From an uncultured Lachnospiraceae bacterium (lineage in GTDB: Bacteria > Bacillota > Clostridia > Lachnospirales > Lachnospiraceae): a stretch of DNA of 44,037 nt. The stretch's first letter is position 1, and each line of letters opens with the position of its first letter. The stretch covers positions 1 through 44,037 of the forward strand of contig CANOEC010000033.1 in NCBI GenBank assembly GCA_947564735.1, in the 5' to 3' direction. The notes beneath the pieces are model-generated. The model did no database searches, had not been told where the DNA came from, and saw only the letters and a list, made by a program, of their open reading frames with translations. Shown piece by piece: positions 1 through 44,037 of the stretch. Both the position numbers and the translations under genes were made by a program.

Positions 1-1
1 A

Positions 2-805
2 AAAGAATATAGAAATTATATAAAAAACTGGATTTTAGGCATAGATGATGAAATATGCTTTTGGGATGAGTATTTTCGTTTGAAGTCATATTCGGGAAAG
101 GAGGGGTATAAAAAGGCTACTGTATATGCACATCATTTCAGATATGAACAAGACTTAGAGAATGAAAAAGAATATTGGTTAGATGTTGGGTCAGGACCTC
201 TATCATCATGTGGAAGTGAGACTCAAAAAGCAGATTTACATTTAGTAGCGGTGGATCCTCTTGCAAATATTTATTCAGCTATAAAAGCAAAATATAAAGT
301 AAATACGAAAATTAAGCCGAAATATTGTATGGTGGAAAGGCTGGGAGAAAGTTTCTCAGCAAATATGTTTGATGTTGTTCATATGAGAAATTCGTTGGAT
401 CATTCTTACAATCCTATATTGGGAATTGCACAATTGATATATGTTTGTAAGCTTGGAGGGAGAATTATTTTACGGCATTATGATAATGTTGCAAAAAATG
501 AGAAGTATAATGGAATGCATCAATGGAATTTGGTGACAGATAATGATTCCTTTTTTATTTGGAGAAAGGATAAAAAATTCGATATAGGGAAAGTGTTTGA
601 AAAAAATATTGATATTGAGTTGATAGAACAAAGTCTTGAAACAGGGCTTGCATTTCATACTGTTGTGTTGAGAAAGAAAATGGATATTCAATTGGTAGAT
701 GATCCTACTAAATATATTTTGGAGGAAGAATTGTTTAGCTGGATGTTAAGGAATAAGCTGGAAAGTTTTTACAAGAAAAGAAGAGGATTATATAAAATAT
801 TATAA
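2..805 (+). CDS. SAM-dependent methyltransferase-like protein, 5' end outside the window
   Basis: The reading frame is already open at the first bases, so the gene starts upstream and only its C-terminal 267 or so residues are seen. A TTG at 80 is only an internal codon. The motif LDVGSGPLSS near nucleotides 179-208 fits the SAM-binding loop of class I methyltransferases. VVHMRNSLDHSYNP and LGGRIILRHYD follow as expected for that fold. It is clearly paralogous to the broken gene at 12596-13780: both share an N-[AS]-L-D-H motif, an [LM]-H-[KQ]-W-N motif and the same C-terminal layout. That paralog carries an N-terminal Rossmann-like module, so this one may have one upstream. The substrate is unknown; a role in modifying the surface glycan is inferred from context. 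The next gene starts 31 bp downstream. Confidence 0.75.
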   Translation, partial: KEYRNYIKNWILGIDDEICFWDEYFRLKSYSGKEGYKKATVYAHHFRYEQDLENEKEYWLDVGSGPLSSCGSETQKADLHLVAVDPLANIYSAIKAKYKVNTKIKPKYCMVERLGESFSANMFDVVHMRNSLDHSYNPILGIAQLIYVCKLGGRIILRHYDNVAKNEKYNGMHQWNLVTDNDSFFIWRKDKKFDIGKVFEKNIDIELIEQSLETGLAFHTVVLRKKMDIQLVDDPTKYILEEELFSWMLRNKLESFYKKRRGLYKIL

Positions 806-836
806 AATCGGACATGATTTAATGTGAGGAAAAAGT

Positions 837-1748
837 ATGAAAACCGAAAATTACTTAGTAAGCATACTCGTACTAGCATATAATGCGCAAGAATATATAA
901 TAGATATGTTGAGCAGTATCAAGGAGCAGACATATAAAAGAATTGAACTTGTAATTGCAGATAATGGTTCTGTTGATTTAACACAGACATATGTTTCAGA
1001 CTGGATAAAGGAGAATTCTTATCGCTTTGAGCGTACGGTATTTCATAAGAATAAAGAGAATATTGCACTGACTAAAAATATTAATTTGGGTTTATCGTTA
1101 TGCAATGGGAAATATATTAAATTTGCCTATGCAGATGACATGTTGCTTCCAGATTGTATTGAAAAGAATTATAATATGTGTGAAGAAAATAATTTGGAAG
1201 TTATTTTTTCAAATGTTAAATATATGGGTACAAATAAGCTGGCAAATTGGCGGGATAGTGAAATTCAATTTTATAAGATGCCAGCGTGCGAACAGCATAA
1301 GCGACTTGCAGTAAAAAATATTATATTGGCGCCGACCTTTTTTTGTCGTAAATCGGTACTAAGCAGGATGGGGGGATATGATGAACGATATAAATATTTA
1401 GATGATTATCCGATGTGGATAAAGATGACAGCTCATGGTATAAAATTGCATTATCTGAATGATGTAACGGTATTATATAGAATTCACGAAGAATCTTTGA
1501 CGTATGAAGGTATAAATACGAGAATTATAAATAAATTGTTTTTTGATTCGGATAGGAAATTATTTTTTAAAGAACGTTTGGGATTGCTTTATGAATATGG
1601 TTTTTATAAAGAGATAGTTTTCCAAGGTTTAGAATATATATACAAAAGTATTCTTATATATAATGGTAATCGTTGGAATCGAAGAAACCGAGTGGTTAGG
1701 AAGGAATATGAACAAATATGCAACAGTCTACACAGATACTTCTATTAG
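837..1748 (+). CDS. GT2 family glycosyltransferase
   Basis: This 303-residue protein has the GT-A fold signature of family 2 transferases. The N terminus VSILVLAYNAQEYI is followed by the nucleotide-binding segment VIADNGSVD and the metal-binding acidic motif YADDM near residues 99-103. A later acceptor-side motif, YLDDYPMWIKM, lies near residue 190. It should transfer one sugar from a nucleotide-sugar to a lipid-linked glycan at the inner face of the membrane; donor and acceptor cannot be read from sequence. The ATG has a GAGGA site at 826-830. The 3' end overlaps the next gene by 31 bp in another frame, suggesting translational coupling. There is no C-terminal module of the kind seen in other genes here. 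The codons are very AT-rich. Confidence 0.9.
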   Translation: MKTENYLVSILVLAYNAQEYIIDMLSSIKEQTYKRIELVIADNGSVDLTQTYVSDWIKENSYRFERTVFHKNKENIALTKNINLGLSLCNGKYIKFAYADDMLLPDCIEKNYNMCEENNLEVIFSNVKYMGTNKLANWRDSEIQFYKMPACEQHKRLAVKNIILAPTFFCRKSVLSRMGGYDERYKYLDDYPMWIKMTAHGIKLHYLNDVTVLYRIHEESLTYEGINTRIINKLFFDSDRKLFFKERLGLLYEYGFYKEIVFQGLEYIYKSILIYNGNRWNRRNRVVRKEYEQICNSLHRYFY

Positions 1749-2593
1749 GTGGAACAGGCTATCTTGGAAGAAGGATTATCAAAAAAATATTGTCGGAAAG
1801 CAATTCAATTGAGGTTATATGTGTTATCAGAAGGCAAACTGATATATCATATTTTTCCGATGTGGATAGGGTTCGTTTTTTTGTGTATGAGAAAAAAACA
1901 TTGCCAAATTTATTTATTGAAAACCAAATATGTGAAATTATTAATTGTTGTACGATATATGAGAAGAGCGGAACAACTGAGAAAGAAATCTACGAGGCAA
2001 ATTTTGGATTTCCATCAGATATTTTAATGGAGGCGATGACATATGGACTAAAGAGATTTCTAAATATTGGAACAAGTTTGCCAAAACATGTAAATCTATA
2101 TAGTTTTACAAAAAGAAATTTTGTAGAGTTTGGGAATTGTATTTGTAAAAGAAGTGGTATTTCATTTATTAATATTGAATTGGAAAATTTTTTTGGTCCT
2201 AATTCGGCGAAAGGCAATTTTATAGGGGACGCTTTACATAAATTAAAAATGAACCAAAATCTGGAATTAACTGATGGTGAACAGAAAAGAGATTTTATAT
2301 ATATTGATGATGTGGTTGAGGGGATTTATTGCGTTTGGAAAGCAAATCTTATAGGGATTTATAATATTCCTTTGGGCAGCGGAGAGAGTATTGCTATTAA
2401 AGAGCTTGTTACTTTTTTGAAGGACTTAACCAATTCTGCGTCTCTACTGCAGTTTGGAAAGATTGAAAAAGCAAACGGGAAAATAGAAACAAAAGCGAAT
2501 CTGGAGCAGATAGAAAAATTAGGTTTTGAGTTAAAATATCCTTTGAGGAAAAGATTAGAACAACTGATTGCAAGTGAAACATGTAGACTATAA
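1718..2593 (+). CDS. NAD(P)-dependent epimerase/dehydratase (extended SDR family)
   Basis: The protein has 291 residues. Its N terminus carries the dinucleotide-binding motif GGTGYLG at residues 11-17, so the ATG at 1718 is the natural start even though it lies inside the preceding gene. The catalytic pair of the SDR family is visible as Y128-x3-K132 (YSFTK). The segment FIYIDDVVEGIYCVW near residue 195 is typical of sugar-nucleotide epimerases and dehydratases. The likely role is to make or interconvert a nucleotide-sugar precursor for the neighbouring glycosyltransferases. The exact reaction (4-epimerase, 4,6-dehydratase or 4-reductase) cannot be assigned. The protein is slightly short for the family, mostly at the C terminus. 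Confidence 0.85.
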   Translation: MQQSTQILLLGGTGYLGRRIIKKILSESNSIEVICVIRRQTDISYFSDVDRVRFFVYEKKTLPNLFIENQICEIINCCTIYEKSGTTEKEIYEANFGFPSDILMEAMTYGLKRFLNIGTSLPKHVNLYSFTKRNFVEFGNCICKRSGISFINIELENFFGPNSAKGNFIGDALHKLKMNQNLELTDGEQKRDFIYIDDVVEGIYCVWKANLIGIYNIPLGSGESIAIKELVTFLKDLTNSASLLQFGKIEKANGKIETKANLEQIEKLGFELKYPLRKRLEQLIASETCRL

Positions 2594-2617
2594 TAGCGAA
2601 CTATGGGAAGAGCAGCA

Positions 2618-3571
2618 ATGAATAAAGGATTGCTTAGTATAATTATACCTATTTATAATGTAGAAAAATATTTGGAAAGATGTATTAATTCGGTGCTTGA
2701 TCAGACGTATCAGAATTTGCAGATAATTCTTGTAGATGATGGGTCTACTGATGGTAGTAGAGATATTTGTGATAAATATAAAATATTGGATGCAAGAATA
2801 AGAGTAATTCATAAGAGTAATGGCGGAGCGGCGGATGCAAGAAATAAAGGATTGCAAATTGCAGAAGGCGAATATATCGGGTTTGTTGATGCAGATGATT
2901 ATGTTGCTCTGGATATGTATGAACGTTTATATGACGCACTAGAAGAAAGAGGGTGCGATATTGCCTGCTGTGGAAGAATTAATCGTTTTGACAAAAGCGT
3001 AAAGTCGAGATTGCGGATAGATTATACAAAAAAGTGCGTTACTCTTCTAACCAATAAAAAGGCAATGAAAACTTTATTTTTGTATGATGGCATAGATTTC
3101 TCACCATGCGATAAGTTATTTCGTGTCAAGGTATTAAAAGGATTACAGTTTCCAACAGGTCGGTCTTCTGAGGATATCCCTGTCATTTATGAAGCCTTTA
3201 AAAGGGCAAATAGTGTAGTACATATCGGAAGTGCAAAATATAATTATTGTCATAGAAAAGACAGTAGTTCTGGGAGAAGGTTTTACCGTCAACGCATGGA
3301 TTATTTTTATTTTATACGTGACATTTATAGAGATGCAACAATTTATTATCCGATGTTGAATAAGGAAGCGGAAGTAATGTTGCAACGTGCTATAATTTTT
3401 ATGTGGAATGATATCAGGGATAGCAACAAAATATCGGGAGAGTACATATTGTTGGAAAAAAAGATGAAAAAATTGATGCTGCGTTTGCTGCCACGCTATA
3501 TTTTAAATCCGTACGTATCGAGAAATGAGTATGTAAAAATATTAAAGGAATTAGTGTGTGTCAGATTATGA
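2618..3571 (+). CDS. GT2 family glycosyltransferase
   Basis: From the ATG at 2618 the protein has 317 residues. The longer reading from 2603 adds only five residues, and the GGAAGAG stretch at 2606-2612 then serves as the ribosome binding site. LLSIIIPIYNVEKYLERC begins the GT-A domain, ILVDDGSTDGS is the nucleotide-binding strand, and FVDADDYV carries the metal-binding DxD-type motif. This pattern is typical of capsule and exopolysaccharide GT2 enzymes of about 320 residues. It should act in the cytoplasm on a lipid-linked glycan; the sugar is unknown. The 3' end reaches into the region just before the next gene's ATG, so the two are probably cotranscribed. Confidence 0.9.
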   Translation: MNKGLLSIIIPIYNVEKYLERCINSVLDQTYQNLQIILVDDGSTDGSRDICDKYKILDARIRVIHKSNGGAADARNKGLQIAEGEYIGFVDADDYVALDMYERLYDALEERGCDIACCGRINRFDKSVKSRLRIDYTKKCVTLLTNKKAMKTLFLYDGIDFSPCDKLFRVKVLKGLQFPTGRSSEDIPVIYEAFKRANSVVHIGSAKYNYCHRKDSSSGRRFYRQRMDYFYFIRDIYRDATIYYPMLNKEAEVMLQRAIIFMWNDIRDSNKISGEYILLEKKMKKLMLRLLPRYILNPYVSRNEYVKILKELVCVRL

Positions 3572-3590
3572 GGGGAGAAGCAATAGAAAT

Positions 3591-5015
3591 ATGAAAAGTT
3601 GCCAGAAGGTTTCTGTTAGTGTGGTTGTACCAGTTTATAATGTTGAAGCTTATCTTAGAGACTGTTTAAATAGTTTGCTATCTCAAACAACTCCTTTTTT
3701 TCAAATAATTCTTGTAAATGATGGTTCAACTGATCATAGTAGAGAAGTATGCGAAGAGTATTGCAAGAAAAATTATAATATGGTGTTGGTTAATCAAGAT
3801 AATCAAGGATTATCATCGGCAAGAAATTCCGGTTTAAGATATGTCAAAGGTGATTATGTAGTATTTGTTGATTCTGATGATTATATTACGGAGGATATGA
3901 ATGAGAGCATTCAAGAATTTCTTATGAAAACAAAAGTAGATGTCCTATATTATAATGCGGATGTTGTGGATGAATTACATGGGAAATATACAGAACAGTT
4001 AATAAGAAGTGAATTCTTAAATGGCTATATCATGCAGGGAATAGAATACTTTGAAAAATGTTTTCCAGATGATTATAGATGTTCGGCATGTTTAGCTGCA
4101 TATAAAAAAGATTTTTTAGATAAAAACAATATCTTGTTTCCTGATGGATTGTATTATGAAGATAATATTTTTTTTGTAAAAACTGTTTTGAACGCTGGTT
4201 CGGTATTGTGTGTTCCAAATTGTTTTTATATTAGGCGGCTCCGAAATGATTCTATTATGACCGGAAAAGTAACGGGAAAAAAATGTTTGGATCATATTGC
4301 AATAAATATTTTAATATGGAGAGAATTGATTGACTATCCAAATAAAGATTTATATTTACAGTTTTATAAGAAATATATTTCAACTCGAATCATGTCAACT
4401 TTTAGTTTCTTGGATGGATTCTCACGTAATAAAGAGATCAACAAAGAAATGTACAGAATGATGAAAATTTTTGTAAGTATGTGGATGCCGCTTTATGATG
4501 AGGGTTCAGTGAACTGGAATGATGCGTGTGCACTGCAATTAGTGTATAATTTTTTGTCTGATGCTGCGTTGGATAGCACTGAAGATAGCCAGATGGAATG
4601 TACGCATTTGGGAAATGTTATTCATAGAATATTGGTTCAAAATTTAAGCATCCTTCCTTTAAAGAATAGGAATAAACGGGTAGGAATCTATGGAATAGGT
4701 AAACATACAAAAGTATTGTTGGAACTATATCAGCGATATATTGGCGAGATAAATTGCGAATTGTTTTTTATTGTATCAGAAAAAAAACAGGATACTTTTA
4801 TGGGAAGAGAGGTTGTAACGTGTAATGAAATACCGATAGGTTCCGACCTTGTAATTTCCAGCCGAATATATCAGAATGAAATGTTTAACACTTTATTGGA
4901 AAGTGGTATCGAAAAAGAGAAAATTATCACATTATATGTTCCGCCTTTAGATTGTACATGCGACGTGATTACGTTCGCGGAAGTTGAAGAAAAAGGACAT
5001 ATGAGAGAAGGATAA
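3591..5015 (+). CDS. GT2 glycosyltransferase with C-terminal Rossmann-like module
   Basis: The best start is the ATG at 3591, behind AGGGGAG at 3571-3577; the in-frame GTG at 3558 lies within the previous gene. Residues 1-300 or so are a GT2 catalytic domain: VSVVVPVYNVEAYL, ILVNDGSTDHS and VFVDSDDYI are all in place. A linker follows. From about residue 360 a separate small domain begins with VGIYGIGKHTKVLLE, a strand-glycine loop-helix start, and continues through FFIVSEKK and DLVISSRIYQNEM. This second domain matches, in layout, modules at the ends of eight other proteins in this cluster. Its role is unknown; binding of a nucleotide or nucleotide-sugar is a guess from the fold. The protein is 474 residues, longer than a plain GT2 because of this domain. 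Confidence 0.85.
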   Translation: MKSCQKVSVSVVVPVYNVEAYLRDCLNSLLSQTTPFFQIILVNDGSTDHSREVCEEYCKKNYNMVLVNQDNQGLSSARNSGLRYVKGDYVVFVDSDDYITEDMNESIQEFLMKTKVDVLYYNADVVDELHGKYTEQLIRSEFLNGYIMQGIEYFEKCFPDDYRCSACLAAYKKDFLDKNNILFPDGLYYEDNIFFVKTVLNAGSVLCVPNCFYIRRLRNDSIMTGKVTGKKCLDHIAINILIWRELIDYPNKDLYLQFYKKYISTRIMSTFSFLDGFSRNKEINKEMYRMMKIFVSMWMPLYDEGSVNWNDACALQLVYNFLSDAALDSTEDSQMECTHLGNVIHRILVQNLSILPLKNRNKRVGIYGIGKHTKVLLELYQRYIGEINCELFFIVSEKKQDTFMGREVVTCNEIPIGSDLVISSRIYQNEMFNTLLESGIEKEKIITLYVPPLDCTCDVITFAEVEEKGHMREG

Positions 5016-5021
5016 CAGCTT

Positions 5022-6128
5022 ATGAAGAGTAAAGTGCTATCTATCTATTTCCCTCAATTTCATACAATTCCTGAAAATGACGAGTGGTGGGGAAGTGGGT
5101 TTACAGAATGGACAAATGTAAAAAGAGGAAAACCATTTTATTATGGACATTATCAGCCAAGAGAACCTTTACATGACAATTATTATGATTTATCTGATTT
5201 AAAGGTTTTGGAAAAACATACAAGAACAGCAAGAAAGGCGGGAATTAGCGGCTTTTGTTTTTATCATTATTATTTCCGAGGCAAAACATTGTTAGAAAAG
5301 CCTATTGAAAATTATAGAGATAATTCAAAGGAGCAGTTTCCATACTGCCTGATATGGGCAAATCAATCTTGGGGGCGTACGTGGTATAGATCCTCCATAG
5401 GGAATAAAGTACTTCTAAAACAGATATATGGTGATGAAGATGATTGGAGAAGGCAGTTTTATTATTTGTTAGATTTTTTTAGAGACAGCCGGTATATAAA
5501 AATTGATAATAAACCATTGTATATTATTTATATTCCTCAAGATATAAAATGCAGGAAGAAAATGTTTGCTTTGTGGCAGCAGTTGGCGAGAAAACATGGT
5601 TTTGACGGATTATTTCTGGTTGCCATGAATACATCATATGGAAAAGACAATAATTGTAGTCTTTATGACGCTTTTTTGGATTTTGAGCCGCTGAGATCGT
5701 TTGAAAATGATAAAACGTGGAGAAAACGTTTGGACGATTGGAAAAGCCGACATATTGATATTGTTGATAGAAATCGTTGCAGTTGGCTAAATAGAATTGG
5801 GACAAGGAACACCTATTCGTATGCATATCTTTGCAAAGCGATAGAGCGGGAAGCAAAACGGAGTAGTGATAAGACATTACCCGGTATTTTTCCGGGATGG
5901 GATAATACATCAAGGAAAGATGAAGCAGGTATTATCGTTAGTGGAAGTACTCCTGAAAAATTTAAAAGACATCTGATTAATATGTTAAAGATAGCTGATA
6001 GGCATTCTAAGAAATTTATTTTTTTGAATGCATGGAATGAGTGGTCGGAAGGTGCATATGTCGAGGCAGATAAAAGATATGGTTATGCATATTTACGTGC
6101 TATGCAGGATGTATTGGAGCGTAGATGA
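5022..6128 (+). CDS. WbsX-like / GH99-like glycan protein
   Basis: This 368-residue protein begins with KVLSIYFPQFHTIPENDEWW and continues GSGFTEWTNV, a signature of the WbsX family (Glyco_tran_WbsX), which has a GH99-like TIM-barrel fold. Other conserved family segments are GFCFYHYYF near residue 77, WANQSWGRTW near residue 112 and FLNAWNEWSEGAYVE near residue 338. Members sit in O-antigen and capsule clusters and are annotated either as glycosyltransferases or as glycoside-hydrolase-like proteins; the reaction is not settled. It starts 7 bp after the preceding gene, which suggests cotranscription. There is no signal peptide, so a cytoplasmic location is expected. Confidence 0.85.
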   Translation: MKSKVLSIYFPQFHTIPENDEWWGSGFTEWTNVKRGKPFYYGHYQPREPLHDNYYDLSDLKVLEKHTRTARKAGISGFCFYHYYFRGKTLLEKPIENYRDNSKEQFPYCLIWANQSWGRTWYRSSIGNKVLLKQIYGDEDDWRRQFYYLLDFFRDSRYIKIDNKPLYIIYIPQDIKCRKKMFALWQQLARKHGFDGLFLVAMNTSYGKDNNCSLYDAFLDFEPLRSFENDKTWRKRLDDWKSRHIDIVDRNRCSWLNRIGTRNTYSYAYLCKAIEREAKRSSDKTLPGIFPGWDNTSRKDEAGIIVSGSTPEKFKRHLINMLKIADRHSKKFIFLNAWNEWSEGAYVEADKRYGYAYLRAMQDVLERR

Positions 6129-6161
6129 AATTAGTACGCGTAATAGGTATTGGGAGTGGTT

Positions 6162-7046
6162 ATGCAAAAAAAAGTAGGAGTTATTTTGGTAAATTATAAT
6201 GGTGAGAAGTATATTGCGAACTGTGTAAATAGCTTGTTGAATCAAACTTATCACAATGTTGCAATTTTATTTTGGGACAATCATTCTAACGATAGTTCGC
6301 TAGAGATTATAAGGAAAACATATCCTCAGATTCATTTAGTGGAAAGTAAACATAATTATGGTTATGCAAAAGCTAATAACTTAGCGGTGAAAAAGATATT
6401 TCAGATGGAAGAGGATTTGGAGTATGTTTTGTTGCTTAATGTGGACACAGTAGCAGAACCATTATTGATAGAAAGTTTGTTGAGTAAAGCAGACAAGAAT
6501 ACGGTTACTACGGCTCATATTTATTTAGACAGATACGGTAAGCAAATCTGGTATGCTGGTGGAGAGTTACAGCTTGATATCGGTAACTCGGATCATTTGT
6601 ATCTGAAAAATTGTACAGAAGTACAAAGAGTTAGTTTTGTAAGTGGTTGCTGTATGCTAATTCATAAAGATATTATAAAAAGATATGGTTTGTTTGATCC
6701 AGCTTATTACATGTATTATGAAGACACAGATTTATGTATGAGATGGTACATGCATGGGGTGAATATGTATTATGTACCGGAAGCGAGACTATGGCATAAA
6801 GTTGGCGGAAGCATTGGAGGCGTGAGAAACCCGGCTAAAGAATACTATATGGTCAGAAATAGACTTTACTTTATAAATAAATACAAGAGATATATAAAAG
6901 TACGAAAGCTTTTCATACTATGGACAATGTTAAGAGATAGTTTATTAGATTCTTCGGAGTACAGTGGCAGCTTGATAAAGGCAGCCGGTTTGGGTATATT
7001 GGATTTCTATCTTAAGAATATGGGTTCAATGAAGCATAAGTTGTGA
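6162..7046 (+). CDS. GT2 glycosyltransferase, rhamnosyltransferase (WbbL-like) type
   Basis: The preferred start is ATG 6162 behind GGGAGTGG at 6152-6159, giving 294 residues; a TTG at 6150 is less likely. VGVILVNYNGEKYIANCV opens the domain, LFWDNHSNDSS is the nucleotide-binding segment and LLLNVDTV carries the acidic motif. The segment VSFVSGCCMLIHKDI followed by YYMYYEDTDLCMRW is characteristic of the GT2 subgroup that includes WbbL-type rhamnosyltransferases. The donor may therefore be dTDP-L-rhamnose, but no rhamnose biosynthesis genes are in the window. It is the last gene before a 267-bp break that contains a promoter. Confidence 0.85.
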   Translation: MQKKVGVILVNYNGEKYIANCVNSLLNQTYHNVAILFWDNHSNDSSLEIIRKTYPQIHLVESKHNYGYAKANNLAVKKIFQMEEDLEYVLLLNVDTVAEPLLIESLLSKADKNTVTTAHIYLDRYGKQIWYAGGELQLDIGNSDHLYLKNCTEVQRVSFVSGCCMLIHKDIIKRYGLFDPAYYMYYEDTDLCMRWYMHGVNMYYVPEARLWHKVGGSIGGVRNPAKEYYMVRNRLYFINKYKRYIKVRKLFILWTMLRDSLLDSSEYSGSLIKAAGLGILDFYLKNMGSMKHKL

Positions 7047-7147
7047 CTCAAAAGGAATAATGTCTCTTGGAACAGGAATTAAGATGGGGAAAATTAACTT
7101 GTTGAAAGGATTTTTGAACGTCGTAAACATTGCAGGCACCAATTAAG

Positions 7148-7176
7148 TTGTTGATAGTTTTATTATCTGTTATAAT
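7148..7176 (+). promoter_or_regulatory. Promoter with extended -10, upstream of the small module protein
   Basis: TTGTTG at 7148-7153 and TATAAT at 7171-7176 are separated by exactly 17 bp, and TG at 7168-7169 forms an extended -10. This is the best promoter match in the cluster. Transcription would start near 7183 and leave a leader of about 130 nt before the ATG at 7314. It probably drives the second half of the glycan cluster. The rest of the 7047-7313 gap shows only a weak 28-codon frame at 7060-7146, which I do not regard as a gene. Confidence 0.65.
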
Positions 7177-7313
7177 TTATTATAAATATATGGGATAATA
7201 GCCACATAGATATTAGTACGGCAAGTTTTAGCGTGATTAATGAAGTATTATAAACAATATGCGGGTTGTTAAGAAACAACTTTATGACATATAAAAAATA
7301 GGAGGGCAAAGAT

Positions 7314-7790
7314 ATGAAAAAAGGAATAATAGGAGCAATGTCATTGTTGGTAGGTGCAGCGGGAGGAGCCATCGGAGTAGGAAAGGTCACGGGGACGAAA
7401 ATAAATGACAAACAGCAGTTGGCAAATAAACATTTGGCGTTATTTCTTATGATGAACCAATGGGTTAAGGTAAAACAGGAAGGAAAGAGGCTGTCATCAT
7501 ATTTTGAGCGGAATGGATATGGAAAAATTGCCATATATGGTATGAGTTATGCCGGAGAGACATTAATAGAGGAATTAAAAGGCAGTAATGTTGAAGTTGC
7601 TTATGGAATTGATCAAAATGCGGATACAATTTATGCAGATGTAGATATTGTTACGATGGAAGACCATTTGGATGACGTAGATGCTATTGTGGTAACTGCA
7701 ATTACTTTCTTTGACGAAATAGAAGAGAAGTTAAGTGCAAAGGTAAGTTGTCCGATTATTTCATTAGAGGATATTTTGTATGAGGTTTAG
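7314..7790 (+). CDS. Small membrane-anchored protein consisting of the recurrent Rossmann-like module
   Basis: I do not recognise this 158-residue protein as a named family. Residues 4-26 are hydrophobic and glycine/alanine-rich (IIGAMSLLVGAAGGAIGVG), consistent with a membrane anchor or uncleaved signal. A helical linker follows. From about residue 69 it reads KIAIYGMSYAGETLIEEL, VAYGIDQNA, then DAIVVTAITFFDEIEEKL. This is the same strand-glycine loop-helix plan seen at the ends of eight enzymes in the cluster. No catalytic domain is attached. The start is secure, with GGAGGG at 7301-7306 before the ATG. It has its own promoter. A scaffold or regulatory role for the modular enzymes is possible but unproven. 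Confidence 0.75.
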   Translation: MKKGIIGAMSLLVGAAGGAIGVGKVTGTKINDKQQLANKHLALFLMMNQWVKVKQEGKRLSSYFERNGYGKIAIYGMSYAGETLIEELKGSNVEVAYGIDQNADTIYADVDIVTMEDHLDDVDAIVVTAITFFDEIEEKLSAKVSCPIISLEDILYEV

Positions 7791-7803
7791 ATTAGTGCTC
7801 CTA

Positions 7804-7830
7804 ATAATCCCCGGCATAGCTGGGGATTAT
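7804..7830 (+). other. Strong 12-bp hairpin between two cluster genes
   Basis: ATAATCCCCGGC and GCTGGGGATTAT pair over 12 bp with one G-T wobble around the triloop ATA. It lies just after the stop codon of the small module protein. No T-run follows on the + strand, so it is not a standard intrinsic terminator. It may stabilise the 3' end of the upstream message or cause partial termination. Confidence 0.5.
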
Positions 7831-7901
7831 AAAGTGTAGTAGAAAGGGTTGGGCACTGGATAATATAATCTCTTTTACAGTGACAAAACGGAGGCATTTG
7901 T

Positions 7902-8924
7902 ATGATACAAAAAAGAAACAAAGTAATCTATATCCCATACAGTAACAAAAATGGCGATGTCTATGAGTACCCCGTCAATATGATTAAAATTCTTGAGAAG
8001 AAATATGATGTGTGTGGGCAATTGGCGGAGCCTAACAATGTGGTTGACATGATGAAAACTAAGGCCGTTTTTTTAAATTGGGTAGAAGATAGACTGAATA
8101 GGAAGATGAAGATTCAGTTATGGATGTACAGACTGTTGGGTACAAAAGTTATATGGATTTTTCATAATAAATTTCCACATCAATCCACAGGAAAAGATAA
8201 AAAAATAGCAGAAGATATGAAATGGCTTGCAAATCATGCAAGTTATATTATTCTGCACTCCAGAAGCAGCCGGAAATATTTGCCCAATTATAATATGAAT
8301 AGTCATAAGACGGTATATGTTCCACTGATAATGTTTGAGAAGAGGGTTTCTTTAGAGCATACATCCGAATTACGTCACAAATATAATATTAAAGAGACGG
8401 ACTTTGTATTTACTATGTTCGGGATGATTAAACAGTATAAGCGGTATGAGGAAACGATAAAGGCGTTTAAAAAACTGGGACTTCACGGTGCGAAATTGAT
8501 ATTGGCGGGTAATAGTAATGAGGCTGAGTATATCAAATCTTTAAAGAACTTATGTCGTGATTGCGAAGACATTATTCTGGATATCAGGTATATACCTAAT
8601 ATAACGTTAAATGCCATAATTGAAATTTCGGATGTAATTGTGGCTCCATATGTTAATAGAAGCAGTATGAATTCAGCCGTAATGATACAGGCATTTTCAA
8701 ATGCTCGGACAGTTATCATACCTAATATATGTATGGCAAGAGATATGGCATCACAGGGTTTTTTTTATGGATATAAGACGAGCTTGGAAAGAGTGATGTT
8801 AAAGGCGTTCAAAAATGGGAAAGATGCAAACAGGGAAATGGGGAACAGGGCGTATAAATATGTTGCGGAACATAACAATGAAGAGGTTGTAAGCGCTAAA
8901 TTGTACTCGATACTGGAACGCTAA
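7902..8924 (+). CDS. GT-B fold glycosyltransferase (GT4-like)
   Basis: The protein has 340 residues. Its C-terminal half contains FVFTMFGMIKQYKRYEETIK and AKLILAGNSNEAEYI, the usual start of the GT4 donor-binding domain, then DVIVAPYVNRSSMNSAVMIQ. In place of the classical E-x7-E the region reads RSSMNSAVMIQAF, so the first acidic residue is missing; this suggests a divergent subfamily. The N-terminal half is acceptor-binding, with KVIWIFHNKFPH. The ATG at 7902 has a CGGAGG site at 7890-7895. A 111-bp gap containing a strong hairpin precedes it. The likely job is sugar transfer to the glycan from a nucleotide-sugar of unknown identity. Confidence 0.8.
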   Translation: MIQKRNKVIYIPYSNKNGDVYEYPVNMIKILEKKYDVCGQLAEPNNVVDMMKTKAVFLNWVEDRLNRKMKIQLWMYRLLGTKVIWIFHNKFPHQSTGKDKKIAEDMKWLANHASYIILHSRSSRKYLPNYNMNSHKTVYVPLIMFEKRVSLEHTSELRHKYNIKETDFVFTMFGMIKQYKRYEETIKAFKKLGLHGAKLILAGNSNEAEYIKSLKNLCRDCEDIILDIRYIPNITLNAIIEISDVIVAPYVNRSSMNSAVMIQAFSNARTVIIPNICMARDMASQGFFYGYKTSLERVMLKAFKNGKDANREMGNRAYKYVAEHNNEEVVSAKLYSILER

Positions 8925-8975
8925 GGGATAAGAAGAGACTAAGCTTATTTTTTAGAAATCAGTGGGGAGATAAGA

Positions 8976-10268
8976 ATGAGAAAAGTACGAATTTTATTGT
9001 ATCATCGTGTAGAATATTTAAATGATGATTTTAATATGCAGGCTGTTACACCGGATAATTTTGAGAAGCATATGAAATTTTTACATGACCATTATGATGT
9101 GATAAGCTTGAGTGTTCCTATGGAAGAGTGGTTTAGTGGTGGAGAGAGGGATGCTGTAATAATTACTTTTGATGATGGTTATTATGATTTTTTATATAAT
9201 GCAGTCCCTGTTTTGGAAAAATACCATATGCCAGCAACGATATTTGTAGCAACTGGTAACGTCAATTCGGGATGTGAGAATTGGACGGATAGTATTTTGA
9301 GGATTATTTTTTCAAATAACAAACAAAAAGATTTTTTCACTTTTGATAACCAGTTTTATCAGGGAAAGTGTCCAACGAGGAATTTTAAAGAGAAATACGA
9401 TTTCTATCAAATGATTAGAAGAATTTTTCTCGTGTCCACTGCGGAGGAAAAAAGAAGATATGAAAGTGAGTTATTAGACTGGGCGGGTTTAGAAAGAGAA
9501 GGGCGAAAAGACAGAAGAATTATGACTTCAGAGGAAATACGAAGGACAGCGGAGAAAGAAGGAATTTCCATAGGAGCACATACCGTTACGCATGCTGCTT
9601 TAAAGACATTAAGTGTCTCTGAGCAGCGAAGCGAAATATTAGAATCAAAAAAATTTTTGGAACAAATTATTGGAAAAGAAGTGACGCTGTTTTCCTATCC
9701 GTTTGGAACGAGAGATGAATATTCGGATGATACCGTGCAGTTAGTGAAGGAAATTGGATTTGAGAAAGCTGTGGTTGCATATCCGGCGGCTCTGATTGAA
9801 GAGACAAATATTTATGAGTTGAACCGATTTGCAGTAAAAAATTATGATGAGAAAGATTTTGCTGAATATATTGAGAATGTTGTGTTTGGGAACGAAAAAG
9901 GAATGGAAATTGAAGACACAAGAGGTTTGTGTACCCCAATTAATTATGTTGGAAAATTAGAGGAAGACTTTAATGTGTTACATTCCGATTTGCCTTTAAT
10001 CGTGTGGGGAACTGGTTATTGGGGAAAAAGGTTATATTCGGAATTATCAATGTTGAGGATAGGGCATCGAATGATAGCTTTTGGTGATAACAATCCGAAT
10101 AAATGTGGTGATAAAATCAGTAACATTCCGATTAAATCATTAAAAGAAATAAAGAGAATACAAGAGAGAGAAAACTGTCTTATTTTGCTTAGGGGAAAAT
10201 ATGATTTTGAAGTTTGTAGGAGATTAATTGAGAGTGGATTGAAATACATCCATATAATTCAAATGTAA
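8976..10268 (+). CDS. Polysaccharide deacetylase (CE4/NodB domain) with C-terminal Rossmann-like module
   Basis: Residues 1-300 or so form a NodB homology domain. The metal and catalytic motif TFDDG is at residues 64-68, the second metal motif is H202-x3-H206 (GAHTVTH), and FSYPFGTRDEYS is the third motif. CE4 enzymes remove N-acetyl groups from aminosugars in glycans. No signal peptide is evident, which fits a cytoplasmic modification step or an atypical role. From about residue 333 a second small domain begins with LIVWGTGYWGKRLYSEL, then IAFGDNNPNKCG, then NCLILLRGKYDFEVC. This is the module shared with the neighbours. The ATG follows GGGGAG at 8963-8968. At 430 residues it is longer than a simple CE4 domain. 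Confidence 0.85.
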   Translation: MRKVRILLYHRVEYLNDDFNMQAVTPDNFEKHMKFLHDHYDVISLSVPMEEWFSGGERDAVIITFDDGYYDFLYNAVPVLEKYHMPATIFVATGNVNSGCENWTDSILRIIFSNNKQKDFFTFDNQFYQGKCPTRNFKEKYDFYQMIRRIFLVSTAEEKRRYESELLDWAGLEREGRKDRRIMTSEEIRRTAEKEGISIGAHTVTHAALKTLSVSEQRSEILESKKFLEQIIGKEVTLFSYPFGTRDEYSDDTVQLVKEIGFEKAVVAYPAALIEETNIYELNRFAVKNYDEKDFAEYIENVVFGNEKGMEIEDTRGLCTPINYVGKLEEDFNVLHSDLPLIVWGTGYWGKRLYSELSMLRIGHRMIAFGDNNPNKCGDKISNIPIKSLKEIKRIQERENCLILLRGKYDFEVCRRLIESGLKYIHIIQM

Positions 10269-10278
10269 GGAGAGACTT

Positions 10279-11337
10279 ATGAAATATCTGATATGGGGGA
10301 CAGGTCCATATTGCCGTGAAAAGATAGATAGGTTCAAAGAAGATGAAATTGTTGGTTTTATTGAACGGAGAAAAACTAATTTTAGGGGAAGAGAAACAAT
10401 ACTGCCTTCTGAAATAGCAGCGGTCAATTATGATTATATTGTCGTTCTTTCCAGTCATTATCAAGAAATTGTTTTTGAAATGGTGCAAATGGGAATAGAT
10501 TGTAAAAAGATTATTCCCGGTATTAATTGCAAACCGTTTTTATTTAGTGAACTTGAATATATATCGGAGAAAAGCAGAGTCGTGGTGACGCCAGATGGAA
10601 AACTGGAATATATTTATAAAGACGATTTAACTATACAAATAGATAGTGAAGAAAGCTGGAAGCAGATTAGGAAACTTATATGTAACGAAGGGAATGCGGC
10701 TTTCATTAAAAGTATGGGTATAGGACCGGTTGGGAAAAAATATGGTTCGGATAGAGGGGGCTCAATCTGTCGCTATTATTTAGATCAATTTCTGCAGCAA
10801 CAAAAAAATGTAATCAGTGGAACGGTATTAGAGATTGGAGATAGAAATTACACCGAAAGATTTGGAACCGATTTTTCATCGTATGTCTTGCATTTTGGTG
10901 ACAGCTGCAAGGAAACAGAATTTGACTTTAAGGGTGATTTAAGAACAGGGGAAGGTATCAAAAAAGATTTTTATGACTGTATTTTATGTACGCAAGTGCT
11001 GGATTTTGTTGAAGATATAACAAATACACCCGATGTACTGATTCATTCGTTGAAGATAGGAGGCAAGTTATTAGTCAGTGTTTCTGGAATTAGTACGATA
11101 TGTAGATATGATATGGAGAAGTATGGACAGTATTGGAATTTTACGGACAAATCATTGAGGAATATGTTCACAAGAGACAATACGGAATGTGAAGTATGGA
11201 CGAAGGGGAACTGTAAAGTGGCATGTGCTTTTTTGCAGGGAATGGGTTATACTGAACTGACAGAGCAAGAACTACAGGAGACAGATGAGGATTTTCAAGT
11301 AATTATTTTTGCGTTGGTTACAAGGATAAAATCATGA
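10279..11337 (+). CDS. Rossmann-like module fused to a class I methyltransferase domain
   Basis: The 352-residue protein begins directly with the recurrent module: KYLIWGTGPYCREKI, VGFIERRK, then DYIVVLSSHYQEIVFEM. From about residue 165 a methyltransferase domain follows, with VLEIGDRNYTERF as motif I, DCILCTQVLDFVEDI as motif IV/V and LKIGGKLLVSVS as the strand after it. The layout resembles type-11 methyltransferases that modify sugars. It starts 10 bp after the deacetylase gene and is certainly cotranscribed with it. The methyl acceptor is unknown. The position of the module at the N terminus, against the C terminus in the preceding protein, is notable. Confidence 0.8.
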   Translation: MKYLIWGTGPYCREKIDRFKEDEIVGFIERRKTNFRGRETILPSEIAAVNYDYIVVLSSHYQEIVFEMVQMGIDCKKIIPGINCKPFLFSELEYISEKSRVVVTPDGKLEYIYKDDLTIQIDSEESWKQIRKLICNEGNAAFIKSMGIGPVGKKYGSDRGGSICRYYLDQFLQQQKNVISGTVLEIGDRNYTERFGTDFSSYVLHFGDSCKETEFDFKGDLRTGEGIKKDFYDCILCTQVLDFVEDITNTPDVLIHSLKIGGKLLVSVSGISTICRYDMEKYGQYWNFTDKSLRNMFTRDNTECEVWTKGNCKVACAFLQGMGYTELTEQELQETDEDFQVIIFALVTRIKS

Positions 11338-11380
11338 TTTTGGTTTGTCGAACAGCTCGATGGATAGTGTGGGAGATAAA

Positions 11381-12577
11381 ATGACAGAAGGTTTAGTTTC
11401 GGTTATAATACCCGTATATAACCGTGAGAATACAATAAAAAGGGCAATTGACAGCGTATTGTGTCAGACATACGCAAACTTAGAAGTTGTTATCGTTGAT
11501 GATGGCTCCACAGATAATACTGTAAAAATTGTGAATGAGTATGAAGATAACAGAATCAAGCTAATTTGTCAAAAAGAAAATGGCGGTGCTAATAGGGCAA
11601 GGAATATTGGAATTGCAAATTCTGGTGGAGAGTATATTGCTTTTCAGGACAGTGATGACGAATGGTTTCCGGATAAACTTCGTATTCAGATAGAGCAAAT
11701 GAAATCACATGGGTATATGGCATGTTATAGTCCTTATAATCTTTATGAAAATGAGATTGTAAGCACAGTGCCATTTTATTATGATAATGTTGATAAGTAT
11801 CAGATAAATTTGCGAAAGACTCTCATGAAGCATAATGCTATAGGGATTCCGACTTTAATTATCAGGCAAAGCGTACTTGAGTTATTAGAAAAAGAGTATT
11901 TCGATGAATATATGCCCAGATTACAGGATTATGATTTTGTGATCAGAATAGCGAAGACTGTGGAGATAGGATATGTAAATAGACCGTTAGTGAATGCCTA
12001 TAGAACTTCAAATAGTATTTCAACTGATAAAGAAGCATTATACAAAGCGATAGCCCGATTGCTAAGAAAGCATTACAACTTTTTGGATATCAAATCGTTT
12101 TTGGAAATCTTTCTTGCTTCCAATGATATTATGCTCGATGCAGACGCCGTTCTTTTAAATGGGCTGAATATGATTCAGGAAGCTCTTGATGACCTTGGCT
12201 ATAAGAAGATTAACGTGAGGAATATGTTAATTAGTTATGTTGCAAAGCAGACAAAAATCCAAAAGAACATTGAGCAGATACAAAATGATTATTATTTAGG
12301 TAAATTGTGTGATAGAGAATTTGCGATTTATGGCGCGGGTAAAGTTGGACAGGAACTATATTATAAGCTTAAAGCGAGGGGCTTGCAGCCAAGATGTTTT
12401 CTCGTTACAGCGTGTGAGAAAAGAGAACAGATAGATGGAATACCGGTGCTGTCTATTGATGAATATCATGATAAGGAAAATATGGTTCTCATTGGAATTT
12501 CAAAAGAATATCAGACGGAGCTAATAGAAAACTTACTTGATAGAAGTTACAAAGAATTTTATGTATGTTTGCTTTAA
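11381..12577 (+). CDS. GT2 glycosyltransferase with C-terminal Rossmann-like module
   Basis: The ATG at 11381 is chosen because GGGAG lies at 11371-11375; TTG 11345 and ATG 11360 are in frame but add residues ahead of the usual GT2 start. The 398-residue product has LVSVIIPVYNRENTIKRA, VIVDDGSTDNT and AFQDSDDEW, a complete GT2 catalytic set. The module begins near residue 311 with EFAIYGAGKVGQELYYKL, then CFLVTACEKREQIDG and NMVLIGISKEYQTELI. The GAGKVG loop here is the most canonical dinucleotide-like glycine motif of all the copies. The sugar donor is unknown. Confidence 0.87.
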   Translation: MTEGLVSVIIPVYNRENTIKRAIDSVLCQTYANLEVVIVDDGSTDNTVKIVNEYEDNRIKLICQKENGGANRARNIGIANSGGEYIAFQDSDDEWFPDKLRIQIEQMKSHGYMACYSPYNLYENEIVSTVPFYYDNVDKYQINLRKTLMKHNAIGIPTLIIRQSVLELLEKEYFDEYMPRLQDYDFVIRIAKTVEIGYVNRPLVNAYRTSNSISTDKEALYKAIARLLRKHYNFLDIKSFLEIFLASNDIMLDADAVLLNGLNMIQEALDDLGYKKINVRNMLISYVAKQTKIQKNIEQIQNDYYLGKLCDREFAIYGAGKVGQELYYKLKARGLQPRCFLVTACEKREQIDGIPVLSIDEYHDKENMVLIGISKEYQTELIENLLDRSYKEFYVCLL

Positions 12578-12595
12578 TAGGAGGAAGAGCAGAAA

Positions 12596-13780
12596 TTGCG
12601 AATTCAAGGAAACGAAAAGTACATAGTTTTTGGCGCAGGCAAAAGCGCTTTCGGAATGGACAAATATTTTTCACAGTATTACGATATATTGGGCTATTAC
12701 GATTCAAACGAGTCTCTTTGGGGTAAAACTTTCTGTGATAAGGAAATTTTTAGTAAATCACAGGTAATTGAACTTTGCCGGAAGTATCCAGAACATCTGT
12801 TTTTCATCGTTTCACCAGTTCATGAGAATGTTGTGACAGAGATTACAGAAATCATAAAGACAGAATTTGAAGGTAAAATCATTGATAGAGATGTACTTCA
12901 GAATGACTTAATGAACCGAAAGCACAAAGAAAACGCACAACATATTGGGGAATATCATGTCGATTTTGCAAGGCAGTCTGCGCAATGGACACAAGAACTG
13001 GTGTCAGAAGTAAGATACTGGGTTAATCGGGTTGCAAAAGAGCACAGCACATATCATGAAGAATATCTTGCCAATATCAGGAATTTGGATGTAAAGCCGG
13101 CGAAAGGCTATCATGGAGAAAAAATATTCAATTATTTAAAGGAAGGTTCAGTCCTTATGGATATCGGCTGTGGAGCTGTGTCTAGATATGGCAGTCGGCT
13201 TCCAGACGGTTCTGGAGTGAACTTGATTGCAGTTGACTCATTGGCGCATGCTTATCGGAGGATTAATGATTCTTATGCACCGGAGAATAACAAGACCGTG
13301 ATGTTTGGAATGTTTGAGTTCATGGCGGTTTTCTTTCAGAAGAATTTTGCGGATGTCATTTTGATAGAGAATGCCCTAGACCATTGTGTTGACCCACTAA
13401 AGAGTGTCATTGAATGCATGCAGATATTAAAGCCGGGAGGCATATTGCGGTTATATCATCATCGTGCGGAGGCTCTCTGGGAGGGATGTCTTGGTCTGCA
13501 TAAATGGAATATGGATTATAACGATAACAAAGATTTTATTATTTAGGATGCGGAGAACTATATCAATGTGAGCAGGCTACTTGAGGATGATGTGGAAGTA
13601 AAGGTATTTGTGGAAGACGGCGGGCAGAGAAGCAGTCAATATCTAACAGTAGAGCTTGTAAAGAAAGAAACTTATGATTATCTTAACTATATCAATTTAA
13701 TAGAAGAAAATGTGCAGTTGGGTAAGTGCATGAATAGTATGATGGCATATATGGCGGAGAACTGTTACAAATATTTTTAA
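12596..13780 (+). pseudogene. Rossmann-like module plus methyltransferase, interrupted by an in-frame TAG
   Basis: Translation probably starts at TTG 12596 with AGGAGG at 12579-12584. The first part is the recurrent module (KYIVFGAGKSAFGMDKYF, YYDSNESLWG, FFIVSPVHENVV). The second is a methyltransferase domain with VLMDIGCGAVSRYG, IENALDHCVDP and LKPGGILRLYHH. A TAG at 13544-13546 ends the frame, yet the same frame then stays open for 78 codons to 13780. The two halves together align with the paralog at 2-805. There the matching stretch reads SFFIWRKD, so the TAG most likely replaced a TGG tryptophan codon. This looks like a recent nonsense mutation or a sequencing error. If real, the truncated protein lacks its last fifth. 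Confidence 0.75.
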
Positions 13781-13813
13781 GGCTGTACAGCATGAAAAGA
13801 CAGGATACGGAAT

Positions 13814-15430
13814 GTGAATTTGATGAGTAGAAAAATTGGTGATTATTCAAAATGGCGGAACGAAACGATTTCTGCCAAAGTTGAAACGGATAAAAAATAT
13901 ATGATTTTAAGAATGGGGAATTCGCTGGTTGCCACTGCCGGATTAGGCTGGTATATCCTACATACTTTTATAGGGATTGAGATTGCTTTGGACAATGGCT
14001 ATATTCCGGTAGTGGATTGGGAAAGCTGTAAGCTTCCGCAATATCCATATGAATCCAGCAGACGGAACATCTGGGAGATATTTTTTGAGCAGCCGTGCAG
14101 AGTTGGGCTTAGAGAGGCATATGAGAGTGAAGATTACTGGCTGGTAGATGATGTCCTTGCTATCAAAGGCAGCAGGGATTTCTTTTTGAAGGACTACACG
14201 GATTTTTATGCGGTTGCAGACAGGCGTGAGCGTTTTAGAAGGTATGTTCGTTTTCATAAGGATTTTCAGAAAAAAATAGATGATGTTGTGGGTGAGATGA
14301 TAAACGGGCATAGTCTGGGAGTTTTGGTGCGGGGAACCGATTATAAGAACTTAAAGCCGATGCATCATCCGAAATGTATTCCGCTGGAAGAGACAATCAG
14401 TGCAATAGATGAATGTTTGGACAAAGGCAATTATGATACTATTTTTGTTGCCACAGAGGATCAGGAGATTCTGAATGAACTGCAGACAAAATATGGAAGT
14501 AAGTTATCTTTTTTGGATACAAGAAGATATGAACAGATAGGAAGTCAGTCTTTAAATCTTTACCGCGCAGGAGAGACAGACGGTGAATACAGAGACAGCC
14601 AATATTTATTGTCATTGGCTGTTCTGGCAAGCTGTTCTTCGATGGTACTTTCTCCCTGCGGCGGGGGTGTGGTTGCAGCGCTGCTCCATGATAATATTAT
14701 TCAGGATTACAAGTTATGTTTTGAAGGTTATTATTCACATAAGGCGTATATATTTGTCTCAAAGCTGGAAGAGGAAAAGGGAGAGCTGCTTTATTTGAAT
14801 GACCGCCCCTTGATATACTATTCGCTTAATACGTTATTCCTTATGAGAATAACAGATATTACAATTGTAACATCCGTAGCGCTTAGAGAGAAATTAGAGA
14901 CTGTTTTGTTTGATTTTGCACGTAAAGGAGTAAACATTCGATACATAGCGGACAGTGAAGGGGATGTTTGTTCTGTCTTAAAAGAAGATAGGGCATATTA
15001 TCAGAATGAGGCTGTCTGTCTGTTTTATGAAGACAATATATTTTATGGCAGTTACTTAGGGAAGGAAATGAATCAGAGGGCAAAGCAGTTTGATGGTGCG
15101 TATATATGGAAAAAGAAACCGGGGACGTTGCCAACTGACACTCATGCACTTGCAGGATGCTTTTTGTTTGATCAGAAAATAAGCACTATTGTGCAACAAT
15201 ATGCAGATAGAAACAAGGAGTTTACATTGTATGATATTATGGATGAATATGCAGAGCAGAAAAAGCTGATTTGCACAGATTTACCCAGAGGAGCCATGTG
15301 TATAGAGATTGGGGATGAAAAAACGGCGGACAGTGTATCAGTGTTGTTTCATATATTGGAAAACGAGATGGGACAAACCATAGGTGATGCCTTAAGTACA
15401 GCAGATACCTTAGCAAAAATGATTAAGTAG
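13814..15430 (+). CDS. GT23/NodZ-like fucosyltransferase-fold domain fused to a degenerate RmlA-like domain
   Basis: Residues 1-305 or so resemble the alpha-1,6-fucosyltransferase (GT23/NodZ) superfamily: NGYIPVVDWES, then NIWEIFFEQP, the donor-site motif LGVLVRGTDY near residue 170, and DTIFVATEDQEIL. From about residue 310 a second domain follows the order of glucose-1-phosphate thymidylyltransferase (RmlA): LLYLNDRPLIYYSLNTL, ITDITIVTS, EDNIFYGSYLG (DNIFYG at 407-412), ALAGCFLFDQ and PRGAMCIEIGDEKT. The catalytic glycine-rich loop GGSGTRL and the following lysine of RmlA are absent, replaced by SKLEEEKGE. The second domain is therefore probably not a working nucleotidyltransferase. The start is uncertain between GTG 13814 and ATG 13823; the ribosome binding site is weak. 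Confidence 0.7.
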   Translation: MNLMSRKIGDYSKWRNETISAKVETDKKYMILRMGNSLVATAGLGWYILHTFIGIEIALDNGYIPVVDWESCKLPQYPYESSRRNIWEIFFEQPCRVGLREAYESEDYWLVDDVLAIKGSRDFFLKDYTDFYAVADRRERFRRYVRFHKDFQKKIDDVVGEMINGHSLGVLVRGTDYKNLKPMHHPKCIPLEETISAIDECLDKGNYDTIFVATEDQEILNELQTKYGSKLSFLDTRRYEQIGSQSLNLYRAGETDGEYRDSQYLLSLAVLASCSSMVLSPCGGGVVAALLHDNIIQDYKLCFEGYYSHKAYIFVSKLEEEKGELLYLNDRPLIYYSLNTLFLMRITDITIVTSVALREKLETVLFDFARKGVNIRYIADSEGDVCSVLKEDRAYYQNEAVCLFYEDNIFYGSYLGKEMNQRAKQFDGAYIWKKKPGTLPTDTHALAGCFLFDQKISTIVQQYADRNKEFTLYDIMDEYAEQKKLICTDLPRGAMCIEIGDEKTADSVSVLFHILENEMGQTIGDALSTADTLAKMIK

Positions 15431-15470
15431 TTTTACAATGTAACTTAACCAGATTTGGATGGAGCAATAG

Positions 15471-16904
15471 ATGAAGACAGTTACCGAAATAATTATATAT
15501 GGTTCCGGGCAGAGAGGAAGAGGATTATATACATTACTCAGAGATTGTGGTATTAACGTGAAATATGTTATTGACACAAATGAAAAGAAATGGAATAGTC
15601 TTTTTTATGACATACAGATTTCTAGTCCGGATGTTCTGCGGCAGGATAATAAAACCCCCATTTGTATCGCGATTGCGAAGGAAGAGGATGCAACACAGGT
15701 GCGGAAGCGGCTATGTGAAGAATATGCAGTCGCGAAGGAGAGGGAAATTAAATATTTTGATTTGATTCGGGATTTATATCGGATAAATGAAAAGATTCAA
15801 GATGCTTTACACGGCGAGATATTATTAGGACAACCTAAGATTGTATTTGAATGTGATTATGGCTTGGGGCTGGGGGGCATTGAGGCATGGACGAAGAGCA
15901 TATGTGGGGAATTGATTTTGGCTGGGTGGGATAATATACATATCATATCCGATAGGGGCGATTATGAGATACCACCGATTTTGAAAGATAAAGTGGTGAT
16001 GCTTTCGATTGATCATGATGAAATGTTTGGAGCAAAGACAATGACTGCCATTATTCATTTCCTGCTGCAACAACTGCCTTGTGTTGTGGTTACGGGGCAG
16101 TTTTACGTGACGCTGCTGGCGGCGTGTCTTGTGCAACAGCAATATCCGGATAAAATTAGGATTGTTTCGACAATTCACTTTGGACAGGAGGCGCTATACC
16201 GACAGTATGCTTCGGTAAATAACTGTGTTGAGCGGTTCATTGGAGTAAGCAGGGAAATTACGCAGGGGCTGGCGAAGTATGGTGTAGAGGAGCATAAAAT
16301 CGGTCATATGACTTGTCCGGTGAAATGTGATGAGGTATTGGAAAGAAGTTATACGACAGATTCAAGATATCCTATCAGACTTGGATTTGCCGGCAGGGTC
16401 AATGCAAAGCAAAAAAGAATGGATTTGATTCCGACGCTTATTAGGGAACTTGATGCATGTGAGGTCAATTATTGTCTGGAAATTGCAGGAGAAGGCGACT
16501 ATATTGAAAAACTTAAAGTTTTTATCAGGTGTAATGGATTAGAGGGCAGAATCAGACTTCTTGGCAGATTGAAACGGGAGGACATCAGCGATTTTTGGAA
16601 AAAGCAGGACATATGTTTGAGTCTGTCTGACTATGAGGGCAGAAGTATTTCTATGATGGAAGCGATGGCGAATGGGGCGGTGCCTGTTGTCACTGCCACG
16701 TCGGGGGTTCGTGAAGATATAACGGATGGAGAAAACGGCTATATTGTAGAAATACAGGATATCCGTCAATTGGCAGAGCGGATAGCCTTACTGGAACGCC
16801 ATAGGGATAGACTGGCAATTATGGGGAAGAAGGCACATGACGAGATTAGTCCGAAATGTCAGATGCGGAATCATCTGCGCTACTGGGAGAAAATTTTGCA
16901 ATGA
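15471..16904 (+). CDS. Rossmann-like module fused to a GT4 glycosyltransferase
   Basis: The N terminus is the recurrent module: EIIIYGSGQRGRGLYTLL, then VKYVIDTNEKKWNSL and ICIAIAKEEDATQV. From about residue 120 a GT-B glycosyltransferase follows. VFECDYGLGLGGIEAW is the acceptor-domain glycine loop. LGFAGRVNAKQKRMDLIP near residue 304 begins the donor domain. DYEGRSISMMEAMANG carries the E-x7-E motif of GT4 enzymes and is followed by PVVTATSGVREDI. All GT4 hallmarks are intact, so the enzyme should be active. The ATG at 15471 follows GGATGGAG at 15457-15464. It is 477 residues, about 110 longer than a plain GT4. Confidence 0.88.
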   Translation: MKTVTEIIIYGSGQRGRGLYTLLRDCGINVKYVIDTNEKKWNSLFYDIQISSPDVLRQDNKTPICIAIAKEEDATQVRKRLCEEYAVAKEREIKYFDLIRDLYRINEKIQDALHGEILLGQPKIVFECDYGLGLGGIEAWTKSICGELILAGWDNIHIISDRGDYEIPPILKDKVVMLSIDHDEMFGAKTMTAIIHFLLQQLPCVVVTGQFYVTLLAACLVQQQYPDKIRIVSTIHFGQEALYRQYASVNNCVERFIGVSREITQGLAKYGVEEHKIGHMTCPVKCDEVLERSYTTDSRYPIRLGFAGRVNAKQKRMDLIPTLIRELDACEVNYCLEIAGEGDYIEKLKVFIRCNGLEGRIRLLGRLKREDISDFWKKQDICLSLSDYEGRSISMMEAMANGAVPVVTATSGVREDITDGENGYIVEIQDIRQLAERIALLERHRDRLAIMGKKAHDEISPKCQMRNHLRYWEKILQ

Positions 16905-16966
16905 TTTAAGTAGAGTATTTATGATATTTGTATTGCGGACAGGGAAGAAATGAAACGGAGCGGAAG

Positions 16967-17890
16967 ATGAAATATTTACAGAAAGAAGAATATAGCGAAC
17001 TTAGAAAAAAATACGCTGTCATCATCGGCTGGGGCGCCGGCATTGAATTTCAAAAATATTACGATCATAATATGCTGTGCTTTGACCATATGATAGATGG
17101 AGCAGGCAGAAACATCGGGAAGGTAATCAATGGCATCGCCATTGAGGGGGTGGAAGCTGTTGCAAAATATAAAGATACGGATTCTGTTCTTGTTATCATT
17201 TATCCAAATATAGAGCAGGAGATTACAATGCAGGTGTCGGCGCTTTTGCCGCAGGCGGATACGATTGTGGCGCGGTTACTAGACATAGAAGGCAGGAAAA
17301 GGACATATGCTTCTAATAGTGAAGACATGATAATGCTTGAGTACATGTTGTCCCGGTATACTGATTTTTCATACATAGACATTGGTGTATGCCATCCGGT
17401 AGTTAGAAATAATACATATCTTTTTTACGAAAAAGGATTTACGAACGGTGTATTGGTTGAACCCAATATAGAAATGTGCCGTATGGCAGCAGAGTATCGT
17501 CCGCAAAACAGAGTCGTGAATTTTGGTGCGGCTCCGGTGCCTACGGATGAGGAACTGACATACTATTATGACCCTCATCACCCGGGTTTGAACACTTTTC
17601 TGCAGGATGTGGCAGCGCAAAGAGGGATGGAACAGAATGTTAGGAAAGTTCCGATGAAAGATATCAATACCATCATTGCCGAGAATTTTGAGACATATCC
17701 CAACGTGCTCGACCTTGATACAGAGGGGATGGATTATGAGCTACTGACGCATCTTGATTTTGCAAAATATCCGATTGATGCAATTTGTGTGGAAAATGTA
17801 GAAGGAGGCAGGATTGGCAAATTGTTGCTAGAAAAGAAATATAAACTTTTAGACACAACTGAGGAAAATGAGATTTATGTTCGCGGGTAA
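16967..17890 (+). CDS. Rossmann-like module fused to an FkbM-type methyltransferase
   Basis: ATG 16967 is chosen because CGGAG and CGGAAG lie just upstream; a TTG at 16928 would add 13 residues without a good site. The module comes first: YAVIIGWGAGIEFQKYY, MIDGAGRNIGKVING, then SVLVIIYPNIEQEITM. The methyltransferase part starts near residue 120 with FSYIDIGVCHPVVRNNTYLF, then GVLVEPNIEMC, VNFGAAPVP, NVLDLDTEGMDYELL and AICVENVEG. The D-x-[ED]-G-x-[DE] motif and the order of segments fit the FkbM family. These enzymes typically O-methylate sugars or polyketides. The stretch GRNIGK recurs as GRNIGR in the next gene, so these two module copies are close relatives. Confidence 0.83.
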   Translation: MKYLQKEEYSELRKKYAVIIGWGAGIEFQKYYDHNMLCFDHMIDGAGRNIGKVINGIAIEGVEAVAKYKDTDSVLVIIYPNIEQEITMQVSALLPQADTIVARLLDIEGRKRTYASNSEDMIMLEYMLSRYTDFSYIDIGVCHPVVRNNTYLFYEKGFTNGVLVEPNIEMCRMAAEYRPQNRVVNFGAAPVPTDEELTYYYDPHHPGLNTFLQDVAAQRGMEQNVRKVPMKDINTIIAENFETYPNVLDLDTEGMDYELLTHLDFAKYPIDAICVENVEGGRIGKLLLEKKYKLLDTTEENEIYVRG

Positions 17891-17921
17891 ATGAATCTAT
17901 TTGCAGGCAGGGAGTATTGAC

Positions 17922-19475
17922 ATGGCATTAAAAAAACTCACAAAAGAAAATATCGGTGAGCTAGCGGGGAAGCAGATTTGTCTTTTTGAGAAATCTGTTT
18001 CTTATTTGGGTGAATTATGCGAGCGGTATCCTGTATTAGACAAAGTATCTTTTGTGGTGGATACGAATGGGCGTAATATAGGCAGGTTTGTATTTCAGCA
18101 TAAGAGTCTGGAAGTATTTGATTTGCAGTATCTGCAACAGGTTGACGTTCGTCAGACCGTCATCGTGATTACCAGTGATTATTACAGGGAAGCTTATGAG
18201 AAGATAAAGACTGTCCTTGCCGAACGGGCAGAGGATGCGGATATTTACTATTTTGCCAATCGGGAGACAGAGTACGAGGAGGTGTACCGTGCGTATTACG
18301 AAGACTATTCACTGCAAAATATGATTGTTTTCCGAAGCGGACCGCATGCTTCTTCTTATGTGAAAGGCATGGATTTTGCGGACAATGCAAGGGCATTGTA
18401 TGAGTATGCATTGCGGATAGGGTTAAACCGCCGCTATGAATTGGTGTGGCTGGTGAAGAATCCGGCGGAATTTGCACAGTATAAAGAGATAGAGAATGTC
18501 AGTTTTCTATCCTATGACTGGTCGGTTTCGGAAAAGAAAGCAGAGAGGGATGTTTATTATCGGGCTCTGTGTCTGGCGAAGTACCTATTTTTTACGGACG
18601 CCTATGGGTTTGCAAGAAATTGCAGAAAAGACCAGACAAGGGTTCAGCTCTGGCATGGCTGTGGCTTTAAAACAAGAGTGAATTTCGTGCGTTGTGAGGA
18701 GCGTTATGAGTATACAACAGTGATTAGCGACTTGTATGCTGATATTCACGCTGACATATACGGACTGAGAAGAAATCAGGTTCTTGTGACGGGATATGCC
18801 AAAGAGGATTGGCTTTTTCATCCTGAGAAGGCAGATATGCGAAAGCTTCGGATACCGAAAGCCAAGCAGTATCTATTCTGGCTTCCCACATTTCGCTCTA
18901 CTGAGCGGAAATTGGCACAGCTAAATGAATATGAATTGGCATCGGAAACGGGACTGCCCATTGTCAATACGCGTGAAAAAATGAAGCGGCTGAATGAAAT
19001 TTTGCGGGAAAAGGATATGATATTGCTGGTGAAACTGCATCCTTTTCAAAACAGGGAGACAGTGCATTGCGAGGACTGCAGCCATATCATATTGCTTGAA
19101 AATGAAGACCTTTTCCAGTACGACATTCCGATTAACCGTCTGCTTGGATGGGCGGATGCATTGATTAGTGACTACTCATCTGCTGCGGTGGATTATATGC
19201 TTCTGGACAGACCGATAGCGTTTATGCTGGAGGATGTGGAGGAGTACGAGCAGAGCAGAGGATTTGTTTTTGACAATATCAGGGACTGGCTTCCGGGCAG
19301 GGAGATATTTACATTTGAGGATGTTTGTGCCTTTGTAGAAGAGACGGCTAATCACTACGATGCAACTGCGGAGAAAAGGCAAAGGCTGACAGGCAGGATG
19401 CATAATTATCACGATGACCAGAGCTGTAGGAGAATATTGGAAGCGCTTGGAATCTGTCCGGCGGATAAAATCTAA
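17922..19475 (+). CDS. Rossmann-like module fused to a CDP-glycerol glycerophosphotransferase-like enzyme
   Basis: ATG 17922 is preferred over TTG 17901 because GCAGGGAG at 17906-17913 gives a normal spacing. Residues 10-115 are the recurrent module in diverged form (ICLFEKSVSYLGELC, FVVDTNGRNIGR, TVIVITSDYYREAYE); the glycine loop is lost. The rest matches the TagB/TagF family: YELVWLVKNPAEF, VQLWHGCGFKTR, VLVTGYAKEDWLF, LFWLPTFRST, LVKLHPFQNRE, and DALISDYSSAAVDYMLLDRP. Such enzymes polymerise glycerol phosphate or ribitol phosphate from the CDP-linked donor onto a wall polymer. The TarI/TarJ-like genes 2.5 kb downstream suggest a pentitol donor. It closes the glycan cluster. Confidence 0.87.
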   Translation: MALKKLTKENIGELAGKQICLFEKSVSYLGELCERYPVLDKVSFVVDTNGRNIGRFVFQHKSLEVFDLQYLQQVDVRQTVIVITSDYYREAYEKIKTVLAERAEDADIYYFANRETEYEEVYRAYYEDYSLQNMIVFRSGPHASSYVKGMDFADNARALYEYALRIGLNRRYELVWLVKNPAEFAQYKEIENVSFLSYDWSVSEKKAERDVYYRALCLAKYLFFTDAYGFARNCRKDQTRVQLWHGCGFKTRVNFVRCEERYEYTTVISDLYADIHADIYGLRRNQVLVTGYAKEDWLFHPEKADMRKLRIPKAKQYLFWLPTFRSTERKLAQLNEYELASETGLPIVNTREKMKRLNEILREKDMILLVKLHPFQNRETVHCEDCSHIILLENEDLFQYDIPINRLLGWADALISDYSSAAVDYMLLDRPIAFMLEDVEEYEQSRGFVFDNIRDWLPGREIFTFEDVCAFVEETANHYDATAEKRQRLTGRMHNYHDDQSCRRILEALGICPADKI

Positions 19476-19488
19476 AGAAACGAAGGAT

Positions 19489-19506
19489 GCTGATTGGATT
19501 ATCAGC
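19489..19506 (+). terminator. Weak hairpin after the glycan cluster
   Basis: GCTGAT and ATCAGC pair over 6 bp around a 6-nt loop and are followed by CATTTTGG. The stem is short and the T-run interrupted, so termination would be partial at best. It is the only hairpin I see between the glycan cluster and the next gene. Confidence 0.25.
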
Positions 19507-19553
19507 CATTTTGGATAGGGAGTTTGCGAAATGTTCCACTCACAAAGTCTACA

Positions 19554-19582
19554 TTGTATTTCGACAGTTCATCGCCTATAAT
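19554..19582 (+). promoter_or_regulatory. Possible promoter upstream of the AAA ATPase gene
   Basis: TTGTAT at 19554-19559 and a perfect TATAAT at 19577-19582 are 17 bp apart. The -35 box matches only three of six consensus bases, so the call rests mainly on the -10 box and spacing. Confidence 0.4.
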
Positions 19583-19634
19583 ATATAAATAACAGCAGGT
19601 AGATGGTAGAATTGTAAAGTATTCGGAAGGGCAG

Positions 19635-21233
19635 ATGAAAATGAAGCGCAGGTTTAATATAACAGGTGCATGTAATCCGCAAAGACATTATATGGTGAGA
19701 CTTGATGACCGCTTGAAAAAGATTAAGGAAGACTATATAGATGAGGGCAGTTATTTTGTGATTAACAGAGGCAGGCAGTATGGAAAAACCACGACACTGG
19801 CTGCTTTGGAGACATATTTAAAGGATGATTATGCTGTTTTAGCACTTGATTTTCAAGAAATCGGTGCGGAGGATTTTGCAGATGCGTCGGCATTTGCGAG
19901 AGTCTTTTCTGCAATGGTGATTGAAGCGCTTGAAATTGCGCAACCCAGTATTAGCGGCAGGATACCAGAGTCTTTGCGCAATTTAGCAGAGAATCCTGCG
20001 CTGGGAAGTCTAAAGGATTTGTTTACAAGTTTGAGTAAAATGTGTACCAATGTGCCGAAACCAATTGTGCTGATGATTGATGAGGTGGACAGTGCATCTA
20101 ACAATCAAGTGTTTATTGATTTTCTTGCGCAGTTAAGAGGATACTATTTGGCAAGAGAGAAGAAGGCTATTTTCCATTCTGTGATTCTTGCAGGCGTTTA
20201 TGATATTAAAAATCTAAAATTAAAACTGCGATCTGACGAAGAGCATAAGTATAACAGTCCATGGAATATTGCGACGAAGTTCAATATTGATATGAGTTTT
20301 TCCATGGGACAGATTGCTGCCATGCTGGAAGAATATGAAGCTGATCATCATGTTGGAATGGATATTGACACAATAGCAGAGGAAATTTATCGGTATACTT
20401 CCGGGTATCCGTATCTGGTGTCTGCTATATGCAAGATGCTGGATGAAGAGCTGCCGGGGAACACATGGCTGGAGAATCCGGTGGATATATGGTCTGAAAA
20501 GGGAGTTGCGGAAGCAGTGAAACATATATTAGTTGAACAAGCGCCCTTTTTTGAAAGTATGATTCGCCAGTTAGAAGAATATCCGGAAATGAAGCAGTTG
20601 CTAAATGCGGTTTTATTTCAAGGGAAAAGGGTGTCATACAATCCGGACTTGCCGGCGGTTAGCCTTGCGTCAATGTTTGGCTATATTATCAATGGTAAGG
20701 GGAGTATACAGGTAGCTAACCGTATTTTTGAGATGCGCCTGTATAATTTGTTCTTGGCGGAGGAGGAACTTACGAACATGCTTTATGATAAAGCACAGGG
20801 TAATAAGTTTCAGTTTCTTAGCGATGGTCGGTTGAATATGGATCTGGTTATAGAAAAATTCGTATTATATTTTCGGGATATTTACGGAGAGCAAGATGAC
20901 AAGTTTTTGGAAGAGCAGGGGAGAAAATTGTTTCTCTTGTATTTAAAACCCATTATTAACGGTATCGGGAATTATTATATTGAAGCACAGACAAGAGATG
21001 CGAGACGAACGGATGTAATTGTTGATTATTTAGGGGAGCAGTTTATTATTGAGCTGAAAGTATGGTACGGGAACGAATATAATAAGAGGGGCGAAAAACA
21101 ACTTGCAGAGTATTTGGACTATTATCATAAGGACAGAGGGTATATGATTAGTTTTAATTTTAATAAAAGCAAGAAGACTGGCATACAGGAGATTTGCATA
21201 GGAACCAAAACAATTATTGAAGCGGTTATATAA
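19635..21233 (+). CDS. AAA family ATPase with C-terminal PD-(D/E)XK nuclease-like domain
   Basis: The 532-residue protein has an ATPase domain at its N terminus. FVINRGRQYGKTTTLAAL contains the family-type Walker A (G46 to T52), and PIVLMIDEVDSASNN near residue 145 is Walker B. The C-terminal part contains R-R-T-D460-V-I-V-D464, then F-I-I-E473-L-K475, matching the D...ExK core of PD-(D/E)XK nucleases (PDDEXK_9-like). Proteins of this architecture are abundant and patchily distributed in gut Firmicutes and Bacteroidetes; their biological role is not established. It has no evident link to glycan synthesis and sits between the glycan cluster and the CDP-pentitol genes, perhaps as a later insertion. 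No terminal repeats were found. Confidence 0.85.
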   Translation: MKMKRRFNITGACNPQRHYMVRLDDRLKKIKEDYIDEGSYFVINRGRQYGKTTTLAALETYLKDDYAVLALDFQEIGAEDFADASAFARVFSAMVIEALEIAQPSISGRIPESLRNLAENPALGSLKDLFTSLSKMCTNVPKPIVLMIDEVDSASNNQVFIDFLAQLRGYYLAREKKAIFHSVILAGVYDIKNLKLKLRSDEEHKYNSPWNIATKFNIDMSFSMGQIAAMLEEYEADHHVGMDIDTIAEEIYRYTSGYPYLVSAICKMLDEELPGNTWLENPVDIWSEKGVAEAVKHILVEQAPFFESMIRQLEEYPEMKQLLNAVLFQGKRVSYNPDLPAVSLASMFGYIINGKGSIQVANRIFEMRLYNLFLAEEELTNMLYDKAQGNKFQFLSDGRLNMDLVIEKFVLYFRDIYGEQDDKFLEEQGRKLFLLYLKPIINGIGNYYIEAQTRDARRTDVIVDYLGEQFIIELKVWYGNEYNKRGEKQLAEYLDYYHKDRGYMISFNFNKSKKTGIQEICIGTKTIIEAVI

Positions 21234-21291
21234 GAAAACAAGAACATAAGTCAGACCCCTCCAACTATCACGAAAGCACAGGTGAACGCAA

Positions 21292-21954
21292 ATGAACTTT
21301 GAATTAATGGCATCCATGATGTGTGCCAATTACGGCAATCTGGAAAAGGAAGTACGGGATTTGGAAAAGGGAGGAATCGACTCTTTTCATATTGATATTA
21401 TGGACGGGCGGTATGTGCCCAACTTTGCCATGTCGTTAAATGATATGGCATATATTGCTTCGGCGACCAAGAAACCGTTGGACGTGCATTTGATGGTGGA
21501 GCATCCGAATCATACGGTGGAGCTTTTTACGAATCGGCTGCGTAGGGGCGATACGATATACATACATCCGGAGGCGGAATATCATCCCTCCACTACGTTA
21601 CAGAAGATTATCAATGCCGGAATGATTCCGGGGATTGCGATCAATCCCGGCACCAGTGTGGAGACCGTCATGGAAATGCTGCGGATTGTCAAGAAGGTGT
21701 TGGTGATGACCGTCAATCCGGGCAATGCCGGGCAGATGTTTATGCCCTATGTGGGGGAGAAAATCAACAGGCTATTGGCATTAAAAGAGAAGATGGATTT
21801 TAAAATCTATTGGGACGGCGCCTGCGGGGCGGACAAGATTATGACCTATGCGCCGAAGGGAATCGACGGGTTTGTACTGGGGACGACACTTCTGTTCGGG
21901 AAAGAAAAGCCTTACGGGGAAACACTGGCGGATATCAGAAGAGTGAAATTCTAA
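21292..21954 (+). CDS. Ribulose-phosphate 3-epimerase-like protein
   Basis: This 220-residue TIM-barrel protein has the D-ribulose-5-phosphate 3-epimerase motifs in order: ASMMCANYGNL, FHIDIMDGRYVPNFAMS with the metal ligands H and D, DVHLMVEHP with the third ligand, GIAINPGTSVE, VMTVNPGNAGQMFM and KIYWDGACGADKI. In typical Rpe the last metal-binding motif is VDGG; here it is WDGACG, with the Asp kept but the context altered. It also reads MSLNDMAYI where Rpe usually has G-x3-V-x-x-I. This points to a divergent subfamily, perhaps using another pentulose phosphate. It starts 58 bp after the ATPase gene with AGGTGA upstream and is followed 15 bp later by a cytidylyltransferase. Confidence 0.82.
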   Translation: MNFELMASMMCANYGNLEKEVRDLEKGGIDSFHIDIMDGRYVPNFAMSLNDMAYIASATKKPLDVHLMVEHPNHTVELFTNRLRRGDTIYIHPEAEYHPSTTLQKIINAGMIPGIAINPGTSVETVMEMLRIVKKVLVMTVNPGNAGQMFMPYVGEKINRLLALKEKMDFKIYWDGACGADKIMTYAPKGIDGFVLGTTLLFGKEKPYGETLADIRRVKF

Positions 21955-21969
21955 ACGAGGGGTGATAAG

Positions 21970-22716
21970 TTGAACATAGCGTTGATTCTTGCTGGGGGAA
22001 CGGGAACACGAATCGGTTCCGATATTCCCAAGCAATATATTTTGGTAAACCATAAAATGATTATCACGCACTGTCTGCAAGTGTTTGGAACGCACCCGCA
22101 GATTGACGCAGTCCAGATTGTTGCCAATCCGCAGTGGCATGAGGAAATCAGCGGACAGATGCCCAAGTGCGTGGCGGAGAAGTTCAGAGGCTTTTCTAAG
22201 CCGGGGACGAACAGGCAGCTTTCGATTTATCATGGACTGCAGGACATGATGCGCTATGCCAAAGAGACGGATACGGTCATCATACATGATGCGGCAAGAC
22301 CGTTGGTTTCCGCAGCAATGCTTTCTGCCTGTGTGGATTCCTGCAAAGAGCATGATGGCGTCATGCCGGTGCTGCCGATGAAAGACACGGTATATCTGGG
22401 GGACGGCGGAAAAATCGTTTCTCTTCTGGAACGGGAGAAGATATATGCCGGACAGGCGCCGGAGGCATTTTTACTGGGAAAATACTATGAGGCGAACAAA
22501 GCGCTTATGCCGGAGCGGATTGCGCAGATAAACGGTTCCACGGAACCGGCGGTGTTAGCGGGAATGGATATTGCAATGATTCCGGGTGACGAAGAAAATT
22601 TCAAGATTACGACACAGACGGATTTGGAACGGTTTAGGCGAATGCTGAATGATACATGGGCAGGTGATGAAAATGAAAGCATATGTGTTAGAGGGGATAG
22701 GGCAGTTAACGTATAA
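21970..22716 (+). CDS. IspD/TarI-family cytidylyltransferase, probably making a CDP-pentitol
   Basis: The protein has 248 residues from a TTG start, behind AGGGGTGA at 21958-21965. IALILAGGTGTRIGSDIPKQ near the N terminus is the CTP-binding loop of this family, and DTVIIHDAARPLV near residue 100 is its second signature. EREKIYAGQAPEAFLLG and NGSTEPAVLAGMDI follow. Family members are IspD (isoprenoid pathway) and TarI/Bcs1-like ribitol-5-phosphate cytidylyltransferases. Coupling to a dehydrogenase that overlaps its 3' end by 44 bp argues for the TarI role. A different pentitol phosphate such as arabinitol or xylitol phosphate is possible. Confidence 0.82.
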   Translation: MNIALILAGGTGTRIGSDIPKQYILVNHKMIITHCLQVFGTHPQIDAVQIVANPQWHEEISGQMPKCVAEKFRGFSKPGTNRQLSIYHGLQDMMRYAKETDTVIIHDAARPLVSAAMLSACVDSCKEHDGVMPVLPMKDTVYLGDGGKIVSLLEREKIYAGQAPEAFLLGKYYEANKALMPERIAQINGSTEPAVLAGMDIAMIPGDEENFKITTQTDLERFRRMLNDTWAGDENESICVRGDRAVNV

Positions 22717-23716
22717 AGAGCTTCCGACACCGCAGCTTCGGGAAAATGAGGTGCTGGTGGAGGTAGTGAATGCGGGAATCTGCGGCTCTGACATTCCGCG
22801 GATTTTTAAGACCGGCACCTATCATTTTCCGACGATTCCCGGACATGAATTTGCAGGCATTGTCCGTGAAACCGGGTCGAAAGAGAACAGTCATTTCCTT
22901 GGCAGACGTGTGGGCGTCTTTCCGCTGATACCTTGTATGGAATGTGAACAGTGCAGGCAGAAAGCATATGAGATGTGCCAAGCATATGGTTATCTGGGTT
23001 CCAGAACGGACGGCGGATTTGCAGAGTATGTGGCGGTTCCCGTCTGGAATCTGATTGCGCTTCCGGATGGCGTAGGATTTGAGGATGCGGCGATGTTAGA
23101 GCCGGCATGCGTCGCCTTACATGCAATCCGGCAGGCAGACATGGAGAATGTGAAATCGGCGGCAGTATACGGATGCGGAACGATAGGGATGCTGGTCATC
23201 CAATGGCTTGTATCGCTGGGGATTCCAGATATATATGCGGTCGGCACCCGGAAAGAGCAGCAGGAGTTGTTGGCTGAATTTTTGGACTGCCGTTTTTGCA
23301 ACTGTCATATGGAAAATCCGGTTGACTTTGTGATGGAGCAGACAAAGAATACGGGTGCGGATATTGTGTTTGAATGTGTGGGCGTAGCGGACAGCATCAG
23401 CAATGCAGTCATGTCCGTAAAAGCAGGCGGGCAGGTTGTGCTTGTCGGAAATCCGGCGGGGGACATTACACTCGATAAGCAGGTATATTGGAAGATTTTG
23501 CGCAGACAGCTTCAGATATACGGAACTTGGAATTCTTCTTTTACAAAAGAGGCGGAAGATGACTGGCATACGGCGCTCAAGGCGCTGCAGGAGGGAACAA
23601 TCAGTCCGGCGAAGCAGATTACGCACAGATTTCCGTTTGAGCGGCTGGGCGATGGACTGCAGGCGATGCAGGATAAGGAATGTTTTACCAATAAAGTGAT
23701 GATTTGTAAAGCATAA
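22673..23716 (+). CDS. Zinc-dependent alcohol dehydrogenase (MDR family), TarJ- or polyol-phosphate-dehydrogenase-like
   Basis: ATG 22673 is chosen because the family normally starts at MKAYVLE and AGGTGA lies at 22662-22667; the frame overlaps the cytidylyltransferase by 44 bp. NAGICGSDIPR contains the catalytic zinc ligand C37, and IPGHEFAG contains H58-E59. The structural zinc cysteines C88, C91, C94 and C102 are all present. AAVYGCGTIGMLVIQW is the NAD(P)-binding glycine motif. By family the closest picture is a medium-chain polyol-phosphate dehydrogenase. In this setting it probably reduces a pentulose 5-phosphate to the pentitol phosphate consumed by the cytidylyltransferase, as TarJ does with ribulose 5-phosphate. 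The substrate is inferred. Confidence 0.82.
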   Translation: MKAYVLEGIGQLTYKELPTPQLRENEVLVEVVNAGICGSDIPRIFKTGTYHFPTIPGHEFAGIVRETGSKENSHFLGRRVGVFPLIPCMECEQCRQKAYEMCQAYGYLGSRTDGGFAEYVAVPVWNLIALPDGVGFEDAAMLEPACVALHAIRQADMENVKSAAVYGCGTIGMLVIQWLVSLGIPDIYAVGTRKEQQELLAEFLDCRFCNCHMENPVDFVMEQTKNTGADIVFECVGVADSISNAVMSVKAGGQVVLVGNPAGDITLDKQVYWKILRRQLQIYGTWNSSFTKEAEDDWHTALKALQEGTISPAKQITHRFPFERLGDGLQAMQDKECFTNKVMICKA

Positions 23717-23719
23717 ATA

Positions 23720-23784
23720 AAAATACACCTTCAAGGTGACTGGAAAGTTTCAGGAGACAGACCAGATAGATGAAGGTGTATTTT
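23720..23784 (+). terminator. Long-stem terminator-like inverted repeat with a B12-box-like loop
   Basis: AAAATACACCTTCA at 23720-23733 pairs perfectly over 14 bp with TGAAGGTGTATTTT at 23771-23784, starting 4 bp after the dehydrogenase stop codon. The A-run and T-run at the ends fit a bidirectional intrinsic terminator. The 37-nt loop is large and contains a CTGG/CCAG helix, AGGTG next to the left arm, and CAGGAGAC at 23751-23758, a string also found in the B12 box of cobalamin riboswitches. The conserved riboswitch core is absent, so termination is the main call. Confidence 0.6.
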
Positions 23785-23898
23785 GCTTCTAGGTATGTAC
23801 AAGCACACTTAAAAACAAATGTAGTATAGCATATATTTGTAGAAAATGAAAGAAATAAATGATTATTTTTACATTATTTTTTTGCATAATCTCCCCAC

Positions 23899-23927
23899 TT
23901 GCAACTTTCCCAAATTTGTTATATGAT
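23899..23927 (+). promoter_or_regulatory. Promoter upstream of the DUF6106-like gene
   Basis: TTGCAA at 23899-23904 and TATGAT at 23922-23927 are 17 bp apart; they match four and five of six consensus bases. The start of transcription would be near 23935, about 115 nt before the ATG. The whole gap 23717-24048 (332 bp) holds only this promoter and the preceding long inverted repeat; I see no gene in it. Confidence 0.55.
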
Positions 23928-24048
23928 AATCCTATATTTCGTGAGGGGCTGTCCCTAAAGCCTGTCGCTGCATAGGACAATAGGACAGATTCGATAAAAG
24001 AAACCCATGAGGCGCCGGAAGAGCCGGAGGCTTCGGAACGGAGGAAAA

Positions 24049-24543
24049 ATGAGTGAGACATATGTAGAATGTCTGGTGGCAAGAAAACCCTTGGCAATTC
24101 TGACTTTTCTGAAAATGCTGCTGATTATGCTGACGGTGGTTTTCGTAGTGATTGGCGTTGTGTTTATACCGGGACTGCTGGTTGCAATTGTTACGGGCGT
24201 CGGGGCGTATTTTGCAACGATGAATGCAAATGTAGAGTATGAATACCTCTATCTGGACAAAGAAATCAGCGTCGATAAGGTTATGGCGAAGAGTAAAAGA
24301 AAGAAAGCGGGTGCGTTTTCCTTAGAGCAGATGGAGATTTTTGCGCCGCTTAATTCCCACAGACTGGATTCCTATAAGAACCGTGATTTAAAGACATTGG
24401 ATTACAGTTCGGGGATTGCTGCGCAGCCGGAGAGAAGATACATGATGGTATGGAATGGCAATACCAAGATTATTCTGGAGCCTAATGCAGAAATGATTAA
24501 GGCTGTCCAGAGCGTTGCGCCGCGTAAGGTGTTTACGGATTAA
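24049..24543 (+). CDS. Small membrane protein, DUF6106-like
   Basis: ATG 24049 with GGAGG at 24040-24044 gives 164 residues; an upstream in-frame ATG at 24007 would add a basic stretch without a clear site. The start MSETYVECLVARKP matches my recollection of the DUF6106 family, which is common in Lachnospiraceae. Two adjoining hydrophobic segments span about residues 17-60 (FLKMLLIMLTVVFVVIGVVF and a glycine-rich continuation). The soluble remainder contains YEYLYLDKEISVDKVMAKSK and YMMVWNGNTKIILEPNAEMI. The function is unknown. It appears monocistronic, between a promoter and a terminator. Confidence 0.75.
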   Translation: MSETYVECLVARKPLAILTFLKMLLIMLTVVFVVIGVVFIPGLLVAIVTGVGAYFATMNANVEYEYLYLDKEISVDKVMAKSKRKKAGAFSLEQMEIFAPLNSHRLDSYKNRDLKTLDYSSGIAAQPERRYMMVWNGNTKIILEPNAEMIKAVQSVAPRKVFTD

Positions 24544-24565
24544 AGAATAGTAGCGTATGAAAAGT

Positions 24566-26151
<1,586 letters not shown>

Positions 26152-26165
26152 GAAGGGATTTTTCA

Positions 26166-28862
26166 ATGGACGGTTTCTATCATGCAGTATTAGACCGTGG
26201 AGAACTGCAGAAGTTACAGAACGAATTTTGCATGACCGCAGGGGTATATGCCTTCTGCGTAGATGCTGAAGGCATAGAAGTGACAGAAATGTCAGGTGAA
26301 AAGCAGGATACGGCGCTATTAAAGCAGTATGTGCCGCAGGAGAAAATGTTTTCACTGTTTAGGAGAGTGTCCGAAAGCGTGCTGGAAGATCAGGCGGTGG
26401 AGGAGACGGAATTTGATGCGATAAAGTACGCGGCAGTCTGTACAAGGGAGGATGGTCAGGCGGTTTTAACGTGGATTGTGTGCGGCGTATTGGCGGACGT
26501 GAAGTCACCGGAGGGCAGAGAATTAGCCGGGCGCTTCCGCTATCAGACAACGGAGCGGAAGTTCAACAAGGCGCTTGATTTGCTGCGGGAAATCAGCAGG
26601 CACATGATATATGATAAACTCACGGCGCAGGAGGCGAAGGCGGAGAGTTTAAGGAGCAGGCAGTCCAGAGATAAGATGGAGGAAATGCTTAAGCGCGCCG
26701 CTGTCACAACGCAGATTGTACAGATGCTGGACAGCGATGCGCCGATAGAAAGCGTCACGACGTCTCTTCTCGCGGCGGCAGGCGAATTTTTAAAAATTGA
26801 CTGTGTTTATCTATGTTCGGTAAACGAAGCAGACGAGAAAAAAATGGATGTGGTTTCGGAATGGTGTAATGACGGCGTACTTTCCGGCTATGACCAGACC
26901 AAGAACCAGCCGCGTCCGTCTTATCTGTACAGGGACAAACCGCTTGTATTATCGGATGCTTCCTGCAGTGAGGAATATGCGGAAGAATTGGAGCGGGACG
27001 GTGTCAAAGCGCTGGCGGCTTTTCCGGTTGCCTTAAAGGAACAGATTGCTATGTATGCCTGCTTTGTAATGGCGAGCGCCTCGCGGAATTGGGATGTGGA
27101 GGAAATCAAGTTTCTGAATGATTCTGTCAAGGTATTACAGAGCATCCTGACGAAAAGAAGCCAGAAGAATTCTCTAGCGGAATTTCATGCGGCGCTGGAA
27201 GAGGTGTTCAATAATATCGGCAGCTCCATCTATGTGAAAGATAATGCGACAGGCAGGATTTTATTTGCCAACAGGTATCTTAGGAATGCTTTTCGGGATG
27301 AAATAGAGAAGGACCAGCTGGGGACTGTCTTCGAAAGTAAAATACCACAGGATAAACAGGAGGGCAGTGCGGAAGTTTTTGTGGAAGGAAAAGACAGCTG
27401 GTACGACATTTTTTACAAGAACATTAAGTGGGTAGATGGCAGGGACGTGTTTATGTGTTCCATCTACGACGTGACCGAGAAGAAAATGTATGAGAAAAAG
27501 ATAGAGAGGCAGGCATACACGGATTTTCTGACCGGGCTTTTTAACAGAACCTGCTGTGAGCGTGATTTGGCAAAATATATTGATGCCGCCAAAGCTGACG
27601 GTGGGCAGGGCGCGCTGCTTTATTTGGATTTGGATGATTTTAAACACATCAATGACAGTCTCGGACATCAGTATGGAGATGTTCTTCTGAAATCCATTGC
27701 GAACGGCATCAGGCAGGTGGAGGGCATCCGAAATTCCTGTTACCGTATGGGCGGGGATGAGTTCGTTGTCATTATTCCTCCGGAACAGTATGAACGGATG
27801 GAGCAGATTAGGAACAGTGTTGAGGCGGTATTCAACAGACCGTGGTTTTTGAAAAACGCAGATTATTATTGCACTATGAGTATGGGGATTGTCCACTATC
27901 CGGCGGACGGCGAGGAAGTGCAGGATTTAATCAGAAAAGCGGACATCGCGATGTATGAGGCGAAGAGAACCGGCAAAAATTGTTCGGCGGTATACAGCGT
28001 CAGCATTAAGAGCATTTCCGACAAGCGTCTTGATATGGAGAAAAATATGCGGGACGCGGCAATCGACGGATACAAAGAGTTTGAGGTATATTATCAGCCC
28101 ATTATTGATATTCAGGAAAATAATAAATGTACCGGAGCGGAGGCGCTGATTCGCTGGAACAGTGTTGAGATGGGATTTATGTCACCGGTAGATTTTATTC
28201 CGCTTGCGGAATATCTGGGTCTTATCAATCCGATTGGCTCCCATGTGCTGCAGCAGGCATGTGAGGCGTGCAGGAGCTGGAATGATAACGGGTATCCGGG
28301 ATACAAAGTCAATGTGAATTTGTCGGTGGTGCAGCTTTTACAGCAGGATATTGTCAAGACCATTTCAGAGATTGTTAAGACAAGCGGAATCAATCCGCGT
28401 AATCTGACTTTGGAAGTGACGGAAGGTCTTGCGATTAACGATTTGGAGAGAATGCGGCACATATTGGGAGAAATCAAAGCGCTGGGAGTACGGATTGCGT
28501 TGGATGATTTTGGAACCGGCTACTCTTCCCTGAGTCATATCAGAGAGCTGCCATTTGACGTCATTAAGGTAGACCAGAGTTTTGTCAGAGATTTGGCGGA
28601 GGATGCTTATTCAAAGTCCTTTATCAAAATGGTTTCGGATTTGGCGGATGCAATCGGCGTCTCCATCTGTGTGGAGGGAATTGAGACGCAGGAACAGTAC
28701 AAGGTGCTGGAGGGCATGAAGGTCAGAATGATACAGGGATATTATTTTGATAAACCGATGCCGCGGACGGAATTTGAGAAGAAATATGTAAAAAAGAAAA
28801 AGAGAACAGGAAATACGCATAAGCAGGGAAAAAAGGTTGAAAGAGAAAACGTTCAATCGTGA
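26166..28862 (+). CDS. PocR-like/GAF/PAS sensor with GGDEF and EAL domains (cyclic-di-GMP turnover)
   Basis: This 898-residue soluble protein starts with a segment resembling the PocR sensory domain (LQKLQNEFCMTAGVYAFCVD). A GAF-like region follows at about 185-330, a PAS-like region at about 337-440, GGDEF at about 445-605 and EAL at about 625-880. The cyclase signature is intact (DFLTGLFNR, LYLDLDDFKHINDSLGH, MGGDEF at 529-533). The inhibitory RxxD site upstream of it is not present (RNSC instead). The phosphodiesterase signature is also intact: EAL at 659-661, NVNLSVVQL, LEVTEG, DDFGTGYSSL, KVDQSFV, CVEGIET and QGYYFDKPM. Both making and breaking of cyclic-di-GMP are therefore possible. 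It has no membrane segments. It sits 14 bp after guaB and 57 bp before a purine gene. Confidence 0.92.
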   Translation: MDGFYHAVLDRGELQKLQNEFCMTAGVYAFCVDAEGIEVTEMSGEKQDTALLKQYVPQEKMFSLFRRVSESVLEDQAVEETEFDAIKYAAVCTREDGQAVLTWIVCGVLADVKSPEGRELAGRFRYQTTERKFNKALDLLREISRHMIYDKLTAQEAKAESLRSRQSRDKMEEMLKRAAVTTQIVQMLDSDAPIESVTTSLLAAAGEFLKIDCVYLCSVNEADEKKMDVVSEWCNDGVLSGYDQTKNQPRPSYLYRDKPLVLSDASCSEEYAEELERDGVKALAAFPVALKEQIAMYACFVMASASRNWDVEEIKFLNDSVKVLQSILTKRSQKNSLAEFHAALEEVFNNIGSSIYVKDNATGRILFANRYLRNAFRDEIEKDQLGTVFESKIPQDKQEGSAEVFVEGKDSWYDIFYKNIKWVDGRDVFMCSIYDVTEKKMYEKKIERQAYTDFLTGLFNRTCCERDLAKYIDAAKADGGQGALLYLDLDDFKHINDSLGHQYGDVLLKSIANGIRQVEGIRNSCYRMGGDEFVVIIPPEQYERMEQIRNSVEAVFNRPWFLKNADYYCTMSMGIVHYPADGEEVQDLIRKADIAMYEAKRTGKNCSAVYSVSIKSISDKRLDMEKNMRDAAIDGYKEFEVYYQPIIDIQENNKCTGAEALIRWNSVEMGFMSPVDFIPLAEYLGLINPIGSHVLQQACEACRSWNDNGYPGYKVNVNLSVVQLLQQDIVKTISEIVKTSGINPRNLTLEVTEGLAINDLERMRHILGEIKALGVRIALDDFGTGYSSLSHIRELPFDVIKVDQSFVRDLAEDAYSKSFIKMVSDLADAIGVSICVEGIETQEQYKVLEGMKVRMIQGYYFDKPMPRTEFEKKYVKKKKRTGNTHKQGKKVERENVQS

Positions 28863-28919
28863 GATTTGTGTCTGCGTGCCCATGACACAAACTTGGTCAG
28901 TGCAGAAATGGAGGGAAAC

Positions 28920-29633
28920 ATGGAAAAAAGAAATCTGGCGCAGGAGCTTGCGGGTAACGCTTACCCCGGCAGAGGCATTGTAATCGGGAAATCAGAAGAT
29001 GGGAAATATGCAGTCACCGCGTATTTCATCATGGGAAGAAGCGTAAACAGCAGAAACCGCATATTTGTGGAAGAAGGAGAAGGGATACGCACACAGGCAT
29101 ATGACCCTTCCAAGCTGGAAGACCCCAGCCTGATTATTTACGCGCCGGTCAGAGTGCTTGGCAATAAGACCATCGTCACAAACGGCGACCAGACGGATAC
29201 GATTTATGAATGGATGGATAAACAGCAGACTTTCGAGCAGGCGCTTCGATTAAGAGAATTTGAGCCGGATGCGCCGAATTATACACCGCGTATTTCGGGT
29301 ATTATGCATTTAGAGAACGGCAGATACAATTATGCCATGTCGATTCTAAAGAGTAACAATGGCGATGCGTCCGCCTGCAACAGATATACGTTTGCCTATG
29401 AGAATCCGGCGGCAGGCGAGGGACGTTTTATCCATACTTATATGGGCGACGGCAATCCGCTGCCGAGCTTCGAGGGAGAACCGACGTTAGTCGGCATTGC
29501 AGGAGATATCGACAGTTTTGCGAAGAGCATCTGGGACAATCTGAACGAAGAGAATAAAGTATCGTTGTTTGTGCGTTTTATTGAAATTGAGAGCGGAAAG
29601 TATGAGACGAGGATTATAAATAAACATGGCTGA
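28920..29633 (+). CDS. IMP cyclohydrolase, PurO-type stand-alone enzyme
   Basis: The protein resembles the IMP_cyclohyd family (archaeal PurO type), which closes FAICAR to IMP in the last step of de novo purine synthesis. ATG 28920 behind GGAGGG at 28910-28915 gives 237 residues, and NAYPGRGIVIGKSEDG matches the family N terminus. YFIMGRSVNSRNRIF, SLIIYAPVRVLGN, GDQTDTIYEWM and FIHTYMGDGNPLPSFEGEP are further family segments. The adjacent downstream gene encodes the preceding step, so two separate proteins replace bifunctional PurH. It ends 17 bp before that gene. Confidence 0.9.
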   Translation: MEKRNLAQELAGNAYPGRGIVIGKSEDGKYAVTAYFIMGRSVNSRNRIFVEEGEGIRTQAYDPSKLEDPSLIIYAPVRVLGNKTIVTNGDQTDTIYEWMDKQQTFEQALRLREFEPDAPNYTPRISGIMHLENGRYNYAMSILKSNNGDASACNRYTFAYENPAAGEGRFIHTYMGDGNPLPSFEGEPTLVGIAGDIDSFAKSIWDNLNEENKVSLFVRFIEIESGKYETRIINKHG

Positions 29634-29650
29634 ATGAAAGGAATCACAAC

Positions 29651-30832
29651 ATGAATGAATTAGAATTGAAATACGGATGTAATCCGAATCAGAAACCATC
29701 CCGCATCTATATGGCGGATGGGAGTGAACTGCCGATTAAGGTGTTGAACGGCAAGCCGGGTTATATTAATTTTCTGGATGCCTTTAACGGGTGGCAGCTG
29801 GTGAAGGAGTTAAAGAAAGCGACGGGGCTTGCAGCGGCGACGTCTTTTAAGCATGTGTCGCCGGCAGGGGCGGCGGTTGGACTGCCGCTTACGGATGTGG
29901 AGAAAAAGATTTACTGGGTGGATGATTTGGATATGGAGTTTACGCCGCTTGCAAACGCCTATGCGAGAGCGAGGGGAGCGGACAGGATGAGTTCTTTCGG
30001 GGACTTCATTTCGCTTTCCGATGTCTGTGACGTGGCGACCGCCAAGATTATCAAGAGAGAAGTGTCCGACGGTGTGATTGCGCCGGGCTACGAACCGGAA
30101 GCGCTAGAGATTCTGAAGGCAAAGAAAAAGGGCGGCTACAATGTGATTGAGATTGACGAGAATTATGTGCCCGATCCTCTTGAGGTAAAACAGGTATACG
30201 GTATCAGTTTTGAGCAGGGCAGAAATGAGTTAAAGATTGATGATGCTTTCTTTGATCACATTGTGACGGAGGCTAAAGAACTGCCGGAACAGGCGAAGAT
30301 CGATTTGGCGATTGCCATGATTACTTTGAAATATACCCAGTCTAATTCCGTGTGCTATGTCAAAGGCGGACAGGCAATCGGCATCGGTGCAGGGCAGCAG
30401 TCCCGCATTCACTGTACCAGACTGGCAGGCTCCAAAGCGGACAACTGGTTTTTGCGTCAGTCTCCGAAGGTGCTGGGGTTACAGTTTGTGGACGGTATCG
30501 GACGCGCGGACAGAGACAATTCTATCGACTTATATATTGGCGAGGACTACATGGACGTGCTGGCGGAAGGCGCATGGCAGAAGATTTTCAAGGTAAAGCC
30601 GGAAGTGTTTACGATAGAAGAGAAGCGTGCGTGGCTTGACCAGATGAGCGATGTCGCCCTCGGTTCCGACGCTTTCTTCCCGTTCGGAGACAACATTGAG
30701 CGCGCGCATAAGAGTGGCGTTAAGTATGTAGCGCAGCCGGGCGGTTCCGTGCGTGATGACAACGTGATTGAAACCTGCAACAAATACGGTATGACCATGT
30801 GCTTTACGGGGATACGGTTATTCCACCATTAG
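29651..30832 (+). CDS. AICAR formyltransferase (PurH transformylase domain alone)
   Basis: This 393-residue protein carries only the AICAR transformylase half of PurH. LKYGCNPNQKPSRIY is the typical N terminus, AATSFKHVSPAGAAVG contains the K-H substrate-binding pair, and TLKYTQSNSVCYVKGGQAIG and AGQQSRIHCTRLAG are conserved core segments. VAQPGGSVRDDNVIE followed by CFTGIRLFHH is the usual C terminus. It transfers a formyl group from 10-formyl-tetrahydrofolate to AICAR. The MGS-like cyclohydrolase domain of PurH is absent and is replaced by the PurO-type gene just upstream. Its stop codon is followed at once by GGGAGGAGG and a tiny open frame. Confidence 0.93.
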   Translation: MNELELKYGCNPNQKPSRIYMADGSELPIKVLNGKPGYINFLDAFNGWQLVKELKKATGLAAATSFKHVSPAGAAVGLPLTDVEKKIYWVDDLDMEFTPLANAYARARGADRMSSFGDFISLSDVCDVATAKIIKREVSDGVIAPGYEPEALEILKAKKKGGYNVIEIDENYVPDPLEVKQVYGISFEQGRNELKIDDAFFDHIVTEAKELPEQAKIDLAIAMITLKYTQSNSVCYVKGGQAIGIGAGQQSRIHCTRLAGSKADNWFLRQSPKVLGLQFVDGIGRADRDNSIDLYIGEDYMDVLAEGAWQKIFKVKPEVFTIEEKRAWLDQMSDVALGSDAFFPFGDNIERAHKSGVKYVAQPGGSVRDDNVIETCNKYGMTMCFTGIRLFHH

Positions 30833-30849
30833 GGAGGAGGCGCCATTAG

Positions 30850-30885
30850 ATGCCGCCATTAGAACACCGTGAGAGTTGGTTTTGA
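30850..30885 (+). CDS. Possible 11-codon mini-ORF with a strong ribosome binding site
   Basis: ATG at 30850 opens a frame reading MPPLEHRESWF and then TGA. The site AGGAGG at 30834-30839 is strong and lies 10 nt upstream, and it has no other gene to serve. CCATTAG occurs three times at 30826-30832, 30843-30849 and 30856-30862. It could be a leader peptide in the 183-bp gap before the butyrate genes, or chance. Confidence 0.25.
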   Translation: MPPLEHRESWF

Positions 30886-31027
30886 TTTGATTTTTCACGT
30901 TGATAGTGTTATTATTTTAACGATGGGATTATTGCAATGGAATCCCGTATACATTTGGTACAACACTGCATGGCAAAGAGAGTTGTATCAGATATTACGA
31001 TGACAAAATAAAGGAGTGGAAGGTAAA

Positions 31028-31948
31028 ATGAGTAAGAGTTTTGATGATCTGTTATCCAAAGTATCCGAGTGCAGCATCAAGAAAGTTGCGGTTGCAGTTG
31101 CACAGGACAGTGCCGTGTTAGAAGCGGTAGTTGCAGCGAAAGAGCGTAATATTGCAGAGGCAATCTTAGTCGGTGATGAAGATAAGATTAAAGAGGTGGC
31201 AGCTGCGGACAATGTTGATATCAGCGGTTTTGAGATTATTGATGAGAAAGACGATTACACGGCGGCGCTGAAGGCGGTAGAACTGGTACATCAGGGCAAA
31301 GCGGACATGTACATGAAGGGGCTGATTGATACGAAATCGTTCTTAAAGAGTGTGCTGGATAAAGAGGTTGGACTCAGAACAGGTAAGGCTCTGTCCCATG
31401 TGTGCGTATTCGAGGTTGAGGGGATTGACCATCTTCTGTTCCTGACGGACGTTGCATTTATGACATACCCCACACTGGAAGATAAAGTACATATTATTGA
31501 GAATACCGTAGACGTCTGTCATGCATGTGGCATTCCGAATCCGAAGGTGGCTCCTCTTGCGGCGGTAGAGGTGGTGAATCCGAAGATGGCGGTGACTGTT
31601 GAGGCGGACGAACTGACCAAGATGTGTGCGGAAGGCAAAATTACGGGTTGTGTCGTAGACGGACCGCTTTCCTTAGACCTTGCTATCGACCCGGAGGCAG
31701 CAAAGCATAAGGGTGCGGAAGGCAGAAAGATTGTCGGTGATGCAGACGTGCTTCTTTTCCCGGATATCCATGCAGGTAATCTGGTGTACAAATGTCTGGT
31801 ACATACAGCAAAGGTTAAGAACGGCAACATTCTGACCGGAACCAAGGCTCCCGTCATTCTGACGTCCCGTTCTGATGATTTTGAGACGAAGGTAAACTCA
31901 CTGGCGCTCGGTGCAGTTATGGCAGGCGCAATGGCTAAGATGAACTAA
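31028..31948 (+). CDS. ptb: Phosphate butyryltransferase
   Basis: Phosphate butyryltransferase converts butyryl-CoA and phosphate to butyryl phosphate, the first of two steps that yield butyrate and ATP. ATG 31028 gives 306 residues; GGAAGG at 31018-31023 and AAGGAG further upstream lie before it. MKGLIDTKSFLKSVLD, HVCVFEVEGIDHLLFLTDVA and GPLSLDLAIDPEAAKHKG fit the phosphate acetyl/butyryltransferase family, as does GNLVYKCLVHTAKVKNG. The butyrate kinase gene 74 bp downstream supports butyryl rather than acetyl specificity. The two end at a shared terminator. A promoter probably lies in the gap 30886-31015 but I could not place it. Confidence 0.93.
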   Translation: MSKSFDDLLSKVSECSIKKVAVAVAQDSAVLEAVVAAKERNIAEAILVGDEDKIKEVAAADNVDISGFEIIDEKDDYTAALKAVELVHQGKADMYMKGLIDTKSFLKSVLDKEVGLRTGKALSHVCVFEVEGIDHLLFLTDVAFMTYPTLEDKVHIIENTVDVCHACGIPNPKVAPLAAVEVVNPKMAVTVEADELTKMCAEGKITGCVVDGPLSLDLAIDPEAAKHKGAEGRKIVGDADVLLFPDIHAGNLVYKCLVHTAKVKNGNILTGTKAPVILTSRSDDFETKVNSLALGAVMAGAMAKMN

Positions 31949-32022
31949 TGTAATGTTTGCGGAAAGCGGATGAACCAAGAACGGCATGAAACAATAGAAT
32001 GAATTGGCAGGAGGAATATGAC

Positions 32023-33090
32023 ATGGCAGTGAAAAGCTTAATTATCAATCCGGGTTCTACATCCACGAAAATTGGCGTGTTTGAGGATGAAACTCTACTG
32101 TTTGAGGAGACTTTAAGACACTCTACAGAGGAGATTGCACAGTATGCGACGATTGTGGACCAGAAGGACTTCCGAAAGAATATCATTGTTGACTTATTAA
32201 AAGAAAAAGAGTTTGATATCAATTCTTTGAACATGGTCGTAGGAAGAGGCGGCATGTTAAAACCGATTCCGGGCGGTACTTATGCAGTGAGCGATGATTT
32301 ATTGGAAGATTTGAAAATAGGAAAGCAGGGACAACATGCCTCTAATTTAGGCGGTATTCTGGCAAGAGAAATCGGTGATTCTATCGGTGCGCCATCTTAT
32401 ATCGTAGACCCTGTCGTAGTGGACGAGTTAGAACCTATTTCACGTTATTCGGGGGTACCGGAGCTTCCAAGAACGAGTGTGTTCCATGCGTTGAACCAGA
32501 AGGCAGTGGCGAAGCGTTATGCAAAGGAACAGGGCAAAGACTATACAGCCTTGAATCTGGTCGTAGTGCATATGGGCGGCGGCGTATCTGTAGGCGCGCA
32601 CAGACAGGGCAAGGTTGTCGATGTGTTTAACGCGTTAGACGGCGACGGTGCATTTTCACCTGAGCGGGCGGGCGCGGTACCCAGCGGTGCACTGATTAAA
32701 ATGTGCTTCTCCGGACAGTACAGCGAGAAGGAAGTATATAAGAAAATCGTGGGCGGCGGCGGCTTCAATGCTTACTGTGGCACCAATGACATGCGCGATG
32801 TAGACAAGATGGTGGACAACGGCGATGCGAAGGCAAAAGAGGTGCGCGACGCGTTTATCAGACAGGTTGCCAAAGACATCGGCTCCATGGCATGTGTATT
32901 GGAAGGTAAAGTGGATCAGATTGTTGTGACCGGTGGTATCGCTTACGATAAAGCCGTAGTAGAAGGGCTTAAGGCACAGGCAGGCTGGATTGCTCCGATG
33001 ACCGTATATCCGGGCGAGGATGAACTTCTTGCACTCGTACAGGGCGGTTTGCGTGTTTTGAATGGCGAAGAGAAAGCGATGGAGTACTAA
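32023..33090 (+). CDS. buk: Butyrate kinase
   Basis: Butyrate kinase transfers phosphate from butyryl phosphate to ADP. ATG 32023 behind AGGAGG at 32009-32014 gives 355 residues; an in-frame ATG at 31999 lies before this site and is rejected. [18 protein letters not shown] is the N-terminal phosphate-binding segment of the ASKHA acetate/butyrate kinases. [20 protein letters not shown] is the second signature, and [18 protein letters not shown] and [20 protein letters not shown] close the domain. It follows ptb directly and precedes a strong terminator. Confidence 0.95.
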
Positions 33091-33174
33091 TTAAGAAAAA
33101 TGGTATGCTGACAAGAAAAGCTGCTTTGCTGAGTCGCTTTTCATAGAAAACTTGGTCGTAAATAAAAATTAAGT

Positions 33175-33214
33175 AAAAGTCCGGCAGGGGAAGGTACTCT
33201 GTCGGACTTTTTTT
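33175..33214 (+). terminator. Intrinsic terminator after buk
   Basis: AAAGTCCGGCAG and CTGTCGGACTTT form a 12-bp stem with one G-T wobble around an 11-nt loop, followed by a continuous run of T. This is the strongest terminator in the window and ends the ptb-buk unit. Confidence 0.9.
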
Positions 33215-33256
33215 GATACACACTTCCGTGACAATTCAGCCTTCCATTTTTTCCGG

Positions 33257-33285
33257 TTGAATTTGCCTTGTAAATCTGATAGAAT
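33257..33285 (+). promoter_or_regulatory. Promoter of secA
   Basis: TTGAAT at 33257-33262 and TAGAAT at 33280-33285 are 17 bp apart, matching four and five of six consensus bases. It lies between the buk terminator and secA. Transcription from about 33292 leaves a leader of roughly 130 nt, which contains GTATCTGA twice and a small TCTGA-CTTA-TCAGA hairpin. Confidence 0.6.
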
Positions 33286-33425
33286 ATACATTGGTGTTTT
33301 ATATACGATGAGGGGGGCTTTTATAAAAGGCAAACAGCGTATCTGATGTGGCATGACGTGTATCTGACTTATCAGACAGTTTATCATCAGGCTGCATCTA
33401 CCCGATACACAGAAATGAGGAAATC

Positions 33426-35990
33426 ATGGGCGTAGTTCAGAAAGTGTTTGGAACACACAGTGAAAGAGAAATCAAACGTATTGAGGGATTGGTCAACAAG
33501 ATTGAATCTCTCCGTCCGGCGATGATGGAATTGACGGACGAACAACTGCGTGATAAGACAAAAGAATATAAGAAAAGACTGACAGAAGGGGAGACTTTAG
33601 ACGATTTGTTACCGGAGGCATATGCCACGGTAAGAGAGGCGGCAAGGAGAATCCTGAATACGGAGCATTACCGGGTACAGCTGATTGGCGGAATTATCCT
33701 TCATCAAGGGCGTATCGCGGAGATGAAAACCGGTGAAGGTAAGACACAGACCTGTCTTTTGCCGGCGTATTTAAATGCCTTGGAAGGAAAAGGCGTGCAT
33801 GTCGTTACCGTCAATGATTATCTGGCGAAACGTGATGCGGAGTGGATGGGACAGGTACACGAATTTCTCGGCTTGAAGGTCGGCGTTGTCTTAAATGATA
33901 TGAAACCCGAAGAGCGCAGGGAAGCATATAATTGTGATATTACCTATGTGACGAACAACGAGCTGGGTTTTGATTATCTGCGTGATAATATGGTTATCTA
34001 CAAGGAACAGCTTGTGCTCAGGGATTTACACTATGCCATCATCGACGAAGTGGATTCGGTATTGATTGACGAGGCGCGGACACCGCTTATTATTTCGGGT
34101 CAGAGCGGCAAATCTACGAAACTGTATGAAGCATGTGATATTCTGGCAAGACAGCTTAGCCGCGGCGAGGATATGGAAGAACTGTCGAAGATGGATGCCA
34201 TTATGGGCATAGAGCGTGAAGAGACGGGCGATTTTATTGTCAATGAGAAAGATAAGGTGGTGAACCTGACGGCGCAGGGCGTTGCCAAGGTAGAGCGGTT
34301 CTTCCAGATTGAGAATCTGGCTGACCCGGAGAATCTGGAGATTCAGCACAATATCATTCTTGCTCTGCGTGCGCATAACCTGATGTTCCGCGATCAGGAT
34401 TATGTGGTAAAAGACGATCAGGTGTTGATTGTCGATGAGTTTACCGGCCGTATTATGCCGGGGCGCCGGTATTCCGATGGTCTGCATCAGGCGATAGAGG
34501 CAAAAGAGCATGTGAAGGTAAAACGTGAGAGCAAGACGCTTGCTACGATTACGTTCCAGAACTTTTTTAATAAATTTGAGAAGAAAGCCGGCATGACAGG
34601 TACGGCGCTCACGGAGGAAAAGGAATTTCGTGATATATACGGCATGGATGTTGTGGAGATTCCCACCAATAAACCGATAGCGCGTATCGACCGTCAGGAT
34701 GCCGTATACAAGACGAGAAAAGAAAAACTGCGTGCGATTGTAGAGGCAGTCAGGGAAGCGCACACAAAGGGACAGCCGGTGCTTGTCGGTACGATTAATA
34801 TCGACGCTTCCGAAGAACTCAGCGGACTGCTCAAGAAGAACGGTATCGAGCACAAGGTTCTGAATGCAAAGTTCCATGAGATGGAGGCGGAGATTGTCGC
34901 GGATGCGGGCATTCATGGAGCGGTGACAATTGCCACCAACATGGCAGGACGTGGTACGGATATCAAGCTGGACGCGGAAGCAAGAGAAGCAGGCGGATTG
35001 ATGATTATCGGCACGGAGCGGCATGAATCGAGACGAATTGATAATCAGCTGCGTGGTCGAAGCGGACGTCAGGGAGATCCGGGTGAGTCGAAGTTCTATA
35101 TCTCATTGGAAGACGATTTGATGCGACTCTTCGGTTCGGATAGAATGATAACAATGTTCAATGCGCTCGGTATCCCGGAAGGACAGGAGATTGAGCACAA
35201 GGCGTTGACGAAGGCGATTGAGACGGCGCAGAAGAAGATAGAGAACAATAACTTCGGAATCAGAAAGAGTCTGTTAGAGTATGATCAGGTCATGAACGAG
35301 CAGAGGGAAATCATCTACGAAGAGAGAAGACGTGTCCTAAACGGCGAGAGCATGAGAGATGTGATTTACAAGATGATTACCGATATTACGGAAAATTGTC
35401 TGGATATCTGTATTGGTGACGACACGGATTTCGAGGATTGGAATTATAATGAACTAAATACCCTGCTTCTGCCGACGGTTCCCTTACAGCCTCTTAAGGC
35501 GTCACGCGTGTTAAAACCGAAGAAGAACAGCTTGAAACAGCAGCTGAAAGAAGAAGCGGTGAAGCTTTATGAGAGCAAAGAGGCGGAGTTCCCGGAACCG
35601 GAAGCAATCCGGGAGATAGAGCGTGTGATTCTGCTCAAAGTCATCGACCGGAAATGGATGGATCATATCGACGATATGGAGCAGCTGCGTCAAGGCGCAG
35701 GATTGCAGGCGTACGGTCAGAAAGATCCGCTTGTTGAGTATAAGATGAACGGATATGAGATGTTTGATGAAATGACGCAGAATATCAAAGAGGAAACGGT
35801 TCGTCTGCTTTTCCATGTCCGCATTGAGCAGAAGGTGGAGAGAGAACAGGTTGCCAAGGTGACAGGCACGAACAAAGACGATACGCTCCAGAAAGGTCCG
35901 GTAAAACGTATGGAGGCGAAGGTTTATCCGAATGACCCGTGTCCGTGCGGTTCCGGCAAGAAATATAAGCAGTGCTGCGGACGCAGATAA
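33426..35990 (+). CDS. secA: Preprotein translocase ATPase SecA
   Basis: SecA is the motor that drives secretory proteins through SecYEG. The 854 residues cover the whole protein. [17 protein letters not shown] is the N terminus, MKTGEGKTQ at 100-108 is Walker A of the first nucleotide-binding fold, [20 protein letters not shown] contains Walker B, and [20 protein letters not shown] and [12 protein letters not shown] lie in the DEAD-like motor. [17 protein letters not shown] is in the helical scaffold. The C terminus has the zinc-binding SEC-C motif ([15 protein letters not shown]). The ATG follows GAGG. It has its own promoter and is followed 101 bp later by prfB. Confidence 0.98.
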
Positions 35991-36091
35991 AAGGACATGG
36001 AGTGATACGAAAGCAGCAAGGTGCATAGCTTAAGTATAGCGATGGCATGTCTGCATCAAAATATAAAATCAAAAAAAGGTGGTGACGTTAA

Positions 36092-37196
36092 GTGGTTGAA
36101 TTAGATAACATGAAATCCGAGCTTTTAAGCTACGAAAGTCCCTTAGCGGAAGTGAGGGATTCACTTTGACTTAGCGGGCAAGTCGAAGCGGATTGAAGAA
36201 TTAGAGATGGAAATGCAGGCGCCGGGCTTCTGGGATGACCCGGAGAAGTCGAATCAGAAGATGAAGGAAGCCAAGAGCTTGAAAGATATCGTTGATACGA
36301 TGAACGCCCTGAGCGGGCAGTATGACGATATTCTGACGCTGATTGAGATGGGATATGAAGACAACGACCCTGCAATCATACCGGATATTGAACAGGAACT
36401 TACGGAATTTAAAGAAACGTTTGAGAACATCCGCATCAGTACGATGCTGTCCGGCGAATATGACAGGAACAATGCGATTTTGAAATTGAACGCGGGCGCG
36501 GGCGGCACGGAGAGCTGCGACTGGTGCAGTATGCTTTACCGTATGTACACAAGATGGGCGGAGCGCAAAGGCTTTACGCTTGATGTGATTGATTATCTGG
36601 ACGGGGACGAAGCCGGTATCAAGTCGGTGACGTTTCAGATTAACGGAGAGAATGCGTACGGCTATCTGAAATCGGAGAAGGGTGTTCACAGACTGGTGCG
36701 TATTTCCCCGTTCAACGCGCAGGGGAAGAGACAGACTTCCTTTGTATCGCTTGACGTGATGCCGGACATCGAGGAAGACGTGGATATAGAGATTAGGGAT
36801 GAGGACATCCGTATCGATACTTATCGGAGCAGCGGCGCGGGTGGTCAGCATATCAACAAGACCTCCTCGGCAATCCGTATCACCCATTTTCCGACGGGAA
36901 TCGTGGTAACGTGTCAGAATGAGCGTTCCCAGTTCCAGAATAAAGACAAGGCGATGCAGATGTTGAAGGCAAAGCTGTATCTGTTAAAGCAGGAGGAAAA
37001 CGAACAGAAGCTGTCCGGTATCCGCGGCGATGTGAAAGAAATCGGCTGGGGCAATCAGATTCGTTCTTACGTCCTGCAGCCTTACACGATGGTCAAGGAT
37101 CACAGGACCGAGGAAGAATCGGGCAACGTAGGCGCGGTTCTGGATGGTGCCATTGACCCGTTTATCAATGCTTATCTGCGCTGGGTGAATGCGTAG
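36092..37196 (+). CDS. prfB: Peptide chain release factor 2, with programmed +1 frameshift
   Basis: RF2 releases finished chains at UAA and UGA codons. GTG 36092 behind AGGTGGTGA at 36077-36085 starts a 25-codon frame (VELDNMKSELLSYESP...) that ends at TGA 36167-36169 in CTT TGA C. A +1 slip at CTT moves translation to GAC at 36168 and the frame then runs to 37196, giving about 367 residues, the normal length. AGGG at 36155-36158 sits in the position of the stimulating internal Shine-Dalgarno element. The downstream part contains the stop-codon recognition tripeptide SPF (RISPFNAQGK) and the catalytic GGQ (SSGAGGQHINK). The frameshift autoregulates RF2 levels. Confidence 0.96.
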
Positions 37197-37216
37197 AACA
37201 ATATGATTTGTATGGG

Positions 37217-37256
37217 AACCCTGAGCGAGGAGAAATTAGTCTTGCTCTGGGTTTTT
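37217..37256 (+). terminator. Intrinsic terminator after prfB
   Basis: AACCC-T-GAGCGAGG pairs with TCTTGCTC-T-GGGTT, one T-T mismatch interrupting the stem, and TTTTT follows at 37252-37256. Its position rules out the in-frame ATG at 37203 as the start of the next gene. Confidence 0.8.
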
Positions 37257-37298
37257 CTGTCAGAAGGAAAAATAACATCCGAAAGGAAAGGAAAACGT

Positions 37299-38231
37299 AT
37301 GAACGGTCATGAGACGGCAGTAAAACTGACGGAGAATATCAATCGGTTTTTTGTAGGAAAAGAGGACGTGGTGGAGAATCTATTGACCTGCCTGCTGGCG
37401 GGCGGGCATGTACTGTTAGAGGATGTACCCGGCGTGGGTAAGACGACGCTTGCGCTCATCCTTGCGCGGAGTATTGGGTGCAGCTTCGGCAGAATACAGT
37501 TTACGCCGGATACGTTACCGGGAGATGTGACAGGCGTGTCAGTATATCACATGAATACGGGAGAGTTTGCATATCAGGCAGGCACGGTGATGAATCAGGT
37601 GCTCTTGGCGGATGAGATTAACAGAACCGCGCCTAAGACGCAGGCGAGTCTTTTAGAAGCGATGGCGGAAGGACAGGTGACGGTGGATGGAGTCGTGCAT
37701 GAACTGCCGAAGCCTTTTTTTGTCATAGCGACACAGAATCCGATAGAATTTATTGGGACCTATCCGCTGCCGGAGGCACAGATGGATCGTTTTATGATGC
37801 GGCTGTCCATCGGATATCCGGACAGGGAGCAGGAAATAAAGATGGCAGAGCAGTTTCTTGCCGGTAAGACGGCAGGGCAGGTAAGTGCTGTCTGTCAGGC
37901 ACAGGATATGGTTCAAATGCAGCGTGAGGCAGCGGAGATTACCGTGAAAGAAGCGGTATTAGGCTATATCGAGGATATCGTATGCCTTACGAGGCAGGAA
38001 GAGCGTTTTGTGCTTGGGGCAAGTCCGAGGGCGCTTCTTGCGATGGTACGTGCCTCGCAGGCGCGGGCTTTTTTGCAGGGAAGGGATTATGTGAAGCCGG
38101 ATGATGTGAAAGCCGTGGCAATGCAGGTGCTCAGTCACAGGCTGGCGCTTTCTTCCGAGGCGAAAATCCGCAGGGAGGACAAGGATAAAATCTTAAAGAG
38201 CCTGATTGTGCAGGCGAAGATTCCGGTCTGA
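37299..38231 (+). CDS. MoxR family AAA+ ATPase
   Basis: ATG 37299 behind AAAGGAAAGGAAAA gives 310 residues, the usual MoxR length. The motif LLEDVPGVGKTTLALILA is Walker A, FGRIQFTPDTLPGDVTG is the MoxR signature, VLLADEINRTAPKTQASLLE contains Walker B and sensor-side residues, and ATQNPIEFIGTYPLPEAQMD precedes the arginine finger. MoxR ATPases act as chaperones that mature or activate partner proteins. The next two genes encode a DUF58 protein and a transglutaminase-like membrane protein, a widespread three-gene set. The substrate is unknown. Confidence 0.93.
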   Translation: MNGHETAVKLTENINRFFVGKEDVVENLLTCLLAGGHVLLEDVPGVGKTTLALILARSIGCSFGRIQFTPDTLPGDVTGVSVYHMNTGEFAYQAGTVMNQVLLADEINRTAPKTQASLLEAMAEGQVTVDGVVHELPKPFFVIATQNPIEFIGTYPLPEAQMDRFMMRLSIGYPDREQEIKMAEQFLAGKTAGQVSAVCQAQDMVQMQREAAEITVKEAVLGYIEDIVCLTRQEERFVLGASPRALLAMVRASQARAFLQGRDYVKPDDVKAVAMQVLSHRLALSSEAKIRREDKDKILKSLIVQAKIPV

Positions 38232-38302
38232 TGGGCAGACTCAATAAATTGAGTCAAAAGTGTGCGCAGAAATGAGGTTTAAGATGAAAAAGGCGGTGAG
38301 AC

Positions 38303-39469
38303 ATGAAAATACGCAGATGGCTTTTGTTGGATTTGTGGGTGCTGTCGCTGGCGGCAATCAGCTTCTATGGAGGCGCTGTCAGTTATGGCATCTTTTTTGG
38401 AATTACGCTGATACCGGTTGTTTCTTTGATTTATCTGGCGGCGGTTTATTTTAATCTGAAGATTCTTCAGCAGATAGAGAGCCGGAACATGGTGTGCGGG
38501 CAGGCGGTGCCGTACCTATTTATTTTGCAAAATGAAAGTTTCTGTGTATTTGCAGGCATCAGTGTCGGCATGTATTCATCTTTTTCCACGGTGGAAAAAC
38601 TTCCCGGAGATACGGAGTATGAGTTGTTGCCCAAAGACAAGAAAACTTTTGAGACGAAACTGACGTGCAAGTACCGCGGTGAATACGAGGTGGGAGTCAA
38701 AGAGATTATTATGACGGATTTTCTGAAGCTGTTCCGGATTCGTTACCAGATTCCCCATCCTGTCAAGGCGCAGGTGCTGCCGAAAATGACGCGCATAACA
38801 ATGCCAAGGAGCATCGGTGAGCTGACCACCATTGTCCTAAGAGAAGCTTTCCGGGACCAGTCGGAGGCGGATGTGGTGGTGAGGGATTATATGGCGGGAG
38901 ATGCGGTGAAGCAGATTCACTGGAAGGCGACCGCCAGAGAGCAGAAAATCAAGGTAAGAAACCGGACGGGTGAGGAGAAACAGGGCATTTCCCTGCTGTG
39001 GGATACGAAGCGGTACAGCAGGGAGGCAAGACAGTACCTTAAAGTGGAGGACAAAATATTGGAGGCTGTGGTGTCGCTGGGACTTTTCCTTGCAGAAAAA
39101 AAGATACCCTTTTCGGCTTTTTACGGACAGAAGGGCATCGTCACAAAGCGGGTAAGGGATATCGGTGACTTCGACGGATTTTATAAGGACGTGTCGGACA
39201 TCTGTTTTGACGGAGAGGAAGATTTTCACGAGACATTAAGGACCCTTGCGGATAGTGGGAGCCTGCATGAGAGCGGAATCATCTTTTGCGTTCTGCACCA
39301 GATGGATGAGGAAATACTGCGGATTGCGGAGAAGTTTGATGGGACCGGAAGCAGGATGGTGTTCTATGTCGTCACAGATGAAAATATTGAAAACTACGTC
39401 AGACAGAGTACAGAGCGGCGTAAGGTGATTGCGGTATCGACGGATGCCAAGTTGGAAGGAACGTTGTAA
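38303..39469 (+). CDS. DUF58 domain membrane protein
   Basis: The 388-residue protein begins with two close hydrophobic segments (residues about 5-50). The signature of DUF58 is visible as VVRDYMAGDAVKQIHWKATA followed by REQKIKVRNRTGEE near residue 200. DUF58 proteins are von Willebrand A-like and partner with MoxR ATPases. The stop codon overlaps the ATG of the next gene by one base (TAATG), which implies translational coupling. The gene lies 71 bp after the MoxR gene. Confidence 0.9.
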   Translation: MKIRRWLLLDLWVLSLAAISFYGGAVSYGIFFGITLIPVVSLIYLAAVYFNLKILQQIESRNMVCGQAVPYLFILQNESFCVFAGISVGMYSSFSTVEKLPGDTEYELLPKDKKTFETKLTCKYRGEYEVGVKEIIMTDFLKLFRIRYQIPHPVKAQVLPKMTRITMPRSIGELTTIVLREAFRDQSEADVVVRDYMAGDAVKQIHWKATAREQKIKVRNRTGEEKQGISLLWDTKRYSREARQYLKVEDKILEAVVSLGLFLAEKKIPFSAFYGQKGIVTKRVRDIGDFDGFYKDVSDICFDGEEDFHETLRTLADSGSLHESGIIFCVLHQMDEEILRIAEKFDGTGSRMVFYVVTDENIENYVRQSTERRKVIAVSTDAKLEGTL

Positions 39470-41901
39470 TGGATTTGAGAAAACGTCTGGATGATAAAAA
39501 TATATGGCGCATGACTAATACGGTGTTCATGGTCTGTATCGTCCTTAGCTGCGCCGGACGCCTGTTAGGAATCGGTGTGATAGATGTAAGAATCATTCTC
39601 ACGTCCGTGATATCGGTTCTCATAGTGTTGTTTATGGATCGAACGGATGTGCGCGGACGTCTGTTTGGGCTGGCGGGAATCGGGGCAGTTTTGTGCAGTG
39701 TTGGTATGGTGACAGGTTTCGGGACATGTCTGCGGTTTGTCCAGTCGTACTGCCGGTGGCTTATCAACCGTCCGGGATGGAAAAGTGAGTGGACGACGGG
39801 ATATGAAGTCATACAGGCAGTCGTACTCGTTTTGCTCTGTTATTTGTTTGCGCTCTTTACGGAGAGGAATTTCCGGATAAAAATCATTGGTGTGACTGCG
39901 CTTTTGGCGGGATTGTTATATGCGCTTTTTGGTGAAAAAGAGATGCCCAAGCAGGGCGTGGCTTTTCTAATCTGTTATATTGTGCTGACTTATGCGGAAT
40001 GGACACAGAGACGTTGGAAGAAAGAAAAGGGGCAAAGTATTCAGGCATATATGGTATGGATTGTCCCGTTTGTTGCAGTGTACTTTGCGGGTATGATGCT
40101 TTGCGCCGTTCCAGAGCAACCTTATGACTGGAAGTTCGTTAAGAATGTGTATCAGTATCTTACAGAATCTTTTAAGAAAATGTCCCAGAATATCATACAT
40201 GCAGGAAATGAGGATTACGAGTTGAACCTAAACGGTTTCTCTAAGAGCGGGGACATTGACGGCGGCAGGCTTGAGAATCATCGTGAGCTCATGAAAATAT
40301 GGGACGCGGACGGGCTGGTGACCAATGTATATTTGAGCGGAAATGTTTATGATACGTTTGACGGCAGACAGTGGAGGTGCCTGAGCAGGGATACTTCCAA
40401 AGAACGCTACATGGATACGGTGCAGACGATGTATGCCGTAAGAAGGTATGATAATCGGTACTTTTCAGATTACATGAAGTATGCGGCTTTTAAGATTGAT
40501 TATCAATATTTTCATTCGCGGTATCTATTTACGCCGTTAAAGCTATCGAATGTGATATATAAAGGGGAAAATCTTGATTTTAACGAAAAGGGCGGCAGCC
40601 TTTTCTTCGACAGAACGAAGGGATATGGGACGGAGTATGAGGTGTCTTTCTATCAGCTGAATGCCGGACAGGACGTATTCGACCGTTTTTTATACGAAGC
40701 GGGCAGCGCACAGCCGGAAGCCGTGCAGTCGGGCGGTATGCAGGCGGGAGTTATGCAGTCAGATAGTACGCAGACGAAAGACATACAGCCGGACGATACG
40801 CAGACAGAAAATGTGCGGTCGGACGAGGAGCTGCTTGCAGGGCTCTTGAAGGATTTGGAGAAACGGACGGGAATGACCGTCACTGCGGATGATATGGAAG
40901 CCCATAGACAACAGGTTTATGGGTGCTATGCGCAAGAGGTGGAGCTTTCTGATGAGGTCAGGGAGTATGTGGACGAGATAACGGAAGGCGCGGGTACGGA
41001 TGTAGAAAAGCTGCGGATGATAGAGGAGGAGCTTGCCGGTTATGGTTATACGCTGCAGCCGGGGGCGTTGCCGCCAACGGTCACGGATGGCAGTGAATTT
41101 CTCGATTATTTTCTTCTCGATGTGCGGGCAGGTTACTGTAGTCATTTTGCGACTGCGTTTGTGCTTCTGGCAAGGGCGCAGGGACTTCCGGCGCGCTATG
41201 TGCAGGGCTTTTGTGTACCGCTTGCGGACGGCGGGGAGACAATCGTTTCTTCCGATATGGCTCATGCGTGGCCGGAAGTGTATCTGGACGGTATCGGATG
41301 GATTCCCTATGAACCTACGCCCGGCTATCAACAGGTACGGTATACGCCTTGGATACTTCAAAGCGGCAACGATGCGTTCGGTGGAGGGCAGGGAAGACAG
41401 CGCAGCGATGGAGAGAAGCTTGCGGTATCAAAAGAGCTGCCGGACGATGTGCAGGAGCCGGAGCAGACAGTCTATGGAGCCGGTGAAAGTCTGCGGCAGA
41501 TTATAAGAATGGCAGGTGTGGCGCTGGTGTTTGCGGTCGCTGCAGTGATTGTTATAGGTGTTTTTTGCCGGTTGATTGCGGCTTACCGCTACAGCCGGAT
41601 GGATGCAAAGGAGAAGCTGCAGACGAAGGTGCGCCAGAATATGCAGGTGATGGCGTTGTCCGGCGCAACGAGAGGGCAGGAGACGCTGCAGGAGTTCAGA
41701 ATTAGGGCGGAATCCGTTTTTGAGGATAGGGAGATATTGCACTTCCTTGAAATATATGAAGGCGTGCTGTACGGGAACGATGAAGTGAGTCAGGATATGC
41801 TTGAGGAGACGCAAAAACAGCAGGAAGAATTGCTCCTGCTGTTAAAAAAGAAAAAACGATGGGCGTATCTCTATTGCTGGTTTTTTACGATGTCCAGATA
41901 A
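39469..41901 (+). CDS. Transglutaminase-like membrane protein (TgpA-like)
   Basis: This 810-residue protein has an N-terminal membrane block of about six hydrophobic segments (residues 15-215). A large extracellular part follows, then a last membrane helix near residues 682-705 (VALVFAVAAVIVIGVFCRLI) and a short cytoplasmic tail. The transglutaminase core contains C557 (AGYCSHFATAFVLLARAQG), H599 (DMAHAWPEVY) and D607 (LDGIGWIPYEPTPGY), so the catalytic triad is complete. Just before it, residues 414-453 are an eightfold degenerate pentapeptide repeat. It is the last gene of the MoxR-DUF58-transglutaminase set. The 3' end overlaps the convergent gene by 31 bp. Confidence 0.9.
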   Translation: MDLRKRLDDKNIWRMTNTVFMVCIVLSCAGRLLGIGVIDVRIILTSVISVLIVLFMDRTDVRGRLFGLAGIGAVLCSVGMVTGFGTCLRFVQSYCRWLINRPGWKSEWTTGYEVIQAVVLVLLCYLFALFTERNFRIKIIGVTALLAGLLYALFGEKEMPKQGVAFLICYIVLTYAEWTQRRWKKEKGQSIQAYMVWIVPFVAVYFAGMMLCAVPEQPYDWKFVKNVYQYLTESFKKMSQNIIHAGNEDYELNLNGFSKSGDIDGGRLENHRELMKIWDADGLVTNVYLSGNVYDTFDGRQWRCLSRDTSKERYMDTVQTMYAVRRYDNRYFSDYMKYAAFKIDYQYFHSRYLFTPLKLSNVIYKGENLDFNEKGGSLFFDRTKGYGTEYEVSFYQLNAGQDVFDRFLYEAGSAQPEAVQSGGMQAGVMQSDSTQTKDIQPDDTQTENVRSDEELLAGLLKDLEKRTGMTVTADDMEAHRQQVYGCYAQEVELSDEVREYVDEITEGAGTDVEKLRMIEEELAGYGYTLQPGALPPTVTDGSEFLDYFLLDVRAGYCSHFATAFVLLARAQGLPARYVQGFCVPLADGGETIVSSDMAHAWPEVYLDGIGWIPYEPTPGYQQVRYTPWILQSGNDAFGGGQGRQRSDGEKLAVSKELPDDVQEPEQTVYGAGESLRQIIRMAGVALVFAVAAVIVIGVFCRLIAAYRYSRMDAKEKLQTKVRQNMQVMALSGATRGQETLQEFRIRAESVFEDREILHFLEIYEGVLYGNDEVSQDMLEETQKQQEELLLLLKKKKRWAYLYCWFFTMSR
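40708..40827 (+). repeat. Eight degenerate 15-bp tandem repeats in the transglutaminase gene
   Basis: Eight successive 15-bp units encode x-Q-[PSAT]-x-x pentapeptides: AQPEA, VQSGG, MQAGV, MQSDS, TQTKD, IQPDD, TQTEN and VRSDE. The CAG or CGG codon recurs in every unit. The translated stretch is hydrophilic and likely a flexible linker. Confidence 0.8.
41811..41844 (-). terminator. Terminator of the DUF975 gene, inside the transglutaminase coding region
   Basis: On the - strand AACAGCAGGA and TCCTGCTGTT form a perfect 10-bp stem around an 8-nt loop and are followed by TTT and then GCG, a strong intrinsic terminator pattern. It lies 27 bp beyond the stop codon of the - strand gene and within codons of the convergent gene. 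Confidence 0.75.
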
Positions 41902-42590
41902 AATTCAGTCAGCGTGGCGTTCATGTATGGAATGATCCATAGCATCGCAATACCGCAGGAAAGCGTGCTGAGCAGAAAAAGCGGAAGGAAGCTAATCTGG
42001 ATATAGAACAGCTTCCATTTGTGCCCGCGCATCAGCTTACGGCTCGCAGATAACAGTTCCACTGCCGTGTACTGCGGAAAGTCATGCAGCAGGAAAAAAG
42101 TCTGCGCGTAGAACAGATTGAGGATAAAAGAAACCAGACTCGTCAGCGCAGAACAGAGCAGGTAGGGGACATAGTCCATGGGTTCCGGGTGCGCCGGAAG
42201 CCGATAGATTGCGATAAATTCGGGGATGCTGCCCACATAGGTAATCAGAGAAAGATAGGCTTGTATACGCACGGTCTTGTCCGGAAAAAAACGGAACCCG
42301 TAAAAGACGTCTCCGGTGACGACATGCTGACCGCAGGCAATCTTTAGATAAAAATATGCGATGCCGGAGGTAAACAGTCCTCTCAGAACCGATATCGCGA
42401 AAGAGACCGCAATATAAATGCAAGTTCCGATGACGGTGCTGGTATCTCCGGTCATAGAAAGCACCATCAGCGTAAAAATGCCTGTACCAAATGTTACAAG
42501 CAGGTATGCGCCGATGGCAGTTCCATAATGTCCGAACATATGCTCCTTGGCGGAAGCTTTTAATTTTGCAGAAGACTGATAAGGATTCAT
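41871..42590 (-). CDS. DUF975 family membrane protein
   Basis: The 239-residue protein starts MNPYQSSAKLKASAKEHMFG, where the lysine/alanine-rich amphipathic stretch and the following glycines match DUF975 proteins. There are about five hydrophobic segments: GTAIGAYLLVTFGTGIFTLM, VIGTCIYIAVSFAISVL, LTSLVSFILNLFYAQTFFLL and FLPLFLLSTLSCGIAMLWII among them. The conserved core KLMRGHKWKLFYIQISFLPL is also typical. Function unknown; integral membrane location is clear. The gene converges on the transglutaminase gene, with 31 bp overlap of the 3' ends. GGAG lies before the ATG. Confidence 0.85.
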   Translation of the reverse strand: MNPYQSSAKLKASAKEHMFGHYGTAIGAYLLVTFGTGIFTLMVLSMTGDTSTVIGTCIYIAVSFAISVLRGLFTSGIAYFYLKIACGQHVVTGDVFYGFRFFPDKTVRIQAYLSLITYVGSIPEFIAIYRLPAHPEPMDYVPYLLCSALTSLVSFILNLFYAQTFFLLHDFPQYTAVELLSASRKLMRGHKWKLFYIQISFLPLFLLSTLSCGIAMLWIIPYMNATLTEFYLDIVKNQQ

Positions 42591-42661
42591 TTTAAATCTC
42601 CATTCTGAAGTGACTGCGCAGCGGATGGCGCAAATCTGCCCCTGTCTGTCAATGCCGTCTG

Positions 42662-43204
42662 CTAACAGGCGATGTCAACATTCATGCCAAGATATTTGCT
42701 TGCGGCATCGGAAGATTTCATTTCTTTCTGATAAGGATTCTCTTCGTTAATATATTTAATCTGTGTGGCGGTCGTACCGCCGGACACATAGGTGCGCCCG
42801 CATTCCGGACAAACGGAGGTGTGTATGGACACGTTGCAGGCAACGACTTTGCCGTTGTTCTGTGCTGCCTTCTTATATGCATTGCTCACGTGCTCCTGCT
42901 CGTGGCTTCTGACACGGGAGGCAGCGGCATTCGGATCAATGTGGGAGGGCGATTTAAAGGACACGTCCTCGTCGGAGCCATCTTGATATTTACGCTCTTT
43001 GCATGTCTGGCATTCGGCGGGAGAGGATTTCTTTCCTGCCAGCTTCTCTGTAGATTCGCCGGGGTTACGGATAATCACACGCTCAATGGGATGCGCTTCA
43101 TCCGTGTTCGCGCTGCCGGTTCTATTCAGGGAAGCGCCGGCGTAAGAGGTTGCATTTACATAAGGATTCATACCGCTATAAGAATTACTAATTCCGTCAA
43201 TCAT
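42662..43204 (-). CDS. SprA-like putative metalloprotease
   Basis: This 180-residue protein resembles the SprA-related family (putative metalloprotease catalytic domain). The zinc-protease motif HExxH appears as HEQEH in VRSHEQEHVSNAYKKA near residue 120. ECQTCKERKYQDGSDEDVSF upstream and SVCPECGRTYVSGG downstream are conserved features of the family and supply two CxxC pairs, which may bind another zinc. There is no signal peptide or membrane segment. The N terminus contains GMNPYVN and the C terminus contains ENPYQKEM, echoing the MNPY starts of the two flanking genes. Substrate unknown. The start ATG follows GGAAGAAAGG. Confidence 0.75.
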   Translation of the reverse strand: MIDGISNSYSGMNPYVNATSYAGASLNRTGSANTDEAHPIERVIIRNPGESTEKLAGKKSSPAECQTCKERKYQDGSDEDVSFKSPSHIDPNAAASRVRSHEQEHVSNAYKKAAQNNGKVVACNVSIHTSVCPECGRTYVSGGTTATQIKYINEENPYQKEMKSSDAASKYLGMNVDIAC

Positions 43205-43261
43205 AGTACACCAGCCTTTCTTCCTGATTCGGATAAGTCTAATAAAAAATTAAATTACTAT

Positions 43262-43317
43262 GATGTTGGGGCGATCTGCCATCTCAATTTACTAAAGGTT
43301 CATTTCGCCCCAACATC
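43262..43317 (-). other. Perfect 13-bp inverted repeat with a 30-nt loop
   Basis: GATGTTGGGGCGA at 43262-43274 and TCGCCCCAACATC at 43305-43317 are perfectly complementary. The repeat starts 3 bp beyond the stop of the DUF4190-like gene. On the - strand a T-rich tract follows only after 12 or so bases, so it may be a terminator with a displaced T-run or a regulatory structure ahead of the SprA-like gene. Confidence 0.55.
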
Positions 43318-43320
43318 TTA

Positions 43321-43737
43321 CTATTGTACAGGAATGTCATCGCCGCTTAACATCATATGCATCAGCTCTTCGTAGGAAACACCGTACTGTTCTTCAAAGT
43401 TATCCATGGCTTCTTCTAAGAGCTCCGGGTTTTTATAAACAGCAACCATGGTCGAGGCAAATAGGGAGCCGGTGAATAAAATGCCGGCTGTAGCGCAGAT
43501 GATACTGATTTTTGCCTTGGAAGCAAGCTTCGGTGCGCGTCCCTTGGACAATAGCGCCAGCACGATACCGATGCTGCCGAGTACCAAGGAAGGATAAATG
43601 GTAAAGGTAAAAGCCGTTACGATGGAAAGGACGCCAAGTACCATAGCCGCCATCGCCAGCCCTTCTCCGCCTGCCTTCGGGCGCGGAGGAGGATAACCGT
43701 TATTGATATAGGGATTATTGTTCTCGTAAGGATTCAT
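43321..43737 (-). CDS. Small membrane protein, DUF4190-like
   Basis: The best start is the ATG at 43737, with AGGAGG at 43745-43750 on the - strand, giving 138 residues; a much longer frame upstream has no site and crosses a likely promoter. The N terminus MNPYENNNPYINNGYPPPRP is polar and proline/asparagine-rich. Two hydrophobic segments follow (MAAMVLGVLSIVTAFTFTIY plus continuation, and ISIICATAGILFTGSLFAST), separated by a short basic loop. This is the layout of DUF4190 proteins. The acidic C terminus contains EEAMDNFEEQYGVSYEELMH. Function unknown; the protein should be anchored in the membrane. Confidence 0.8.
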   Translation of the reverse strand: MNPYENNNPYINNGYPPPRPKAGGEGLAMAAMVLGVLSIVTAFTFTIYPSLVLGSIGIVLALLSKGRAPKLASKAKISIICATAGILFTGSLFASTMVAVYKNPELLEEAMDNFEEQYGVSYEELMHMMLSGDDIPVQ

Positions 43738-43782
43738 GGGAATCCTCCTTTGCATTGCAAGAATCATAGGGATCGTGATTGC

Positions 43783-43856
43783 GGGCTGAGACCCGAAAAA
43801 TCTCCTGTCCGTGTAAATGCGGCAGGTGCTCCTTCGGGCACCTGACTCTGCCCTTT
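43783..43856 (-). promoter_or_regulatory. Structured leader of the DUF4190-like gene, weakly glycine-riboswitch-like
   Basis: On the - strand GGGCAGAG (43853-43846) pairs with CTCAGCCC (43790-43783) with one A-A mismatch. It encloses a 9-bp hairpin built on CAGGTGC and GCACCTG (43844-43838, 43829-43823). The loop-side string CCCGAAGGAGCA and the later TCTCAG resemble pieces of glycine riboswitch aptamers, but the full consensus is not met. The RNA would start close to the first arm. Confidence 0.35.
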
Positions 43857-44037
43857 TCGCATATTGTATCATACTTTTTTTGCAAAAACCAGAGTGCATT
43901 GTAGTCTTTGGCGGTAACAGTTCAGACTTCCATGCCGGCGATACCATTACACAGCGTCTGACAGAATGTAGTTGTACGAAGGACCGTTGGAAAACGCCGG
44001 CACTTAGTGAGGTTATGATTTTCCTGCATATGATTTG
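43817..44037 (+). CDS. Open reading frame running off the window end, unidentified
   Basis: From ATG 43817 (no ribosome binding site) or TTG 43880 the + strand frame stays open to the last base. The part from 43898 (IVVFGGNSSDFHAGDTITQ, then WKTPALSEVMIFLH) looks protein-like in composition and codon use. I do not recognise the family. It could be the start of a truncated + strand gene or a remnant. It overlaps the promoter and leader of the divergent - strand gene, so at least one of these calls is wrong or the gene is decayed. The 300 bases 43738-44037 hold nothing else I can support. Confidence 0.25.
   Translation, partial: MRQVLLRAPDSALFAYCIILFLQKPECIVVFGGNSSDFHAGDTITQRLTECSCTKDRWKTPALSEVMIFLHMI
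43863..43868 (-). promoter_or_regulatory. Extended -10 promoter of the DUF4190-like gene
   Basis: TACAAT on the - strand is preceded by TGA, forming an extended -10 (TGATACAAT). The expected -35 position reads TGGTTT, a weak match. Transcription would start near 43856, giving a leader of about 118 nt. Confidence 0.45.

Follow-up and report, generated by a model that had tools for sequence, protein, structure and literature searches.

Why should eight different glycan enzymes and one small membrane-anchored protein, all encoded in one surface-glycan gene island, carry the same region of about 90 residues? The question is raised by a contig of an uncultured Lachnospiraceae gut bacterium (GCA_947564735.1, contig CANOEC010000033.1), whose 44,037 nt, read on the forward strand, constitute the window analyzed here. 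An initial annotation of this DNA had proposed that nine proteins share one Rossmann-like region, that it lies at the C-terminus of two GT2 glycosyltransferases and a CE4 deacetylase, at the N-terminus of five other enzymes and once by itself, and that it is a common docking or ligand-sensing domain tying together the enzymes of one assembly line with the membrane-anchored copy as a hub. To address the first of these claims we utilized a "window-blind" profile that was built without any sequence of the window and was controlled with reversed and shuffled sequences. This profile matched eight of the nine regions at E 3e-9 or better, and the mapped copies occupy the proposed termini:

4653..4958, + strand: module copy at the C-terminus of a GT2 (ORF 3558/3591-5015); window-blind E 2.7e-13; loop YGIGKHT, acid of strand 2 replaced (FIVSE)
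7314..7790 (module 7503-7787), + strand: stand-alone module protein; window-blind E 6.4e-57; model pLDDT 88.4; loop YGMSYAG, strand-2 motif GIDQN
9975..10265, + strand: module copy at the C-terminus of a CE4 polysaccharide deacetylase (ORF 8976-10268); window-blind E 9.1e-18; motifs WGTGYWG and GDNNP
10279..10563, + strand: module copy at the N-terminus of a methyltransferase (ORF 10279-11337); window-blind E 4.7e-14
12299..12574, + strand: module copy at the C-terminus of a GT2 (ORF 11345/11381-12577); window-blind E 1.2e-20; motif YGAGKVG, acid of strand 2 replaced (LVTAC)
12596..12910, + strand: module copy at the N-terminus of a methyltransferase (ORF 12596-13546, in-frame TAG); window-blind E 9.6e-12
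15471..15776, + strand: module copy at the N-terminus of a GT4 (ORF 15471-16904); window-blind E 2.4e-18; motifs YGSGQRG and VIDTN
16967..17293, + strand: module copy at the N-terminus of an FkbM-type methyltransferase (ORF 16928/16967-17890); window-blind E 3.1e-9
17922..18275, + strand: diverged module copy at the N-terminus of a TagF-like Glyphos_transf enzyme (ORF 17901/17922-19475); window-blind E 1.5e-4; DTN retained, Gly-rich loop gone

The TagF-like copy is weak in the window-blind profile, yet it is joined to the others by a profile-profile (hhalign) E of 4e-8 and by a confident predicted model. Single-sequence pairwise hhalign comparisons among the copies were uninformative. Chance resemblance is ruled out by the window-blind profile with its controls; profile searches could also have assigned the regions to unrelated families, and the same profile together with the profile-profile comparison returned a single family instead. 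The nine regions are thus, firmly, copies of one homologous Rossmann-like domain of about 90 residues, as had been claimed. One of the host genes appears damaged. The reading frame of the methyltransferase ORF at 12596 goes on for 77 codons behind its TAG (13547-13780), and since the translation of this stretch is 67% identical to the end of a 398-aa relative in locus L055, the gene is probably truncated or the product of an assembly error.

The module is a single Rossmann-like beta/alpha unit of the nucleotide-binding type. Predicted models of the stand-alone and TagF-like copies contain a beta-alpha-beta unit, the fold matches agree with the Rossmann-like superfamily, and the Gly-rich loop expected after strand 1 is present, with the TagF-like copy as the exception. 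Its signature reads [YFW]-G-x-G-x-x-[GA], then D-[NS]-[ND]; among filtered copies G8 is conserved in 97%, G10 in 77% and an aromatic residue (Y/F/W) before the first Gly in 94%. Profile matches among solved structures were 3nkl (4.4e-11), Rex (2.5e-10), 2g6t (1.7e-8), VioB (5.5e-7) and WbaP (5.7e-6). A Foldseek search of the PDB with both models gave no match at E<=0.001, and a further structure comparison placed 2g6t first for both, tied with Rex for one of them. At E<=0.01, 115 copies matched the Pfam families PglD_N (21), CoA_binding (18), C2185-like_N (13), 2-Hacid_dh_C (11) and PF08484, the C-methyltransferase C-terminal domain (6); kinship with the first and last of these had been anticipated. 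Nothing was matched at E<=0.01 by four sequences searched against PHROGs.

One of these relatives is not a relative but the same domain. PDB 2g6t is a Clostridium acetobutylicum protein in which the module is followed by DUF1919, and a DUF1919 protein of locus L085 both matches 2g6t across 252 residues (5e-44) and begins with C2185-like_N (PF22674; 3.6e-12). The PF22674 model catches only the 13 copies given above, and at its curated cut-off only one of the nine window proteins lies just above (the methyltransferase at 10279, 27.4 versus 27 bits). No function for C2185-like_N or 2g6t is recorded in the material examined, and the open-access PMC literature yielded no paper on PF22674 or C2185-like and, among the papers listed, none on one module common to the enzymes of such glycan islands.

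Other relatives are distinct. PglD_N (PF17836), found in the NeuD/PglD/VioB sugar N-acetyltransferases and matched weakly here, is the substrate-binding domain of one acetyltransferase family, whereas the partners of the module vary and some have no need for a nucleotide sugar; at E<=1 neither PglD_N nor any hexapeptide family was listed for the nine window proteins. PF08484, which has a role in substrate binding, is likewise restricted to one partner family, unlike the module. Rex bears a DNA-binding domain, and two Rex sequences have V or I where the module has its aromatic residue before the first Gly. The window proteins contain no Rex-type DNA-binding domain (an HTH_50 match in one GT2, E 0.21, is at chance level), their partners being glycan enzymes or none, and the Rex of this genome is a separate gene (L010). 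The PF13727 domain of WbaP is described in the excerpted report on that enzyme as following a transmembrane bundle and preceding a single catalytic family (PMC10942596), whereas the module is mostly a terminal appendage of many enzyme families and its detection is limited to one island. No Bac_transf match at E<=1 was listed for the nine window proteins, which therefore do not have the large phosphoglycosyl transferase architecture of PF13727; all six Bac_transf matches of the genome are on other contigs.

How widely the module is distributed was surveyed in 80 sequences (79 loci, the named ones mostly labelled Lachnospiraceae, plus the window) with 1476 ORFs. These were called simply as longest frames, and fragments therefore occur among the short "solo" ones. 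An iterated profile found 656 copies in 650 proteins, of which 286 are N-terminal, 205 C-terminal, 115 stand-alone, 43 internal and 7 otherwise placed; as loci L054-L073 partly overlap L074-L132, 605 copies remain after 90% filtering. Alignments hold 150 of 155 N-terminal representatives (A2), 142 of 145 C-terminal ones (A3; three were empty or too short), 77 of 81 stand-alone copies (A5) and 48 of 65 copies in a further set from which fragments were omitted (A8). Among the Pfam families listed, N-terminal partners (n=150) include FkbM (19), Methyltransf_11 (19), Glycos_transf_1 (11), radical SAM (11), DUF4422 (9), WcbI (7), Caps_synth (7), GT-D (5) and Glyphos_transf (5); C-terminal partners (n=142) include Glycos_transf_2 (88), RgpF (10), Glycos_transf_1 (8), WbsX (4), GT8 (3), CE4 (3) and PIG-L (2); and internal copies (n=30) include FkbM (12). 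The module is thus mostly C-terminal on GT2s and mostly N-terminal on methyltransferases, FkbM and TagF-like enzymes. BLAST clustering of partner regions gives 80 groups if the longer flank is used (491 regions, E 1e-8) and 65 if both flanks are used at 1e-3, 8 of the latter consisting of stand-alone ORFs only, so that the number of partner groups is 57 to 80 depending on the strictness of grouping. An unusual fusion occurs at L103:10845-13694, where the module is C-terminal to aldo/keto reductase, ferredoxin and TPP-enzyme matches. Of 398 genomes from across the phylum, 153 have a match at 1e-8; Rex-sized ORFs account for many of the single matches listed. Ten multi-copy genomes of other genera have their matches gathered on single contigs (G417:C2 and G220:C18 among them), and 48 proteins from such genomes have, among the families listed, the same kinds of partner. 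The identity and spread of the module are firm, and its presence in related clostridia suggests a common way to regulate or gather the enzymes of one pathway.

Comparison of copies on different partners indicates that the module has moved between enzymes and probably between termini. The strict grouping leaves 31 pairs of fused copies with different partners that reach 40% identity; 3 of them reach 45% and 1 reaches 50%, which points to few recent exchanges. These include the window methyltransferase copy at 10279 with a copy in L090 (46%), and an N-terminal with a C-terminal copy in L098 and L105 (45%). Counts from a looser grouping (450 pairs at least 40% and 18 at least 50% identical, most of them involving stand-alone ORFs) are superseded by these figures. 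A pair at 59% identity was rejected as a terminus swap, as both proteins fall in one component once both flanks are grouped; it may reflect fission of a three-part protein. The module also lies mid-protein in 600-660-aa proteins (L124:6412-8400, L088:4588-6393) with related shorter ORFs in L069 and L130 (L130:3150-4013), an arrangement suggestive of three-part proteins that split or fused at the module.

A further question is whether the module does anything at all. It could be a passenger without a function of its own, or an aid to folding, in the form of a stable linker that recombination has spread within islands. The high divergence of the copies would fit, as would the fact that the module is optional within enzyme classes; in the surveyed loci it is carried by 99 of 137 GT2-like and 30 of 75 GT4-like ORFs, leaving 38 and 45 same-family ORFs without it. 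However, the module is present in every one of the 43 ORFs that the partner component 1 model detects, the stand-alone copy is 48-79% identical over the best segment in 58 of 59 related loci (one outlier, 30%), and ligand-edge residues are conserved inside partner components. We regard a functionless module as improbable.

Within its own genome the module is confined to the island as far as copies are detectable. A profile from 115 rows (A6; six window copies plus 109 hand-thinned from a random draw, 140 of 354) gave ten matches at E<=1e-5, namely eight in the window, one Rex and one 644-aa ORF, which from its length is taken for a putative FlaA1/PglF-type dehydratase. The TagF-like copy fell short of this threshold, so the profile can miss similarly diverged copies. 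Of 52 GT2 matches in the genome five are in the window, two of which carry the module, and none of the other 47 has a detectable one. The proposed link to one assembly line is therefore borne out, and this specificity favors a pathway-level role. Eight of the 17 ORFs of the island show no module.

The surroundings of these genes offer several further observations. GC content is 32-39% across the first 16 kb of the window versus 47-49% beyond 24 kb, and the low GC of the island fits horizontal acquisition. A 538-aa island ORF (13814-15430) with a weak Pfam NTP_transferase match (residues 324-416) is possibly a two-domain glycan enzyme. Directly behind the island lies a 532-aa ATPase-like ORF (19635-21233) with, by eye, a nuclease-like C-terminus, which is not a glycan gene. 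To the right, at 21292-23716, are ribulose-phosphate-epimerase-like and IspD/TarI-like (both by eye) and zinc-dehydrogenase (Pfam) ORFs, which together with the TagF-like enzyme suggest a polymer containing polyol phosphate.

If the module has a function, its conservation indicates where this may reside. Outside the core, conservation is highest at the ligand-binding edge of the sheet. This edge surpasses the opposite one in the complete set and in each of the 15 partner components tested; the difference reaches permutation p<0.05 in 10 components, the exceptions being 4, 5, 7, 9 and 14. The edge positions were picked after conservation had been seen. The full set of G8, G10, a small residue at 13 and an acid at 32 is kept in 98 of 193 C-terminal, 99 of 259 N-terminal and 24 of 105 stand-alone copies. 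The conservation at the ligand edge suggests that most copies probably bind a nucleotide-type ligand. Binding is likely not universal, because two whole components have lost the strand-2 acid (0/24 and 0/14) and the TagF-like copy its Gly loop. Loss of ligand binding in the stand-alone copy owing to its G-x-S loop was considered and dropped, since PglD presumably has the same pattern. The ligand-sensing role that had been proposed is to this extent upheld as conservation of a ligand site.

What the ligand might be is best approached through the closest functional precedent, the PF13727 domain of WbaP. The excerpted report states that this domain is stabilized by UMP, UDP and UTP, that WbaP is inhibited by UMP (apparent IC50 4.1 uM), and that the domain supplies most of the dimer contacts (PMC10942596). 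By this analogy the putative ligand would be a uridine nucleotide, or otherwise an NDP-sugar or NAD(H). Each enzyme could then independently sense a general metabolite as feedback, either uridine nucleotides as in WbaP or NAD(H) as in Rex, which is among the nearest profile and structure relatives. Conservation of the ligand edge accords with such a sensor, but it would be expected beyond one island in a genome with 47 further GT2 matches, and the signature is lost in whole classes. Furthermore, CE4 and PIG-L deacetylases need no nucleotide substrate, and the presence of such partners argues against simple donor binding. Independent feedback sensing is, in our judgment, quite unlikely.

A different possibility is that the modules serve purely for docking, the Rossmann units binding each other or the membrane-anchored copy and holding the enzymes in a complex that needs no ligand. 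Island specificity agrees with this, as does the role of the related WbaP domain as a dimer interface in the excerpted account (PMC10942596). In the 59 loci around a stand-alone copy, which were selected by that gene, at least two fused copies are present in 59 and at least three in 56, and 396 of 397 fused copies share its strand. Other findings count against pure docking. Co-encoded copies are barely more alike than others (similarity 0.190 versus 0.187). Co-variation between fused copies does not exceed the null, its maximum being equalled or passed in 5 of 60 permutations, and co-variation of stand-alone with fused copies exceeds all 60 permutations but stems from one position pair. No clear co-variation code, whole-domain or pairwise, emerged from co-encoded copies. 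The conserved residues lie at the ligand edge, and eight ORFs of the island show no module.

The membrane-anchored protein itself is a real conserved family within the genus. In the window it consists of an N-terminal hydrophobic segment and a W-containing stalk (one predicted helix, residues 3-55), then the module. W50, the stalk Trp, as well as Y75, G81 and D123 do not vary across 77 aligned sequences, the loop is mostly G-x-S-x-x-G with the second Gly retained in only 31 of 105 copies, and 74 of 105 have the hydrophobic segment, which speaks for docking. The stalk-plus-module unit also ends 33 longer ORFs (28 without identical ones), always C-terminally. The stand-alone model, fused forms included, matches 57 of 78 genomes of the genus at 1e-20. 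Four genomes of the same genus (G031, G038, G054, G063) have no match at this threshold and 8, 6, 9 and 5 module-profile matches, which may include Rex-type ones, G054 and G063 being only 89% complete. Of 20 multi-copy genomes from outside the genus, 15 have no match at E<=1e-10; among the five that do, a short ORF that may be the stand-alone form is present in just two, G416 (154 aa) and G259 (181 aa). Fused modules in general therefore need no membrane hub, contrary to the initial annotation. Its broader claim of a common docking or ligand-sensing domain survives in the conserved ligand site and the single assembly line; the docking half is unsupported. Docking between modules is possible, and docking as the sole function we consider unlikely. 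A role of the stand-alone copy as a regulator replacing missing large phosphoglycosyl transferases was also discarded, as all 25 of 25 genomes have large ones (449-529 aa ORFs).

Our preferred reading, a tentative one with a little under even confidence, is that of a pathway-specific, ligand-responsive regulatory or association module across one assembly line. The WbaP precedent and the conservation pattern favor a response to ligand, and this is compatible with a pathway-level role. The nine regions are copies of one accessory domain, and in the mechanism that we infer most would bind a nucleotide-type small molecule. The ligand, contacts between Rossmann units of different enzymes, or both would adjust or gather the enzymes of this one pathway and so make the assembly line respond as a whole, and the membrane-anchored copy would be a local addition, common in the genus, that brings the module to the membrane. 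Against this reading, a general uridine sensor would also be useful in the other glycan genes of the genome, which have no detected module; only part of the copies keep the full loop and acid set; and co-encoded copies show almost no excess similarity and no clear co-variation.

The domain itself is known through its C2185-like_N kin, and its spread over dozens of partner groups extends beyond that model. That it constitutes a general pathway-membership tag of clostridial surface glycans, a ligand-responsive Rossmann unit on dozens of enzyme groups acting through a common signal or mutual recognition, is a wider proposition that we think somewhat unlikely. If true, the separate enzymes of an assembly line would be kept together or switched jointly. 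Many separate enzymes build bacterial surface glycans, and an accessory domain that marks an island's enzymes, glycosyltransferases as well as deacetylases and radical-SAM proteins, provides a handle on how they are coordinated, because it can be produced on its own, screened for ligands and partners, and removed from one enzyme at a time. The module would also help annotators spot members of one pathway where curated libraries mostly give no confident name.
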